A DNA stretch of 64,000 nucleotides from Lentisphaera araneosa HTCC2155 (GCF_000170755.1 NZ_ABCK01000024.1:1-64000), one strand, 5' to 3'; counted from the stretch's first letter, positions 1 through 64,000 are shown. The notes: generated from the sequence alone by a model not told the origin. A program made the numbers and translations.

Positions 1-61
1 TAATTTGATCCCAGCATTCCGGGCGCTCGAGTATGAAGTTCTCTTCAAGGCTCGTATTCAT
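1..61 (-). CDS. 5' end of an unidentified gene, cut by window edge
   Basis: Only the first 20 codons are inside the window (reading MNTSLEENFILE then on to the left edge). The ATG at 59-61 overlaps the TGA of the upstream minus-strand gene (58-60) as ATGA, which points to a translationally coupled two-gene operon. Too little is visible to assign a family. Confidence 0.5.
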   Translation of the reverse strand, partial: MNTSLEENFILERPECWDQI

Positions 62-288
62 GATTGCTCACCCCAGCTCATTGTCCAGTAAAGATCATTC
101 AAACTCTTCTTGTAGAAGCAATCTAGAAACTCTTCCGAGTGAAACTTAATCCAGCGTCGCTCGCCATTAATAAGGTCATTGCCGCGCAGGTACTCCGTGT
201 TGAGTGGGTCATCAATGACCGATTGTAGAGTAATATCCTCTAAGCGCAGCTGGTATCTTTTTTCAAAATAGGCTCTATGTTTTTGCAT
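58..288 (-). CDS. Small hypothetical protein (76 aa)
   Basis: I do not recognise this protein. I chose the ATG at 288 because AGGAGAG lies just upstream of it (within 289-300); an in-frame ATG at 354 would add 22 residues with no better ribosome site. The product is soluble, rich in charged and aromatic residues (HRAYFEKRYQLRLEDI at the start, DLYWTMSWG near the end), without signal peptide or membrane segment. It overlaps the next minus-strand gene by four bases, so the two are probably co-translated. It is divergent from the plus-strand gene at 375. A toxin-antitoxin or small accessory pair is possible, but nothing in the sequence shows it. Confidence 0.55.
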   Translation of the reverse strand: MQKHRAYFEKRYQLRLEDITLQSVIDDPLNTEYLRGNDLINGERRWIKFHSEEFLDCFYKKSLNDLYWTMSWGEQS

Positions 289-346
289 CTTTTCTCTCCT
301 CATAATTTTTAGTAAGCTAAGTAAATTAAGTATCCTCCATAAGCAT

Positions 347-362
347 AGACACAAACTGTCCT
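347..362 (+). repeat. TGTCCT hairpin, copy 1
   Basis: AGACA-(5 nt)-TGTCCT, a four-pair stem GACA/TGTC followed by CTAGG. It resembles copies at 32513-32528, 43848-43864 and 55429-55444, and half copies at 45188-45199 and 56583-56600. It sits in the divergent spacer at the left border of the defence island. Confidence 0.35.
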
Positions 363-374
363 AGGTGACTAATT

Positions 375-605
375 ATGCTTAAGAAAAATGAAGAAGGCAA
401 GGTTTACATGAATGAATATTACATTGTTGATGACTTGGGGACGTTTGCCCTGCGCAAACGATTGCCGGGTAAGTATCCCAATATGATCCCCAATCCCCAT
501 CGCTATATCTACCCGAAGTTTGAGTCTTTAGAGGAATTTCAGCAAGCCTATGCCGCTGCTATGGCTAAACCAGTAGTTAAACTCGCCGAACAAGTCTGGA
601 TGTGA
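375..605 (+). CDS. Small hypothetical protein (76 aa, or 65 aa from 408)
   Basis: I do not recognise this family. The frame is open from the ATG at 375 to the TGA at 603-605; a second in-frame ATG at 408 (MNEYYIVDD) follows the purine-rich stretch GAAGAAGGCAAGG and may be the true start. The product is soluble with a proline-rich middle (PGKYPNMIPNPHRY) and a short C-terminal helix rich in alanine. It is transcribed away from the minus-strand pair and toward the defence operon, separated from it by about 220 bp. Confidence 0.5.
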   Translation: MLKKNEEGKVYMNEYYIVDDLGTFALRKRLPGKYPNMIPNPHRYIYPKFESLEEFQQAYAAAMAKPVVKLAEQVWM

Positions 606-823
606 GCAGAGGCTCGAGGAGGCTAACCCCGAATCCAATACAGTCTATAACTGACTTATTTAACTAATCAGGGAGCTGTATGATAAATACGAGTGCTTAA
701 GCTCAATTATTAAGGAGAAATTAACATTAATTGTATATTCTAGCGTGGAGGAATATTGCAATGTTTTTAAGCCGTGAGATGTTATGATTCTTTATGATCT
801 AATTTGGATATCAACTTGGGAGA
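606..823. other. Intergenic region before the first defence operon
   Basis: 218 bp with no supported gene. It should contain the promoter of the nine-gene operon. TATGAT hexamers at 783-788 and 793-798 are possible -10 boxes, but I see no convincing -35 at the right distance, so no promoter is called. Confidence 0.4.
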
Positions 824-1012
824 GTGCTTGTGGAAGACCGATGGTTATCAGTCAAAGAAATTGCTGTTTATTTGGATGTGCGCACTGAGACCGTCTACCG
901 CTGGCTCGGCTCCGATGAAAAGAATATGCCTGGGCATAAAGTTGGGCGTCACTGGAAGTTCAAAAAGGATGAAGTGGATCGCTGGGTTAAAAAAGGTGGA
1001 TCAGCAGAATAG
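824..1012 (+). CDS. Excisionase-type helix-turn-helix protein
   Basis: A 62-residue MerR/excisionase-like DNA-binding protein of the helix-turn-helix 17 type. The sequence shows the usual pattern: WLSVKEIAVYLDVRTETVYRW (helix-turn-helix, residues ~7-27), then GHKVGRHWKFKKDEVDRW (wing and last helix, ~37-54). The start is GTG at 824 after GGGAG. It precedes the DrmD-like helicase gene by 82 bp on the same strand. Such small proteins often stand first in restriction and anti-phage operons and probably regulate them; that role here is inference. Confidence 0.8.
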   Translation: MLVEDRWLSVKEIAVYLDVRTETVYRWLGSDEKNMPGHKVGRHWKFKKDEVDRWVKKGGSAE

Positions 1013-1094
1013 ATGAATCAAATTTTTAGTGAGTGTGGAAGTGTACAGCCAATGAGCTGTGACGATAAAAAGTTTTTACGAGGGTGGATTTAGT

Positions 1095-3965
1095 ATGAGT
1101 AAGATGTTAGTGGAAGGTGCTAGGATCGGCACCAGAGGAGAAGATTTCCTCATTACAAAAGTGAATGACAATTTTGATGGAACCTACCTGATTGATGCCG
1201 AGGGTATTAGTGAATTGGTCAAAGGCAAGAGCTTTAAGTTTGATACAAATATCGATAAGGATATCGAAGTTTTGGATCCGGCCAAAACCACTTTGGTGGC
1301 AGATACGGATTACGGCTACCGCAAGACTAAGCTCTTTCTCGAAACGCAGTTGCGTCATTCTACCAACTACTCAGAGAAAATCACCATAGCTCACAAAGCA
1401 GCTTTCAATAATGCTGATTATCAATTTGATCCTACGATCAAAGCTTTCCGCCTTCCGCGTCCTCGCATGCTCATTGCCGATGGTGTGGGCTTGGGGAAAA
1501 CCATCGAAGTGGGTATTTTTCTCTCAGAGATGATGAAGCGTGGCAAAGGCAAACGCATCATGGTTCTCGCACTTAAGTCTGTACTCGGTCAGTTCCAACA
1601 GGAAATCTGGAATCGCTTTGCTATTCCACTCGTGCGCTTGGACTCACAGGGCATTGCTCAAATTAAGTCAGAGCTTCCGGCAAACAAAAATCCTTTCGAA
1701 TACTACGACAAAACTATTGTCTCCATCGATACTCTGAAAAACAATGCTAAATTCCGTCACCATATCGAAAAGTCTAAGTGGGATATCATCGTAATCGATG
1801 AATGTCACACGGTTTCCAATAGCTCAAGTCAACGCGGAAGCCTGGCGCAGTTTTTAGCCACACGCTGTGAATCATTGATTTTAACGTCGGCGACTCCTCA
1901 CAACGGTAAAAAAGAATCATTTGCCAATTTAATCAACATGATCGAACCAACGGCTATACCAAAGAATGGTGAATATAGTCAAGAAGAAGTTGATCCTTAT
2001 TACGTTCGTCGATTCAAGCAGGATATTCTCGACGAAGAAGTGAAGTCCAATTTCCAGGAACGGGAAATCGTTCCCATCCACGCTGAGTTGTATCAAGAGG
2101 AAGAAGACTTTCTAGAAGTTCAGCAGAAGATCAAAATTAGCGCTCTGGAGAGCCTTGAAAAAACAACCGAAGATTTATGGGGTAATAAAGACTTCGTTGG
2201 TAAGAAGGATTTCCTCTTCTCCATCGGTTTGTTCAAGGGTTACATGTCCTCTCCCTCAGCCGCGCTAAGCAGTCTCAAAAAACGTGTTGCCAAGATTGAG
2301 GCACGACAAGCCGAGAATAACTTAGCCGAGAATAATACCGAGCTCCTGAATGACTTAATTGAAAAAATTGAAGTCATTGTCAATGATAAAAAAGATGCGA
2401 AGTATGATGCTTTCAAAAATGAACTCATTAAGCTTAAATGGAGCGGACGTAAAAAAGATGAACGCATCGTTGTCTTTGCAGAACGTATTGATACCATTGG
2501 CTACCTAGAGAAGCGTCTACAGGAAGACTTCAACGTTGCAGATAAAGCCGTTCAGGTTTTTCATGGTGGTCAGACAGACACAGAGCAGCAAGCTATTATC
2601 GACGACTTTGGTAAAAAGGACTCGGACATTCGCGTGCTCATTACTTCCGATGCGGGTTCTCAAGGTGTGAACCTTCACTTCTATTGTAATCGCATGTTCA
2701 ATTACGATATCCCTTGGTCACTCATTACACTTGAACAGCGCAATGGTCGTATTGACCGTTATGGCCAGAGCAAGACTCCCTACATCTACTACATGATTGC
2801 CAAATCTGATTTAGACGGCCTCAAAACAGACCTTCACATTATCGAAAATCTCACCAAAAAGGAAGAAGAAGTCTACAGGACTCTTGGTGATGCCGGTGCC
2901 GTTATGAAGCTCTATGATACGAATTCTGAAGAAGATAAAGTCAAAGAAGCCATGGCCGATAGCAACGAAGACTTCTTTGAGGATTTTGATACGGACTCTC
3001 TCTTTGGTGAAGCCGAAACCGATAAAACTGATTCCTGTGTTGACCCTGAGCCCATTCAGGAAGAACGTTCACTTTACGGTAACGACTCCAGCTATTATCA
3101 AGATCTCATTGATCAACTCAAAGCTGATCAACTACTCGAAACTACCGACGCTGAGTTTGTCGATAAAAACTACCTTGAAATCAAAAACACCAAGGAACTG
3201 CATCGCGTCCTCTTTGACCTCCCCAAGCAGGCCAAGCCTAAGCTTAATGAGATCTACCGACTTTCACTGAGCAAAGATACAGTACAAGATTCGATCGAGG
3301 AAGCTCGTAAAAAGAAAGGTGAATGGGCGAAATTCCAAATGCTCTATGATCTTCATCCCGTTATCAAATACCTCATGACCAAACTGGAAGCTAGTGTGGA
3401 CAAGGATGTCGCCCTGGTAGCCAAGATTAAAGACTTGCCAGAGAATACCGCTTATTTTGTTATCCATGGCCAAGTGGCTAATAATGTCGGCCAGGCAGTG
3501 ATCTCAGACTTTTTTGTTGTTCCCATGCGTCTCGATGGCGGCATGGCCTCACAGCCCATCACTCTGCACGAGTTCATGGAAGAATTTAATGTCAGTAATG
3601 AACTCTTAACTCAATCCATCGAAGAAGAAGATATCAACAAGCTCACCAAGCTACTACCTGATGCCATAGATTTTGGAACGCAGATGTACATGCATCAGAA
3701 GCAACAGCTCAAACAAGTGGAAATGGAAAAGAAGTCAGCGGTTTATGAAGAGAAACTAAAGCATTGGGAAAAAGACGCCAACGATCAGCTCCTATTGGAT
3801 TTCGAAGACAAGCCCAAGACCGGCTTTATCAAAAGAAAACTCGAAGACCGAGAGCTGGAAATTAAAACCATACTTGAGAAATCCAGTCAGTACTTCAAGG
3901 ATTTGACCTCACTCAACCAAGATGCCTACCTCAAGGTCATCTCAGTCTTCTACAAGGAGCAATAG
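1095..3965 (+). CDS. SNF2/RapA-type DEAD/DEAH helicase, DrmD-like
   Basis: An ATP-driven superfamily 2 DNA translocase of 956 residues. Motif I is DGVGLGKTIE (residues ~127-137), motif II is DECH (~234), motif III SATPHNG (~264) and motif VI QRNGRIDRYGQ (~546-556), the SNF2/HepA layout. The C-terminal third is acidic and lysine-rich with no recognised domain. I chose ATG 1095 because CGAGGGTGGA lies at the right distance; a GTG at 1059 would add 12 residues. A methylase gene follows after 4 bp, matching the drmD-drmMI pair of class 1 DISARM. RapA-like housekeeping function is less likely given the neighbours. The DrmD match rests on architecture and context, not on an alignment. Confidence 0.82.
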   Translation: MSKMLVEGARIGTRGEDFLITKVNDNFDGTYLIDAEGISELVKGKSFKFDTNIDKDIEVLDPAKTTLVADTDYGYRKTKLFLETQLRHSTNYSEKITIAHKAAFNNADYQFDPTIKAFRLPRPRMLIADGVGLGKTIEVGIFLSEMMKRGKGKRIMVLALKSVLGQFQQEIWNRFAIPLVRLDSQGIAQIKSELPANKNPFEYYDKTIVSIDTLKNNAKFRHHIEKSKWDIIVIDECHTVSNSSSQRGSLAQFLATRCESLILTSATPHNGKKESFANLINMIEPTAIPKNGEYSQEEVDPYYVRRFKQDILDEEVKSNFQEREIVPIHAELYQEEEDFLEVQQKIKISALESLEKTTEDLWGNKDFVGKKDFLFSIGLFKGYMSSPSAALSSLKKRVAKIEARQAENNLAENNTELLNDLIEKIEVIVNDKKDAKYDAFKNELIKLKWSGRKKDERIVVFAERIDTIGYLEKRLQEDFNVADKAVQVFHGGQTDTEQQAIIDDFGKKDSDIRVLITSDAGSQGVNLHFYCNRMFNYDIPWSLITLEQRNGRIDRYGQSKTPYIYYMIAKSDLDGLKTDLHIIENLTKKEEEVYRTLGDAGAVMKLYDTNSEEDKVKEAMADSNEDFFEDFDTDSLFGEAETDKTDSCVDPEPIQEERSLYGNDSSYYQDLIDQLKADQLLETTDAEFVDKNYLEIKNTKELHRVLFDLPKQAKPKLNEIYRLSLSKDTVQDSIEEARKKKGEWAKFQMLYDLHPVIKYLMTKLEASVDKDVALVAKIKDLPENTAYFVIHGQVANNVGQAVISDFFVVPMRLDGGMASQPITLHEFMEEFNVSNELLTQSIEEEDINKLTKLLPDAIDFGTQMYMHQKQQLKQVEMEKKSAVYEEKLKHWEKDANDQLLLDFEDKPKTGFIKRKLEDRELEIKTILEKSSQYFKDLTSLNQDAYLKVISVFYKEQ

Positions 3966-3969
3966 CGCT

Positions 3970-6900
3970 ATGATGAAATTTATAAATAATGTCGGCGACT
4001 ACTTCTCTGCCAACTACTTTGACGATGACTTCACTAAAGAAGTCGTCAAGAAAACAGGTTACTCCCCGGAAGATCTAAAAAATGTTCAAAAGCGAATATC
4101 TGCACTCAAGGATAAGTACTTCCGCTATAAGCAAACAGTGCTTGAAGGCCGCTTGCGTACTAAAGATAAAGTCACTGAGAGTCACAAGTTTCATAAAGAT
4201 ATCTTAAATGCTCTCGGCTATGACGGTGAGAAAACCGACTACAGCCAACTTCTTCATGTTGATGAAAAGACCGTACTCCCCGTGCGCAACACACTGTATC
4301 GCGACACTCAGCCGCACCTCATGATTATGGAAATGCATTCACTGATCAAAGAAGGTGATGAAGAGCCCGATGGGCTCTTCGAACAGCAGTACCATATCGA
4401 TGAATCCGAAACAACTCAAGTACCACCGCAGAAGTACCACCGCTCTCAGTGGTCCAATGTTTTTGAAGTTCCTGAAGGTGTGCATATTTCTCCCATGGTG
4501 ATTAATAAAGCCGTCTCCCGCCTCTTCCTGCTGGATGCACACCGTCGCCCCAAATACATCTTGCTCTGTGCGGGTAATATTTATTACCTACTTGAACAGG
4601 AGAAATGGTTCCGTGGCAGTTACCTAGAATTTGATTTGGAATCACTCTTTGACGAAGCCTTGATCAAGCGTGACTACTACAGTCTTTTCTACACACTGCT
4701 AGCGAAAGAAACTCTGGCACCTCAGTCTGAAATCGTGCTTATGGATCAGCTCGATGAAGAGAGCCATAAAAAAGCTTATGAAGTGACCAAGGATCTCAAA
4801 GAAGGGGTTATTCATGCGGTTGAGACCATTGCCAACGAAGCGGTTTATTATAAACGTGAACAAGGTGAGGACTTAAGTGATCTCAATGCCGACACGTTGA
4901 AAAATGAATGCCTGACTTACGTTTATCGACTACTCTTCCTTTTTTACGCAGAATCGCGCCAGGATCTTGATATCCTTCCCGCCGATGATGAGATCTACCT
5001 GCATGGTTACTCACTTGAAATGCTGCGTGACCTCGAGCAGACGCCGCTCAATACCGCCAGTAGTCAGAACGGCTTTTTCTTTCATGAATCACTGAGCCAG
5101 CTCTTTTCTTTGCTGAGCAGTGGTTACCGCGAACACGATCGTGCTAACAAAAGTTTCAAAATCCGTCACTTGGATTCCCCTTTATTTAATGACTCGACCA
5201 TGGAGATGCTACCTCAGGTCAAATTAAGAAATGTGATCTGGCAGGATATCATTTGTCAGCTTTCTCTGTCTAAACAACAACGGGGTAAATCTCGCGGAAG
5301 AATTTCTTATGCCAATCTGGGTATTAACCAACTGGGTAGTGTTTACGAAAGCCTGTTGGCCTTCCGTGGTTTTTTTGCCGAGACCGATACCATCGAGGTT
5401 CACCGCAAGCGCAAGAATAACGAGACTTCCCGTAAAGTCGCAGACAGCGATGGATCTTACTTGGTTCCTCGTAGTCGTATCGATGACTTTGATGCTAAAG
5501 AAGTGTATCGCGATGAACATGATGAAGTCAAGATCATACCTCAGGGAACTTTCATCTACCGCTTGAGTGGTCGAGATCGCCAAAAGTCAGCATCCTATTA
5601 CACGCCTGAAGTTTTGACGCAGTGCACGGTGAAATACACCCTCAAGCCGATTCTTGAACGTCTGCAAAAAGGCGAAATCAAAGCCGAAGAATTGCTGGAA
5701 TTAAAGATTCTCGAACCAGCCATGGGGGCGGCAGCTTTCCACAATGAGGTTATTAATCAATTGGCAGAAGCTTACCTGCAGTACCGTCAGCAGGAGTTAA
5801 AAGAATCCAAGCGTGGTGCCTGGCGCGTTGAACCAGATAAATATCAGGAAGAACTACAAAAGGTCAAAGCCTACATCGCTCTCAATAATGTTTACGGCGT
5901 GGATTTAAACCCCACCGCCGTTGAACTCGGTAAACTCTCCCTGTGGCTCAATGTGATTCATAAAGATATGCAAACACCTTTCTTTGGTCATCGTCTCGGT
6001 ACGGGTAACGCCGTTGTCGGTTCCTGGCTCAAAGTCTATCGAGAAAGTGAGATTAAAGAAGAATTCCCTACTACAGGAACACCTGCAGCGCGTAAAAAGC
6101 CGATCAAAAAAGAATGGTGGGATACAGAGCCTAAACACCTAAGTTTTAGTGGTAAAGGTATTCGCCGTCGAGAAGATCAGATCTACCACTTCCTCTTGCC
6201 GGATAAAGGCATGGTTCCTTCAGCTGGTATCAAGCTCCTCAAAGCTGAGTATAAAGACGAGTGTACAAAGGTCACGGATTGGAAAAAGGAATTCATCAAA
6301 CCGCTTGATGCTGATGAATTAGTCAAGGTAAAAAAGATTTCCGCCAAAATCGACGCATTGCTGGAAAAGCATTACGAACACCAGCAGCGTATTAACGGCC
6401 TCACGAGCGGGAAGCTTACCGTCTTTGGTATCGACGCACCAGAACTCGGTTTAGAAAACTATGCTGAAAAAGAGCGCTTAGCAGCTCAGCGTTTAGAAGA
6501 AGATGCTCCATACCTCAAACTTAAACTCATTATGGATTACTGGTGCAGTCTTTGGTTCTGGGATGTGCGTGATGCTAATAACCTACCAAGGCGTCAACAG
6601 TGGTATGAAGATTTAATGTCTATCATCAATCACGATAACAGAGATGACGAAGGTAAATCGCTTCTTAATAACTACCGATTAAAGCAAGTTACTTCTTATA
6701 CTCAAAACTACCGCTTCTTCCATTATCAGTTGGAATTTATTGAAGTCTTTAGAGAGCGCAATGGTTTTGATGTTGCCGTTGGTAACCCTCCTTGGTTAAA
6801 AGTTACCTTTGAAGAAAAAGGTTTAATGAGTGAAACCTTCCCAGAATTAGAAATACGGAAAACGACAGCTCCTCAAGCTAGAAAAATGCAACAAGAATTC

Positions 6901-8673
6901 CTTGGCCTGGGAAAACAAAAAAAATCTTACTATGAAGAGGTAATTGAAATAGAGTCTTCTGCAGCTTTCATGAATGGGGTTCAAAACTACCCATTACTTA
7001 AGGGGCAGCAAACAAACCTCTATAAGTGCATACTTGAAAATGGATTCCATTGGATATCCCAAAGCGGATTTTTAGGATTGGTTCATCCTGAAGGAATTTA
7101 TGATGACCCCAAGGGCTTACCTTTGCGTAAAGAAGTTTATCAACGATTGATGTATCATTTTCAATTCAAGAACTCCTTAATGCTATTTTCTGAAATTCGA
7201 GACCAAAAACTTTACAGTATAAATATTTACAAAGGAAAATGTAGTTCGGTTAATTTCTGCTCGATCAACAATTTATTTCACCCTGTTTCTATTGATTTGT
7301 CGTTTGTTCATGATGGTAAAGGAGAGTGCCCAGCATTGAAGGTTTTTGATAAAACCACTCAAAAATATATTTGGGACCTTCGTGGACATAAGGATAGGAT
7401 AGTTTTCTTTAATAAAGAAACACTAGCAGTAATTAGCCAAATGCTTGAAAATTCTAATCAGTGGGAGACTACTAAGCTACCAAGCCTACACAGCTCAAAA
7501 GTACTACAAGTCGCTGCAAAAATAAGCCATTACCCTACACGATTATCTAATGCAGAATGTGTAATTAGGGAAGGGTGGCATGAGACAAACGATGTTGATA
7601 AAGGGCTAATTTCTAGAAACACAAAAAATCCAGATTATCAAAAATATGAAATGATATACAGTGGGCCGCATATTTTTACATCTACGTCGTTTTATAAAAC
7701 ACCAAGAGCTCAATGTACAGAAAAAGGTCACTATGATGTTGTTGATTTATGCTGTATTGACAAAAACTATCTTCCCAGGACAAACTACATACCGTTAACC
7801 CCTATTTCTAAACTCAAAGAAATGATCGTTTTTGACAAGAAACCTTGGGTCGATTTCTATAAACTAGCATTTAGGAAAATGCTCAATCATACAGCGGACA
7901 GGACATTAAACGGGGCATTAATCCCGTCTAAATCGACGCATGTTAATGGTGTGGTTTCTATTGTCTTCAAAAACCCAAATGAATTAGTTGAATCTTTTGG
8001 AATATCTTGCTCAATCCTAAATGATTTCATAGTTAAAGCAACAGGAAGTTCAAACTTAACAGAAAGTAAAATTAAATTCTTCCCCTTTGGTGTTCCCTAC
8101 CTTTATAAGAATGAATTAGTCTCAAGATCCTTGCTTCTTTCATGCTTAACCACTCAATATACAGATTTAGTTAAAGGTTTAAATCATGAATACGGGCCAG
8201 TAAAATGGTCAAAAAATGATGCTCGATTGCAGTTTAGAGAAATTTTTTCGAGTGAATCTTTTATTGAAAATGCACTGAGAGTTCCATTCGAAAGAAGACA
8301 AGCATTGCTTGAAATAGACGTTATTGTGGCAATGGCAATGGGATTGAACTTAAATGAGCTATTAACTCTATATAAAATAGAATTCCCAAAGTTTAAGGAA
8401 TATGATAGTGACACTATATATGATTCAAAAGGGCAAATAGTCTACACTCCTAACAATCAAGGATTAGTAGGTGTTGGTGTTGACTCAAGTTCTGTGAGCG
8501 AACTCCTTCTTTTGAAGAAAGGTGAGACCTACGAGCACACCATAGAGAAGAGTGAACTCTACCTCGGCAAAAAAGTGATCTACCACGCGCCCTTCGACAA
8601 GTGTGACCGCGTCGAAGACTACAAAACCGCCTGGACCCACTTCGAAAAAGTCTTTGGAGAAGCTGATGAGTGA
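3970..8673 (+). CDS. Large N6-adenine DNA methyltransferase, Eco57I/PglX/DrmMI-like
   Basis: A 1567-residue gamma-type amino-methyltransferase expected to methylate adenine in host DNA. The SAM-binding motif is LEPAMGAAAFHNE (~580-592), preceded by SASYYTPEVL (~540), a hallmark of Eco57I-like and BREX PglX enzymes; YGVDLNPTAVELGKLSLWLN follows (~642). The catalytic motif IV is GNPPW (~937-941). The 540-residue N-terminal and ~600-residue C-terminal parts are long enough for DNA recognition. Start ATG 3970 follows AAGGAG; an upstream frame opening would overlap the helicase gene. The region about 6.8-8.5 kb, encoding the C-terminal part, is more AT-rich than its flanks, as expected for a swapped target-recognition domain. 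It could itself cleave DNA (type IIG style), but I see no clear PD-(D/E)XK motif. Confidence 0.85.
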   Translation: MMKFINNVGDYFSANYFDDDFTKEVVKKTGYSPEDLKNVQKRISALKDKYFRYKQTVLEGRLRTKDKVTESHKFHKDILNALGYDGEKTDYSQLLHVDEKTVLPVRNTLYRDTQPHLMIMEMHSLIKEGDEEPDGLFEQQYHIDESETTQVPPQKYHRSQWSNVFEVPEGVHISPMVINKAVSRLFLLDAHRRPKYILLCAGNIYYLLEQEKWFRGSYLEFDLESLFDEALIKRDYYSLFYTLLAKETLAPQSEIVLMDQLDEESHKKAYEVTKDLKEGVIHAVETIANEAVYYKREQGEDLSDLNADTLKNECLTYVYRLLFLFYAESRQDLDILPADDEIYLHGYSLEMLRDLEQTPLNTASSQNGFFFHESLSQLFSLLSSGYREHDRANKSFKIRHLDSPLFNDSTMEMLPQVKLRNVIWQDIICQLSLSKQQRGKSRGRISYANLGINQLGSVYESLLAFRGFFAETDTIEVHRKRKNNETSRKVADSDGSYLVPRSRIDDFDAKEVYRDEHDEVKIIPQGTFIYRLSGRDRQKSASYYTPEVLTQCTVKYTLKPILERLQKGEIKAEELLELKILEPAMGAAAFHNEVINQLAEAYLQYRQQELKESKRGAWRVEPDKYQEELQKVKAYIALNNVYGVDLNPTAVELGKLSLWLNVIHKDMQTPFFGHRLGTGNAVVGSWLKVYRESEIKEEFPTTGTPAARKKPIKKEWWDTEPKHLSFSGKGIRRREDQIYHFLLPDKGMVPSAGIKLLKAEYKDECTKVTDWKKEFIKPLDADELVKVKKISAKIDALLEKHYEHQQRINGLTSGKLTVFGIDAPELGLENYAEKERLAAQRLEEDAPYLKLKLIMDYWCSLWFWDVRDANNLPRRQQWYEDLMSIINHDNRDDEGKSLLNNYRLKQVTSYTQNYRFFHYQLEFIEVFRERNGFDVAVGNPPWLKVTFEEKGLMSETFPELEIRKTTAPQARKMQQEFLGLGKQKKSYYEEVIEIESSAAFMNGVQNYPLLKGQQTNLYKCILENGFHWISQSGFLGLVHPEGIYDDPKGLPLRKEVYQRLMYHFQFKNSLMLFSEIRDQKLYSINIYKGKCSSVNFCSINNLFHPVSIDLSFVHDGKGECPALKVFDKTTQKYIWDLRGHKDRIVFFNKETLAVISQMLENSNQWETTKLPSLHSSKVLQVAAKISHYPTRLSNAECVIREGWHETNDVDKGLISRNTKNPDYQKYEMIYSGPHIFTSTSFYKTPRAQCTEKGHYDVVDLCCIDKNYLPRTNYIPLTPISKLKEMIVFDKKPWVDFYKLAFRKMLNHTADRTLNGALIPSKSTHVNGVVSIVFKNPNELVESFGISCSILNDFIVKATGSSNLTESKIKFFPFGVPYLYKNELVSRSLLLSCLTTQYTDLVKGLNHEYGPVKWSKNDARLQFREIFSSESFIENALRVPFERRQALLEIDVIVAMAMGLNLNELLTLYKIEFPKFKEYDSDTIYDSKGQIVYTPNNQGLVGVGVDSSSVSELLLLKKGETYEHTIEKSELYLGKKVIYHAPFDKCDRVEDYKTAWTHFEKVFGEADE

Positions 8674-10486
8674 TTTAGTCTATAGCATTGAGAATATTTT
8701 TAGTACTGAAGCCCGTGAAGGAGCCTTGGGGCAAAAAGATGCCGAGAAATATTATATCGCGCCCTATCAAAGAGGTTATAAATGGGGGGCAACAAACCCC
8801 AATGACGCGGTGTGGTTGCTGATAAGCGATATTAATGATGCATTTACTGGTGATGAGGAAGAGTATTATTTACAATACATAACAGTAAAGAACAATGAGC
8901 TTGATGGAGTACGCGTTCTCGAAGTTATTGACGGACAACAACGCCTGACAACACTCACCTTGTTATTTGCTGTTATTGGCCATCTGCTAAAAGATCCCAA
9001 GCCCGCAATTAGTGCACATAAACTCAAGTATGGTGTTCGCGATAAAGTTGATGATTTTTTAGGGCATTATATTTACAGTGATATAGATCGTTTACTTGAG
9101 ACAAGTTGGGAAGAACTTATCGAAAAGCATCCTGAGTATAACCTTCAGGATATTTTTTATATGTACAATGCCGTTCAGTGTATCAAGAATCGTTTATCTG
9201 AGCATGAATCCCTGTTGGAGTTCCATCAGTTTCTAAATGAACGAGTGATGCTTATCTTCAATGTTATTGAAAAGGGTAATCTCGCTAGTGAAAAAGTCTT
9301 TAGTAATTTAAATACGAATAAGGTGGAATTGACGAGTACGGAGCTCGTGAAAGGCTTGCTTCTAACTCGCGCTGGACGGGAAAAAGGTACGGATAAAAAC
9401 GATCGCCACTTTAAAGAGATTCTCGAACTGCGCTCTACCATGGGGCGGCAGTGGGATGAAATAGAAAATTGGTCTGAATCAGCAGATATCAGAACGTTTT
9501 ATTTCTCTAAATACTCAGAGCCTATGGAGGGGATAATTACCTTGTTAGCTTATGCCTTTAAGTATACCCCTGAAAAATCTAAAAATAAATACTCTCTATT
9601 TAATTTCTTTCAGGCACAAATTAAACGTGAAGGTATTTCTGCTCAAACTTTTTTTAATAAGTTAAGACAGATTTATCATTTACTTAAAGACTGGTATGAA
9701 TCACCAAAGATTCATAATATGCTGGGGTACATTTTATTTCATAAAGGAGCCCAGTTTTCTTTGAGTTCCCTGATCCCTTTAATGGAGATTGATAAGATAG
9801 CTCTTCAAAAAAAGTTAAGTCAACAAATTCTTCAGGTCATGGACTTTGATGTAAGTGATTTGAGTTATGGAGAAGAGAATACTCGTATTCATCAAGTACT
9901 TCTTTTTATTAACGTTTTTGCTACCGATACTCAATTTAACTTCACAGAGCTTGAAGACCGCAAATGGTCATTGGAGCATATTTTCCCTCAAAATCCGGAT
10001 TTTCTACCGACTAAATTAGCGCATCGAGATTTAGAGTTGCTCAATAAATTACTCCCATCAGATTGGGAAGCTAGGGTTCGTAGCAAATTGACTCTTGAGT
10101 TTGCAGAGGATATTGCAGAAAACAAAATTACAGAACTCGCAAGTAAGATCAATAGTGATTCCTGTGAATTAACGAATGAAGAAAAAGGGCTTGTTTATTA
10201 TTCTATTAATAAAGTAAAACTGAATTCCATCGGCAATATGGCGCTGCTTTCAGGCAGTGATAATAGCTCTAATAGCAATGGTTTATTTGATGCGAAAAGA
10301 CACAACATAGTCGACTTGATAAGTAGAGGTAGCTTTGTCCCCAAGCATACTTACGATGTATTCGCAAAACTCCTGTCGCAAGAAATGGAAAGCGACTTAA
10401 CGATTTGGTCTGAAAAAGATATTGATGCGCACGAATCCTGGATGATTAAGCGTATAGAGGAAATCAAAGGAGATATGGTAAAATGA
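8666..10486 (+). CDS. DUF262-DUF1524 (GmrSD/BrxU-like) restriction protein
   Basis: A 606-residue protein with the two domains of GmrSD-type modification-dependent restriction enzymes. The N-terminal DUF262 (ParB-like NTPase) shows PYQRGYKW (~33-40) and IDGQQRLTTL (~88-97). The C-terminal DUF1524 HNH-type nuclease shows LEHIFPQN (~437-444) and NSIGNMALLS (~528-537). GmrSD and BrxU cut glucosylated hydroxymethylcytosine DNA, and SspE uses the same domains against unmodified DNA in phosphorothioation systems. ATG 8666 overlaps the methylase stop by 8 bp, so the two are translationally coupled. The likely role is nuclease of this operon or guard against phages with modified DNA; the substrate is unknown. 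Confidence 0.85.
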   Translation: MSDLVYSIENIFSTEAREGALGQKDAEKYYIAPYQRGYKWGATNPNDAVWLLISDINDAFTGDEEEYYLQYITVKNNELDGVRVLEVIDGQQRLTTLTLLFAVIGHLLKDPKPAISAHKLKYGVRDKVDDFLGHYIYSDIDRLLETSWEELIEKHPEYNLQDIFYMYNAVQCIKNRLSEHESLLEFHQFLNERVMLIFNVIEKGNLASEKVFSNLNTNKVELTSTELVKGLLLTRAGREKGTDKNDRHFKEILELRSTMGRQWDEIENWSESADIRTFYFSKYSEPMEGIITLLAYAFKYTPEKSKNKYSLFNFFQAQIKREGISAQTFFNKLRQIYHLLKDWYESPKIHNMLGYILFHKGAQFSLSSLIPLMEIDKIALQKKLSQQILQVMDFDVSDLSYGEENTRIHQVLLFINVFATDTQFNFTELEDRKWSLEHIFPQNPDFLPTKLAHRDLELLNKLLPSDWEARVRSKLTLEFAEDIAENKITELASKINSDSCELTNEEKGLVYYSINKVKLNSIGNMALLSGSDNSSNSNGLFDAKRHNIVDLISRGSFVPKHTYDVFAKLLSQEMESDLTIWSEKDIDAHESWMIKRIEEIKGDMVK

Positions 10487-12459
10487 GTGAGGGGAAAAAG
10501 TCTCTAAAGGATATTCTGAATTCAAGAAATATTAAGCAAATTATTATCCCGGAGATACAGCGTGATTATGTCTGGAAAACAGAGAATGTAGAAAAGCTGT
10601 TAAAGTCAATTGTTGCAGATGCAAAAGAAAGTGATCCAGGAATTACTAAAGAAGAACTAGATAAATTACCTCCTGCTTTACGAGATCAGGTAGAGCGCAG
10701 TCTAGAAGAAAATAAAATATTCTCTAATATTGGTTTTATTTATGCCTATGAAGACAGTGAATACAAAAGTCGTTATTTTCTCATTGATGGTCAACAGCGG
10801 TTAACTACACTGTACCTTTTATTATTGGCCACAGCAATAAACTCTGGAAAGGAAAATTATTTCTCTACTCATTACTTTAATAATACGCTACCTAAACTTG
10901 ACTATAAAGTCCGTGAATCAGCTCATAACTTTCTTGTTAACTTCATGACTTACCTCCTCGGTGGAGGTGATATAAAAAATATAGAATCACAATATTGGTA
11001 TTTCTCAAATTATAAAAATGATAGAACCATATCCTCGATCTTACGGAATTATAAAACCATTGCAAGCTTTGTTAAAGATGAAAAACTATCAGTTGATTAT
11101 GTAGAAAACAATATTGAACTGTGGTTTTTTGACATAAGTAAAAGCTCGCAAGGTGAAGAACTCTATATTTATATGAATTCCCGTGGTGAAGAAGTAATTG
11201 CGAATGAAAACATCAAAGCCTCACTTCTAGAAAACTGCTCCGATAAAGAGAAGCATGAATGGGGAGTGAAGTGGGAAGATTGGCAAGATTTCTTCTGGAA
11301 AAACAGAGGGGCTAAGCTGAACTCTGACCAAGGCTTTAACGAGTTCTTAAAGTGGGTGATTATTATAGAAAAAATCAAAACATCACCCAATTCCTCAGCC
11401 GAAGAGCTTGGTAAGTTCATACTCGCCATTCGTGATCAGCAAAAGTTCTCATCAGAGTTGCTTACCGTAAATAAAATTGATGAGTACTTTGAGACAATTA
11501 AATATTTAAAGGATTTGGGCTTGATCGGAAAAAAATGGTTAACTGGTGACACTAGTACTATTGATTATTTCCGGCTCTTTCCGGCTATCCTTTATATAAA
11601 TAAATTAGATGCTCAAGAAGTTCACCTTAGACGTCTACTTCGGTTTTTTGCTAATGTCTCTAAATCTGTGGATATCTCTAAAAATCCTGATACGCAAGTA
11701 GTAAATGCTATCAGACTCATGCTAAAATTTCTTGATGATGCTCATGTAGATGTAACTGGTTTTTTACAATATAAACAGAGCACAAACTATAAAGCTATAC
11801 TCTCTTCAGAAGAATGCTATAAGCTGTCACTATATGGTGAACCGCCACTAGAGACCTCAAGAGACGACCTAGAGACCTTATTCTGGGGTGCGGAAGATAG
11901 TAAGTTGTTAAACGGGAAAATTGAATTTCTACTCTTTGTTTCAGGTTCACCTGTTTTAGGAAGTCTCGAGAAATTTAATCTAAGAAAATTCACCACAATA
12001 TACGAATCATTTAAAGACCTTTTTAATAAACCCACTGATGAACTTAGACGAGCTTTATTAACAGTGGGTGATTACACGATTGACGTTGGGTATTCCACAA
12101 ACCTTTCAAGTGCTCGCTACTCATTTGGCGATGGCATAGAGGAATGGAGGAAAATAATCAATAACCATGATAACAAGCTAAGGTTCAAGAAGTTTTTCGA
12201 GAGTTATATTTCTGTTTCATGTGATAATGAATCATCTAAAGTAGATAGCTTAAATAATATAATCACTAGTTTCTTATCGAGAGAAACTCTCCCCAATTAC
12301 TGGTATGTACCATTTATCGAAAATGAAAAACTTTTACCTTATTGTGAAAATAAGAAAGTTTGTTATCAAGGAAATAATCCCGATACTATCTATCTCATTA
12401 AGAAGAAAAAGGCAACTAAATATGAAAAGTTAAGTAGTTTTCAAGGTGTATCATGTTAA
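10483..12459 (+). CDS. Second DUF262 protein, without a clear HNH domain
   Basis: A 658-residue protein starting with DUF262: IPEIQRDYVWK (~21-31) and LIDGQQRLTTLYLL (~99-112). Unlike its upstream neighbour, I find no histidine-proline-glutamine DUF1524 motif at the C-terminus, so it may act only as the NTPase/sensor half (GmrS-like). The start ATG shares ATGA with the preceding stop. The two DUF262 proteins differ in length and outside the signature motifs, so this is not a recent duplication. Partner function with the DUF1524-bearing neighbour is inference. Confidence 0.8.
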   Translation: MSEGKKSLKDILNSRNIKQIIIPEIQRDYVWKTENVEKLLKSIVADAKESDPGITKEELDKLPPALRDQVERSLEENKIFSNIGFIYAYEDSEYKSRYFLIDGQQRLTTLYLLLLATAINSGKENYFSTHYFNNTLPKLDYKVRESAHNFLVNFMTYLLGGGDIKNIESQYWYFSNYKNDRTISSILRNYKTIASFVKDEKLSVDYVENNIELWFFDISKSSQGEELYIYMNSRGEEVIANENIKASLLENCSDKEKHEWGVKWEDWQDFFWKNRGAKLNSDQGFNEFLKWVIIIEKIKTSPNSSAEELGKFILAIRDQQKFSSELLTVNKIDEYFETIKYLKDLGLIGKKWLTGDTSTIDYFRLFPAILYINKLDAQEVHLRRLLRFFANVSKSVDISKNPDTQVVNAIRLMLKFLDDAHVDVTGFLQYKQSTNYKAILSSEECYKLSLYGEPPLETSRDDLETLFWGAEDSKLLNGKIEFLLFVSGSPVLGSLEKFNLRKFTTIYESFKDLFNKPTDELRRALLTVGDYTIDVGYSTNLSSARYSFGDGIEEWRKIINNHDNKLRFKKFFESYISVSCDNESSKVDSLNNIITSFLSRETLPNYWYVPFIENEKLLPYCENKKVCYQGNNPDTIYLIKKKKATKYEKLSSFQGVSC

Positions 12460-15400
12460 GCCTCAACCAAGCCATCGAGATCAAAGAATCGATTCTGGCC
12501 TACCTAAAAGCCACTTTCAATTTTCAGGACAAAGAAGTCCATCAAGCTTTTTATGATTTTATTAATAACACCTCAGAGGGTTTATTTAAGGGGCCGTATC
12601 TATCGCTAAAGCTTCCCTTTGTGAAAGCGGGCAAGCAAGAACAAGAAAGCATCCCTTTAAGTATCAAGCCGGATTGGCTGGCTTATGATCATCAGGTGAA
12701 GTCCTGGCACCGACTCAGTACGGCAAACCGAAAAGCTCAGCCGACAATTATCACTACTGGTACGGGTTCTGGTAAAACTGAATCCTTTATGTATCCAGTT
12801 CTCGATTACTGCTATCGCAACCTAAGCCGTCAGGGCATTAAGGTTATTATTCTCTATCCCATGAATGCTCTTGCCACCGACCAGGCTAAGCGCTTGGCGG
12901 AGGCTATTTATGAAGACGATCGGTTAAAAGGCAAGGTAACGGCAGGTCTCTTTATTGGTGAAGGTAAAGATGCGGGGAAATATCCGAAGACCATGGGCGC
13001 GGATCACATTATCGAAAACCGGGAATCAATACTCGCGTCGCCACCGGATATTCTACTTACCAATTTCAAGATGCTCGACTATGCCTTGATGAAGAGTAAC
13101 TATAATGACCTCTGGCTAGGCAATTATAAGGACAGTTCACTATTACAGTTTTTGGTATTGGATGAGCTTCACACTTATGATGGAGCTCAGGGTACGGATG
13201 TAGCCAATCTGATTCGTCGACTGAAACTTAAACTCTCAATTCCTGAAGACCATCTCTGTCCTGTGGGAACCTCTGCCACTATAGGCTCAGGAGAAGAAGC
13301 GCCTAAATTACTTTCAGATTACGCCTCCAAGATTTTTGGAGAAACTATCGACCCCGATTGCCTGATTACTGAAAATCGTATTCAGACTGAGGACTTTTTT
13401 GAGGATGATGAAAAGCTGGATCCCTTTAAACCTCGGACTGCGATTCTACGGGATGTGAAGCCTCAGACGGGTGAAGGATACGATAAGTATATAGAACGCC
13501 AAATTGGCTTCTGGCAGATGAGTCGAGACCGACTCGCAGAAGATTTATCTTCTCTCAAAATCGTCAAGGATCTCGTTAGTGTGGTGAACCAGGACAAGGG
13601 CATTCACACGCTTGATACGATTGTGCGAAACCTATCAAACCTGAACGAAAACTTTCGAACGGTGCCTCAGTGGGATGATCAGCTTCAGTTTAATCCCAAG
13701 GAAAATATTGTATTATCGCTCTTTTCACTGATTTCAGAGGCGAAAGTCATAGATCCTCAGAATGGTCGAAAGTCGCCATTTCTTTATACTCAGACACAAC
13801 TCTGGATTCGCGAGCTGAGCGGCTTGCTGAGAACCATGAGTGAGAAACCCCAATTTACCTGGAAGGCCGATACTAACCCCAACGAAAATTTATCACTGCC
13901 ACCATGGTTCTGTCGCGATTGCGGTGCCTCGGGTTGGCTGGGGATTAAGCACGATAATAAAGAACGATTTGAACAGGATGTTCAGGATGTGTACACGAAG
14001 TTTTTCGCCAATCATAAACACATTTACTTTGCCAACCGGACCTCAGAGTTTAGTATGTTGGATGCTGTTAGCGTAGGTTACGAACCAGATGATACCTTTA
14101 AAAAATATGTAAGTAATAGTTCTTTGCTGCTACATAGCCAGGAAGATGAAACACGCACTGATATCACCGCCTTTAGAAAGCTTAATAGAGATGGTTACAA
14201 CGAGCATATTTGCCCTGAATGTAACACACGAAACACGGTGTCCATTATCGGTACGCGTATAGCTACGCTAAGCAGTATTACAGTGAGTCAAGTTTTGGCA
14301 ACCGACTTGGATGAACAGGATGAGCAACAGCGCAAGGTCTTGGCATTTACCAATTCAGTACAGGATGCAGCACACCAGGCCGGCTTTGTAGAAGCTCGAA
14401 ACTATCGTTTTACCTTTCGTTCATCTCTTCAACAGGTTATTAATAATCTCGACAAGACCGTCTCTCTTAAAGAGCTTTCTGATGAGTTTAGAACTCATTG
14501 GAAGGAGAGTGCCGATGGAACTGGTAAGAGTCCCCTTGATGCTTACTATTATCGTTTTTATCCCACGGATTACATAGGGAAGTCATCTCCTGAGGATTAC
14601 AAAGATAAGAATGATTATGAATCCCACTTCATCAAGGAATTTGATGAGCGCGTAAGTTGGGAGCTTTATTCTGAGTTTGCCTACAATGCACAGATAGGCC
14701 GTACACTGGAAAAGACATCGTCCTCGGCAGTGCATTTTGCGCTTGAAGATTTGGAGTCTGTCTGGGATCTTATGGAACCTTGGCTCAAAGAAAATGAGCC
14801 ATCAGGAACTATTGAGAAAAAGCTGTTTCTACTTTTTGTAGAGTTACTACTCCACCGTGTACGGATTCGTGGTGCGGTTAGCCATGACTTTTTAAGTAAA
14901 TTCCGCGATGGTGACTTAAAGCTCTGGGATCTGAACTGGATGAAGGATGGACGTCATTTTCTCAATAAGAACTTTGGACCTCGAACTAGGATTCCCAAAT
15001 TATTGACCTTCAAGTCGGAGTCACGAGGCATACTCGACAGTACTTTTGCTAAGAAATCGAATTGGTTCCACCAGTACTACAAGAAGTCATTCATAATGGC
15101 ATCTAGCCATCAGGATATGGTTAATGAGTTTTATGAACAGCTTATTTTGTCTTTGGAGAAGTCTGGTATCATGGATAAGTCCAATTGCGAAGAGAAACTT
15201 AACTTTGGATTGAACCCTGCTAAGGTCTTTGTAAATAATAAAGCCAAAACCTATGAGTGCAGCACTTGTGCTCACGTTGTTATCACATCTCAGGAAGACC
15301 ATGATCTATCTAATGGGAAATGCCTGGTGTACCGCTGTACTGGTGTGTACCAGATCAATGAGTCTGCAGTTCAAGATAATTATTATCAATTGGTTTATAA

Positions 15401-18400
15401 CAGGGAACGATCGCCACGCATTTATGCTGCGGATCATACTGGGCTTCTTGAACGGAAGGCGCGTGAAGACTTGGAGATTGACTTTAAAACTCGCCCGAAC
15501 TTCAATTCTAAGAATGCCATGGTAGCGACAAGTACTTTGGAAATGGGGATAGATATCGGTAGCTTGAATACTGCGATAAATAACTCAATTCCTCCCATGC
15601 CTTCAAACTTCCTGCAACGGGTGGGACGAGCTGGTCGTTCAACGGGTTCGGCACTCATTGTGAATTTTGCCAAAAGCCAGGCTCACGATTTGTTCTATTA
15701 TGCAGAACCATTAGACATGATGGCGGGTGAAGTCAGTACGCCGGGTTGTTACATTGAAGCAAAGGAAATTCTAAAACGCCACTTCTTTGCCTACTGTATA
15801 GATTCATGGGCAAAAGAAGACCCTAAGAACCACCATATCCCATCGAATATCAATTATCTAAAAATTGAAACGACGGATTTATTTGCGCCTGAGTTCTTTA
15901 TTAATAAAATCATCAACTTCGTCAAAATAAATGAGATGGCACTTTTTGAGTCCTTTAAGGCCGGATACAAAAATGATGTAGAAGACAGTGTATTCCAGCA
16001 TCTGCGTTATGAATTGAATAACGACGCCTTTTATCAATTCTACAAAAAGATCTTTGTGAACCTCAAAGACGAAATTAAAAAGATTCAGGTCATTCGTAAA
16101 GAAATAGATGAACGCATTAAAGAGCTGAAACTCGGGAAAGAAGATCCCGAGCGAATTGAACTTGAGAATGAAAAGAAGAATCTAGGCGGCATTATTCGAT
16201 CAATCAAAAATCGTAATACCCTGGAGCACTTAACTAATGTGGGGGCATTACCCAATTATGCTTTCCCTGAAACAGGAGTCACTCTAACGGCTAAAGTTCT
16301 AGGTAATCAGGCCGTCGGCAGTACAAAGACACCACTCAATAAAGATTTTGAAATTGTTCGTTCAGCGAGTCAGGCTTTAAAAGAATTTGCACCAGATAAC
16401 CATTTCTATTCTCAAGGGTATAAATTCCGCGTAACCGGCATCAATACCTTTGATTGGTCAGATAAAAGTAACCTCCACAAAAAGCGTTTCTGCTCCAATT
16501 GCGATCATATTGAATTGGCGGAAACAGCTACGAAAGGGGCTTGCCCTAAGTGTAATCATGAATCGTGGGCTTCATCATCTAATGTTCACACCTATGCAAA
16601 ACTCCTCTCAGTTAAGTCTTTCAATAATCAATCAGATGCGTGTATCAACGATAGCAGTGATGATAGAAATAACTTGGCATACAACGTACTGCAGCATTTC
16701 TCATTTAAAGACACAAGTGGTGCTTATGCCATGAAAGAGATCCCCTTTGGGATAGAGTTTTTCAAGGAAGTGACGATTACTGAAGAAAACCTGGGGCGCA
16801 AGGATGTACTTGATCCACGCAAGGTAAAAATCAATGACTTTGAGGCTGCCGCACACGGTTTCATTACCTGTAAACACTGCGGTAAGAGTTCGTCAAATGT
16901 TCGACAAAAAATTAATGGTCAGGATTACAAGTTTCACTACGGCTACTGCAAGTACAAGGATAAGGTTTATGCTGGTCAATCTGATGATGTTTTTGAAGAG
17001 GTTTTCTTCTTTAGAGAAATTCAGACAGAGGCACTCAAGATTTTATTACCCGTGCAGGAACTGAATAGCGATGCTGAAATCAAAATGTTTCAGGCAGGTA
17101 TAGAGCTTGGCTTGAAGAAGTATTTCAAAGGGAACCCACAGCATGTGAGGTTATCAATTTACCGTGAGTACAACCATGTCACGACAAAGTTTGATAAGTA
17201 CCTTGTGCTTTATGATGCAATCCCCGGGGGGACAGGCTATCTGGAAAAGCTTTTCAACGCCAACGCTTTTAGTAAGTTACTTGATAATGCTTATACTGAA
17301 ATAAAGAACTGCTCTTGTCAGTTTGATGATCAAGATGGTTGCTATCGCTGTATTTATTCGTATTCAAATCAGTATTACCACAAGGAACTCAGTAGAGAAC
17401 AAGCAGAGAAACGATTTTATGAAATCATAAGACGTTCCGACGACTGGGAAGAGCAGCCAGCTGGTCTCGGTAACTTAACGAATACGGGTAATATCGAAGA
17501 ATCAGAGCTTGAGGTTCGTTTTATCAGAAGCTTGAAAAAGATGGCGCAGAAAAACGAGTCATGGCAGATGGATGAAGTCAATGATGATGGAACCATTTCT
17601 TACACGATGAACTACTCAGACAGCAAGAAAAACCTTCATTTCTACATTAGACCCCAGGTCAATTTAGGACGTGCGGATGGCGTAGAGTTTCATACACGTT
17701 CTGATTTTCTCTTTATATGCACACATTGTGAAGTTAACGGAGAGGTGATGGAGGACAAAAGTAGCTTACCCAGAATCGCTGTAGAGCTAGATGGGTATCA
17801 ATGGCATGCGTCCGGAGCTCATAATCGTTTCGAGAAGGATTGGGAAAAAAGAAGAGCTGTTTCAAAATCAGCAAATCATTATTCCTGGAGTTTAACATGG
17901 GATGATGTGGAATTGTTTGATACATACTTAAGTGATGAAGAAACTAGTAATTGTAATGATTCCCTAAATCAAAAGCTCCTTACGAATAAAGGATTTCAGA
18001 AAACAAGAAGTACCTTATTGAAAGCGGTTAAAAGAGAATCTGGGGCAGTTAAGCAGTATGAGAATAACTTTGTTCGTTTCCTTGAAACTTTAAAATCGAT
18101 TGAGGTTTTGAATAGCTTACGGAATAATAACTCCCTCTATCTATCCTTCTTTCACGAAAAGTTATTTACGCCATCGTTTCCACCAGCTGAAATCCATGAA
18201 TCTCTGGCCAATAAAACAATGAATAACTATTGCGTTGAGAACAAAACGCTTGATGGTTTGATTCCTTTGTCTGTAGTAGAACCTAATGAACTTTTCGATT
18301 TGAATATGGCGGTAAATATTCAAAAGAGCGAATTGTTTGCTGACCTGACCTTAAAGGATACGGATTCTATAGATAAAGAACAGTGGAATGAGTTTTGGGC

Positions 18401-18743
18401 TATTTATAACTTAATACAGTTTTTCGATTATGAGGAAAGAGGCACGCTTGAGGAGATCGCTGATATTGAAATTGAAATCGATGAAATATTGGATGCTTAC
18501 GATCCCGAATTACATCCTATTATTCTAAACATCTTTAAGGCGGGATATTTAAAGTCAGAGGAAGATGAAATAAAGTTAAACTCATTACTCGATGATAATG
18601 GAGACGAGTTAGCAGGAGCGGAACTCATAATTGAGCATAAAAAATTAGTATATAAACCTTACTCCGATGAGGATGAAGCCACGTTTACTCAGCACGGATA
18701 TACATGTATAAATTTAAAATCTTTAAGGGGGATTGAGCTATGA
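12453..18743 (+). CDS. Giant DEAD/DEAH helicase with DUF1998-type C-terminal part and nuclease-like tail
   Basis: A 2096-residue superfamily 2 helicase. Motif I is TTGTGSGKTES (~101-111), motif II LDELHTYDG (~235-243), motif III GTSATIGSG (~271), and motifs V/VI STLEMGIDIGSL and QRVGRAGR (~1027-1062). Several zinc-binding pairs follow the core: CRDCG (~485), CPECN, CSTC, CSNC with CPKC (~1347-1370), and CSCQ with CYRC (~1620-1635), the last in a DUF1998-like context after GGTGYLEKLF. A Vsr/DUF559-like PD-(D/E)XK signature, RSDFLF with AVELDGYQWH (~1750-1782), lies near the end. The whole corresponds to DrmA plus DrmB of DISARM, or DruE of Druantia, in one chain. It overlaps the DUF262 stop by 7 bp. 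Confidence 0.85.
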   Translation: MLSLNQAIEIKESILAYLKATFNFQDKEVHQAFYDFINNTSEGLFKGPYLSLKLPFVKAGKQEQESIPLSIKPDWLAYDHQVKSWHRLSTANRKAQPTIITTGTGSGKTESFMYPVLDYCYRNLSRQGIKVIILYPMNALATDQAKRLAEAIYEDDRLKGKVTAGLFIGEGKDAGKYPKTMGADHIIENRESILASPPDILLTNFKMLDYALMKSNYNDLWLGNYKDSSLLQFLVLDELHTYDGAQGTDVANLIRRLKLKLSIPEDHLCPVGTSATIGSGEEAPKLLSDYASKIFGETIDPDCLITENRIQTEDFFEDDEKLDPFKPRTAILRDVKPQTGEGYDKYIERQIGFWQMSRDRLAEDLSSLKIVKDLVSVVNQDKGIHTLDTIVRNLSNLNENFRTVPQWDDQLQFNPKENIVLSLFSLISEAKVIDPQNGRKSPFLYTQTQLWIRELSGLLRTMSEKPQFTWKADTNPNENLSLPPWFCRDCGASGWLGIKHDNKERFEQDVQDVYTKFFANHKHIYFANRTSEFSMLDAVSVGYEPDDTFKKYVSNSSLLLHSQEDETRTDITAFRKLNRDGYNEHICPECNTRNTVSIIGTRIATLSSITVSQVLATDLDEQDEQQRKVLAFTNSVQDAAHQAGFVEARNYRFTFRSSLQQVINNLDKTVSLKELSDEFRTHWKESADGTGKSPLDAYYYRFYPTDYIGKSSPEDYKDKNDYESHFIKEFDERVSWELYSEFAYNAQIGRTLEKTSSSAVHFALEDLESVWDLMEPWLKENEPSGTIEKKLFLLFVELLLHRVRIRGAVSHDFLSKFRDGDLKLWDLNWMKDGRHFLNKNFGPRTRIPKLLTFKSESRGILDSTFAKKSNWFHQYYKKSFIMASSHQDMVNEFYEQLILSLEKSGIMDKSNCEEKLNFGLNPAKVFVNNKAKTYECSTCAHVVITSQEDHDLSNGKCLVYRCTGVYQINESAVQDNYYQLVYNRERSPRIYAADHTGLLERKAREDLEIDFKTRPNFNSKNAMVATSTLEMGIDIGSLNTAINNSIPPMPSNFLQRVGRAGRSTGSALIVNFAKSQAHDLFYYAEPLDMMAGEVSTPGCYIEAKEILKRHFFAYCIDSWAKEDPKNHHIPSNINYLKIETTDLFAPEFFINKIINFVKINEMALFESFKAGYKNDVEDSVFQHLRYELNNDAFYQFYKKIFVNLKDEIKKIQVIRKEIDERIKELKLGKEDPERIELENEKKNLGGIIRSIKNRNTLEHLTNVGALPNYAFPETGVTLTAKVLGNQAVGSTKTPLNKDFEIVRSASQALKEFAPDNHFYSQGYKFRVTGINTFDWSDKSNLHKKRFCSNCDHIELAETATKGACPKCNHESWASSSNVHTYAKLLSVKSFNNQSDACINDSSDDRNNLAYNVLQHFSFKDTSGAYAMKEIPFGIEFFKEVTITEENLGRKDVLDPRKVKINDFEAAAHGFITCKHCGKSSSNVRQKINGQDYKFHYGYCKYKDKVYAGQSDDVFEEVFFFREIQTEALKILLPVQELNSDAEIKMFQAGIELGLKKYFKGNPQHVRLSIYREYNHVTTKFDKYLVLYDAIPGGTGYLEKLFNANAFSKLLDNAYTEIKNCSCQFDDQDGCYRCIYSYSNQYYHKELSREQAEKRFYEIIRRSDDWEEQPAGLGNLTNTGNIEESELEVRFIRSLKKMAQKNESWQMDEVNDDGTISYTMNYSDSKKNLHFYIRPQVNLGRADGVEFHTRSDFLFICTHCEVNGEVMEDKSSLPRIAVELDGYQWHASGAHNRFEKDWEKRRAVSKSANHYSWSLTWDDVELFDTYLSDEETSNCNDSLNQKLLTNKGFQKTRSTLLKAVKRESGAVKQYENNFVRFLETLKSIEVLNSLRNNNSLYLSFFHEKLFTPSFPPAEIHESLANKTMNNYCVENKTLDGLIPLSVVEPNELFDLNMAVNIQKSELFADLTLKDTDSIDKEQWNEFWAIYNLIQFFDYEERGTLEEIADIEIEIDEILDAYDPELHPIILNIFKAGYLKSEEDEIKLNSLLDDNGDELAGAELIIEHKKLVYKPYSDEDEATFTQHGYTCINLKSLRGIEL

Positions 18744-20833
18744 AGCTATTAGTTTACGATAAATTTTGGAATTCATTTATTGATTTGCCAAAGAGTACAC
18801 AGAAGAAGGTCGTTGAGTTTCAGAAAAAATTTAGGGAGAACTCTAAATCTTCAGGCATTCATTTAGAGCCAATTTCCACTTTTAAAGATAAATCACTTAG
18901 GTCTGCTCGAGTCGATAAAACCTATCGGGCGATAATAAAGTCACCTGAGTCAGGAGATGTGTACTACTTACTTTGGGTTGACCACCATGATGAAGCTTAT
19001 AAGTGGGCGACCAATAAGATGTTCCAATGGAATGATGTGACGCAGTCTATGCAGATGTTTGCTGCACCTGAAGTCGCCTTCGTTCCAGAGGCAAAAGAAG
19101 AACCTCAAATGGTTCAGAAAGCTTTCTTCAATATGATTGATACTGAGAAGTTGATCAAGATAGGTGTTCCTGAAGTACTACTACCTTCAATTCAGACGAT
19201 AGATACTTTCTCAGATCTTGAAGGCGTGGAAGACTACATTCCTTCCGATGTTTTTGAGTATTTATTTTACTTGCTCGAAGGCGCTAAAATCGATGACTTG
19301 ATTCATGAGATCAATGCGGGCCGTGTCGATGACAAGGATTTAGATAAACAAGTTGAGAGTATCAATAACCAGCGTTCATTCATTGAGCTGACAGATGACT
19401 CATTATTCAATGAAGCCTTATCGGGCTGCTTAAATAAATGGAAGCACTATCTTCACCCATCACAGCGAAAACTTGTGAATGGTGACTTTAAAGGCTCTGT
19501 AAAAGTCAGTGGCGGTGCTGGTACAGGTAAAACGGTCGCAGCTTTGCACCGCTTGAAATTCCTCAGCGAAACTAAACAAGCGAATGAAAAAATAGTCTTC
19601 ACAACTTATACTAGGGCTTTAACGGAAAATCTAAGTAATTTAATTACCGGATTAAGCATAGATACTAAGGACGTTGCCATAATGAATATTGACCAAGTGG
19701 TACTTGGTCTAATAAAAGATTATAAATTGTTCCCAGTTGAGTATAAAGTCTTTGAATATCATTCCGTGAAAAAATCTATTGATCTATGGGAAGAGATAGT
19801 TGAAGAAGAATTGACGAGTTATTCCCCTGAGTTTTTAGAAGCAGAATATAAACAGATTGTGCTCAATAACGCACTTTCATCATTTGATGAGTATGTGAGA
19901 ATCCCCCGTAAAGGTAGAGGTAAGCCGGTAAGCCGTAGACAGCGTAAAGAAATTTGGGGCTATGTTGAAAAATTTAAGTCACTCAGTGAATCGAAAAAAC
20001 TGTATTACAGAGATGAGCTCTTTAATACACTGACAAGACACTTAAATAATGAAGAAAAGAAATCATTTGATTACTGCCTAGTGGATGAGCTTCAAGATTT
20101 CTCCAATGTAGAATTGCGCTTGGTACGTAGCCTGGTTCCAGAAAAAGCGAATGATCTATTCATGGTGGGAGACCCCATGCAAAGTATCTATAGCAAGAGA
20201 ATAAACTTCTCACAAGCAGGGATAAATATTCGTGGTAAAAAGAGCCACCGCTTAAGAATTAATTATAGAACTACAGAAGAAATCAAAAAACTGGCGGTAT
20301 CGGTTATTCAGGATTGTCACTACGATAACTTTGAAGGCGAAGAGGAAGAGAAAGCTGGATATGTATCTCTCTTTCATGGATCAAAGCCCACTTATACAGT
20401 TCACAAAACCAAAGATACTGAAGTAAGCTCAGTATTTGACGCCATCACTAACTTGATTGAAAATGGTTACCAATATTCAGATGTGGCGGTATGTGCCCGG
20501 ACCAAGTCTGGACTTAAAGAGTTCAGGAATGCGCTTCATAAGCAAAAAGTTCCTTATGATGACAATGATAGCGATAAATTCTCTACGAGCAATGCTGTGA
20601 GCCTTCTGACCTTTCATAAAATTAAAGGGCTTGAATTCAAACATGTGTTCATTGTCGATGTGAATGACCGCACGGTTCCAAAACTTCCCTTCGACTTTGA
20701 TGATTACGAGAAAGAAGCGAAGAGCAATTACCTGAGGAATGAGAAGTCTATGGTTTATGTAGCGGTTTCCCGCGCCATCGAAAACGTCACGATCACCGGT
20801 ACCGGCCGTAAATCCGAATTTTTAAAGGTTTAA
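18740..20833 (+). CDS. RelE-like domain fused to UvrD/Rep-type helicase
   Basis: A 697-residue fusion. Residues 1-95 have the pattern of a RelE/ParE-family toxin fold (short basic protein with LRSARVDKTYRAII and YYLLWVDHHDEAYKWA). Residues ~240-690 are a superfamily 1 UvrD helicase: motif I GGAGTGKTVAAL (~255-266), motif II DELQDF (~448), GDPMQSIYS (~472), NYRTTEEI (~505), FHKIKGLEFKHVF (~625) and YVAVSRA (~675). The start overlaps the previous stop as ATGA. The N-terminal part may sense ribosomes/RNA or only serve as an interaction domain; that is open. UvrD-type ATPases act in several defence systems (for example Gabija GajB). Confidence 0.85.
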   Translation: MKLLVYDKFWNSFIDLPKSTQKKVVEFQKKFRENSKSSGIHLEPISTFKDKSLRSARVDKTYRAIIKSPESGDVYYLLWVDHHDEAYKWATNKMFQWNDVTQSMQMFAAPEVAFVPEAKEEPQMVQKAFFNMIDTEKLIKIGVPEVLLPSIQTIDTFSDLEGVEDYIPSDVFEYLFYLLEGAKIDDLIHEINAGRVDDKDLDKQVESINNQRSFIELTDDSLFNEALSGCLNKWKHYLHPSQRKLVNGDFKGSVKVSGGAGTGKTVAALHRLKFLSETKQANEKIVFTTYTRALTENLSNLITGLSIDTKDVAIMNIDQVVLGLIKDYKLFPVEYKVFEYHSVKKSIDLWEEIVEEELTSYSPEFLEAEYKQIVLNNALSSFDEYVRIPRKGRGKPVSRRQRKEIWGYVEKFKSLSESKKLYYRDELFNTLTRHLNNEEKKSFDYCLVDELQDFSNVELRLVRSLVPEKANDLFMVGDPMQSIYSKRINFSQAGINIRGKKSHRLRINYRTTEEIKKLAVSVIQDCHYDNFEGEEEEKAGYVSLFHGSKPTYTVHKTKDTEVSSVFDAITNLIENGYQYSDVAVCARTKSGLKEFRNALHKQKVPYDDNDSDKFSTSNAVSLLTFHKIKGLEFKHVFIVDVNDRTVPKLPFDFDDYEKEAKSNYLRNEKSMVYVAVSRAIENVTITGTGRKSEFLKV

Positions 20834-20835
20834 AA

Positions 20836-22164
20836 ATGCCAGTAGACCTTTTTGATGTAGTTAGAAAAGATAAAGCTCTTGATTTGAATTTTGAAAAAGT
20901 CTATAAGGAGCCTGTTCGGGCTGCTGGACGTACTCTTATAAACAAGATTTATGAATCGTACTATGATAAGGATGGGACTTTTATTCGGCAGTTCCAAGAA
21001 CATAATTTTGACGCCAGGTTGTTTGAATTATATGTCTATGAATATTTAAAAAGTGCTAAATTCACAATCAAAGATGGCTTTACAGCACCGGATTTTTTAG
21101 TTGAAAAAGATAATATTGAGGTTGCGATTGAAGTTACAACCATAAATCCACCCTCTGAGGGGCGACAAAGTATAATGGATATGTCTCCTGAAGAGGTTCA
21201 GTTTCAAGAAGAACATGGAAAAGCATGTAAATTTTCAAATTCTCTTAGAGCCAAAATGGCAAAAAAGTATTGGGAAAAAGAGCATTGTACGAACAAGCCC
21301 TTTGTCATTGCCATCCAAGATTTTCAACAGGACCAGTCACAGATTTTTACTGACAAACCTTTAAGCAATTTTTTATATGGCTTAGACGATGTCGTTAATT
21401 ATGATGAAAATGGTAACCTTGACACTCTACACAAACAGATTGCAGGTCATAAAATTATAGGCAAGGATGTGGAGGTTGATTCTGGTTTTTTTAACGATTT
21501 AGATAATGAAAACTTGAGTGCAGTGATATTTACCAACTCAGGAACTTGGGCAAAATTTACTCGCATGGCCATTAAGTTTGGCTGGGCACCGAACATAACG
21601 GGACAGAGAATTGGCTATAAATTTGATCCAACCCCCAATGCTACATCACCTTTGGTGTTTAGTGAATACCTTGATCCACCAATTCAAAATGAGCGGTGGG
21701 GTGAGGGCTTGGTCGTAATGGAAAACCCCAATGCTAAACACCCATTACCAAGAGATTATTTCCCTTACGCCTTAAGAACGTACATGCAGGACGGTAAACG
21801 ATTGTCAGATGTACCACCGAATTTCATATACTCTTCAACATCTATCATCAATGAAACTGAGAGCCTATACCTTGAAGACGGGACCTTCCTTAAAAAAATA
21901 TCATTAGATGCGTACAAACAGATATATAGATTTCCAGGATTGGAAATGGGGGTATTCAATGAGCTGGAACATTATTATCATTTACAAAAACAACTCGTCT
22001 GTTTTATAGCTCAAGATCAGACAGATAATGATTATTTATATATGATTTTAGGCAATACAGTCGAAGATCCGATGTTCCGCTGTGTTGGCATTCAAAGTGA
22101 TATAGAAAGTTTACCTGAAGCAAGATCTGCCTTACAAGAAGCCGTTCTAAATTATGAAAATTAA
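20836..22164 (+). CDS. PD-(D/E)XK-like putative nuclease
   Basis: A 442-residue protein that starts 2 bp after the UvrD gene. Residues ~58-102 look like a restriction-endonuclease core: an early glutamate in LFELYVYEYLK, then TAPDFLVEK and IEVAIEVTTIN, i.e. D...E-x-T with a hydrophobic strand. The usual lysine is replaced by threonine, so activity is not certain. The rest, including many aromatic residues and an FPGLEMGVFNE stretch, is unassigned. The position between a helicase and SIR2 gene suggests it is part of the same system. Confidence 0.6.
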   Translation: MPVDLFDVVRKDKALDLNFEKVYKEPVRAAGRTLINKIYESYYDKDGTFIRQFQEHNFDARLFELYVYEYLKSAKFTIKDGFTAPDFLVEKDNIEVAIEVTTINPPSEGRQSIMDMSPEEVQFQEEHGKACKFSNSLRAKMAKKYWEKEHCTNKPFVIAIQDFQQDQSQIFTDKPLSNFLYGLDDVVNYDENGNLDTLHKQIAGHKIIGKDVEVDSGFFNDLDNENLSAVIFTNSGTWAKFTRMAIKFGWAPNITGQRIGYKFDPTPNATSPLVFSEYLDPPIQNERWGEGLVVMENPNAKHPLPRDYFPYALRTYMQDGKRLSDVPPNFIYSSTSIINETESLYLEDGTFLKKISLDAYKQIYRFPGLEMGVFNELEHYYHLQKQLVCFIAQDQTDNDYLYMILGNTVEDPMFRCVGIQSDIESLPEARSALQEAVLNYEN

Positions 22165-25100
22165 GGATATAGACTTTCCGGATGAAATACTCCGCGCCCA
22201 AGAGGAAGGCACTTTGGTTGTCTTTGCGGGAGCTGGTGTTTCTATCCCTTCGGGTTTGCCTAACTTTTATGATCTGGTAGATAAGGTTGCCAAAGGGTCA
22301 GGTATTGATTTCTACACGCAACCCGATCTATCTAAAAAAATACTTCCGGCAATTAGTTCATCTGATATAAACTTCAACGATACCACTGTGCAAGAGATGG
22401 TTATAAGGATTAATAAAAGCTTACCCTCGATTAATGAACCTCCGGATAAATTTTTAGGTAAGTTAGAAGATAACGATATAAAAATACATGAACGGTCGGC
22501 GAGTATTTTATCTTCTAATGATTATCAACCAAACTTACTGCATCAATCCATAGTTGATTTATTTAGAGATGAGAAATCTGTTCGTATTGTAACTACGAAC
22601 TTTGATAAGTTATTTACTGACACACTGGGTGCGAAAAAATTTAATGTAGAAACTTACACGGCTCCGGCCTTGCCTTTAGGATCTGATTTTTCAGGTTTAG
22701 TTTATCTACATGGTACCGTAGATAAACCAAGTAACACTGTATTGACTGACCGGGATTTTAGCCAGGCCTACATCACACGAGGCTGGGCACGTTTTTTCAT
22801 TCAGGACATGTTGGAGAACTATACGGTTCTTTTTATTGGTTACAGTTATGATGATATAATCATGTCCTACCTCACGAGGGGGATTGACCTACAGAGTAAA
22901 AAGCATTTTGCTCTCTCAGAGCGTCCCAAAGATCATTGGGATACGCTTAATATAAATGTCATTCCTTTTCCTCTTTATGAAGATGGAGATAAATTTAGAG
23001 CTCTTGGCGAAAGCTTATCTGAGCTTGCTAGATTATCGTCTATGGGAGTATTCGATCACAAAAAGAGAATAAGTGACATAGCACTCAAGCATCCGCCGTT
23101 GCAATTTTCAGAAGAAGATGATTATTTATTGAGAATGATTCAAAAAGCTAATCACCTTAGTACTTTTACAGATGTGGCCAAAGGCGCGGATTGGATAAAA
23201 TGGTCTCAGGAGAGAGCTTTACTAGAGGACCTATTTAATTCGGATCAAAATGAATGTACGGAGCGCTCGAACACTCTGGCTGACTGGTTGTGCCTTAACG
23301 GTATAAGCTCTCCTCAATTATTGCTGGATATCTATTGCAAGTCCACAAAAGGAAAAGGAATAGCATTCCCTCTTTGGAGTAATATGTATCGTCACATGTT
23401 TAACACAAAGTTTGAAGTACATGAGGATACTCGTAAGTTATGGCTACCGGTTCTTTTAGAGAATTGGAATTTTGATTGGAGAGTATCAACTCTAGAAGAT
23501 TTACTAAATCACTTATTAAAAGCGAAAGAGTATGACTTATCACTTCAGGTTATCAGTAAATTGTTTGAACCCCGATTACATGCAACACGTAGTGACAAAA
23601 TCACTTTTCCTATTTGTCAGCATCAGAGCAAGGAACTTTACGAAACGTTGGGTGATTTACCGAGTATTTACCAACGAAAAATCTTTGAACTGTTAGTCTC
23701 TAAATTTCAGCAGGCTCACAGTTTGGCTACTATCTATATGAATTCTTCACGTACTAGATGTGTATTATGTTGGCGAGCGGCTATTGAAGATCATTCGCAA
23801 AACTATTTGCACTACAATATAGATTATCTTGTAAATATTCTTCGTGATATTCTAAAAACGCTTGAGCAAGAAGATTCACACTATTTCGAATATGTGTTAA
23901 AGGCGTGGTTAGAGTCTGATATACCCTTATTTAGACGTTTGGCGGTTAATGCTCTCGGTGACTGTCAAAACTTAGGCCCCAAAGAAAAACTATCTTTAGC
24001 GGTTAATTTAAAGCTGATGAAGGACATTGTAGTCTATCATGAGTTTTTTGTCCTTATAGGAAAACTTTACCCTCAACTTCCTGTAGATGAAAGAAAGGCT
24101 TTAATCTCTCACATAAAAGCTAAGGACAACAAAGAAACCGATCGCTTCGGAGATTATCTTCTTTGGATAAAGGAAAAGTCTCAGGTTGATTGCCCCGTAT
24201 TAAAACAATACATTGAGTACGAAAACCTGGAAGGAAAGACTCTTTCAAAATATGTTGGTTTCTTGAGTTATTCTTATTCATCGTGTTCCGGAGTCAAGAG
24301 TCCATTAAGTGGCGATAAAATAAGGTCTATGCCTGTTCCTGCTTTGATTGATTTTACCTTAAACTTTAAGGATGAGTTTATGGGGGCACGTAAAGATGGC
24401 CTCTTTTTTGAAGTTCGTAACCAAATTATTAAAGATTCCAAATGGGGTATGACTCTTGCCAAATACTTCATTTCGAATGAGGTCGATGAAGAATTACAAA
24501 ATGAATTCACACACCGAGTACTATCTTCCTGGCAGCAGACAACCGTACCCCAAGAATTATGGACTGAAATTCTCAGCCTCTTGGAAAATCATAATGAGGT
24601 TTTTGAGAAAGATTACAACATTTTAAATCTTTTAGAATCAGGTATAAAACATAGCGATTCTCCAATACCTCAAGAGCTATGGAAAAGAGCAGAGACACTG
24701 GTTAGAAAATTATATCTTCAGAGTCAATCAGACGAGTTTGATTTAGAAAACGATGTTCTTTCTCAATCCATTAATCATTCAGGTGGCGTTGCCGCTCAGT
24801 TCTACATTCATTTATTACTCAAGCAGCGGAAACTCGCAGCGGAAGATTGGTCTGGTATTGATGAGTACAATACCGAGATACTGGAACTAATGCTTAATGG
24901 ATCAGACCCTCAAAGTCATTTGTCCCGAGTTTGTTTATTAGGCCAATTGCACCTTTTTTATTACTGGGATCCAGACTGGACTGAAGAGAATATGTTGATA
25001 CACTTTAACTGGGATGGCGATGCGACTAACGCATCTTTAGCTTGGCATGGTTTTTTAGCTTGGGGACATTGGCAATATAATTTCATAGACCAGTGGATTC

Positions 25101-25720
25101 CTTATTACCTTCAATGTTTTGATCATTTAGATGAGCTGGAGAACTTATCTAAACCTCTGGTTGAGCATATCGCTCAGATATATATGTTCGCCGACCTTCC
25201 ACAAGCTACATTAAATGAGTTACTATTAGTACTAAATAAAATCGATGCAACGCAAAGATCTGATTTTACATGCCATCTTGGTTGGCAGCTAGGGCATTTG
25301 GAACAAGAACGAATAGACCAAGTATGGAGCACAAGATTGGAGCCATTGGTTTCTAATAGGCTTCAAGGCATTCCTGTAGTTTATGAGAAACACGAATATA
25401 AAGAACTCATAGAAGTTTTACCGAAATTAAAGGCTTCTTTTAGAGGGGCAGTTGAGTTAATAACATCGCATGAATTCAATGACCTGAATCTAGACTCAAG
25501 TTTATGGCATTACTTATTGAGAACGGATTTGATAGAGGGTGAAGTTCAATCTGTAGCTAAGTTAGTAATTTACATAATTAAAAACAATTCAAATCGATGG
25601 TTGTTTTCAGGCAGGAAATTTAAAGAGTTTTATGAGCGATTATATCCACTTCTTAGTCCAGATCTTAAGCGAAGAATCGATGAATTACTAGAATTAAATA
25701 ATATTTCAATTAGTGGGTAA
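22154..25720 (+). CDS. SIR2-domain NADase-like defence effector (1188 aa)
   Basis: The N-terminal ~290 residues form a SIR2 domain: VFAGAGVSIPSGLPNF (NAD-binding GAGxS, ~23-38), TTNFDKLF (~145-152), YLHGTVD with the presumed catalytic histidine (~185), and LFIGYSYDD (~226-234). The remaining ~900 residues are helical and repeat-like, as in large SIR2 proteins with C-terminal DUF4020-type regions; the DUF name is from memory. SIR2 effectors (Thoeris ThsA, Dsr1/2, Avs5) degrade NAD+ to abort infection, so this is likely the abortive arm of the operon. The ATG at 22154 overlaps the previous gene by 11 bp, making co-translation likely. No helicase or NTPase motif is seen in it. Confidence 0.85.
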   Translation: MKIKDIDFPDEILRAQEEGTLVVFAGAGVSIPSGLPNFYDLVDKVAKGSGIDFYTQPDLSKKILPAISSSDINFNDTTVQEMVIRINKSLPSINEPPDKFLGKLEDNDIKIHERSASILSSNDYQPNLLHQSIVDLFRDEKSVRIVTTNFDKLFTDTLGAKKFNVETYTAPALPLGSDFSGLVYLHGTVDKPSNTVLTDRDFSQAYITRGWARFFIQDMLENYTVLFIGYSYDDIIMSYLTRGIDLQSKKHFALSERPKDHWDTLNINVIPFPLYEDGDKFRALGESLSELARLSSMGVFDHKKRISDIALKHPPLQFSEEDDYLLRMIQKANHLSTFTDVAKGADWIKWSQERALLEDLFNSDQNECTERSNTLADWLCLNGISSPQLLLDIYCKSTKGKGIAFPLWSNMYRHMFNTKFEVHEDTRKLWLPVLLENWNFDWRVSTLEDLLNHLLKAKEYDLSLQVISKLFEPRLHATRSDKITFPICQHQSKELYETLGDLPSIYQRKIFELLVSKFQQAHSLATIYMNSSRTRCVLCWRAAIEDHSQNYLHYNIDYLVNILRDILKTLEQEDSHYFEYVLKAWLESDIPLFRRLAVNALGDCQNLGPKEKLSLAVNLKLMKDIVVYHEFFVLIGKLYPQLPVDERKALISHIKAKDNKETDRFGDYLLWIKEKSQVDCPVLKQYIEYENLEGKTLSKYVGFLSYSYSSCSGVKSPLSGDKIRSMPVPALIDFTLNFKDEFMGARKDGLFFEVRNQIIKDSKWGMTLAKYFISNEVDEELQNEFTHRVLSSWQQTTVPQELWTEILSLLENHNEVFEKDYNILNLLESGIKHSDSPIPQELWKRAETLVRKLYLQSQSDEFDLENDVLSQSINHSGGVAAQFYIHLLLKQRKLAAEDWSGIDEYNTEILELMLNGSDPQSHLSRVCLLGQLHLFYYWDPDWTEENMLIHFNWDGDATNASLAWHGFLAWGHWQYNFIDQWIPYYLQCFDHLDELENLSKPLVEHIAQIYMFADLPQATLNELLLVLNKIDATQRSDFTCHLGWQLGHLEQERIDQVWSTRLEPLVSNRLQGIPVVYEKHEYKELIEVLPKLKASFRGAVELITSHEFNDLNLDSSLWHYLLRTDLIEGEVQSVAKLVIYIIKNNSNRWLFSGRKFKEFYERLYPLLSPDLKRRIDELLELNNISISG

Positions 25721-25744
25721 TGGGAGAATAGAAATGTTTACATG

Positions 25745-25780
25745 GTGTAATGTTACCCTTTGAAAAAGGGGGTATTACAC
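25745..25780. terminator. Long imperfect hairpin after the SIR2 gene
   Basis: GTGTAAT pairs with ATTACAC, then GTT/GGT wobble pairs, then CCCTT with AAGGG around a 5-nt loop (one bulged A), about 15 pairs. It lies 25 bp after the SIR2 stop. There is no U-run on either side, so it may be an RNA end stabiliser or a mobile-element end rather than a classic rho-independent terminator. Confidence 0.4.
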
Positions 25781-25813
25781 AAGCTGAGTACACAATCCGT
25801 AGATCTCAGTTAG

Positions 25814-25921
25814 AACTTACTCACCAATGATGGACGCAAGCACTTGTTGGAGCAATTGCGTGGCTTAGTCAATGTACCAGATATCGACCGAGTAGAAGAA
25901 AATGCTATTAATATTAATTAA
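25814..25921 (+). pseudogene. Remnant of an unknown gene
   Basis: An open stretch of 35 codons without a start, ending TAA at 25919-25921, reads like the tail of a protein (NDGRKHLLEQLRGLVNVP, then DIDRVEE). The LxxLRGLVNVPDIDRV pattern resembles the end of an ACT-type regulatory domain, but it is too short to name. A stop lies directly upstream in frame. Confidence 0.3.
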
Positions 25922-26030
25922 GAATTGAGGGGGATAGGTGAAGTATGTGGGGTCTAATACATAACTGTAAATAGTTATAACTTTTTATATGAAAGTAATT
26001 GGTTAGATATGATAAAGGAGAGAGACAGTA

Positions 26031-26594
26031 ATGAGTAGATTTATAAGAATTAAGCATTGTTATGAAGTAAAACGTTTTTACGAGCTTCAAGAGCTTTTAG
26101 TAGAAAACGAACATGCCGGTAGACTGAGTAAACATTTAATTGATGACTTATGGGGTAACTATAAGCTTCCTAAACTTAGAAATATTGATCCACACTTAGT
26201 ATATGTGGGGACAAATAGTCATGATAAATATACAAGTAAATATGTATGCATTTTAAGGTTGGGCATTTGGGAGCTAGATATATCTTTACTGGATTGGCAC
26301 GATGTGGCTACTGACGGCTTACAAATCATTGCTTTTGAAAATTCATCAATTTTTGAAAAAGTCTTAACTCAAATAAAGAGCAATGGAACACGTAAATATT
26401 TTTCGGAATACGAAACGGATCTCACAAAACCTGCTAGGATTAATTTTGGAGACAAAAGCCTTTTTGTCGAAACAAAGCTATCTGCGAATAATGTTGTTGA
26501 GTTAATTAGAAAAACAGCAGAAGCCTTTAAGTACGATAATTGCGAAGTTTTCATCGATTACCCTGAGGAAATAAGTGTGTCTGAGACGCGTTAA
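26031..26594 (+). CDS. Hypothetical protein (187 aa)
   Basis: I do not recognise this soluble 187-residue protein. ATG 26031 is preceded by AAAGGAGAG at the right distance. It has no signal peptide or membrane segment; the middle is rich in tryptophan/aspartate (LGIWELDISLLDWHD). Its last codons (VSETR, stop) are made by the GTCTGAGACGCG repeat found three more times downstream, so the end of the gene may be set by that repeat. A GIY-YIG nuclease gene follows after 23 bp, perhaps co-transcribed. Confidence 0.65.
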   Translation: MSRFIRIKHCYEVKRFYELQELLVENEHAGRLSKHLIDDLWGNYKLPKLRNIDPHLVYVGTNSHDKYTSKYVCILRLGIWELDISLLDWHDVATDGLQIIAFENSSIFEKVLTQIKSNGTRKYFSEYETDLTKPARINFGDKSLFVETKLSANNVVELIRKTAEAFKYDNCEVFIDYPEEISVSETR

Positions 26595-26597
26595 AAA
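26578..26597 (+). repeat. GTCTGAGACGCG repeat, copy 1
   Basis: GTCTGAGACGCG followed by TTAAAAAT; it overlaps the stop of the 187-residue gene. Related copies are at 27135-27154, 30611-30630 and 30642-30661, all on the plus strand. Confidence 0.45.
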
Positions 26598-26617
26598 TAC
26601 CATGATTTAGGACTAAT

Positions 26618-27082
26618 ATGCATACAATTTCGAAGTTAGATTTTTCAAAAAAGAAAAGGTTTAGTGCCTGGTCCAATTCCCACTTACCAGCAGTGGCAGC
26701 AGGGGTCTATGCTATCTGGGATAATGATGAATTGATTTACTGTGGCATGTCAGGTAGACAAATTGAGAAAGCGATAGAACAAGGCAAAACAAAATATGGA
26801 TTAGTTACACGGCTTAATAGTCATGCCTCGGGAAGGTTAAGTGGGGATCAGTTTTGCGTATATGTAGCTAACCGATTGGTAATACCGCAACTCAACTCTA
26901 ATGACTTAAAGAAGTTTGCCACAGGCGAATACAAGTTAGATACAATGACAAAAAACTATATTCATGATCACTTTGAATACCAATATGTAATTGTAGATAG
27001 CAGTTCAGAAGCTTATGATATTGAGAGTAAAGCAAGAAAAGGGGAGCTATTTGGAGTTAAGCCTTTTTTGAACCCGTTATGA
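26618..27082 (+). CDS. GIY-YIG family nuclease (154 aa)
   Basis: A small protein built around a GIY-YIG nuclease fold. GVYAIW (~29-34) and LIYCGMSG (~39-46) give the two signature strands (YCG in place of YIG), with a basic helix containing RLNSHASGR (~70) and a C-terminal ESKARKGELFGVKPFLNP that supplies the usual glutamate and the PxLNP end. The length is that of a free-standing nuclease domain. It could be a restriction or self-targeting nuclease; the partner is unknown. It lies between two GTCTGAGA repeats. Confidence 0.75.
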   Translation: MHTISKLDFSKKKRFSAWSNSHLPAVAAGVYAIWDNDELIYCGMSGRQIEKAIEQGKTKYGLVTRLNSHASGRLSGDQFCVYVANRLVIPQLNSNDLKKFATGEYKLDTMTKNYIHDHFEYQYVIVDSSSEAYDIESKARKGELFGVKPFLNPL

Positions 27083-27134
27083 TTTATAAAATAACTCGAC
27101 TAAGTCTTGGAAGAGTTTTTTTACTGGTAGACTT

Positions 27135-27154
27135 GTCTGAGAAGCGACATAAAA
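27135..27154 (+). repeat. GTCTGAGA repeat, diverged copy 2
   Basis: GTCTGAGAAGCGACATAAAA, a diverged copy of the repeat at 26578. It also forms AGACTTGTCT with the bases before it. It lies 52 bp after the GIY-YIG stop. Confidence 0.35.
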
Positions 27155-27238
27155 GACTAACGAGAATTTGAGGAAGAGAAAAAAGATGATTTAAAAAAAA
27201 AAATATATCCAAAAACAACTGGAGGGATGAAAGTCTAG

Positions 27239-27535
27239 ATGAGTAATACAAACCAACACATTATAGACTATCTTAATTGGTATTTATCAGAGAAGTGTAA
27301 GATGCGGGCAGCAGTTATGCTGACCGGTTCATGGGGCTCCGGTAAAACGCATTTCCTCAAAAATGAATACATGTTAAATGAACCAAAGAGATTTATTTAC
27401 ATTTCCTTAAATGGAATTGCTTCTGCCGAAGATATCGATGCTTTGTTGATTCAGTCATTACATCTACTACTTGAAAGTAAGGGTGTGAAAATCGGGGGAG
27501 AGATCGCAAAAAGTTTTTTGAAGAATGCATATTAA
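27239..27535 (+). pseudogene. Truncated KAP-family P-loop NTPase
   Basis: Only the first 98 residues remain. GSWGSGKTHFLKNEY (~27-41) is a Walker A motif of the KAP/YobI type, followed by FIYISLNGIASAEDIDALL. KAP NTPases are normally 500 residues or more, with Walker B and membrane or sensor regions, none of which is present before the stop at 27533-27535. The following 350 bp hold no continuation that I can read. GGAGGGATGAAAG upstream is a good ribosome site, so a short peptide may still be made. Confidence 0.65.
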
Positions 27536-27883
27536 GTTAAATATGGTCAGCTAGCACAAACGCTCATGAAGTAACATATATCCTTGATAGCTGAGTTTTG
27601 TATAAAGCTATGTGGAATACCTATGTAAGTTCATAACACTCTTAAACTCCTATGCATGGCCATTAGTTGACCTATGTCATTGCCGGCCCGCTTTACAGTC
27701 AGAGGCTTTGTTTCAATTGTCCTTAAACCAACTTGCTGAATATGAAGGTATAGAAGTATAAATGATAAAGATATTATATACAGACCTTTTTTGATACTTA
27801 ACTATTGCTAATACAGTATATATGTTATATAAAATGTTTTTTTATAAAAATTCTAAATCAAAGTATTAGAAAGGGGGATAGAA
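27536..27883. other. AT-rich gap after the truncated KAP gene
   Basis: 348 bp with no gene that I can support. It probably contains decayed remains of the KAP gene and the promoter of the following lipoprotein gene; no clear promoter or terminator was found. A ribosome site AAAGGGGGAT precedes ATG 27884. Confidence 0.4.
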
Positions 27884-30520
27884 ATGCTGAGGATTAAAAA
27901 TTTCCTACAAATTGTTATTTTTACATCTTTACTTTTTAGCTGCGCATCACCTCAAGAGAAAATCACAGAGTTCTTAGAGGAAGGAGATTATTATGGGGCT
28001 TTAAAGTATTTAAATGAAAATAATGCAGCTGGCCAAAAAGTAGTTATGCTTGAACCAAAGTTCATACAAGCTCGAAAGATGTATCAGGAAAGGATTGAAC
28101 AAACTTACATGGCTAAAGCAACTAAAGAGCGTAACAAAGGCAATATAAGGGCTGTTAAAGCAGTTTTAGATGATGGCATTAATTTATGTATCTGGTCATC
28201 CAAGCTTAAATACGAACAAGAGCTTGTTAGCGCGACGATTTCACGAATAGATCTACTATATAAACAGCACGAGACGTTAGGTGATGATATACTCACTATT
28301 TTTGAAGATTTTAGTGAATATTATAATTTATTAAATGACAGTCCAAAAATTAACTTTTATTTGGAAAGTCTAGAGCCTGAGTATATAAAATATTTGAATG
28401 AAAAATTAAAACCTGAAAGTTATCAAGATATTGATAATTGGGCAGGGACGCTAGTGAAGTTTCCAACTTCTTTACGGTATCTAAATAGAGAGTTATTGGT
28501 ATTGTTTGAAGCAATTGCTTTTATAAATAAACCACTAATCCTTTTGAATTCAAAGAAAGATTTTAAGAGTTTAAATACGCAGTTAAGAAACATTCAGAGT
28601 TTTAAACAGTATTTATCAAAAAAGAACCAGAGCCGACTTAAAGTAATTATAGCGACATCAGAAAAGGAATATTCAAAATTTTTTAGTGAAAGATTACCAG
28701 TAATTTTAGATTCAGATGATGTGAGCTTCTTGTTAATAAATTTTTCGGAACAACATTTATCAGACCATTCAATAATAACTAAGCCTTTGATAAAAGCACA
28801 TTTAAATCGCGCGAACAAATTAATCGGTAAAGGACTAGCATCATTTATTTCTGCGGGTCATTCCGCAAGAGCCTTAGAATTATCAAAATCCGACATTGAA
28901 AAAAACGAGTCAAAAGAATTGTTGAACCTATCACTTGGGGGATTGCGTAATACGCAATACCCTGAGATTAAAGTTTACATAGAATTTGATCATGCAACCA
29001 ATGTGGAAAATAGAAACCAATTGTGGTATAATTTGCATAGAATTTTTTGGTCAACTAATGCAGGGAAAAGATTATTTAAGAAAGAAGTAGATTCTATAAA
29101 TGCGGATATTCATTTAGTAGTGAAAGATTATAAAGAAATTATACCTGATTTATCTGACCTTAGCCCTGTCCCTTCTTCGTATTATAGTCATACAGAAACA
29201 ATCCCAAACCCAGCCAAGGCAACACTTAAGTTTCAACTAGAACTCTCAAAAATAAGTTTGGATAGTGCGGAAAACTCATATAGTAATGCTGTTAACTCAT
29301 ATAATTATAACCCAACTAATTATAATCTTCAGAGCGTTAATCTACAAAAAACATTCTACAGCAATGCATTAAATAGCTATAACAATTTGGTCGGACAATA
29401 TAATAGGACATCATCCCATATAAAGAGACCTGTGTATTTGCCATATAATTTTAATCAAGGCACAATTAAGAATGGGTGGTCAATTAATTTATTAACTAAA
29501 GTTAAAGAAGAAACTTTTAGTTTCAAGAAAGAAATGATATACAGTGATTTTGTACGGATAGGTTCAAAAGCCACAGATAAAGACTTATCAAATAGAATCC
29601 TTGATGGGGTTAGTGCGGACATGAGTTTTGAAAAACGTTTTCTTAGTTTGCTTGAGTTGTCTAATAAGTATAAACAAAAGCTTAAAGAATATCTTGATAA
29701 TTTTAAATATAAACAATATGAAAATTTATCTGTAATTGAAAGTGAAATCATTGCGTTATTTATAAATCCTTGGGCTAAAGATCAAGATTTTAAAGACTTA
29801 CTAGATTCAGAATGGTTTATGCAGGCAGTCTCAAGTGTTGAGATAGATGATAAAGGCAATGATTTTAAACAGATAGAATTAACTAGAAGTGATTATGCGT
29901 TAAAATCAAAAGAAGATATTATTGCGTATTATGAAAACGTTGTATGTGGTGTTTATTCGCTCAGTAATGGTCAAAGGTTATCTCGTGGTACAGGAACGAT
30001 AATTTCTTCTGATGGATACGTGTTGACATGTGCACATACTTTCGTAGGGCCGGAAACTGAAGTGGAACTTTTTAAAGGCGCTTCAAAGGGTGTTTATAAG
30101 GCTGAAATAGTTAGCGTTAATGACTTGTATGATATCGCAATTTTGAAAATCAAAGACTTTTCTACGGATAAATGGGCTAATATAGATTTTGATCCTATGA
30201 ATAAGAAAGGTGATCAAGTTTATTGTATAAGTAATCCAGAACTCTATTCAAAAGGGACAAGTCAACTAGCGTACTCAGGGGGGGTCATAAGTAACCCTGG
30301 TCATGTGTTTAATAATATAAAGTATTTAAATATTGATATAAACATTAGTAGCGGTTCTAGTGGTGGGCCAATTATAAATGAAGAGGGAGAAATCGTGGGT
30401 ATTGTAGAAGCAGTAATAAAAGAAGGACTACGAAGTTCTACGTCATCATCAGGGAATAATTGCTTGGCATTACCCTCGTCCGATTTTACATCTTATATCA
30501 ATTTAAAAGGGAAGAAATGA
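27884..30520 (+). CDS. Lipoprotein with C-terminal trypsin-like serine protease domain
   Basis: An 878-residue predicted lipoprotein: a hydrophobic signal and lipobox LLFSC place the lipidated cysteine near residue 22. Residues ~30-680 are helical, with an Asn/Tyr/Ser-rich stretch near 460-510. The last 190 residues form an HtrA/trypsin-like protease: GTGTIISSDGYVLTCAHTF (His), YDIAILK (Asp), and INISSGSSGGP (nucleophile Ser), in the expected order. No PDZ domain follows. It would act on the periplasmic side of a membrane. A trypsin-like domain in a defence-island setting may be an effector, but a stress or envelope role is equally possible. Confidence 0.8.
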   Translation: MLRIKNFLQIVIFTSLLFSCASPQEKITEFLEEGDYYGALKYLNENNAAGQKVVMLEPKFIQARKMYQERIEQTYMAKATKERNKGNIRAVKAVLDDGINLCIWSSKLKYEQELVSATISRIDLLYKQHETLGDDILTIFEDFSEYYNLLNDSPKINFYLESLEPEYIKYLNEKLKPESYQDIDNWAGTLVKFPTSLRYLNRELLVLFEAIAFINKPLILLNSKKDFKSLNTQLRNIQSFKQYLSKKNQSRLKVIIATSEKEYSKFFSERLPVILDSDDVSFLLINFSEQHLSDHSIITKPLIKAHLNRANKLIGKGLASFISAGHSARALELSKSDIEKNESKELLNLSLGGLRNTQYPEIKVYIEFDHATNVENRNQLWYNLHRIFWSTNAGKRLFKKEVDSINADIHLVVKDYKEIIPDLSDLSPVPSSYYSHTETIPNPAKATLKFQLELSKISLDSAENSYSNAVNSYNYNPTNYNLQSVNLQKTFYSNALNSYNNLVGQYNRTSSHIKRPVYLPYNFNQGTIKNGWSINLLTKVKEETFSFKKEMIYSDFVRIGSKATDKDLSNRILDGVSADMSFEKRFLSLLELSNKYKQKLKEYLDNFKYKQYENLSVIESEIIALFINPWAKDQDFKDLLDSEWFMQAVSSVEIDDKGNDFKQIELTRSDYALKSKEDIIAYYENVVCGVYSLSNGQRLSRGTGTIISSDGYVLTCAHTFVGPETEVELFKGASKGVYKAEIVSVNDLYDIAILKIKDFSTDKWANIDFDPMNKKGDQVYCISNPELYSKGTSQLAYSGGVISNPGHVFNNIKYLNIDINISSGSSGGPIINEEGEIVGIVEAVIKEGLRSSTSSSGNNCLALPSSDFTSYINLKGKK

Positions 30521-30610
30521 ACTAAGAATATTTCCCCATTTAAATACTCATTACCACCATCCTATCAGGATATGTAATATATGAGATAAATGCTTTATAA
30601 AGATGAGCTC

Positions 30611-30630
30611 GTCTGAGACGTTTTTAAAAT
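30611..30630 (+). repeat. GTCTGAGACG repeat, copy 3
   Basis: GTCTGAGACG followed by TTTTTAAAAT, 90 bp after the stop of the lipoprotein-protease gene. The next copy is 31 bp further on. Confidence 0.4.
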
Positions 30631-30641
30631 AAAAATAATCT

Positions 30642-30661
30642 GTCTGAGACGCGATAAAAAT
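30642..30661 (+). repeat. GTCTGAGACGCG repeat, copy 4
   Basis: GTCTGAGACGCGATAAAAAT differs from copy 1 at one position (GCGA instead of GCGT). It lies 75 bp before the next gene. Confidence 0.45.
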
Positions 30662-30735
30662 AATAAGTCTAAGTTGTGTTGTTTACCTTGATCGCTTAAG
30701 ATATGTAAAGGTTTTTATTTAAATGGAAGAATACA

Positions 30736-31437
30736 ATGATTTATACCAATTCATACGATCTAATTAAGGAACTCTATAGAAGAGAATTACTAAAAGGAAT
30801 GAGAATAGGTATAAGAGGAGAATTGTCTTTAGACTCAAAAATCACTGATTCGAATTTATTACAGCTATTAAATGAAGTTTGGGTGGCTTGGGCTGGGAGT
30901 TCAGAAGGCGATGAAGTAAATGGCCTTCACCAAGGCTATTATAATTTATATTTAGATCATAAAGGAGACGTTTCTTTAGGGATAACAATTGACGAAGACC
31001 TTAAAGATTTTCATGGAGATATTTTTAACCATGAAAAAATATTAACTCTTATAAAAGAAGGTTTGAAACTGGAATGCATCAATCCTAATGAAGATTTATA
31101 TAGTCAAATGGGCGTAGATTTAGAGTTGAGGTATGACTCTAATCAATTGGATGATAACCTTGAAAATCTAAGCGTTTACAGCGCAGATGATAAGCAATTA
31201 AGTGTAGAACTTAAAGAGAAAGAGCAACATTTGGAAGAGGCTAAGCTTAAGGCGAGGATAATTGATTATCTCGTTGAGACATCCTGTGAGCACTGTGGTT
31301 CATATGATCGTTTGTACATTAATATTGAAGGTGGTGGAACTTGGCAGTATCAAGGCCTAGGTTATGAGGGAAGAGGCAATATAAAAGACTTTATGAAAGC
31401 TTACGAAATCGATTTTGAATGGAAAGGTAATAAATGA
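30736..31437 (+). CDS. Hypothetical protein (233 aa)
   Basis: I do not recognise this protein. It is soluble; the first ~150 residues are mixed, with WVAWAGSSEGDEVNGLHQG, and a helical linker at ~150-175 leads to a C-terminal part with CEHCGSYDRLYINIEGGG (~188-205), whose CxxC pair could bind metal. The stop overlaps the start of the next gene as ATGA (31434-31437), so it is translated together with the lipoprotein gene. Confidence 0.65.
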   Translation: MIYTNSYDLIKELYRRELLKGMRIGIRGELSLDSKITDSNLLQLLNEVWVAWAGSSEGDEVNGLHQGYYNLYLDHKGDVSLGITIDEDLKDFHGDIFNHEKILTLIKEGLKLECINPNEDLYSQMGVDLELRYDSNQLDDNLENLSVYSADDKQLSVELKEKEQHLEEAKLKARIIDYLVETSCEHCGSYDRLYINIEGGGTWQYQGLGYEGRGNIKDFMKAYEIDFEWKGNK

Positions 31438-32297
31438 AATATCAATTCCTTTTATTTAGTATCTGTATTATTCTTCAATCTTGTAGAACTATGGCACCAG
31501 ATGGTACTGTTGATGCGTTACCAAAAAGTGTAGCAGAAGTTGATTTTGATAATTCAAAAACTGACAAAAAAAAAGGCTCGGAGTTTAAGCTGTCAACAGA
31601 TTTCATGGGTAAGGGGTCGTTATCGAGTTGGTGGGCGCTTCGATTTGGTGTTGAAAAGGCAGGTTTGAAAGTAATAACTGATGATTTCAAAAATGGTACA
31701 ATTATCGGTTCTAACGGTAAAACAGTAGCGGGAGTGTATTTTAAGCAAGGTCCCGATTTGAATACGCGTGTCGCTATGATAGTGGATGGTTATAAGTCTA
31801 GAAAAATGTGTGATAATATACTTAAAGAAGCTCGGTCTTTTATGTACCGAAACACTAAAGGTAGAGTTGATTCTGATGTATACAAACCAGCTCCTCGTAT
31901 TACAGATAACCATATTTTTCGCAATAAAGCGATAAGTTATAATAAACTGACACAGTCTTTTGAAATAAAAGGTTCCAGTTCAAATGGCTATGTGGATCTT
32001 AGTGCTAAGTATAAGAAGTATTCAAAGATTCTGGAAGTCACAGGAACTGTTGGTGCAAGTTACATTTCACTTGATTGTAAAAATTCTGAATTTTCAAAGA
32101 CAATTAACATTAATGGTGATTGTGGTAACTTTGGTTATGCAGATCTTCAAATAAAACCGAGGATTCTAAATGATAAGTTCAATCTTAGTGGCAGTGTAGG
32201 TGATTCTCATGTAGATCTATACATAAAGAGCCATGAAAAGAATAGCTGGATTTACAATACTCTTCTTTTTATGCCTCAATTGTTTGGAATTGAGTGA
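31434..32297 (+). CDS. Putative lipoprotein (287 aa)
   Basis: The N-terminus is a lipoprotein signal: a lysine, a hydrophobic core FLLFSICIIL and the lipobox LQSC with cysteine at ~17. Mature residues ~25-55 are polar linker. The C-terminal half (from ~165) contains repeated strands of the form FEIKGSSSNGYVDL, LEVTGTVGASYISLD, ININGDCGNFGYADL and FNLSGSVGDSHVDL, four related ~28-residue units that suggest a small beta-solenoid or beta-barrel-like repeat. The function is unknown. It is translationally coupled to the preceding gene. Confidence 0.7.
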   Translation: MKYQFLLFSICIILQSCRTMAPDGTVDALPKSVAEVDFDNSKTDKKKGSEFKLSTDFMGKGSLSSWWALRFGVEKAGLKVITDDFKNGTIIGSNGKTVAGVYFKQGPDLNTRVAMIVDGYKSRKMCDNILKEARSFMYRNTKGRVDSDVYKPAPRITDNHIFRNKAISYNKLTQSFEIKGSSSNGYVDLSAKYKKYSKILEVTGTVGASYISLDCKNSEFSKTININGDCGNFGYADLQIKPRILNDKFNLSGSVGDSHVDLYIKSHEKNSWIYNTLLFMPQLFGIE

Positions 32298-32303
32298 TCA
32301 TCT

Positions 32304-32530
32304 TTGAAACCAGAAATAAACAGATTATTTAAGAGTGTAGAGAAGCTTTATCAAAAGGGTCTATAAGTGAAAAATTTAATCTAACTCACTACCAAGACCT
32401 AGCCAATCATTTAGTTACTTGGAACCTAGAGTTACTCGGAGGAACGTGGCAGTTAGAAGCCATGGAAGATTTCTATTGTGATGAAGTTTTTATGACTTGG
32501 ATACAGGGTCATAGACATAATATGTCCTAG
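32304..32530 (+). pseudogene. Frameshifted remnant of a small gene
   Basis: Two adjoining frames read as one protein: from TTG 32304 LKPEINRLFKSVEKLYQKG, then after a one-base shift near 32360 ISEKFNLTHYQDLANHLVTW onward to HRHNMS and TAG at 32528-32530. The second part is protein-like (NLELLGGTWQLEAMEDFY) but has no start of its own. I infer a decayed gene; a sequencing indel is possible. Confidence 0.45.
32513..32528 (+). repeat. TGTCCT hairpin, copy 2
   Basis: AGACATAATATGTCCT, where GACATA and TATGTC form an inverted repeat around one A. It overlaps the end of the frameshifted remnant and lies just before the module containing the Druantia-like operon. Confidence 0.4.
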
Positions 32531-32596
32531 TGTATTGTGCTTGATATAGAGATGACAAATAAATAAGGCATCCGAGAAGTAAAGAAAGGAGAAGAA

Positions 32597-32977
32597 ATGG
32601 AAGATCAACAAATCAAAAAAGCTTTAAAGGTTATCCGTAAGTATAGCAAAGCAATTAAGAAAAAGCCAGCATTTGAATTAGCACAAGAATGGAAGCTTCC
32701 ATATGATAAGCACACTATAAAAGACTCAATTAAACTGATTATTAAATGTAGAAAGGTTCCTGAGATGGATGATTTTTTGAAGTCGGGGTATATCATGCTT
32801 TCTGAGTGGCAAGATATTTTTACACCCATTGGCTTTGGTGATTCAAATACAGTAAGAGCAGCTATGTCAATAATTGAAAAAGGTATGCAATCTAGAGTCA
32901 ATAGCGAAAGAGAAAAGTTATATCAAGAGATTACTGATTTCGTAAATGAAGTTAATAAAGGCTGTCGGGAGAAATGA
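32597..32977 (+). CDS. Hypothetical protein (126 aa)
   Basis: I do not recognise this small soluble, mostly helical, lysine-rich protein. ATG 32597 follows GAAAGGAGAAG, a strong ribosome site. The beginning (QQIKKALKVIRKYSKAIKKKP) is basic and could bind nucleic acid; the end is a charged helix. It lies 223 bp before the Druantia-like operon on the same strand. It occupies roughly the place where type I Druantia would carry druA but is far too short and shows no DUF4338-like features. Confidence 0.6.
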   Translation: MEDQQIKKALKVIRKYSKAIKKKPAFELAQEWKLPYDKHTIKDSIKLIIKCRKVPEMDDFLKSGYIMLSEWQDIFTPIGFGDSNTVRAAMSIIEKGMQSRVNSEREKLYQEITDFVNEVNKGCREK

Positions 32978-33056
32978 TGAATGTGCCTGCCGTGGAGAAA
33001 GCTAACGTTAAGAACAACAGTTTAAATGAGAAATGATGGATCATTAAAGTTGTTTA

Positions 33057-33062
33057 TATAAT
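33057..33062 (+). promoter_or_regulatory. Possible -10 box before the Druantia-like operon
   Basis: TATAAT in an AT-rich stretch about 140 bp before the first gene of the operon. No good -35 hexamer is seen at 16-18 bp, so the call is weak. Confidence 0.22.
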
Positions 33063-33200
33063 AATTACTTATGTTTACATGAGACAAAAAATATCCTTTG
33101 TTAAAGGCTATGCTTAATCTGTTTGAAAACAATCTATTTTTTATATGTGGAGTAGCTAATAGAGTAGGGGAGATTAGAGTTATTAAGGTTTAAATATGAT

Positions 33201-34742
33201 ATGAAATATGCTTTAGACAGAAGAGGGCAGGAAATTAGTGCGGACGATGGAGTTGACGGTACTAATTATACTTGCCCTGTGTGTTCAGAACGAACCGCCT
33301 TTCAAACGAACAAGTTTGGGACTCACTACTTTAAACATTGGCCAGGTAGTAACAGCGAAGACTGTGAAAATTATCGCGGAGGTCAAGTTTATTATAGTGA
33401 CCGTAGTAAGGAAGTGAATAGGTGGTTAGGACTGGATAAACTGCTTGAAGACATACCTGAAGATTTATTAATTGATAATGGATCTATAGATGAAACGGAT
33501 GAGTTCCTTAGTTGGTTGGACGCGGTTTTTCCTGGGAAAGATGTAGTTGATTTTGCCTGGGAGATGAAGATCGAAGAATTTATTTCACAATGTTTAACTA
33601 CGAATCAACCTGATCCTGAATTAAATGTATTGAATCATACCGACCTAAGCTTTACTGAGAAATCAAAGTTACTGTGGAGGCTAGCGCATTATCTTGGGAT
33701 CGTACATCACTATCATTTAAAGGGAGTGGAAGTCCCAGATAAACATCGATTAGTTGCCGAGAAGTTTAAAACGAGTGCAGTCCTTATTAAGAAAGCGTAT
33801 ACTTCTAAGAAATATGATCAGCTCATTTTTGAAATTAAGGAAGAACCATTGCGTTTGGAATGTGCCGCTGATATCTCAGGTGAAATACAAAAAATATGTT
33901 TTCCTGAGCTAATGCAGACTGGGTGCGGCAATATAGACCCAGTTATAAAAAATAGAATAATTAATGAGGGTATCCTTCTTTGTAAGTTAGAAGATGAATC
34001 TACTTACATAAGTAGAAGGCATGTAGAAATTGGAGATGAAGTCCTACTATTAGGTAATGATTCAGGAAGACTTGAAAATTATATCAAAAATATTCTTAGA
34101 GAAGAACTTAGTTGTTTAAACATAGACGGAATTAGTCCAGGGTGGAAGATCTATCAATTTCAGGTTCCTGAAAGATATAATGAGTTGATGCCTAGTTGGA
34201 TTCGTTATAAAACGCTTTGTCTTGAAGGAGGATTAAAAATAGCGGGTTCGAAGTATTTAAAAGGGGCCGTGCCAAACATTTTATTAAGAACAAAAATAAC
34301 TGATCTTAATAAATTCACACTAAAATGTGATGGAGATCAAATTGATTTCGTGAGTCAAGAATTGGAATCAGGACTAATTCGAATTCAAAGTAAACTAGAG
34401 TGGAATGAAGGGCAATATTTAGGCTGTTTTAGTGTCGATAAAAAAGAAATCAAGTTTGAAGTCGTTAACCCTCCGATGGTCTCAATAGCTTATGACGAAC
34501 AAAGTAAGGGAGGCTGGGGATTTACAAAAAATATGTGGCCAGAACTTAGACGTCAGTCAATAGATACTGACGTAGTTCATTTGCGTGGTCCCATTCAAAT
34601 GGGTGAATTTACAAAAGGTTCATCAAATACTAGCCGTGAACAATGGTTTAAGTTGATTAGAAATAAGAAAGAAAGCAGTAAGATATCGAACCCACGCTTA
34701 CGGTTAGTTACGAACAGAAAAGTTTTTAAGGAGAAGAGTTAG
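33201..34742 (+). CDS. CoiA-like zinc-finger protein, DruB-like by position
   Basis: A 513-residue protein that begins with a CoiA-like metal site: YTCPVCSERTAFQ (~22-34) and THYFKHWPGS (~39-48), i.e. CxxC with HxxxH. CoiA-family N-termini are linked to nuclease-like competence proteins, but I see no PD-(D/E)XK core after it. The remainder is unassigned. It is the first of four same-strand genes spaced 3 bp or overlapping that end in a DUF1998 helicase. The sizes and order (513, 674, 315, 1813) match what I recall of DruB-DruC-DruD-DruE in type I Druantia. That match is inference from layout. Confidence 0.65.
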   Translation: MKYALDRRGQEISADDGVDGTNYTCPVCSERTAFQTNKFGTHYFKHWPGSNSEDCENYRGGQVYYSDRSKEVNRWLGLDKLLEDIPEDLLIDNGSIDETDEFLSWLDAVFPGKDVVDFAWEMKIEEFISQCLTTNQPDPELNVLNHTDLSFTEKSKLLWRLAHYLGIVHHYHLKGVEVPDKHRLVAEKFKTSAVLIKKAYTSKKYDQLIFEIKEEPLRLECAADISGEIQKICFPELMQTGCGNIDPVIKNRIINEGILLCKLEDESTYISRRHVEIGDEVLLLGNDSGRLENYIKNILREELSCLNIDGISPGWKIYQFQVPERYNELMPSWIRYKTLCLEGGLKIAGSKYLKGAVPNILLRTKITDLNKFTLKCDGDQIDFVSQELESGLIRIQSKLEWNEGQYLGCFSVDKKEIKFEVVNPPMVSIAYDEQSKGGWGFTKNMWPELRRQSIDTDVVHLRGPIQMGEFTKGSSNTSREQWFKLIRNKKESSKISNPRLRLVTNRKVFKEKS

Positions 34743-34745
34743 TCT

Positions 34746-36770
34746 ATGGAGTACTATTTAGGGAAGTTAGAGATAAAAAGCTATAAAAATAATCAAGGAT
34801 ATATCACGGTTATTAATAGCTTAAAGCTGATTGATGGTGTTTGGACAATTAATCAATTTGGGGATTTAAGCAAGTTTGGTTATCGCAAACGAGTATTCGT
34901 CCTAAATCACAAAGATCTCACTTTAGAGGATCAATGTTATGTACGTTTTACTTGTGAAGCAAACCCAACTTATGATGGTGATCCCCAGTTGGATGAATAT
35001 ATGGTGAAACCCGATGATCATAATTACAATCACACACTTGAGCGTCAACCTTTATTAAGGTTAATCTCCGAATCTGATTTAGATGGTCACTGGCTGAGTA
35101 AAGCTAAGTTCACAAAAGATTTGAATACTACTTCACAAAAAGTACTCTTAAAGTTAAAAATTGACCATAAAGATTGTGTTGTTGAAGGATTGACACTTAA
35201 AAATGAGTCAGGTGAAGTTCGCTTGTGTCCACCCAGTAATAAAAGCGTTGTCAACTGTTGGAAAATGTCAGATATAGATCAAAGTCTGATTCTGAATATG
35301 GGGTATGCCAGTTATTTATTAGCTGAGCCAGATCATGGTCTGATTCACAAAGAAATTGATGTTCAAACCGAAGCACAGTTAAGTAATTGGTTTAAAAAGC
35401 AACTAAAAGAACTAACGGTATTTAACTCTTTAAATGCTAAAGAACAGACTGAATTTTCGAAGATTTTGAAAACTCTTATAAAAGACAAAGAGTTTCGTGG
35501 CAATAAGCGTAATGTAGAACAGCAAAGATGGTCAAGAGTCGTTGAGGATTTAAAAGTTTATCAGTTCTCTATTAATGAAATAAAATCACTTGTGAAGTTG
35601 CCGCAATGGCAAAAAGCTTTTTCTAGTTCGATAGAAGCCAATGTGAGTTCTTTTAAGGAAGAGATTCATAGTCAACTTAAGGGGCTTGAAGATGAATTAG
35701 TAAATAAACAAGAGGAATATAAAGAGTTCGAAAAATCATTTGATTCTAGTAAGAAAAATCGTGAAGCCGATCTTGATAAAGCAATACATTCAAAGAAGTT
35801 GATTTTTGAAAAAGAAGAAAAGGCTCGCTTAAAACAGATTTCAGTTCTTGAGAAAGATCTGAAAGAACTTGAAGACGATTTGCTGAAACGAGAGACTCAA
35901 TTAGTCACTTATCAAAAAAGATTTGATAGCGCAAGTGAGCGATTTAAATCCACTCGCCAAGAATTAGTCGAGGATTTATCTCTTTTTCAAAATGTTCTTG
36001 GTTTCGAAGCTCATAAGGCAAGAGTAAATGAATTTAATGACGATACAGAAATTGTTCAATTACCATTATTAGAGGTCGAAGATACTAAGCATGAAGTGAT
36101 GGTTGATCGTCTCAAAGAAGAGTTTTCAATTTGGCTTCCTAATACCCCAAAAGGATACAGTAAGTTACTCTATTTGGCAATTGGAGGAAGCAAGGCGATA
36201 ATTGTACCAGATGAAACGTACTCGTGTGCATTTCAGGCAGGACAAGGAGAGCGTTGTCGTTTGAGCTTCATAGTGGTGGATCCATCATGGACGCGGTTTA
36301 AAGAAGCGTGGGAAGAAATGTCGATTGTTTGGAGCCATGCCTTAAATAATCCTACATATCAATTTTTACTCCATATACAAGATTTTGATATGGCACTCGC
36401 CGAAGTTTGGGCACGTCCACTATTAAATATATTGGCAGGTTTTTCTCAGAAATTACAGGTCGGTCCCGACTGTTTTTCTTGGCCGGATAATTTAAAATTA
36501 ATTATATCTCCTTCAATTGATAAGGAAAATAGTTTTGGGCTGAGTCCAGAAGTTTGTGCTCATTTTACGGCAATAAATCCTAATGCTGAAGGTGAAGAGA
36601 TAGGGGATTGGCCGAACGCAAAGCTGAGTAAATCTTTTAGTGAAGCTAGGTTTCGGTTAAATGAATTTGCATTGGAAATGGGAGAAGATGTTGAGCGTAC
36701 AGAGAACTACGTCCAAAAATTGAAATACATATATCCCATGAGTTTTGTAAATGACCTGCGTGATGAGTGA
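34746..36770 (+). CDS. Coiled-coil protein, DruC-like by position
   Basis: A 674-residue protein with a long coiled coil at ~297-420 (repeated E/K/L heptads such as KQISVLEKDLKELEDDL) dividing an N-terminal part from a C-terminal part of ~250 residues with many tryptophans. No Walker or nuclease motif is visible. It starts 3 bp after the CoiA-like gene stop and overlaps the next gene. It probably acts as a structural or DNA-gripping partner of the helicase; this is inference from the operon. Confidence 0.65.
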   Translation: MEYYLGKLEIKSYKNNQGYITVINSLKLIDGVWTINQFGDLSKFGYRKRVFVLNHKDLTLEDQCYVRFTCEANPTYDGDPQLDEYMVKPDDHNYNHTLERQPLLRLISESDLDGHWLSKAKFTKDLNTTSQKVLLKLKIDHKDCVVEGLTLKNESGEVRLCPPSNKSVVNCWKMSDIDQSLILNMGYASYLLAEPDHGLIHKEIDVQTEAQLSNWFKKQLKELTVFNSLNAKEQTEFSKILKTLIKDKEFRGNKRNVEQQRWSRVVEDLKVYQFSINEIKSLVKLPQWQKAFSSSIEANVSSFKEEIHSQLKGLEDELVNKQEEYKEFEKSFDSSKKNREADLDKAIHSKKLIFEKEEKARLKQISVLEKDLKELEDDLLKRETQLVTYQKRFDSASERFKSTRQELVEDLSLFQNVLGFEAHKARVNEFNDDTEIVQLPLLEVEDTKHEVMVDRLKEEFSIWLPNTPKGYSKLLYLAIGGSKAIIVPDETYSCAFQAGQGERCRLSFIVVDPSWTRFKEAWEEMSIVWSHALNNPTYQFLLHIQDFDMALAEVWARPLLNILAGFSQKLQVGPDCFSWPDNLKLIISPSIDKENSFGLSPEVCAHFTAINPNAEGEEIGDWPNAKLSKSFSEARFRLNEFALEMGEDVERTENYVQKLKYIYPMSFVNDLRDE

Positions 36771-37698
36771 TAATAGTTTACATGATACCTTTTTACATTG
36801 GCTAACAATTGCAAAAGCAAGGGAGTCATTTAGTGAAAGTACAGTTATAAGTAATTTTAAAAAATTACTTATTTCTAGAGTGAAGACTGATGAAGAAAAT
36901 AATCAGTATATTCGCTATAATCTTTTAGACCCTATGTTACGTCAGGGGCATATAGAATGGATAGATGAAGGTAGGTATTGCTTAGTCCCTCCAGTTCGCT
37001 TAAAGGTTGCTGATGGCTTAGATAAAAGAAAGTCATTTTTTTATGGAGCAAGAAGCGCGCGGTGCCAGGAGGAGATGCCGGGACTAGAAATTATTGAACA
37101 GGAATTTGGGTGTGATGTATGGTGTCACACTGATGAGAATTACAATGATTACATAGAGGCAACATTTCAAAAGCAAGAGATTCACATAGGTGAGATCCTA
37201 AAGAATATTCCTAGTGTAGTCCAGGCAATGAACGCTTTTGATGAAGGTTGTGATAGAGCGGAGATGAAAGAAAGGCAGCAGGTAATCCCCCGAATCTCAT
37301 GTGGTAAACCTTTCACTACTTGGGAGCAATGGAACGAAAATGCAGTTGATAAGATTATACGCTACCGGAACCTTCCACCGCATAGATCGCCATGGCTATT
37401 AAGTTATAATGGAAAAGTTAAGCAATTGAATACCGTTGAAAAAAGTTATGTTGCTATGTGGGTATTGATATCACAACTGAGTGTGATAGAGCTAGTCTAC
37501 GATACCGGAAACAAAAGGCTAAAGATTCCAAGAAGTAAGTTATTGTTTCTCCCTAGAGTTTTAGAACGTTTATTAATTTGGTATAGTGGTTTTCTAGGAA
37601 AAAGAGACCAAAGTCACATCGTTTTTGAACAAATACCGAAGCATGCGGCGAGGGAAGTAGCAAGGATTTTAAATTTAAAACTAAGAGTGATCAAATGA
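36751..37698 (+). CDS. Hypothetical operon protein (315 aa), DruD-like by position
   Basis: No known domain is recognised. The frame opens at ATG 36751; a second in-frame ATG at 36763 overlaps the previous stop and may be the real start. The C-terminal half is basic and aromatic, with WNENAVDKIIRYRNLPPHRS (~195) and a hydrophobic helix AMWVLISQLSVIELVY (~230). The stop shares ATGA with the helicase start (37695-37698), which argues for coupled translation and a shared complex. Confidence 0.65.
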   Translation: MTCVMSDNSLHDTFLHWLTIAKARESFSESTVISNFKKLLISRVKTDEENNQYIRYNLLDPMLRQGHIEWIDEGRYCLVPPVRLKVADGLDKRKSFFYGARSARCQEEMPGLEIIEQEFGCDVWCHTDENYNDYIEATFQKQEIHIGEILKNIPSVVQAMNAFDEGCDRAEMKERQQVIPRISCGKPFTTWEQWNENAVDKIIRYRNLPPHRSPWLLSYNGKVKQLNTVEKSYVAMWVLISQLSVIELVYDTGNKRLKIPRSKLLFLPRVLERLLIWYSGFLGKRDQSHIVFEQIPKHAAREVARILNLKLRVIK

Positions 37699-40600
37699 AT
37701 GACGCAGTGACGATTGCAAATAATCTAAAAGATATGTATTTAAGATTTTTAGACAGTGCGATGCCTTTACGCTATGAAGAATTGATGGCAGAAAGAAGAG
37801 CTCTGTTAAGTGAGAAAGGCATGATCAGTCAAGATCCTTTATTTGAAGCTGTGCCACGTTATGAAGAATATAAAACACTATATGAAGCAAGTAAGGACTT
37901 AGATCTGGACAAGGATTTTGCCTCTTTCGTAGAGACTGGTCTATTTACAAAAATACATGGTCAATCAATGAAGATGTATAAACATCAGTTTCAGAGTTTG
38001 AAAGCAGTATGTAAATCAAACAAAAATTTGATTGTGACAACGGGTACAGGTTCTGGTAAGACGGAGTGTTTTTTGCTGCCCATGATCCATAACATAATAA
38101 AAGAATCACGAACATGGGGAGAAGACAAGCCCAAAGCAGTCAGAGCTCTGTTGTTATATCCGTTGAATGCATTGGCAGAGGATCAAATGATCCGTTTACG
38201 AAAAAGTTTAGATGGCGTAAGTACGGAGGAGAATGAGGGGCCTAGAAAATGGCTAGATGAACATAGAAATGGTCATCGAATAACATTTGGCCGTTATACA
38301 GGAAAAACGCCAATTTCAGGGGTCCGAAGTAGTAGTGCAGAGCAAAAACTTAAGAATGAAAAGTGGGCAATGGAGAGGATCTACAAAGAGGTCAAAGATA
38401 ATGAAGATTTACGTTATTTTTATAAGAGCTTTGATGAAGACTCTGCGGAAGTCTGGGATCGCTGGTCAATGCAAGAAGAGCCCCCAGACTTGTTGATCAC
38501 TAATTATTCGATGCTTAACATTATGCTTATGCGTAGTCTAGAAGAAAATATTTTTGAACAAACTCGTAAATGGTTAGCGGATGATCCATGGTTAAAGGGG
38601 GAAGCAAATGAACCGACAAGAATTTTTCACTTTATTGTAGATGAACTACATACATATAGAGGAACATCAGGAACGGAAGTCGCTTATTTAGTACGCTTGA
38701 TGCTAAATAGGTTGGGCCTCAATGCAGATTCACCTCAATTACGTTTTTTAGCGTCGAGTGCATCGTTGCCTAGCTCAGCTGAAACGCGTAAATATATATT
38801 AGAGTTTTTAGGTTCGTCTGATGATTTCAAAGATGACGAAACATTTAATAAAAAATATTCAATTATAGAAGGTTCTCCCTTACGGTACATACCAAGTCAT
38901 GAAAAAATATTTAAAAACAAGCAAAAAGTTTTTAGTGATTTTTTTGAAAGTTGGAAGAGGGCTCCTAAGGGGAAAAAGCAGGGGCCAGTCTATGAATTGG
39001 CTCAACATTTAAGAGTAGATTTAAAAGGCGAAGAGGAAGTAAAAGCATCTTTGGGGATTATTTGTCAGGAAGCTGAGATTATAAAGTCCTATCACGAAAA
39101 TATTCCCCAACAGGCTGAAAGTTTAGAAGATATATCTCAGCGAGTTTTTGGAGTAGTGGATCAAATCGCAACACAAGGGCTTATAACAATACTAACTGAA
39201 TCTAGAGTTAGCAATCTTCCAGGTGCCGCGGCACCACAACCTCTTAGGATGCATGCATTTTTTCGTAATACACTCGGCTTATGGGCATGTTCTAATAAAA
39301 ACTGCACTGAGGTAAGTGACCCCGATGGTACAAGGAACCTACCTGTAGGTAAACTTTATACCCAACCCAAATTGGTCTGTAATTGTGGAGCACGAGTTTT
39401 AGATTTACTACTATGTAAAAGTTGTGGAGATATTTTTTTGGGAGGCTACCGATCAAAACTCAATGAGAAGAAAGTTGAGTATTTAGTTCACGGCCAACCA
39501 AATTTAGAACAAATACCGGCAACTATGACGGCAAAAGAATTGTATGGCGAATATGCAGTTTTATGGTTGGGGAAACCGGGTGAAAATAAACCCATTGATA
39601 ACGCTTGGACGGAGACTTCAGGTGAAGTTAATAAATTAAATTGTACATGGAAAGAGGCGAATTACAATGCATTTAAAGGCAGGGTAGAGCCAGGAAAGAT
39701 TGGAGCTAATTCTTATTTGTTTTCGATTACATCAAACAAAACAAAAAAATATGATTATAACTGTCAGGCTATGCCTAATAAATGTCCGCAATGTGATAGT
39801 GATGGACGTCGAAAGGATGGTAAGAGTTTCCCTCCAGTAGGTCTGCATCGTACGGCAGTACAAAGAGTGAATCAACTTTTGTTGGATGCGTTATTTAGAG
39901 AGTTCGATGATGAACAAGCAAAAAAATTAGTCGTGTTTACAGATAGCCGCCAAGATGCAGCTAAGCTTGCAGCGGGGATTGAATTAGATCATTATCGCGA
40001 CTTGGTTCGCCAATCACTTATGCAGGGTTTTGATAAACTAGGAGGGGATAAAGGTATAGCATTAAAATATCTGGAAGCAGGAAGTCCTAAAGATTTTACC
40101 GAAGAAGAAAAAGAACAATTCAAAGATTTTCGAGCCAGAGATAGCAAGCTGTTTAATGCGATACGAGATTTTTTAGATGAGATGGCTTCGGAAGAAGAAT
40201 TGAAACAGATTGAGCAACTAAAAGATAAAAAAAGTGGCCCATACCCTATGGGGCGAGTAACGAATTTAGTATGGGAAGATTTACTGAGTTTAGGAGTTAA
40301 CCCAGCAGGTCCTAATCCAAGTAGGCAAACTAAAAAAGTAAAGTTAGATGCAGACGGAGGCTATGTAACGACGAGTTGGCGAGAACTGATTGATTGGGAA
40401 GGACGTAAACCTGAAAATAAAGATGCATTTGATTTATTACCACAGGCCAAGACTCTTAAAAATGAATTGGACCAAGCTGCGGCAGATGAGTGTGTGTTCA
40501 CCATGTTTGCACATAAAAGAAAGAGTGTAGAGGCACTGGCTTTGGGGACTTTAACGTTCAAACCGAGCGATATAGAGTTTGATACAGATGGACTATTGTC

Positions 40601-43136
40601 ATGGAAAGAGTTTTCAAATATAGCTAATATTGTGATCAGAGTTTTAGGCGAGAAGCGCAGGATTAGTGGTAATAATTATTTTAATAATGCTTCACTCCCT
40701 AAGGAACTAAAGAGTTTACTTAAGAAAAAGTTTCCAGGTGATGAAAACAGTATACTGAATTTACTTAAGGATTTTTTACTTAGTAAAGGCGTTTTAGAGT
40801 CTGAGGAAAATCTTGTTATCAAACCTTCTGGTCTATGGTTTTCTCCTTGTAAAATGGGAGATAAAATTTGGAGGTGTAAGCAATGTTCAAGTGTACACCT
40901 TAATAATGAAATACATTTATGTTGGAATTGTCGATCCCCTCTAGATCCTAAAGATTTTAGATTAAAATCGAATTCAGATTCTGAGCAGGATTATTATGCA
41001 TATCTAGCATCATCCAAAGCTGAAACTTTTAGATTACATTGCGAAGAGTTGACGGGTCAAACATCCCATGAAAATGCAGTTAAACGCCAGCGCTTATTTC
41101 AGGATATAATATCAGGTGATAAGGAAGTGTCTTTAATTGATTGCATTGACGTATTGAGTGTGACAACGACAATGGAAGCAGGTGTTGATATAGGTTCCTT
41201 AATGGCAGTAATGATGGGTAATGTTCCTCCGAAACGTTTTAACTATCAACAGAGAGTTGGCCGTGCGGGTAGACGGGGTGCGGGGCTTTCAATTGCGTTG
41301 ACTGTTGCACGAGGCAGAAGTCATGATGAAACTCACTTTTGTGATCCTCAGAGAATGATTTCTTCTAATCCTACACCTCCTTATTTAGACCTTAAACGAC
41401 AAGCAGTTTTAAACAGAATGGTTAGTAAAGAGTTGCTTAGGCAGGCTTTTAGGGTATGTGGTGTGAAAGCTAAAGCTGATAGTGTGCATGGTGAATTTGG
41501 TGATTGTGAGACGTGGGCCATGAGCGAAAGACTTATAAAGTTATGGTTTACAAAAAATGATCAGGTCATTACAGATACCTGTGATTTTTTAACTTCATCG
41601 GAAGATATGAAAGAGGAAGCAATTCGATACGCCAAGGAGGAACTGTTAGTATCGGTAGATAAGATTTCCAAAGACACTAAATACCATCAGAAATCCTTAA
41701 GTGAGCGGTTAGCTAATGCGGGTGTCTTGCCCATGTTTGGTTTTCCGACACGCTCTAGAAATCTATATAGTAACATCCCCAAATCTAGAAATAGTGAAAA
41801 TGTGATTAACCGTGATTTAGATATAGCGATAAGTCAATTTGCTCCAGGGGCAGAGTCTGTAAAGGATAAAGCCGTTATCACAAGCGTAGGGATTGTCGAT
41901 TATGTGTACGAAAAAGGTAGAGCGAAAGAAGCCGATGGTCGAGGAGCCATACGGCAGCTTGGTTCATGTAAAAACTGCGGTGCTTTAATTTGTGATGATG
42001 TTCCAGAGAATAAATGTTCATTATGCGGTTCTGAATCAGATTATATGAAATTAACCACTTGGGAACCAAAGGGGTTTACAACAGAACATTACCAAGAAAA
42101 GGATTTTGAAGGTTCATTTGAATGGACTGCTAGAGCTTCAATGGCCAGATTGGCTAATGAACCGGTAATGTTTGAGCCGATAGAGGGGATTAACCTAGAG
42201 TGTTCTAACGAAGAAAAAATGATAACAAGCATCAATGATAATGATGGTAAGTTATTCCAATTTAATGAACATGAATCCAAACCTGGTTTATGGCTGGAAT
42301 CGACCTGTCTACCATTTGAAGGGTGGTGGAAAGATCAATTAAATACAGATAGATGTGAAAAAGTAGGTTTATCTTCTTCCAAATATACAGATGTGTTATT
42401 ATTGAGACTGAGTAAAGTGTCTCCGAATATAGACCTCAGCCCTTTCGGTGATAATTCGCTATACGCTAGGGCCGCCTATTACTCATGGGGAGGACTTATT
42501 CGCAAAGCAGCCTGCATATCATTAGATATCGAACCTGGTGAACTGGATATGAATATACGACCTGTAAAAGATGCTGAGAATGAATTTTGTGAAGTGTTTT
42601 TAGCTGATCACTTGGAAAATGGAGCGGGTTATTGTCGCTACCTACGCGATAATATGTATGAATCAATTATAAAATTATTAGATACTGATGGAGAACTGAA
42701 TCTACACTTAAACGCTGAGGCTCACTCTACTTGTGATAGCTCTTGCTATGATTGTTTAAGAGATTATCACAATTCTGATTTTCACGCTATTTTAGATTGG
42801 CGCCTAGGTGTTGATTTGATGAATTTATGCAAAGATGCTACATATATGCCTTCATTAAAGAGCGGCCATTGGCAGAGTATAAAAGATATTGCTGTAAAAA
42901 GTTTATGCTCAATTAATAAATCCTTAGTTGTGAAACATGTATCTAATATTGATTGTATGTATGATGGGGAAAAGGTAGTGGCCGTACTAATTCACCCATT
43001 ATGGGCGAGTAATCATGAAGGTTTAGTCGAACTAGCCATAGACTTAAATATCAATGTCGATGAATTACCAGTTTGTAATATTTTTGATGTTATGCGAAGA
43101 CCAGGTTGGTGCTTATCTAAACTGAACTTGAGTTGA
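37695..43136 (+). CDS. DEAD/DEAH helicase with DUF1998-type C-terminus, DruE-like
   Basis: An 1813-residue superfamily 2 helicase. Motif I TTGTGSGKTEC (~115-125), LLYPLNALAEDQM (~153), LLITNYSML (~268), motif II VDELHTYRG (~314-322), SSASLPS (~353), TDSRQDAAKLAAG (~750), motif V MEAGVDIGSL (~1160) and motif VI QRVGRAGRRG (~1186-1195). Zinc-like pairs are CNCG/CKSCGD (~566-580), CKQC/CWNC (~1060-1080), CKNCG/CSLCG (~1425-1450) and the DUF1998-type CDSSCYDCLRDY (~1680). The large size and C-terminus match Druantia DruE and MrfA-like helicases. It shares the helicase-DUF1998 plan with the 2096-residue protein upstream but lacks its VELDG nuclease-like tail. Confidence 0.85.
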   Translation: MNDAVTIANNLKDMYLRFLDSAMPLRYEELMAERRALLSEKGMISQDPLFEAVPRYEEYKTLYEASKDLDLDKDFASFVETGLFTKIHGQSMKMYKHQFQSLKAVCKSNKNLIVTTGTGSGKTECFLLPMIHNIIKESRTWGEDKPKAVRALLLYPLNALAEDQMIRLRKSLDGVSTEENEGPRKWLDEHRNGHRITFGRYTGKTPISGVRSSSAEQKLKNEKWAMERIYKEVKDNEDLRYFYKSFDEDSAEVWDRWSMQEEPPDLLITNYSMLNIMLMRSLEENIFEQTRKWLADDPWLKGEANEPTRIFHFIVDELHTYRGTSGTEVAYLVRLMLNRLGLNADSPQLRFLASSASLPSSAETRKYILEFLGSSDDFKDDETFNKKYSIIEGSPLRYIPSHEKIFKNKQKVFSDFFESWKRAPKGKKQGPVYELAQHLRVDLKGEEEVKASLGIICQEAEIIKSYHENIPQQAESLEDISQRVFGVVDQIATQGLITILTESRVSNLPGAAAPQPLRMHAFFRNTLGLWACSNKNCTEVSDPDGTRNLPVGKLYTQPKLVCNCGARVLDLLLCKSCGDIFLGGYRSKLNEKKVEYLVHGQPNLEQIPATMTAKELYGEYAVLWLGKPGENKPIDNAWTETSGEVNKLNCTWKEANYNAFKGRVEPGKIGANSYLFSITSNKTKKYDYNCQAMPNKCPQCDSDGRRKDGKSFPPVGLHRTAVQRVNQLLLDALFREFDDEQAKKLVVFTDSRQDAAKLAAGIELDHYRDLVRQSLMQGFDKLGGDKGIALKYLEAGSPKDFTEEEKEQFKDFRARDSKLFNAIRDFLDEMASEEELKQIEQLKDKKSGPYPMGRVTNLVWEDLLSLGVNPAGPNPSRQTKKVKLDADGGYVTTSWRELIDWEGRKPENKDAFDLLPQAKTLKNELDQAAADECVFTMFAHKRKSVEALALGTLTFKPSDIEFDTDGLLSWKEFSNIANIVIRVLGEKRRISGNNYFNNASLPKELKSLLKKKFPGDENSILNLLKDFLLSKGVLESEENLVIKPSGLWFSPCKMGDKIWRCKQCSSVHLNNEIHLCWNCRSPLDPKDFRLKSNSDSEQDYYAYLASSKAETFRLHCEELTGQTSHENAVKRQRLFQDIISGDKEVSLIDCIDVLSVTTTMEAGVDIGSLMAVMMGNVPPKRFNYQQRVGRAGRRGAGLSIALTVARGRSHDETHFCDPQRMISSNPTPPYLDLKRQAVLNRMVSKELLRQAFRVCGVKAKADSVHGEFGDCETWAMSERLIKLWFTKNDQVITDTCDFLTSSEDMKEEAIRYAKEELLVSVDKISKDTKYHQKSLSERLANAGVLPMFGFPTRSRNLYSNIPKSRNSENVINRDLDIAISQFAPGAESVKDKAVITSVGIVDYVYEKGRAKEADGRGAIRQLGSCKNCGALICDDVPENKCSLCGSESDYMKLTTWEPKGFTTEHYQEKDFEGSFEWTARASMARLANEPVMFEPIEGINLECSNEEKMITSINDNDGKLFQFNEHESKPGLWLESTCLPFEGWWKDQLNTDRCEKVGLSSSKYTDVLLLRLSKVSPNIDLSPFGDNSLYARAAYYSWGGLIRKAACISLDIEPGELDMNIRPVKDAENEFCEVFLADHLENGAGYCRYLRDNMYESIIKLLDTDGELNLHLNAEAHSTCDSSCYDCLRDYHNSDFHAILDWRLGVDLMNLCKDATYMPSLKSGHWQSIKDIAVKSLCSINKSLVVKHVSNIDCMYDGEKVVAVLIHPLWASNHEGLVELAIDLNINVDELPVCNIFDVMRRPGWCLSKLNLS

Positions 43137-43198
43137 TATTGAGTTTTTTAAATCCAATTAAATCCAAGAGTTTTTAATGAGGAATAAAGGGAGCATTT

Positions 43199-43849
43199 GT
43201 GAGTGATATAAATCAATATAAATCTGAGTGGCACGAAATTTGTCGAGACTATGAGATAGAAGAAAATTTGCGCATTCGTTTGCATAGATGTTTCTCTTGG
43301 GCCGCTAAGATTGATGAATACCGTGATGAGCAGCCCGACGAGGCCTTCTTGTGTGCATGGGTAAGCTTCAATAGTCTATTTGCACGCATTGATCCGCAAA
43401 GTAACGATTTTCTACCTGAAAAACAATCAATTGAATTTTTTTTAGGGAAGCTCAAGAGTATAGATCGTCAGGGTAAGCTAGAGCACCTTTTGGACGAGAG
43501 TGAATGGCAGTTTGAGCAGATTCTTCAATGCAAATTTCTACAGTCGAACTTTTGGCGTCAGCTCGATGGTAAGGAGCAAGTGGTACTTAAGAATTGGAAT
43601 AATGATAGCTTTAAGTATTTTCGTAAAAAGGGTGATGAGGTTCTTTTATTTAAAGTACTGCTCGGGATTTATGTAATGCGCAATCAACTCGTGCACGGTG
43701 GGGCGACATATGGATCGCAAATGAATCGTTCAACACTCATGCTTTGTCTCTATGTATTAGAACCCATGCTCAATTGTTTTATTGATATCTTGATTCACGA
43801 AGGTTCCGACATGGAATTTGGAGCCTTGCCTTACCCACCGGTGAAGTAG
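43199..43849 (+). CDS. HEPN-type putative RNase (216 aa)
   Basis: A 216-residue all-helical protein with the HEPN signature MRNQLVHGG (~160-168; R-x4-H). The N-terminal WVSFNSLFARID (~47-58) is typical of ApeA/ApeB-like HEPN-type proteins, in which the RxxxxH histidine cuts RNA. The start is GTG 43199 behind AAAGGGAG. It stands 62 bp after the Druantia-like helicase and may be an added RNase effector of that operon or an independent module. The stop is followed directly by the strongest TGTCCT hairpin. Confidence 0.72.
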   Translation: MSDINQYKSEWHEICRDYEIEENLRIRLHRCFSWAAKIDEYRDEQPDEAFLCAWVSFNSLFARIDPQSNDFLPEKQSIEFFLGKLKSIDRQGKLEHLLDESEWQFEQILQCKFLQSNFWRQLDGKEQVVLKNWNNDSFKYFRKKGDEVLLFKVLLGIYVMRNQLVHGGATYGSQMNRSTLMLCLYVLEPMLNCFIDILIHEGSDMEFGALPYPPVK

Positions 43850-43864
43850 GACAACTTTTGTCCT
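43848..43864 (+). repeat. TGTCCT hairpin, copy 3 (perfect 7-bp stem)
   Basis: AGGACAA-CTT-TTGTCCT is a perfect inverted repeat starting inside the HEPN stop codon. It could end transcription of that operon, though there is no U-run after it. It is the best copy of the hairpin family described in the findings. Confidence 0.5.
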
Positions 43865-43902
43865 GTGTGTAGAAGTGGTTTAGAGAAAACATGAGGTAAA
43901 GA

Positions 43903-44844
43903 ATGAGTTTAAGTGACATAAAATTATCAGGTATATGTGAAAGAGATATAGATATGCTTCTACAAGAAGAGTTTGTAGCTAGCGAACGTTTTTGTTCATG
44001 GTTCCTTCAACAAATAAAAGTGTTTGATGAATTTGAACATGACAAAATCCTTGTAAAAAGATCTGTTACAGATACATATGGGGAATCTGATTTAGAGCTT
44101 ACTTTTCAAGACCTTAAACTCAAAATTCTTATAGAAAATAAGGTTGATGCATCCTTCCAAAAGGATCAAGCTCAGCGATATAGTGATAGGGCTCTAAAGT
44201 TTTGTCAAAGTGGTGATGGGAATAAGAGTAGGACAGTTCTAGTAGCTCCAAAGCATTATGGTAATAATGAATTGTGTGATTTTGAACATAGAGTCAATTA
44301 TGAAGAAATCCTTACTTGGTACAAGAACTCCGATATACCTAAAAACCGCGTCAGGTTTAAAAATCACGTTTTAGAAACTGCTATTAATAAGGCGTTTAAA
44401 AATTATGATTTAATTACAGATGAAGAGAATACAGATTTTTGGATATCTTATTACAATTTAATGAAAGAATTGTACCCATATATGATATTGAAAGATCCGG
44501 GCCCTAAGCCGTCAGGGTCATATTTTATATATATGCGAAAACAAGGCTTCCCTAAGACTGTTAAAATCTATCATAAATTTCCAAAGGGTATTATAGATTT
44601 AGAATTTCCGGGTATGGGAGATTCTCTAGATGCAGTTATTGATTCGTTTAAAAAAGCGCTGCCTTCAAATTATGATGTAGTGAAAACAAATAAGTCAGCT
44701 AGCATTAGAGTTGAGGTTCCTAAATTGACTTTATCATTTACTTTCGATGATCAGAATAATGAAATTAAAGAATGTATGAAACAAGCTGTTAGCTTAGCTG
44801 ATTGGTATTTACAGAATAAAGAATTACAAACATTTATAGTATGA
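43903..44844 (+). CDS. PD-(D/E)XK nuclease family protein (313 aa)
   Basis: Residues ~55-100 show a PD-(D/E)XK core: TYGESDLELTFQDLKLKILI supplies the aspartate strand, IENKVDA the E-x-K, and QKDQAQRYSDRA the helix with conserved glutamine. This is the layout of the PD-(D/E)XK type 4 family, common in defence islands. The C-terminal half (from ~185) has a PYMILKDPGPKPSGSYFIYM segment that resembles the substrate-binding part of related proteins. The following 106-residue gene starts 9 bp later and is probably co-translated. Confidence 0.78.
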   Translation: MSLSDIKLSGICERDIDMLLQEEFVASERFCSWFLQQIKVFDEFEHDKILVKRSVTDTYGESDLELTFQDLKLKILIENKVDASFQKDQAQRYSDRALKFCQSGDGNKSRTVLVAPKHYGNNELCDFEHRVNYEEILTWYKNSDIPKNRVRFKNHVLETAINKAFKNYDLITDEENTDFWISYYNLMKELYPYMILKDPGPKPSGSYFIYMRKQGFPKTVKIYHKFPKGIIDLEFPGMGDSLDAVIDSFKKALPSNYDVVKTNKSASIRVEVPKLTLSFTFDDQNNEIKECMKQAVSLADWYLQNKELQTFIV

Positions 44845-44853
44845 GGAAAAGTT

Positions 44854-45174
44854 ATGTTAAAAACTAAAGGGATTTCTTTTAATGCAGCTATTGTTGAACA
44901 GATTCTAAGTGACGATTCTAGAATTGAAATTTGTACTAGAAATTTCACCAAAAAGGAAGGTGGATCAACCATTTCGAAATCTCTAGGTATCGGTGTGTAT
45001 TTTAAGCCAAGTAGATGGGAAAAGAACGCGGAGCTTGAAACTGTATTGAGACAGTTTTTCAATGATTATCAAGATCCCTTTGAGGCTTTTAAGGCATTTG
45101 CTGAAGCAGAAGAAAAAAATGCCAATAGTAAAGTTGTCTATGATTATAATTTCATGGATAATCTAACTAATTAA
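44854..45174 (+). CDS. Stand-alone copy of the HNH-partner domain (106 aa)
   Basis: The whole protein aligns without large gaps with the last ~100 residues of the HNH protein at 55462-56574: ISFNAAIVEQILSDDSRIEI here against ISFNESIVEWIFEDESREEI there, then CTRxF, GIGxYF/Y, RW, QxPFEAFxAFA and NSKVVYDxxF. No catalytic motif is seen, so it is likely a DNA/target-binding or interaction domain. ATG 44854 follows GAGGAAAAG. It pairs with the PD-(D/E)XK gene, suggesting nuclease and specificity part in two chains. Confidence 0.7.
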   Translation: MLKTKGISFNAAIVEQILSDDSRIEICTRNFTKKEGGSTISKSLGIGVYFKPSRWEKNAELETVLRQFFNDYQDPFEAFKAFAEAEEKNANSKVVYDYNFMDNLTN

Positions 45175-45187
45175 ATACTAAGCCATC

Positions 45188-45199
45188 TTTTGTCCTAGG
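45188..45199 (+). repeat. TTTTGTCCTAGG half element
   Basis: Same right half as the TGTCCT hairpins (identical CTAGG end to copy 1), but the left arm is not conserved. It lies 14 bp after the stop of the 106-residue gene and 22 bp before the structured repeat. Confidence 0.35.
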
Positions 45200-45220
45200 T
45201 CTAATGTGATAGTCAAAAGG

Positions 45221-45291
45221 TACATCAAGACGATCGAGAGATCGAGCAACCGGGGTCAGTCCCACGGTGCTAAGCGAAGTTCGCAGATGTG
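45221..45291 (+). repeat. Structured intergenic repeat, copy A
   Basis: About 71 nt matching copy B at 56624-56695. Outer stem TACATC/GATGTG, inner stem starting AGC/GCT (45245-45247 with 45269-45271), and a small hairpin GCGA-AGT-TCGC (45274-45284). Between the copies AGC/GCT changes to AGT/ACT, keeping the pair. It follows the 106-residue gene and precedes the amidohydrolase gene. Confidence 0.5.
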
Positions 45292-45324
45292 CAGATTTAA
45301 TCTGAAAAAATACTGGAGATCATT

Positions 45325-46074
45325 ATGATTTTACACATTCCCCATAGTTCGACTTTTATACCCGAAGAATACCTAAGTGAGTTCTTGCTGAGTTCGCAAG
45401 ACTTGCAGCAAGAATTACTAAGCATGACGGATCATTTCACAGATGATTTATTTGATTGGAAGTGGGATAGGGCAGTCTTTCCCGTGAGTCGCCTCTTGGT
45501 AGATGTCGAGCGTTTCGAAGATGATGCGGAGGAAGAGATGGCCGAGCGGGGCATGGGCGTACTTTACGAAAAAGGTTCACAGCTTCAATCACTGCGTCGC
45601 CAGGCAAGTCCAGACTTACGCAAAGAATTGCTGGATCGTTATTATCGGACACATCACAAGAAGTTGGAGGCCATGGTGGATTATAGTCTTTATAAACGCA
45701 ATAAGGCCTTGGTGATTGATTGCCATAGCTTCAATGCGATTGCGCGGCCCTATGAAGGCTATACGGGTGCTGAGCGTCCTGAGATCTGTCTTGGAACGGA
45801 TGCTTTCCATACACCACAGAACTTAGTCGAAGGCTTTCGTAAGTTTTTTGAAGAACGAGGCTTCAGTGTAAGGATCAATGATCCCTTCTCTGGCTGCTTA
45901 GTGCCGAAGAAGTTTTATCAAAAGGATGAGCGTGTACACGCCATCATGATCGAGCTACGCCGTGATCTTTACATGAACGAAGCGACGGGAGAGAAGACTG
46001 CCGCTTACTCAGAGCTGAAGCAAACCTTAGCTGACTTAGAGCAAGCCATCATGAATAGTGAGTTTGCTAATTGA
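45325..46074 (+). CDS. N-formylglutamate amidohydrolase family protein
   Basis: A 249-residue zinc hydrolase of the HutG2/FGase family, which splits N-formylglutamate or similar N-acyl amino acids. LHIPHSSTFIP (~3-13), TDHFTDDLF (~35-43), VDVERFEDD and VIDCHSFNA (~130-138) contain the expected metal ligands His and Asp/Glu. ACTGGAG lies before ATG 45325. No histidine-degradation gene is near it, so its substrate is open. It looks like an ordinary chromosomal gene and may mark the right border of the defence island. Confidence 0.85.
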   Translation: MILHIPHSSTFIPEEYLSEFLLSSQDLQQELLSMTDHFTDDLFDWKWDRAVFPVSRLLVDVERFEDDAEEEMAERGMGVLYEKGSQLQSLRRQASPDLRKELLDRYYRTHHKKLEAMVDYSLYKRNKALVIDCHSFNAIARPYEGYTGAERPEICLGTDAFHTPQNLVEGFRKFFEERGFSVRINDPFSGCLVPKKFYQKDERVHAIMIELRRDLYMNEATGEKTAAYSELKQTLADLEQAIMNSEFAN

Positions 46075-46085
46075 AGGAGAATCAA

Positions 46086-46466
46086 ATGAAGAAACTAATG
46101 ATTATACTCACATTACTTCCTGTGGTGGTCCTATCGAGTCCTCAAGAAAGTATCAAAAAATCACTGGATGCCTGGGCTCCTTTATCGGTAATTATCAATA
46201 ATAAAGAACTTATCATTGCGATGAGCGCACATCACATTAGGGATAAGCTTTATCAGGAACTTATGATCAAGGGCATTATGGCCTATGCGGGGTTAAAAGA
46301 CCAGAGAGCCTTGTATCGAATTGAGAAGATTATGATCTTAAACAAATTCAAAAATCAAGGCTATGTCTTCACCGGCAATACACAAAGATTAACTGACTTG
46401 ACAGAACTCAGTGGGAGTAATCAAAAAAGACAATTAATGAAATATAGCAGGCGCTATGAGCCTTAG
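46086..46466 (+). CDS. Small secreted hypothetical protein (126 aa)
   Basis: ATG 46086 (MKKLMIIL...) follows GAAGGAG; a TTG at 46071 would add five residues before the signal. The N-terminus is a Sec signal peptide (KKLMIILTLLPVVVLSS) with a likely cut near residue 17. The mature part is small, basic and helical; I do not recognise it. It starts 11 bp after the amidohydrolase stop and is probably in the same operon. A CTATGAG...CTCATAG inverted repeat with a 16-nt loop (46454-46483) spans its end. Confidence 0.65.
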   Translation: MKKLMIILTLLPVVVLSSPQESIKKSLDAWAPLSVIINNKELIIAMSAHHIRDKLYQELMIKGIMAYAGLKDQRALYRIEKIMILNKFKNQGYVFTGNTQRLTDLTELSGSNQKRQLMKYSRRYEP

Positions 46467-46634
46467 GTGTATTTTTCTCATAGAGAGAGTGTGGGATATG
46501 AGTCTAAAAATCGGGGAGGAAATAATTTATTAACTTTTCTTCTGTACCCGTGTAAGAATATGAATTAGTCAATCATTTAGTAAGTAAGGACCTCGATCTG
46601 TGTAGGTTTAGAATAAGATGAAAAGGACGTATAC

Positions 46635-47510
46635 ATGAAATTCAGTTATTTTGCAGTGCTTGTATTATTGTCATCTAGCTTACAAGCCAACCTAGTCGGT
46701 ACTAGACGAAATATTACAGTTATCAAAAAAGGGAATATAACTCAAGGATATAGTTTAGATTACCAACAAAGTATGTGGGTATCACACCAAGTAAAATTAG
46801 GAGAAAGAGGGCCTATTGTGAATAAGCTTCAAAATACAGATGGTTTTGGAAATATGATTTTAGATAGAGATCATTTTAGTCCATATTATACACAAAGTTT
46901 ATTAACAAGTATATTGTTAGGCTCGGAAGAGAAAAAGTTCAGTAGCGAAATCTCGTTATGCACACTAATGGATATTTCTCTTAAGAGAAACTGGATCAAT
47001 ATGGATGTGGCTTTGAGTCGGCAGGATAACACAAATCCAGTTTTTATAATTAATGGGGTGGTTTTTACTAGTAAAGTGAAATATGCATTTGATAAGGGAT
47101 TTCCGATACCGGCCGGGTTTTACAAAGTGATTTATTACCCAGACAGTAAACAGGCAATTGCTTTTGTGATGTCAAATAAGCCACTTGAGAAGGTTTTTAA
47201 AAACTATGCGGTTCCCATAGCTAGACTTGAAAAGTTAGTTGGCTATAAAATATTAGAGGAACTTGATGATAAGTACAAATCTCAGGTAGATAAACCATTA
47301 GTGGGAAAATTGTGGAACTCCGTAGAAAATAAGGATAGTCAAAGTTCTTATTTATTAATGAGTAACGTGCGGTCATACGGAAACAAGATTATGTTTTTAC
47401 GAAATGAAATGTTGAATAGTATGAGTAATTTACATATTATCCCTATACAGGAATTAAAGAAAAGTTTTGAGGGAAAATTTAAAGCATCGAGACTTCTAGA
47501 TTCGATATAA
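46635..47510 (+). CDS. Secreted hypothetical protein (291 aa)
   Basis: A clear Sec signal peptide at the start (FSYFAVLVLLSSSLQA, cut near residue 18). The mature protein is mixed alpha/beta and has no motif that I recognise; segments such as VFIINGVVFTSKVKYAFDK and AGFYKVIYYPDSKQAIAFVM suggest beta sheet. AAAAGGAC lies before ATG 46635. It precedes the sigma-factor cassette with a short coiled-coil gene in between, which makes a link to the kinase pathway possible but unproven. Confidence 0.65.
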   Translation: MKFSYFAVLVLLSSSLQANLVGTRRNITVIKKGNITQGYSLDYQQSMWVSHQVKLGERGPIVNKLQNTDGFGNMILDRDHFSPYYTQSLLTSILLGSEEKKFSSEISLCTLMDISLKRNWINMDVALSRQDNTNPVFIINGVVFTSKVKYAFDKGFPIPAGFYKVIYYPDSKQAIAFVMSNKPLEKVFKNYAVPIARLEKLVGYKILEELDDKYKSQVDKPLVGKLWNSVENKDSQSSYLLMSNVRSYGNKIMFLRNEMLNSMSNLHIIPIQELKKSFEGKFKASRLLDSI

Positions 47511-47535
47511 AAATAAGAATCGTAAAATAACGAAA

Positions 47536-47796
47536 TTGAGAGAACAATGGAAGAAAGAAGAAAAGATTGTAAGAAAAGCAGTGATCAAAAGTTATACACC
47601 GATTTTACAGAGATATAAAAATAGGTTAAGACCTCTCGAACAAGAACTTAGCCGTTTGATAACAAAAAATAAAGTCGATAAAAAAGCTATTGAATATAAA
47701 AAAGCTATTGAATATTCTAAATTACAACTAAAAGATTTTTACGAGAAAGTAGCTCATTATGATGTCACTAAGGCATTGAGAAATTTAAATAAATAA
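47536..47796 (+). CDS. Small charged coiled-coil protein (86 aa)
   Basis: Lys/Glu-rich helical peptide, possibly from TTG 47536; no good ribosome site is seen, so the start is uncertain. It contains a duplicated six-codon unit KKAIEY encoded by two 17-bp identical copies 18 bp apart (47681-47697, 47699-47715). It lies 6 bp before the sigma-factor gene on the same strand. Confidence 0.45.
   Translation: MREQWKKEEKIVRKAVIKSYTPILQRYKNRLRPLEQELSRLITKNKVDKKAIEYKKAIEYSKLQLKDFYEKVAHYDVTKALRNLNK
47681..47715 (+). repeat. Tandem 18-bp in-frame repeat
   Basis: Two copies of AAAAAGCTATTGAATAT, 18 bp apart, encode KKAIEY twice within the coiled-coil gene. A length change by one unit would keep the frame. 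Confidence 0.7.
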
Positions 47797-47802
47797 TTAC
47801 CT

Positions 47803-48384
47803 ATGGCTTTTACAACTAGAAAAACAATTATAGAGCAGATCAAGGCTGGCGATGATATAGCTTGGCAAGATTTTGAAAAGGCTTATCGGGGACTTATCAT
47901 TTTAAGAGGTCGAGATCGTTCTTTGGATAACAGTGAACTACCAGACCTTGTCCAAGATGTGATGCTATCATTATTTAAATATGAGTCGGTTTTTAAATAT
48001 GAGAGTAGTAAAGGACGTTTTCGAGATTACCTAAAACAAATCATTGACCGTGCCGCGTTTAAAATGATACGAAAACGCAGTAATGATCTCCGAAAAATCC
48101 AAGCAGTTAGTGACAGGATTAAGAGTATGGAGAATTATCATGATACCATGGAAAAAAAATGGGAAGACGAATGGCGTGCTGTAATTGTGGATGAGGCTTT
48201 AACAAAAGTAAGATCAGAAGTAAATGAAGCGACTTATGAAGCTTTTGTAATGTTGATGGTTGACGGCATAAGTGCTGAATTGGTAGCGGACTCTCTGGGG
48301 ATTAGTAAAGAATCTATTTATGTGGCGAAGCATAGAGTTTTAAAGCGATTGAAGTATGCAGTAATGAATTTGGAGGATACCTAA
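47803..48384 (+). CDS. ECF-type RNA polymerase sigma factor
   Basis: A 193-residue sigma-70 family factor with region 2 (~15-90; DFEKAYRGLIILRGRDRSL, LPDLVQDVMLSLFKYE, RFRDYLKQI) and region 4 (~135-185; EATYEAFVMLMVDGISAELV, LGISKESIYVAKHRVLKRL). Region 3 is absent, as in ECF factors. The stop overlaps by one base with the start of a 59-residue zinc-finger gene, itself overlapping the Ser/Thr kinase gene. That order is typical of kinase-linked ECF cassettes in planctomycete-type bacteria. It probably directs transcription of envelope genes in response to the kinase. Confidence 0.85.
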   Translation: MAFTTRKTIIEQIKAGDDIAWQDFEKAYRGLIILRGRDRSLDNSELPDLVQDVMLSLFKYESVFKYESSKGRFRDYLKQIIDRAAFKMIRKRSNDLRKIQAVSDRIKSMENYHDTMEKKWEDEWRAVIVDEALTKVRSEVNEATYEAFVMLMVDGISAELVADSLGISKESIYVAKHRVLKRLKYAVMNLEDT

Positions 48385-48563
48385 TGAAATGTCTTAATGA
48401 ATACCAACTTGAGAAAATCATCACTGATGAAAAAGGGCTGAAAATTTTATTATGGAAAAAGCATCTAAAAAATTGTTCCTCCTGTCTTGCAAGACTAAAG
48501 GAAATAAATGATAATATAGATTTTTCAAAATCGGTTAAATGGATGCACAGAGGGGAGCAGTAA
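48384..48563 (+). CDS. 59-residue zinc-finger protein, anti-sigma-like
   Basis: Read directly from the sequence: ATG 48384 overlaps the sigma-factor stop by one base and its TAA (48561-48563) overlaps the kinase ATG. The product begins MKCLNEYQLEKIITDEKG and contains KHLKNCSSCLARL, i.e. H-x3-C-x2-C, the metal site of zf-HC2 anti-sigma domains. No membrane segment is present, so it would be a soluble, minimal anti-sigma factor sitting between sigma factor and kinase. Its function is inferred from the motif and position. Confidence 0.75.
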   Translation: MKCLNEYQLEKIITDEKGLKILLWKKHLKNCSSCLARLKEINDNIDFSKSVKWMHRGEQ

Positions 48564-51500
48564 TGAGTGAGGTGAGTAAAGTTATTGGTAAATACGTTCT
48601 GAGAGAATGCTTGGGATCTGGTGCGATGGGTAGTGTTTGGTTAAGCTCACATCCTCGTCTTAATTTACCAGTAGCAGTAAAAGTTTTAAGTCGTTCACTT
48701 GCAAAAGAATCAACTGAGTACGTGGAGCGATTCATCGAAGAAGGAAGACTTGCGGCGGCGATTAATCACCCAAATGTTATACGTATTTACGATGCAGATC
48801 ACGACCAAGGTTATCACTATCTTGTTATGGAATATGTCGATGGTTGCGATGTCGAGAAAATGGCAGCAGTAAGGCAAGGGAATTGCTTAGAAATACTAGA
48901 AATCATTGAGATCGCGTTAAAGGTGTCTGAAGCATTGGAAGAGGCCCAAGAGCATAAAATCATTCATCGTGATATAAAGCCCGAAAATATTTTAGTAACT
49001 CAAAATGGTAAGATCAAACTTGCAGACCTAGGAATAGCTAAAAAAATAGGAAGTGATAGTTCCGTTACAGAAACAGGCTATTCCTTGGGTACCCCTTATT
49101 ATATGTCTCCTGAACAGGCTCTTAATGTAAAATCTATTGATCATAGAAGTGATATCTATTCACTGGGTGCAACTATGTATCATTTGCTTACAGGGGAAGT
49201 TCCCTATAAAGGAGATAGTCCTTTTGCGACAATGATGATGCATTCTCAAGAGTCTCTTGAGCATCCCCAAGCTCGCAAAGGTGATTTGCCCGATGAGGTA
49301 TGTGCGATCGTCTGCAAAATGATGGAGAAAAACCCCAATGATCGTTATCAATCTTATGAAGAACTAAGAACTGATTTAACTTTATGTAAGTTTAATAGCA
49401 GTGAACTCAGTGATTTGGTTTCAAATTATGGCTTTGATACCTTGGCAAAAATATCTATTCCTAAAAAGGCTGCGAAGAAAAAGGCTTTAAAAAAGGCCAC
49501 TCCTGTACCAGTAGTAAAAAAGGCTCAACGAATCTCGAAAGACATGAAAACCTTGTCTCCCAATGAATACATCATTGATTTTAATGATTCTGCAAAGCCA
49601 GTCATGCAAAAAGCTAAGGGTGGTGATGATCGTAAAGTAGCAGATCTGTCATCTACTCAAGCCTCACAGATGATTGTCCAGGATATCAAGAAAGAGCAAG
49701 ATACTATCCAGAAAAATAAATCTGCAGAAGCTAATAAACTCAAGAAAAAACCAAGAAAAAAATCCCCCAAAAATCTCACTCAACGATTAAGAATCAAAGA
49801 GCTTAAGAATCCCAAGCTTCGTTGGTACGAAAAAGCTATAGTTATCGGCTTTTGGTTATTAGGGCCATTATTGATTTTGGGATATTTCATGTTTTTTTCT
49901 AGTGAAGCACCAGCCGAGGATAGTGAATTAAGTTCTCGGGATACAACGGTTCCCGTACTTAAGCCAATTAGTACTAAATCCACGGTAATAAAGAAACCAC
50001 TTATACGTAAAAAACTCACAGTTGTAAAAGCTGAGGCGATTAAAAGAGTAACAGATAATAAGCTTACTTTAGAGGACTTAGTGAATAGTTGCAGTGATAA
50101 ATCAAAAGTCGTTATAGAAGGTGATACACTGACGATTAACGGCAATATAACCATTCAAGTAGATGGTCATTTAAAGAATAAATCTATTCGGGTTGCACGT
50201 GGTTTCAGGCCTATAATTAAAAGTAAAAAACCTCGCGGATTGATAATAGAAGGCGGGGCAATTTCCGTTTATTATGCCTCACAAGTCAGAATGGAATCGG
50301 TTATTTTATCAAAGGTTAAGCTTGGTAAGTGGTCACGTTATTATCGCTACCCTTATAGTTCTAAATGGGAATTTAAAGATTGTCTATTTTACCAAACTAA
50401 TCTCGGTATTAAAACGACTGATTACGGCTACAAATATCAAGATTGTGTATTTGTGGAATCCAATTTTTCAGCTTCTCGTACTGTGAGTAGTGAAAAGCAA
50501 TATCAGGATCAGTGGAACGTAGTAGATAATTGCATTTTTTATAAGTGTGTACTCTCTCCTCAATTTCTATTTTCGACTAAAGACTGCTCTCTACTTGATT
50601 GTACTCTGAATAAAGCCAGTAGCGCATATACCCTAAAAGAGGGTTTGGTAGTACCCCTGTTGACTGCAGAGCCAAAAACTGTAGACGAATTAAATCAAGC
50701 GGTTAATAATCCTTTAATGAGATTTGTTTTTAATTCGTCTAGTACTTATACAGGTTCTGTTTTAGCAGCTAGCAATGAAACAAGAATTCTAGAAGTAGAA
50801 AGAGCTATGAAATCCTTAAAATCAAAAATGGTGATCTCTTTAAAATCAAAGAAAGCATTTGTGATGTCGGCCCCAAAAAATGCCCCTAAGGAAGATTTAA
50901 ATCAATATGTAGATGAGCATTTAGGATTTGTAGGGCATAAACACAGCGATAACAAATATAACTTTAATATTGTAGAAGGTACGAAACGTACAAAATTGAA
51001 CTTATGGGTAGATCCGATTAATGGGAGTGCTTGTCGAGGTTGGGTTTATTTAATTAGTCCTGAAGGCAGAAAAACTCATTTATTAACTTGGTCGCCGCAA
51101 TTACTTAAAAATCTCAGATTAAAAACACCGGTAAGATCCTTTCTTGATTTAAAGCCTATAGAAATAGATATATCACCTTACATCAGTCTGACAGGTGAGT
51201 ATACGGTTGAATTTAAGCAATTGTTTTATAATCGACACCTTCCTTATACACCAAAGGAAGAAAACCATACTGCTAATGTCGATGGATTAATCATTTATAG
51301 AGCAGAATTAAAAGATCATTGGAGCTCGTATAAAGGGGACTTGAAGGAACACCAAAAAGGAGCTTTTTATCACGAAGGTAAGTTAATTAAAATGTTTAAA
51401 GAAGCCTTGACGTGGGAAGAAGCGGATAAAAAATCTAGGGCAATGGGCGGTAAACTTTATTGTGTTGATACAAGTGATGAGCATTGGATTCTACGTCACC

Positions 51501-53551
51501 AATATAATGGACAGAGTTTTTGGGTGGGAGCCAAGGAAACCGATTCTAAACTGGAGTATGTCAATGGTGAAAGTGGCTACGATTATGTGAGTACACACTT
51601 TAAGCCTAATACAGGTCTGCCATATGTGGCCTTAGAGAGAAGAAAGAGTCGATCTTACTCAGGCGGGACAAAAATAATGGATTATTATTTTTATCCAAAG
51701 AATCATAAAGTAAATCAGTTTTTATGTGAATGGGGAGGCAAGCCTTATAGAGAGTTACAAAATACAAAAACTGCATCTAAAAAGTATACTGGTGTTCTAT
51801 TTGATAAATCTTATAGTTTGGAAATTTTCAAAGATGAAATTATTCAAAATTACAAAGGTACACAAAGTACATATGCTCTTGATAAAATTACTAAGTCAGG
51901 GGATTTAATAATCATTGAATGGCTTGAAGGTGTTCAGCGAAAAACAATTATTGACCTAAAAAATGAAGGCTATGCTTCTGTAAGTTACTATGAAAAGGGT
52001 ATTAGAAAATGGCAAACCACTTTAGTTAAGAAAGGGAGTATAAAATCATACTCTAATGATTATCATAAAAACTTTATTGGCACATGGGAAATTTTGAGTA
52101 GTGGAGGAAGGGGCAGCTCCTGGCAGCCAGGGAAAAAATTCATCATAAACACTGACTTAACGACTAATTATAAAGGCGTGTTTCGCACTAATTACAGTGG
52201 AGTAGTGAAACCAGGGACTAATGCTTTGAGCGTAACACACGGTAAATATACAGATGTCTTTCAGTACCCATACACCCCATCAAAACAGCTTTATACATTA
52301 TCCGATGGACGTGAACTTTATTTAAAGAAAGTTAGCGATGGTAAAGATTGGGCAAAAATTAAAATTTCTGGAAAAGGTTACTCATTAAACACTTTGAAAA
52401 ATGGGGAGAATGCGTGGTTAAATAGAACATATAAATGGTTGGATATACCAAGTCAATTTGAAGGTCTGGATTTCGCGAAAAAATATGGTGGAGCGAACTG
52501 TACTATCAATATCACATGTGAAGAAAGTGGGTATATTTATTTACTAGGGAAGCCAAATGACTCTTACGAAGAGACCGGTTATGTCGTGGGTTATTCAGAT
52601 AGGAAAGGGACTAAAATGCCTATGACAAAACGTTATCTCAAAAAAGATCAAAAATTAGTTTTACAAACGAAGGGCTGGAGTGATGGAGTTCTTATTTTAC
52701 CACAAACTGAAAGTACACAATCAAACAGTGTTTATGAGATGTTAGTAACATTAAAAACAAGCGATGTTAAAAATGCAGGTACTGATGATATCGACATATA
52801 TGTACAGATTAATAATGATCCTAGGTTTAAATATAAACTTGATAATCCTGGATTTAATGATCTCGAAAGAAATTCAGTTAATCTTTTTGAGAAAATCAGA
52901 TGTAGTATTGAGTCAATAGATAAAATAAAAACGATTTCTATTGGCACTAATAAAGGTAATGATGCGTGGCTCTTTGAAGCAGCTATTTTTCAGTTTTTTA
53001 AAGATGGATTAAAATCCAGGCCAATTAAGTTTCAGAAATCACTGTGGTTTTCTACAGAGAAACAGGATATTAACGAACTTCGGGCTGTAAATAAATATGA
53101 TTTTAAAATAACGGACCCAATTAAGCTCAATATGAATGATTTAAGCAGTACTTATATATGGAAACTACCTAGTACAGTATGGGCAGGAGAGAGGCATTAT
53201 AATAATATTCATAAATTCAAAATCACTGCTGAAGTCAATAAGCCCAGACTGACTTATTATATCAACTCAGCTACTTACTCATCTACAAATGGTATAGTCA
53301 TTTTGAAAACCCCTCAAAATAAAAACATCATTATATCCAAGTGGGATTCATCAATTCGTAATATTAAAATCAACTGTGTAAATGCGTATAGTCCGACTCG
53401 AAAAGAGGGTACAAAAGTTGATGTTGACTTATCTCTTTATTTAACTGATCTTGGTGAGTATAGCCTTCAATTCTTATACAAAAGTGGCAAAGCCGCCGCC
53501 GCAATTTATGATGCTGAAATAAAATCTATGCCTAAAATATCAGTTAAGTAA
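48563..53551 (+). CDS. Membrane Ser/Thr protein kinase with lectin-like extracellular region
   Basis: A 1662-residue Hanks-type kinase. Kinase domain ~10-270: LGSGAMGSVW loop, VAVKVL lysine, IIHRDIKPEN catalytic loop, LADLG (DLG instead of DFG) and SPEQA. A Lys/Ala-rich linker leads to one membrane segment (~420-443, AIVIGFWLLGPLLILGYFMF). Outside follow a parallel beta-helix-like part (~500-700), a C-type-lectin-like domain (~940-1060; TWEEADKKSRAMGGKLYC, FWVGAKE, FLCEWGG) and beta-rich repeats. The start is ATG 48563, overlapping the zinc-finger stop; an upstream opening at 48539 would add 8 residues. The TAA lies two bases before the IS630 left end. It likely senses an envelope ligand and controls the ECF factor. 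Confidence 0.88.
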   Translation: MSEVSKVIGKYVLRECLGSGAMGSVWLSSHPRLNLPVAVKVLSRSLAKESTEYVERFIEEGRLAAAINHPNVIRIYDADHDQGYHYLVMEYVDGCDVEKMAAVRQGNCLEILEIIEIALKVSEALEEAQEHKIIHRDIKPENILVTQNGKIKLADLGIAKKIGSDSSVTETGYSLGTPYYMSPEQALNVKSIDHRSDIYSLGATMYHLLTGEVPYKGDSPFATMMMHSQESLEHPQARKGDLPDEVCAIVCKMMEKNPNDRYQSYEELRTDLTLCKFNSSELSDLVSNYGFDTLAKISIPKKAAKKKALKKATPVPVVKKAQRISKDMKTLSPNEYIIDFNDSAKPVMQKAKGGDDRKVADLSSTQASQMIVQDIKKEQDTIQKNKSAEANKLKKKPRKKSPKNLTQRLRIKELKNPKLRWYEKAIVIGFWLLGPLLILGYFMFFSSEAPAEDSELSSRDTTVPVLKPISTKSTVIKKPLIRKKLTVVKAEAIKRVTDNKLTLEDLVNSCSDKSKVVIEGDTLTINGNITIQVDGHLKNKSIRVARGFRPIIKSKKPRGLIIEGGAISVYYASQVRMESVILSKVKLGKWSRYYRYPYSSKWEFKDCLFYQTNLGIKTTDYGYKYQDCVFVESNFSASRTVSSEKQYQDQWNVVDNCIFYKCVLSPQFLFSTKDCSLLDCTLNKASSAYTLKEGLVVPLLTAEPKTVDELNQAVNNPLMRFVFNSSSTYTGSVLAASNETRILEVERAMKSLKSKMVISLKSKKAFVMSAPKNAPKEDLNQYVDEHLGFVGHKHSDNKYNFNIVEGTKRTKLNLWVDPINGSACRGWVYLISPEGRKTHLLTWSPQLLKNLRLKTPVRSFLDLKPIEIDISPYISLTGEYTVEFKQLFYNRHLPYTPKEENHTANVDGLIIYRAELKDHWSSYKGDLKEHQKGAFYHEGKLIKMFKEALTWEEADKKSRAMGGKLYCVDTSDEHWILRHQYNGQSFWVGAKETDSKLEYVNGESGYDYVSTHFKPNTGLPYVALERRKSRSYSGGTKIMDYYFYPKNHKVNQFLCEWGGKPYRELQNTKTASKKYTGVLFDKSYSLEIFKDEIIQNYKGTQSTYALDKITKSGDLIIIEWLEGVQRKTIIDLKNEGYASVSYYEKGIRKWQTTLVKKGSIKSYSNDYHKNFIGTWEILSSGGRGSSWQPGKKFIINTDLTTNYKGVFRTNYSGVVKPGTNALSVTHGKYTDVFQYPYTPSKQLYTLSDGRELYLKKVSDGKDWAKIKISGKGYSLNTLKNGENAWLNRTYKWLDIPSQFEGLDFAKKYGGANCTINITCEESGYIYLLGKPNDSYEETGYVVGYSDRKGTKMPMTKRYLKKDQKLVLQTKGWSDGVLILPQTESTQSNSVYEMLVTLKTSDVKNAGTDDIDIYVQINNDPRFKYKLDNPGFNDLERNSVNLFEKIRCSIESIDKIKTISIGTNKGNDAWLFEAAIFQFFKDGLKSRPIKFQKSLWFSTEKQDINELRAVNKYDFKITDPIKLNMNDLSSTYIWKLPSTVWAGERHYNNIHKFKITAEVNKPRLTYYINSATYSSTNGIVILKTPQNKNIIISKWDSSIRNIKINCVNAYSPTRKEGTKVDVDLSLYLTDLGEYSLQFLYKSGKAAAAIYDAEIKSMPKISVK

Positions 53552-53553
53552 AT

Positions 53554-53572
53554 ACGCATAAATTTTCAAATA
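53554..53572 (+). repeat. IS630 left inverted repeat
   Basis: 19 bp, 16 of them matching the right end. Confidence 0.8.
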
Positions 53573-53618
53573 ATAAAAAGCTTTTTGATCAGGGTGTGCT
53601 ATTGTAAAAATAAACATC

Positions 53619-54663
53619 ATGAAACTTAATATAAAACTAACTGACAAAGAGAAGGCTGCGTTGCACCAAGCAAAATTGCAAAAGGATATTCCTGACGAAA
53701 GAGTCACTATGATTCTGTTGGCTGGAGAAGGTATGAAAGCAGACCAAATAGCTCCAATTGTAGGAACTAATGCGCAAACTGTTCGTCGGCACCTCAAATC
53801 CTATATCTTAGACTCAATTGAGGGTCTAAGTCGTGCATTTTCAGCAGGACGCCCCAGTAAAAGAAATGAGCAACTTATCCCTTTTCTTACAAAGATACTC
53901 AAGGAAGATCCTAGTGAATATGGCTATCAAAAATCTACTTGGGATAGTCCTATGATTATAGAACTCTTTCATAAAGACAAAAACGAAACGGTGAGTCATG
54001 ATACAGTTTCCCGAGCTATGAAAGATATGGGCTACTCGTACAAAAAGCCACAAAAATCTCCGAGCATAAAAGCGCCATCAAAAAAAGAAAAAACAAAGGT
54101 TATTGGGGATGCTATCTCCTTTATAAAGAAAAAGATGGAAAACGAAGAACTTGAAGTTTTCTGCTTAGATGAAAGCCATTTCACCAACGAACCTTATCTG
54201 ATTCGTGGGTATTTTAAAAAAGGGAGAGAAAATAAAAATTCCGACTCCTGCGAAACGCGAAACAAAAAGCCTATTTGGTGCATTGAATCTGAAAAATGGA
54301 GATTTCTTTTGGAAGAGCTCTGATCGTGGAAATTCAAAAACATTCATTCAGTTTTTACATCAATTACGTGCTCATTCGAAAAAGCCCATGATCGTCATTG
54401 TTGACAATGCAACTATTCATAAATCAAAAAAAGTAAAGGCTTTTTTGGGAAAATACCCTGATGTTATATTAATTTTTCTTCCTCCATATTCTCCTGAGTA
54501 TAACCCAGTCGAAATCATCTGGAGAATATTAAAATGCCATGTCGTTGGAGCACGTCAAATATGCGGTGGTATAAAAGAAGTCTTAAGCAGAATCCGCAAG
54601 AAAACACGACAGTGGAGTTTTGGTTTTGAGAACTTAAATGTTGGTGCAGGCATATGGAAATGA
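53619..54663 (+). CDS. IS630-family transposase in two frames
   Basis: The first frame (53619-54323) gives the N-terminal helix-turn-helix part (IAPIVGTNAQTVRRHLKS) and the first catalytic Asp (CLDESHF). The second frame (open from GTG 54205 to TGA 54663) gives the second Asp (VIVDNATIHKS) and the Glu (YSPEYNPVEIIWRILK). Together they make a full DDE enzyme of ~340 residues. The change of frame is +1, and the switch region around 54208-54235 contains TTTTAAAAAAGGGAG, a slippery run. Some IS630 elements use programmed frameshifting; decay by an indel is the alternative. Confidence 0.8.
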
Positions 54664-54664
54664 A

Positions 54665-54683
54665 TATTTGAATAATTTTGCGT
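54665..54683 (-). repeat. IS630 right inverted repeat
   Basis: 19 bp, complementary to the left end at 16 positions; TA follows at 54684-54685. Confidence 0.8.
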
Positions 54684-54788
54684 TAATACTTATTTAATGA
54701 CCCGAAGATCTCTGATTCTCATAACAAAACTACTTTAGGTAACGTAGTCAGTGAATTCTTTGAGAAACCCAAAGAAGTTAAGAAACAG

Positions 54789-55292
54789 ATGACAATTAGT
54801 TATGAAATTGAATATGCAGATAAAGACCTGAAGAAAAGACAGTTAGAAAATCTTATAGAGAAACGAAATTATTTGGTTGACCACTTAATACAGGACTGGG
54901 ATGGAGATTGCGAAGGATCATTTAAAGAAGTATTAGATAAGCTTACTCAATCTCATGAAGAAGCTCGTGTTGAACTTAAAGATATCCAGGAAAAACTTAA
55001 GGGTTTGAGTGAGCTTATGACAGTAAATATGACGGCTTTAAAAGATCCTGTTACTCAAGTTCGCATGATGAATCCCAATTTTAATGCCTTATATGAATTA
55101 GCCATAAGTCGTTCCAAGGAATGGATTAGTTTGAATGAAGCGGGTAAATATATTTTAAAAACAACGGGTGTGTGTTTTACGAAATCTCAGTTTCGAGATG
55201 GTTTTAAAAAGCTTAGTGATTATATGAATAATTCAGAGTTTCTAGAGCTGAATACTGTGGATGAATTAATTTGTTTTCGTATTAAAAAATGA
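54789..55292 (+). CDS. Hypothetical helical protein, probably 5'-truncated by the IS
   Basis: From ATG 54789 it encodes 167 residues, largely coiled coil at first (DKDLKKRQLENLIEKRNYLVD, EEARVELKDIQEKLKGL) with a C-terminal part SLNEAGKYILKTTGVCFTKSQFRDGFKKL that resembles a helix-turn-helix. The frame stays open upstream to 54687, right at the IS edge, and reads as plausible protein (GNVVSEFFEKPKEVKKQ) without any start codon or ribosome site. I infer that the original gene began farther left and lost its 5' part when the IS arrived. I do not recognise the family. Confidence 0.55.
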   Translation: MTISYEIEYADKDLKKRQLENLIEKRNYLVDHLIQDWDGDCEGSFKEVLDKLTQSHEEARVELKDIQEKLKGLSELMTVNMTALKDPVTQVRMMNPNFNALYELAISRSKEWISLNEAGKYILKTTGVCFTKSQFRDGFKKLSDYMNNSEFLELNTVDELICFRIKK

Positions 55293-55428
55293 ATCCAGAA
55301 TAATTTATTGATCATCATTATCTGAGATATACTCAGCTGCCTGAAAAAGATATAGCCGTACGCATTTCGTATAGTTATTGGTTGTATTTCATAGGTTTAG
55401 AAATGATTTTAAACTAAGTATTATGATA

Positions 55429-55444
55429 AGACATATTTTGTCCT
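55429..55444 (+). repeat. TGTCCT hairpin, copy 5
   Basis: AAGACA-(TATTT)-TGTCCT with a GACA/TGTC stem, 18 bp before the HNH gene. Together with the related sequence at 56583-56600 it brackets that gene. Confidence 0.4.
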
Positions 55445-55461
55445 GGCTTTGAGGATATTGT

Positions 55462-56574
55462 ATGAAAATTCAAACCTTTGAGAGGATTATTATGTGTAAA
55501 GGAAAAAATATTTGTAGTGAGTTGGGCGATGACCCGAAATCATGGGATGAAAAAAGTACATTACTCCCGCCGTTTTGGATTAGGAAAGAAATAGAAACTT
55601 TTATATCAGCAGTAGAATCCGCATTTCGAGGTGATTTATCACATTCAAAAGAAATTTTAAAAACTATTAAGTCCGATGACTTACGGGATTGGTTTGTCGA
55701 CCATGGTCAAAACACGGGGAAATTCAGGAATGCTTATTTTCAAAATAAGAAAGAAAATATAATTCCCAAAGAAGAGTTAGAAGAAAAAGAGAAACGCATT
55801 TCATCAAAGTACGAGAAAGAAGTGCTAGAGCGTGATTACTATACCTGCCAATACTGTGGCGGGAAATTAATTCCAAACGAGGTGTTAAAAGCCTTTAGTA
55901 AGTTAATTGGAGTGGAGGATTTTTCATATACAGGTAATACTAATGCAGATAGGCATGGCATTCATTTCTATGTTAAACCCACTATAGATCATGTGATTCC
56001 TTGGAATATGGGAGGATTAGGTAATCCCAAGAATTTTGTGGCATCATGCTGGGGATGTAATTTTGGGAAAGCAGGTTGGAGTTTAAAACAGTTAGGACTT
56101 GATGACCCAATGAAGAATCATTTCAAAAATGATGACTGGAAAGGGTTAAAAGAGCTGTTGTACTTACCAGAGGAGGAGCTGATTAACACAGAAATTAAAT
56201 TTTGCTCTAAACCAAAAGAAAATCACGAGAGTAAAAATAGCCAAGTGAAAAAGTCTTCATCTAATCAATTGAAGACAAAAAATATTTCATTTAATGAAAG
56301 TATAGTTGAATGGATATTTGAGGATGAATCTAGAGAAGAAATCTGTACTCGCAAATTTAATAAAGGTAAAGGCGGAGAAACAGTATCTAAACAATTAGGA
56401 ATAGGCATTTACTATAATTCCAAAAGGTGGTCGGATAACAAAGACTTAGAAAAGTATTTACGCAAACTTTTTACTAATACACAAAATCCATTTGAAGCTT
56501 TCAGCGCATTTGCTAAACAAGAAGTAAATAATCCTAATAGCAAAGTGGTATACGATTTCACTTTTAAAGGATGA
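55462..56574 (+). CDS. HNH endonuclease with C-terminal partner domain
   Basis: A 370-residue protein (360 if it starts at ATG 55492, which has GAGAGGATT just upstream). The central HNH domain shows YTCQYCGGKL (~128-137), IDHVIPWNMGG (~175-185) and ASCWGCNFGKAG (~194-205): two CxxC zinc pairs around the catalytic DH. The lysine/serine linker at ~250-272 leads to a ~95-residue C-terminal domain shared with the stand-alone protein at 44854. HNH nucleases of this form are used in restriction; the C-terminal domain probably provides target or partner recognition. Confidence 0.82.
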   Translation: MKIQTFERIIMCKGKNICSELGDDPKSWDEKSTLLPPFWIRKEIETFISAVESAFRGDLSHSKEILKTIKSDDLRDWFVDHGQNTGKFRNAYFQNKKENIIPKEELEEKEKRISSKYEKEVLERDYYTCQYCGGKLIPNEVLKAFSKLIGVEDFSYTGNTNADRHGIHFYVKPTIDHVIPWNMGGLGNPKNFVASCWGCNFGKAGWSLKQLGLDDPMKNHFKNDDWKGLKELLYLPEEELINTEIKFCSKPKENHESKNSQVKKSSSNQLKTKNISFNESIVEWIFEDESREEICTRKFNKGKGGETVSKQLGIGIYYNSKRWSDNKDLEKYLRKLFTNTQNPFEAFSAFAKQEVNNPNSKVVYDFTFKG

Positions 56575-56582
56575 AAAAATAT

Positions 56583-56600
56583 AGAACATAAAATGTCTAG
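56583..56600 (+). repeat. TGTC-type hairpin remnant, copy 6
   Basis: AGAACATAAAATGTCTAG, a diverged relative of the TGTCCT hairpins, 9 bp after the HNH gene stop and shortly before the structured repeat copy B. Confidence 0.3.
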
Positions 56601-56623
56601 AGTAGGGTGAAGTAGTACTTACA

Positions 56624-56695
56624 TACATCAAGACAGTCGGATATAAAGAGTAAGCGTGGACAGTCTCATGGTACTTTGCGAGCTTCGCAGATGTA
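56624..56695 (+). repeat. Structured intergenic repeat, copy B
   Basis: About 72 nt matching copy A at 45221-45291. Outer stem TACATC/GATGTA, inner AGT/ACT (56649-56651 with 56673-56675), hairpin TGCGA-GCT-TCGCA (56677-56689). It lies between the HNH gene and the DEDDh exonuclease gene. Confidence 0.5.
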
Positions 56696-56748
56696 CAGAT
56701 AAATATAGAGAGAGAAATGAGTGAGCAAAAGATAAGTAAGGTTAATGA

Positions 56749-57246
56749 ATGGACTTTGTAGCAATAGATTTTGAAACTGCCACGGCAAAGCGAAATAGTG
56801 CTTGTGCAGTGGCAATTATCACAGTAGAGAAGGGCGTGATCGTAGATGAGTATAGCGAGCTAATTCAGCCACCTAATAATGAATATAGTTGGCGCAACAT
56901 AGATGTTCATGGAATTGAGCCACGTCATACAATGTACAAAGAGGATTTTGAAGACCTATACCCTGAAATCAGAAAACGCCTCACGGGGAAATTAGTGGTC
57001 GCACATAATGAGTCATTTGATCGCAGCGTGATGACTCGATCCATGGAGTATTACGATTTGGATTATGCCGACTTGGGTGTGGCTGATCGTTGGGTATGCA
57101 CCGTAAAACTTTATAAAGCTCAAGGCTTCAAACCCGCAAAACTTAATATCCTTTGTGATCATTTCGGTATCCCACTCAAGCATCATGATGCCTTATCAGA
57201 TGCCCGTGCCTGTGCAGAATTGTATAAACGCGTGCAGGAGATTTGA
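56749..57246 (+). CDS. DEDDh 3'-5' exonuclease (DnaQ-like)
   Basis: A 165-residue stand-alone exonuclease of the DnaQ/epsilon superfamily. Motif Exo I is AIDFETA (~5-11), Exo II is VVAHNESFDRSVM (~83-95), and Exo III is HHDALSDARACAEL (~146-159) with the DEDDh histidine. Proteins of this size may act in DNA repair or RNA turnover. ATG 56749 has only AAGGTTAATG upstream; no better start is visible. No polymerase gene is near. A 5-bp hairpin follows the stop. Confidence 0.88.
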   Translation: MDFVAIDFETATAKRNSACAVAIITVEKGVIVDEYSELIQPPNNEYSWRNIDVHGIEPRHTMYKEDFEDLYPEIRKRLTGKLVVAHNESFDRSVMTRSMEYYDLDYADLGVADRWVCTVKLYKAQGFKPAKLNILCDHFGIPLKHHDALSDARACAELYKRVQEI

Positions 57247-57259
57247 CTTAAAACGAATG

Positions 57260-57272
57260 TCGTGAAACACGA
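57260..57272. terminator. Possible bidirectional terminator hairpin
   Basis: TCGTG-AAA-CACGA between two convergent genes (stop at 57246, minus-strand stop at 57279). The stem has only five pairs and the following TAAAGTTTATTT is a poor U-run. Confidence 0.3.
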
Positions 57273-57278
57273 TAAAGT

Positions 57279-57548
57279 TTATTTGTCGTCGACAATTCTA
57301 TCTACCTCTGTTTTTGATATTCTTGTAACCCCAGTAGATCTATTAAATTCGATCTCACCTTTTTCGTGCATATTCCACAGGTGCTTAATGCTACATCCCC
57401 ACATCTCAGCCACGTCTTTGACTTTGAACAGCTTTTCGATTCTTTGAGCCTTAAATGATTCAATATCGAAGTTCAGTTTTTCTTTAAGATTTTCAGGACT
57501 CATCTCTAAGAGATATGCAGCAGCTTTGATACGTTCGCTACTATTCAT
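57279..57548 (-). CDS. Helix-turn-helix protein (89 aa)
   Basis: A small DNA-binding protein. Residues ~40-86 contain LFKVKDVAEMWGCSIKHLWN (helix-turn-helix of the MerR/excisionase type) followed by GVTRISKTEVDRIV (wing and final helix). It starts 5 bp after the nuclease stop on the minus strand and is likely the last gene of a four-gene operon (lipoprotein, membrane protein, nuclease, HTH). It may regulate that operon, but no target was shown. Confidence 0.75.
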   Translation of the reverse strand: MNSSERIKAAAYLLEMSPENLKEKLNFDIESFKAQRIEKLFKVKDVAEMWGCSIKHLWNMHEKGEIEFNRSTGVTRISKTEVDRIVDDK

Positions 57549-57553
57549 TTAGT

Positions 57554-58555
57554 TCACCACACCTCGGTTGCAATCAAAGCTTCTAGTTCTTCTTCTTTTT
57601 CATCTTCAAGCTTAGTCAAAAAGTCTAAGCCTGTTGAATCTTCAATATCATTGATAGAAGTTAAGTACCTTGCATGAAAGTATTTCTTGGTGGTGGGGCT
57701 CTTACTCACAGGTTTGTGCGGATACATAAAAGCCATAGTTTTCAGTTCTTCACCATCGAGGCGAATAATTATTTTATAAAAGAAATCAGGAACGGCAACT
57801 TTCTCTTCGCCTTTGTCACCAATCCATAAGGAAGGTTTCTTGTCTTGATAGGCTCCGCCGCAAATAATCCATATGCGACCGTAGTCATCAGCCCAGTCTT
57901 TAGTTTTCTCTTCCATGTCTAGCCATATTCCCGCGTTAAATTTCTGTACTTGCGGTGAAGCGTTAATTGTGGTGTGAGTGTTCCAATCTGCATTGGCACC
58001 AAGTCTCCACGCAATACTTTTCATGCAAAGGTGTCCGCGGCTAAAACCTGAATGCTTATAGGACTTATCATGTGGAGCTTCATCTTTATACTTATCATCT
58101 TCAATCCAAGTAGATGGTCGATCAGGAGCTTTACCAACAGGCATATTTGCGGGTTTAGCTCTCATCTCATAGGCGACCCAATCGGGGTTACGAGTAAGTA
58201 GGCCGTCTTCATTATCGTCAAAGCTCACAATATAGGCTCTAAACTCACGGACGAGTTCCTGTGGCTCAGTAGTCCATTTGTCGTGTTCGTAGCTTTCCGT
58301 GAGGATTATGGGCTTATATCCGCTAGGTAATCGCTTGTCAGTAGTCTCATAATTAGATTCTTCTTGGACTACTTTGTTAGGTGTGGTTTTAGGAGAGTTC
58401 TTGTTAATTGCAGTACTAACTGATTCACTGACTTCAATCGCTCTGGTTTTAGTACGTTCAGCTATCTCTGGGAGTTTGTCTTTATTGCTATAGGCTACAA
58501 AGCCAATCACACCAATTAAGATGGTAACTAAGAGTTTATTGATAATGGATTTCAT
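57554..58555 (-). CDS. Membrane-anchored DNA/RNA non-specific endonuclease
   Basis: A 333-residue NucA/NUC1-type nuclease. An N-terminal membrane anchor (LLVTILIGVIGFVAY, ~8-22) is followed by a polar linker and the nuclease domain from ~90. The catalytic motif DRGH appears as SRGHL (~173-177) with the general-base histidine kept; the metal-binding asparagine is in TINASPQ (~197-203). It would work outside the inner membrane, degrading nucleic acid for nutrition or as a barrier to incoming DNA. The paralogue at 62245-63237 is very similar over almost the whole length. Confidence 0.85.
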   Translation of the reverse strand: MKSIINKLLVTILIGVIGFVAYSNKDKLPEIAERTKTRAIEVSESVSTAINKNSPKTTPNKVVQEESNYETTDKRLPSGYKPIILTESYEHDKWTTEPQELVREFRAYIVSFDDNEDGLLTRNPDWVAYEMRAKPANMPVGKAPDRPSTWIEDDKYKDEAPHDKSYKHSGFSRGHLCMKSIAWRLGANADWNTHTTINASPQVQKFNAGIWLDMEEKTKDWADDYGRIWIICGGAYQDKKPSLWIGDKGEEKVAVPDFFYKIIIRLDGEELKTMAFMYPHKPVSKSPTTKKYFHARYLTSINDIEDSTGLDFLTKLEDEKEEELEALIATEVW

Positions 58556-58591
58556 TTGTTACCATATTAGAAAATTGATGACTGAAGAACT

Positions 58592-59491
58592 TTAATGCTT
58601 TAGTTTCCTTTTTACGGGATATTCAGGGTATTTGTGATTTATGGATATTAGAATATTTGTCCAATTTATCTTCAACCAGTTATCGAATTTTAATATCAAA
58701 ATATCTGCTTCACCTAACATTTTTTCATTGATCGGTTTTTTTATGGCTGTATTTATTAAAGCTAAAGCGTTTTCTAGATTTTCTTTTGATTGCGTTCCCC
58801 AATTTGGGTATAATTCATTCAATACATTTTCATCACATTGAGCAATACTTTTATATGCATTATTAAATTGTATTTGTGCCTTTGCGAAGTCTTGCTCTTG
58901 TGATGGAGACGTACTTACTCCGTGCAGAAGACTACTAGCTTGAATAACTGAGGCATAAGCAGTAAAAAAATGTTCTATATTAGGTTTATCATTAATATTG
59001 ATTTGATCCCTCTTCATATATTGAGAATAATTAGTAGCATTTAGGTACCAACCATATGTGTTATATGACCAATGTGGCTTAATGGAGAATGTAATAAAAA
59101 AACTTATTAATAATAATGTATATAAACAAGCACCCCTTGATTGGTTCTTTTTGTCTAAATCATCAATATGAGCTTGTTCACTACTGTGTAATCTTGCTAT
59201 AATAGACATACACCACATAAAACCAGATAACCAATATACCCAATCCCACGTAACGTCAGGTTTATTTATAAAACTATAAATGATAGACACACAAACTGTT
59301 GCCCAAAGACCCCAAAAATAAAATTGGAAACAACCCGTTAAAAGGGTAAAAAAAACAAATAGTTTACTATTGGGATTTTTTTTTACGGACATTGAGATAG
59401 GTATAATACACAGTGCTATGCCAGCAGAGAGTAAGAATGTTCCCAAAAGTCCAGATATTAATAATTGGAAATTCATAGTTAAAAAGTTCAT
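58592..59491 (-). CDS. Hypothetical membrane protein (299 aa)
   Basis: About four membrane segments in the first 160 residues (LLISGLLGTFLLSAGIALCI, FVFFTLLTGCFQFYFWGLWA, a tryptophan-rich WVYWLSGFMWCMSII, and LYTLLLISFFITF) followed by a ~140-residue soluble helical part. I do not recognise the family. Its ATG immediately follows the stop of a small lipoprotein gene, with AAGGATG of that gene serving as ribosome site, and the nuclease gene follows after 36 bp, so all three are probably one operon. Confidence 0.65.
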   Translation of the reverse strand: MNFLTMNFQLLISGLLGTFLLSAGIALCIIPISMSVKKNPNSKLFVFFTLLTGCFQFYFWGLWATVCVSIIYSFINKPDVTWDWVYWLSGFMWCMSIIARLHSSEQAHIDDLDKKNQSRGACLYTLLLISFFITFSIKPHWSYNTYGWYLNATNYSQYMKRDQININDKPNIEHFFTAYASVIQASSLLHGVSTSPSQEQDFAKAQIQFNNAYKSIAQCDENVLNELYPNWGTQSKENLENALALINTAIKKPINEKMLGEADILILKFDNWLKINWTNILISINHKYPEYPVKRKLKH

Positions 59492-59653
59492 TTACATCCT
59501 TGGGTAATAGTTGTATGGATTATGCTGATAAAGCATATGGGTGCTATCATTCATAGCCCTTTCGTTTGAGTAGTCCAATGTGAGTTCCTCTAGCTTGGGC
59601 TCACTGCATGAGACAAAAAGTAGTATGAGTATGAATGCGATTGTTTTATTCAT
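59492..59653 (-). CDS. Tiny lipoprotein (53 aa)
   Basis: Read directly from the minus strand: MNKTIAFILILLFVSCSE..., with lipobox LFVSC (cysteine at 16), then a short polar tail rich in Tyr and Asn. AAAAGGC lies 7 bp before the ATG. The stop is directly adjacent to the start of the membrane-protein gene, so it heads the operon with the nuclease. No function is known. Confidence 0.7.
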   Translation of the reverse strand: MNKTIAFILILLFVSCSEPKLEELTLDYSNERAMNDSTHMLYQHNPYNYYPRM

Positions 59654-59707
59654 AAGATTGCCTTTTTTGTTGCCCTCACCTTAGATATCTCTATGACCTC
59701 TAGTGTG

Positions 59708-59740
59708 ATTATATGGATCAGTATGCTATTTCTATAGCAT
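59708..59740 (-). promoter_or_regulatory. Promoter with palindromic operator candidate
   Basis: On the minus strand, TATAAT (59708-59713) is a perfect -10 about 50 bp before the tiny lipoprotein ATG. The perfect inverted repeat ATGCTAT-4nt-ATAGCAT (59723-59740) covers the expected -35 site, where no consensus hexamer is seen. It may be an operator, or the end hairpin of the gene at 59816. Confidence 0.38.
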
Positions 59741-59815
59741 GAAAAATACTACTTACTGATTATTTACAGAAAGTAAACATAAAAATATTTTAGTAAGATG
59801 TAGTAAGTAATTAAA

Positions 59816-60139
59816 CTAATTGCTCTGCATCCATAATTGTTGCTGTTGCATATACTCATTTTCATCTGCATACCATGATTCTAACTTCTGAGTATCTTTA
59901 TTAAACACAAGGTAGTATGGCACCCAACCTTTGAAATACTGATGCAATGAATACTTCCAAATCCATTTGTTTTTCACAAAGTGAGTTTGAGAAGGTTCTC
60001 CTAATACCTCTTTTACTTTTTCACTATGCATACCTGGAGATAATTCATTTGTTTTACTCACAGTGCCTAACCCTATACTTGTACAGCTACTCATCGCTAT
60101 AATCATCAATGACATCAAAATAACTTTAACCATCTTCAT
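59816..60139 (-). CDS. Small BamE/SmpA-like lipoprotein (107 aa)
   Basis: A lipoprotein signal with lipobox near MSSC (cysteine at ~19), then a ~85-residue domain with NELSPGMHSEKVKEVLGEPS (~32-51), the start pattern of the SmpA/OmlA-BamE fold, followed by WIWKYSL and YYLVFNKDTQKLESWY strands. AAAGG precedes the ATG at the right distance. True BamE works in outer-membrane protein assembly; small relatives of unknown function share the fold, and this stand-alone gene is probably one of these. Confidence 0.72.
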   Translation of the reverse strand: MKMVKVILMSLMIIAMSSCTSIGLGTVSKTNELSPGMHSEKVKEVLGEPSQTHFVKNKWIWKYSLHQYFKGWVPYYLVFNKDTQKLESWYADENEYMQQQQLWMQSN

Positions 60140-60272
60140 GTAATTTACCTTTCTTATTAATTTATTTCATACCTATAATATATTATGTACTAAGCTCTTT
60201 TTTGTTATTGTTACCAAGCTTACTTTAGCAATCAATACTACTTCTTTATCCTAGTTGAAATAATAGTAATCA

Positions 60273-60670
60273 TTATGCAACTTTTGTATTTATGACTGCT
60301 ATAACAACTCCAATCACTACCATGATACCACCTATAGTGGGATTAAATGCGCCAACAACTAAGCCGAGTAATAATAAGAGACAGCCACCTCTTTGTCTAT
60401 TGTCGTACTCTTTGTTTTTTACTTTCTTCTGTATCTTCTTGTTAGGATGACCGCACGATGGACAAGAGTGTGCTTCAGGTGAGATACTTTTGTTACAGGA
60501 ATCACAGTTTATTAGCGTAGAAGTCTTATTGTTGACTTTGCTTGTGAGTTTCTGCGAGGTGAAACTTCAAATGCATTGCCACAGTAAGGGCAGTCCATAG
60601 TTAAGCCGATCATTGATTGCTCCGACTTTACAACATCACCACAGCTCGTGCATAATGTATCAATACTCAT
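60273..60670 (-). pseudogene. Zinc-ribbon membrane protein with a frameshift
   Basis: The first frame (60512-60670) gives 52 residues with CTSCG and CPYCG zinc-ribbon pairs (MSIDTLCTSCGDVV, MDCPYCGNAFEV), ending early. The other frame continues with a second zinc ribbon CDSC/CPSCGHPNKK, a basic linker and a hydrophobic C-terminus GCLLLLLGLVVGAF with IGGIMVVIGVVIAVI, down to the TAA at 60273. The second frame has no start, so both were probably one protein of ~130 residues. The shift lies between ~60515 and ~60560. A sequencing error or a real mutation cannot be told apart. Confidence 0.6.
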
Positions 60671-60888
60671 CTATCATACTCCATTGTTTTTTTATTTATT
60701 CACCAAACTTCAGTAGTAATTAATGCTTAATCAAGTAAATTACCCTTTTGCCGTGGAGAGGGAAGGATAAAAAATCTTTTCACGAGGATTTAGAGTCTCT
60801 TAAAAGCAACTCCCTTGTCATTCCAGATTCATATTTAAACGTAGAAAAGAAGTAGTCGATTTAACCACTACCAAAACGGAACAAAAAC

Positions 60889-61083
60889 ATGAGTAATTCT
60901 TATTTAGTCGGCCGAATAATAGGCACTTCAATAGCGGGTTTTTTTTTAGTGAAGGCTCTTATCGGTTACTATAAAAAAGATAAAAGAACTAAATTTGATT
61001 ATGTGTGTATACCTTTTGTTTGTTTATTTATATGGGCGGTAATTATTCAAGTCTTTGAGACTGTTCAAATCTTATTAAAGTGA
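60889..61083 (+). CDS. Small membrane protein (64 aa)
   Basis: Two hydrophobic segments (LVGRIIGTSIAGFFLVKALI and IPFVCLFIWAVIIQVF) with a basic hydrophilic loop YYKKDKRTKFDY between them. The family is not recognised. It stands alone on the plus strand among minus-strand genes. Confidence 0.5.
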   Translation: MSNSYLVGRIIGTSIAGFFLVKALIGYYKKDKRTKFDYVCIPFVCLFIWAVIIQVFETVQILLK

Positions 61084-61228
61084 ATCAGTTTAATCTATTG
61101 AAGTAAATATAAAGATAGTATTTTAAGGTCAAAAATGGCTTTAATTTACTGATCTATACAACTCAATCAATTTTTCCCTCGAAACTATCAGTATTATAAA
61201 TTGTAGAGATTACATTCATTTTTAATGA

Positions 61229-61702
61229 TTAAGACTGATAGTATTTAAGAATATCTTCGAATTTATATTTAAATTCTTTAAGGGTCTTTTCCTGATATTT
61301 CATCTTAAAAATAATCTCGGTTGAATTGAGATCTTTAGAATGTTTAAATTTAGTTAGTTTATCTAAAAAATTAGCCATGAAAATCTCAAATCTTTCATAA
61401 ACCTCTTTTTGGGAAACGCCTCGTGCTTCTTCTGTTGGAGAACAAATTATAATAAACTTATACGGCTCATAATAGGTTGTCTCACAACTATAATACTTGT
61501 ACTTGTAGGGAAAATCCTTATTTATCTTGTTTGAAAAGGCATATATAACGCCTTGCATATATTCTATTTTTGAATCGGTTGGGTATGCTATTTCATATTT
61601 TTTAAAGATTGACTTTAACTGTTTCTTCTCATTTTTTGTTAAAGTTTTTGAGTATGAAGTCATGGTAAATAGCATTAATAAAATTAATACTGTCTTAGGC
61701 AT
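61229..61702 (-). CDS. Secreted hypothetical protein (157 aa)
   Basis: Start chosen at ATG 61702 because AAGGA lies 8-12 bp upstream; an ATG at 61711 sits directly on that ribosome site. A Sec signal peptide (TVLILLMLFTMTSYS) covers the first ~18 residues. The mature protein is lysine-rich with one pair of cysteines (YYSCETTYY, IIICSPTEEARG). I do not recognise the family. It is transcribed in the same direction as the flanking nuclease genes, with about 90 bp to the gene upstream of it. Confidence 0.65.
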   Translation of the reverse strand: MPKTVLILLMLFTMTSYSKTLTKNEKKQLKSIFKKYEIAYPTDSKIEYMQGVIYAFSNKINKDFPYKYKYYSCETTYYEPYKFIIICSPTEEARGVSQKEVYERFEIFMANFLDKLTKFKHSKDLNSTEIIFKMKYQEKTLKEFKYKFEDILKYYQS

Positions 61703-61788
61703 ATTCCACATCCTTTATTTATCTTTTTATTTTAAGAGTCTTAATACATTTCCATTGATGGAGAACTCATCATTAATTGAAGTTAGAA

Positions 61789-62230
61789 TTAAGACCCGTA
61801 TCTAAATTCGTACTTATCGAAATATTCTTTACTATGAGCCATAATAGCCTTTATAATTTTTTCCATATTATGAACAAATTGCTCAAGTTCTGTTTTTTCT
61901 GCAAAACTTAAAGAATCATATGAATACCTAACTTTATTAATTTCCTCCATAATACTAGTGGTTATTGCTATAAACTGGCTGGCAGTTGACTGCCATAGAA
62001 TTTGCATTTCTTGAGTTTCAAAACAAGGAGATTTAATAAATTCACTTTTGAAATAAGATAAACGATCTAGCCCCTTCTTAAGTAGATCATACTCAGCATC
62101 CAAATTTATATCTGTTATAGATTTACCGAAAAACCCTTTTTTTTTTCTTCGATTTAATTGATTCTTTTACTGAGAAAAGATTTCGTAATGTATCGAGTGT
62201 CACTTCATTATAATTATTTTCTTTGTCCAT
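61789..62230 (-). pseudogene. Small helical protein split at a run of ten A
   Basis: ATG 62230 reads MDKENNYNEVTLDTLRNLFS and on to a lysine run, then stops at 62123-62125. The frame that continues from the same run (…GFFGKSITDINLDAEYDLLKKG) stays open to 61789. With nine instead of ten A (positions 62137-62146, T on the plus strand) both parts form one protein of 146 residues. The downstream part alone could start at ATG 62103. It lies 14 bp after the nuclease paralogue's stop. The long homopolymer makes slippage, phase variation or a sequencing error all possible. Confidence 0.6.
62137..62146. repeat. Homopolymer of ten T (A on the coding strand)
   Basis: The run decides the reading frame of the gene at 61789-62230: nine or twelve bases would restore it. 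Confidence 0.7.
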
Positions 62231-62244
62231 TCTATTTCTCTTTC

Positions 62245-63237
62245 TTAATTCCAAATATCACTATTGATTAAACTTTCAATTTCTTCTTCTTGATCATCTT
62301 CAAGCTTAGTTAAAAAATCTAAACCCGTCAAACTCTCAATATCATTGATAGAAGTTAAGTACCTTGCATGAAAGTATTTTTTGGTGGTGGGGCTCTTACT
62401 CACAGGTTTGTGCGGATACATAAAAGCCATTGATTTAATTTCTTCATCATCTAAGCGGATAACGATCTTCCAGAAGTATTCAGGTACTGCAACTCTCTCT
62501 TCGCCTTCATCACCAATCCATAAAGACGGCTTTTTATCTTTAAATCCACCGCCACAAATAACCCATATACGGCCGTATTCATCCGCCCATTCTTTGGTTT
62601 TGTTCTCCATATCTAACCAAACACCAGTATTGAATTTAGCATGTTGTGGAGAAGCGTTAATTGTCGTGTGAGTATTCCAATCAGCATTAGCTCCCAACCT
62701 CCAGGCAATATGTTTCATGCATAAGTGACCTCTATGAAAGCCACTGTGTAAATATGATTTATCATGGGGTGCTTCATCGTTGTACTTATCATCTTCAATC
62801 CAAGTCGAGGGACGATTAGGGGCTTTACCATCAGGCATGTTTGAAGGTTTAGCTCTAATCTCATATGCTACCCAATCTGGGTTACGGGTTAATACATTAT
62901 CAGAGTTATCATCAAAGCTCACAATGTATGCTCTAAACTCACGAATTAGCTCTTGTGGCTCAGTAGTCCATTTGTCATGCTCGTAGCTCTCAGTGAGCAC
63001 GATAGGCTTGTATCCGCTCTTTAATCGTTTGTCAGTAGTCTCGTAATTAGATTCTTCTTGTTTAACGGATTGAGATGCTTTCTGGTCGATTGCTGAACTA
63101 ACTGATTCAGTTACTTGTACCGCTTTATTTTTTGTGCGTTCAGCAATTTTAGGAAGCTGGTCTTTATTACTGTAGGCAACAAAGCCAACGGCCCCAACGA
63201 ATAAGCTTACTAGGATCTTTGTGATTAGGGATTTCAT
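62245..63237 (-). CDS. Membrane-anchored DNA/RNA non-specific endonuclease, second copy
   Basis: A 330-residue paralogue of the nuclease at 57554-58555, with the same anchor (ILVSLFVGAVGFVAY), linker and nuclease domain. The catalytic motif reads HRGHL here (SRGHL in the other copy), with the asparagine motif TINASPQ kept. Differences cluster in the linker (~40-60) and the last residues. AAAGGAAC precedes the ATG. The gene downstream differs from that of the other copy, so the nuclease gene was copied alone or the surroundings diverged. Confidence 0.85.
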   Translation of the reverse strand: MKSLITKILVSLFVGAVGFVAYSNKDQLPKIAERTKNKAVQVTESVSSAIDQKASQSVKQEESNYETTDKRLKSGYKPIVLTESYEHDKWTTEPQELIREFRAYIVSFDDNSDNVLTRNPDWVAYEIRAKPSNMPDGKAPNRPSTWIEDDKYNDEAPHDKSYLHSGFHRGHLCMKHIAWRLGANADWNTHTTINASPQHAKFNTGVWLDMENKTKEWADEYGRIWVICGGGFKDKKPSLWIGDEGEERVAVPEYFWKIVIRLDDEEIKSMAFMYPHKPVSKSPTTKKYFHARYLTSINDIESLTGLDFLTKLEDDQEEEIESLINSDIWN

Positions 63238-63632
63238 TTTATGTTCCTTTTACTACCGACCAGTTTTAGTTAGATTTGAACCTTGGAAAAGATCGTAAAC
63301 GCACAGTTTATAATTTATCGTCTTTGATGCTTTTACAATATTTACAATAAGCATTATATCTAGTGTTAGATTATGAAATCATGGATTAAAAACCCTGTAT
63401 TTAGATAGCGTTTATAGTGATATTTCAGTACGGGTATATGTAGCTCTTTGATTGAAAGAATTAAGAGAAGGAGCGGTACGAGGATTTTATATTAGGTGAT
63501 TCTTCGATTGTTTGAATTTAAAAGTTATATAGAGCCCTAGCACTTTTTACATCGAAGGAAAGAAAATAAGCCATTGTATTTTTTTGTATTGTGATCTAAT
63601 CTGTTCTAGGGATTAAATGAGTAAGGGTTTAA
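63238..63632. other. Divergent intergenic region
   Basis: 395 bp without a gene that I can support. It separates the minus-strand nuclease from the plus-strand partial gene and should carry both promoters; only a minus-strand TATAAT is clear. Confidence 0.4.
63353..63358 (-). promoter_or_regulatory. Possible -10 box for the second nuclease gene
   Basis: TATAAT on the minus strand, ~115 bp before the ATG at 63237; the -35 region is poor. Confidence 0.28.
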
Positions 63633-64000
63633 GTGAAAAAGTTTTCTGCAAATTATTCTAATACAAATCATAATTTTGTATTCCAGAACCTTACAGGCGA
63701 GGATATTAATTCTAATATTTTCCCGGCTATTTGTATCATAGGCAATTTACTTCAACGAGGTAAACCAACCTTAATGTCGAGTTTTTTACAAGAAGAGCTT
63801 GGTGCTATTCATAAAAAAGAAAACTTTTCCCTAGGCTTACCTCTAATAGACAATACCACTCCGAAATGGGAGAGGATTATTAGAGGGGATGATTATGGTG
63901 ATTACTTTCCTGCGAGGATATTTTATGAAGTTCTCATCCCTAAATATCTAGAAGATTTTAAATTCATACAACAACTTCTTATTCCTGAATTATCCGTTAA
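63633..64000 (+). CDS. Unidentified gene, cut by the right window edge
   Basis: Open from GTG 63633 to the end of the window (122 codons). A TAA directly before the GTG (63630-63632) excludes a longer start. The visible part reads KKFSANYSNTNHNFVFQNL, then AICIIGNLLQRGKPTLMSSF and FPARIFYEVLIPKYLEDF; soluble, no motif recognised. The ribosome site (AAGGGTTT) is modest. The full protein is probably much longer. Confidence 0.6.
   Translation, partial: MKKFSANYSNTNHNFVFQNLTGEDINSNIFPAICIIGNLLQRGKPTLMSSFLQEELGAIHKKENFSLGLPLIDNTTPKWERIIRGDDYGDYFPARIFYEVLIPKYLEDFKFIQQLLIPELSV

Follow-up and report, generated by a model that had tools for sequence, protein, structure and literature searches.

Riboswitches of the SAM-I/IV class (RF01725; SAM-I-IV-variant, Weinberg et al. 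2010, PMC2864571) are defined by a plain P2 that has no internal loop (PMC2864571) and by the presence of P4, P5, and PK-2 and the absence of PK-1 (PMC6890682). SAM-IV riboswitches (RF00634), unlike SAM-I/IV riboswitches, have a split P2 and PK-1 and lack P4 (PMC6890682). Ligand recognition involves the C44-G58 pair, which together with G11 recognizes the methionine part of S-adenosylmethionine (SAM) and is highly conserved (PMC3764141).

We analyzed a 64,000-nt stretch of DNA from Lentisphaera araneosa HTCC2155 (the window) that holds two copies of a structured intergenic element. Copy 1 resembles SAM-I/IV riboswitches in P2, the core, P4, P5, and, likely, PK-2 but differs in its target, which belongs to the N-formylglutamate amidohydrolase (FGase) family. 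The core and P4 are also common to SAM-I riboswitches (RF00162), but copy 1 lacks the SAM-I P2 kink-turn/internal loop and PK-1 and has an additional P5 and putative PK-2, features of SAM-IV. Judged by its sequence, copy 1 is a SAM-I/IV riboswitch and belongs to an RNA class that is already known. Copy 2 differs from that class in its pocket and is without P2, P5, and PK-2. We are highly confident of the overall reading, in which copy 1 is a SAM-I/IV riboswitch in the 5' leader of the FGase gene and copy 2 is a decayed relative derived from an old duplicated leader.

RESULTS

Copy 1 and its expression platform

The first-pass annotation had described two copies of the element, at 45221-45291 and 56624-56695, each lying after a gene that carries a shared partner domain and before an unrelated chromosomal gene. 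Both copies are present in that gene order, and their similarity is far above chance (blastn E 2.3e-8). The outer stems (TACATC/GATGTG at 45221-45226 and 45286-45291; TACATC/GATGTA at 56624-56629 and 56690-56695), an inner set reading AGC/GCT in one copy and AGT/ACT in the other, and a hairpin with a 3-nt loop were likewise confirmed. The features of copy 1 and its surroundings are as follows.

44854-45174, + strand, partner-domain gene (106 aa), 5' neighbor of copy 1 and not part of the switch
45205-45213, + strand, possible extended -10, TGTGATAGT (from its position, by eye)
45217-45320, + strand, copy 1, complete aptamer and expression platform (cmscan, RF01725)
45220-45226 with 45286-45292, + strand, P1 (fold and Rfam alignment)
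45231-45244, + strand, P2, enclosed by P1 (fold and Rfam alignment)
45245-45271, + strand, P3, enclosed by P1 (fold and Rfam alignment)
45274-45284, + strand, P4, enclosed by P1 (fold and Rfam alignment)
C45247-G45269, + strand, equivalent of the ligand-contact pair C44-G58 (Rfam alignment)
45248-45249 and 45268, + strand, equivalents of A45/A46 and of U57 (Rfam alignment)
45292-45304, + strand, P5 hairpin, CAGAUUUAAUCUG (Rfam alignment)
45257-45260 with 45312-45315, + strand, putative PK-2, P3 loop CAGU with ACUG (sequence)
45314-45318, + strand, predicted Shine-Dalgarno sequence TGGAG of the FGase gene (sequence)
45325-46074, + strand, FGase-family gene, downstream of copy 1 (PF05013, E 7e-50)

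A permissive Rfam scan of 45150-45340 gave RF01725 as the sole match, at 45217-45320 (+), and the cmscan score was 53.7 bits (E 1.6e-8; model positions 1 to 99 of 99), with a curated cutoff of 41.1 bits. The match requires permissive filters. A scan of the whole window against Rfam at the gathering threshold returned nothing, a false negative with respect to copy 1 that is evidently due to the speed filters. Whole-genome searches of the family with RF01725 also found no match, but copy 1 itself was among the sequences missed, so this genome may hold further SAM switches; whole-genome searches of the family genomes with RF00162 gave no match, and a tRNA search found none. The predicted fold of copy 1 has an energy of -32.7 kcal/mol (z -5.2 versus shuffles). 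Between this genome and the sister genome, the element is 94% identical, and the third codon positions of the FGase gene are 76% identical.

Copy 1 reads GTACATC...GATGTGC (45220-45292). Its P2 (CGAUC-GAGA-GAUCG) has no internal loop, and PK-1 is absent, matching the SAM-I/IV definition. In the Rfam alignment, copy 1 carries the core nucleotides CAAGA, CAACC, GGUG, and AGAUG, and the CAACC/GGUG core was also found in all 17 matches from the class. The candidate PK-2 comprises four pairs located as in class members and on its own is not significant against shuffles. In 13 of the 17 class members, five or more Watson-Crick pairs can form between the P3 loop and the tail, and 10 of these 13 reach a shuffle P value of 0.03 or less. 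The Rfam match of copy 1 stops 4 nt short of the FGase ATG (45325).

By analogy with the family, copy 1 would be expected to bind SAM and to lower FGase expression by masking the Shine-Dalgarno sequence. Its transcript may start near 45220, at P1, as suggested by the extended -10-like element, which has a counterpart (TGTAATAGT) in the sister genome; a simple promoter scan did not report an extended -10 at 45205-45213. At high SAM levels, the ligand would sit between P1 and P3, as in the family, and the P3 loop CAGU would pair with ACUG just 3' of P5 to form PK-2. This pairing would mask the overlapping Shine-Dalgarno sequence (ACUGGAG, 6 nt before the ATG, with GGAG at 45315-45318), and FGase translation would drop, whereas at low SAM levels the FGase gene would be expressed. 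Direct control of this kind is less clear in the sister genome, where a gap of ~110 nt with a short open frame separates the riboswitch from FGase. That interval (L013:1360-1485) contains a repeat also found near RAYT transposons, and the stop of the short open frame overlaps the FGase start.

Conservation of the riboswitch-FGase link

Copy 1 lies within a block of conserved synteny (45192-46206) outside the variable defense island. The riboswitch of the sister genome precedes the same FGase gene (RF01725, 51.9 bits), with a truncated RAYT transposon upstream of it instead of a partner-domain gene. RF01725 matches were found in 15 of 197 genomes of the class. An FGase search run independently in 388 genomes of the phylum coincided with RF01725 matches at three places. 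At these places, in genomes G021, G187, and G387 of another family, the riboswitch ends ~70 to 85 nt before an FGase homologue (36 to 39% identical). The three riboswitches scored 48.7, 42.6, and 39.7 bits, the latter two values being near or under the cutoff of 41.1 bits. They are diverged from copy 1, and their P1, P2, and PK-2 helices pair via different letters (PK-2 being CAGGA/UCCUG, CGGGA/UCCCG, and CCGAG/CUCGG). On the basis of the sister genome and these three genomes, and of two independent searches, the link between riboswitch and FGase is conserved in two families. Computation establishes the identity of copy 1, its helices, and its conserved link to FGase; the function of the riboswitch is tied to the downstream FGase gene, and the partner-domain gene upstream is only a neighbor.

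By the curated cutoff, the FGase-family gene does not encode HutG (TIGR02017, 55 bits versus 278.75). FGase seems to be an unreported target of SAM-I/IV riboswitches, and we found no open-access paper linking the two. Riboswitches of the class also lie upstream of metK (L078 and L079), a position expected of an RNA that senses SAM. Three further SAM-I/IV riboswitches (L070, L075, and L081) have a small protein nearby with the motif (R)KM(I/V)I.PN.P..V.NW, which belongs to no Pfam family.

Partner domain and genomic surroundings

The partner domain (~100 aa, with 59% identity between its two occurrences) occurs as a stand-alone gene that follows DruE-type Druantia genes and, a second time, as the C terminus of an HNH protein. 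It precedes both copies by 47 to 50 nt in this genome because one segment was duplicated. The first-pass annotation had linked the element to this domain, with the question of whether it always follows it. That link was not supported: in the sister genome and the three genomes of the other family, the riboswitch stands before FGase without the partner domain, and the sister copy follows a truncated RAYT instead. The partner-domain gene had no match in Pfam, NCBIfam, or PADLOC, and searches for the domain found it in none of the other genomes among the 388 of the phylum and found no relatives in phages or viral contigs. A search of genome contigs gave one 17-residue chance match, and a protein search in plasmids gave only HNH matches. 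The AlphaFold model of the domain had a pLDDT of 49. Searches of phages, plasmids, and viral contigs with the DNA of the element found none.

A large defense island spans 1059-45174 and includes a DISARM/DrmD-like helicase and a GmrSD-like protein, as well as a type IIG restriction enzyme (3922-8673), a PD-T7-1-like protein (20836-22164), a DruB-like protein (33201-34742), and a DruE-type helicase (37695-43136). Repeats of the form GTCTGAGACGCG(T)TAAAAATA at 26569-26599 and 30601-30662 resemble the REP ends (GGTGAACTCGTCTGAGACGCGCTGAAAATA) of the sister genome's RAYT transposons. In that genome, three near-identical RAYT units lie around FGase (L045:2429-8934). One of these units interrupts a small secreted-protein gene after FGase, and another, a truncated one, lies immediately 5' of the riboswitch. 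Elsewhere in the window are an IS630-like transposase split into two overlapping frames (53619-54663) and two paralogues, 4.7 kb apart, that resemble secreted DNA/RNA nonspecific endonucleases (57554-58555 and 62245-63237).

Divergence of copy 2

Copy 2 lies between the following features.

55462-56574, + strand, HNH protein upstream of copy 2 (PF01844, E 3e-5)
56269-56571, + strand, partner domain at the C terminus of the HNH protein
56618-56705, + strand, copy 2, diverged SAM-I/IV riboswitch homologue (covariance model built without copy 2)
56624-56629 with 56690-56695, + strand, P1 of copy 2, kept
56749-57246, + strand, DnaQ/RNase T-type 3'-5' exonuclease gene after copy 2 (PF00929)

Copy 2 reads TACATC...GATGTA (56624-56695). 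A covariance model trained on just two sequences, copy 1 and its sister-genome counterpart, found it at 34.3 bits (E 1.4e-5), the next-best match in the window being at 11 bits, and blastn aligned it with the sister-genome copy at E 1e-13. Copy 2 matched no Rfam family, and RF01725 was unmatched up to E 5. P4 is kept and the J1/2 CAAGA stretch is intact. No partner for PK-2 was found, parts of P3 are broken, and the fold is no better than those of shuffles (z -1.2).

The two copies had been thought to differ by changes that preserve pairing, one of them compensatory. Only 1 of the 26 pairs compared changed on both sides with pairing kept, and in copy 2 pairing is disrupted in P2 and in part of P3. 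The change read as compensatory falls in the ligand pocket: the equivalent of C44-G58 is U56651-A56673 in copy 2 and C-G in all 19 other copies (17 class matches, copy 1, and the sister copy), a difference suggesting that the function of copy 2 was lost or altered. The equivalent of C47-G56 is broken (G-G). Covariation among the three sequences was no better than in column shuffles, 157 of 500 of which reached it, and a test of whether the changes in copy 2 avoid both ends of the element gave a P value of 0.11.

The similarity of the two segments runs from the partner domain through the intergenic stretch into the element, which makes the copies parts of a single, anciently duplicated segment. 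The first-pass annotation had envisaged that the repeat might reflect a recent duplication of the whole segment; the shared segment is real, but the duplication is old. Copies 1 and 2 are 73% identical, whereas the partner domain linked to them is 43% identical at third codon positions; copy 2 was therefore probably subject to selection during much of its existence, which speaks against simple neutral decay from the outset. The partner domain and leader would have been duplicated long ago, with a long period of selection and then loss. By synteny, the exonuclease gene's own conserved upstream region begins at ~56714. Upstream of the exonuclease gene in the sister genome, there is no trace of the element, and the exonuclease start region is the same.

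DISCUSSION

The likeliest reading of copy 2 is that of a degenerate paralogue that, to go by its pocket and missing helices, probably no longer senses SAM; a variant switch is less likely. It is unlikely that copy 2 still works as a switch for the exonuclease gene or transcript, in the form of a variant aptamer with U-A in place of C44-G58, a reduced P2, and an altered affinity or ligand. The intact P1, P4, and J1/2 CAAGA, the retention of a pair at the changed pocket position, and an identity between the riboswitches that is much greater than that of the linked third codon positions are all consistent with such a switch. Against it stand the loss of P2, P5, and PK-2, the broken C47-G56 pair, a fold equal to that of shuffles, the existence of a single instance, and a sister-genome exonuclease gene that has the same start region without the element. 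More doubtful still is the narrower proposal of a SAM-I/IV variant whose ligand was changed by the C-G to U-A replacement and P2 loss, placed before a DnaQ-type exonuclease beside a defense island; a changed ligand is possible but unsupported.

Two readings treat the element as something other than a riboswitch. An RNA partner of the shared-domain proteins (toxin-antitoxin or guide-like), belonging to the upstream gene, would fit the constant spacing behind the partner domain and the continuous similarity from domain to element. It is very improbable, given that the element precedes FGase without the domain in the sister genome and in three genomes of the other family and that the element is a known riboswitch class. 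We give equally little credence to a folded DNA site, such as a recombination site or transposon end (attC or the REP of a RAYT) bordering the defense island, which would account for the position of the copies at the junction of variable defense DNA and conserved genes and for the RAYT adjoining the element in the sister genome. The sister RAYT units terminate in a separate repeat (GGTGAACTCGTCTGAGACG) and exclude the element, the arms have no attC boxes, and the Rfam match is full length. REP sequences of RAYT transposons are, like the element, short structured intergenic DNA beside a RAYT in the sister genome, but their sequence is unlike that of the element, which lies outside the RAYT unit. 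Two candidates were rejected directly: an integron attC site, by inspection (boxes RYYYAAC / GTTRRRY absent; outer arms TACATCA / AGATGTG), and a RAYT-associated REP, by comparison of three RAYT units, the ends of which carry a different repeat.

We therefore retain the reading of copy 1 as a SAM-I/IV riboswitch and of copy 2 as its decayed relative. The suggestion of a functional RNA or a folded DNA site survives in part: copy 1 is a functional RNA as a SAM-I/IV riboswitch, but copy 2 has lost most of the required parts, and a DNA site is not needed. A candidate for a new defense-linked RNA is thereby removed, and a known switch takes its place. The case also illustrates that a "compensatory" pair change may sit in a ligand pocket and signify loss of function. 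That an FGase-family enzyme, not HutG by its curated model, follows a SAM-sensing leader in two families of the class suggests a role for this enzyme in methionine or SAM supply, which may consist, for example, in liberating methionine from its N-acyl or N-formyl derivatives.
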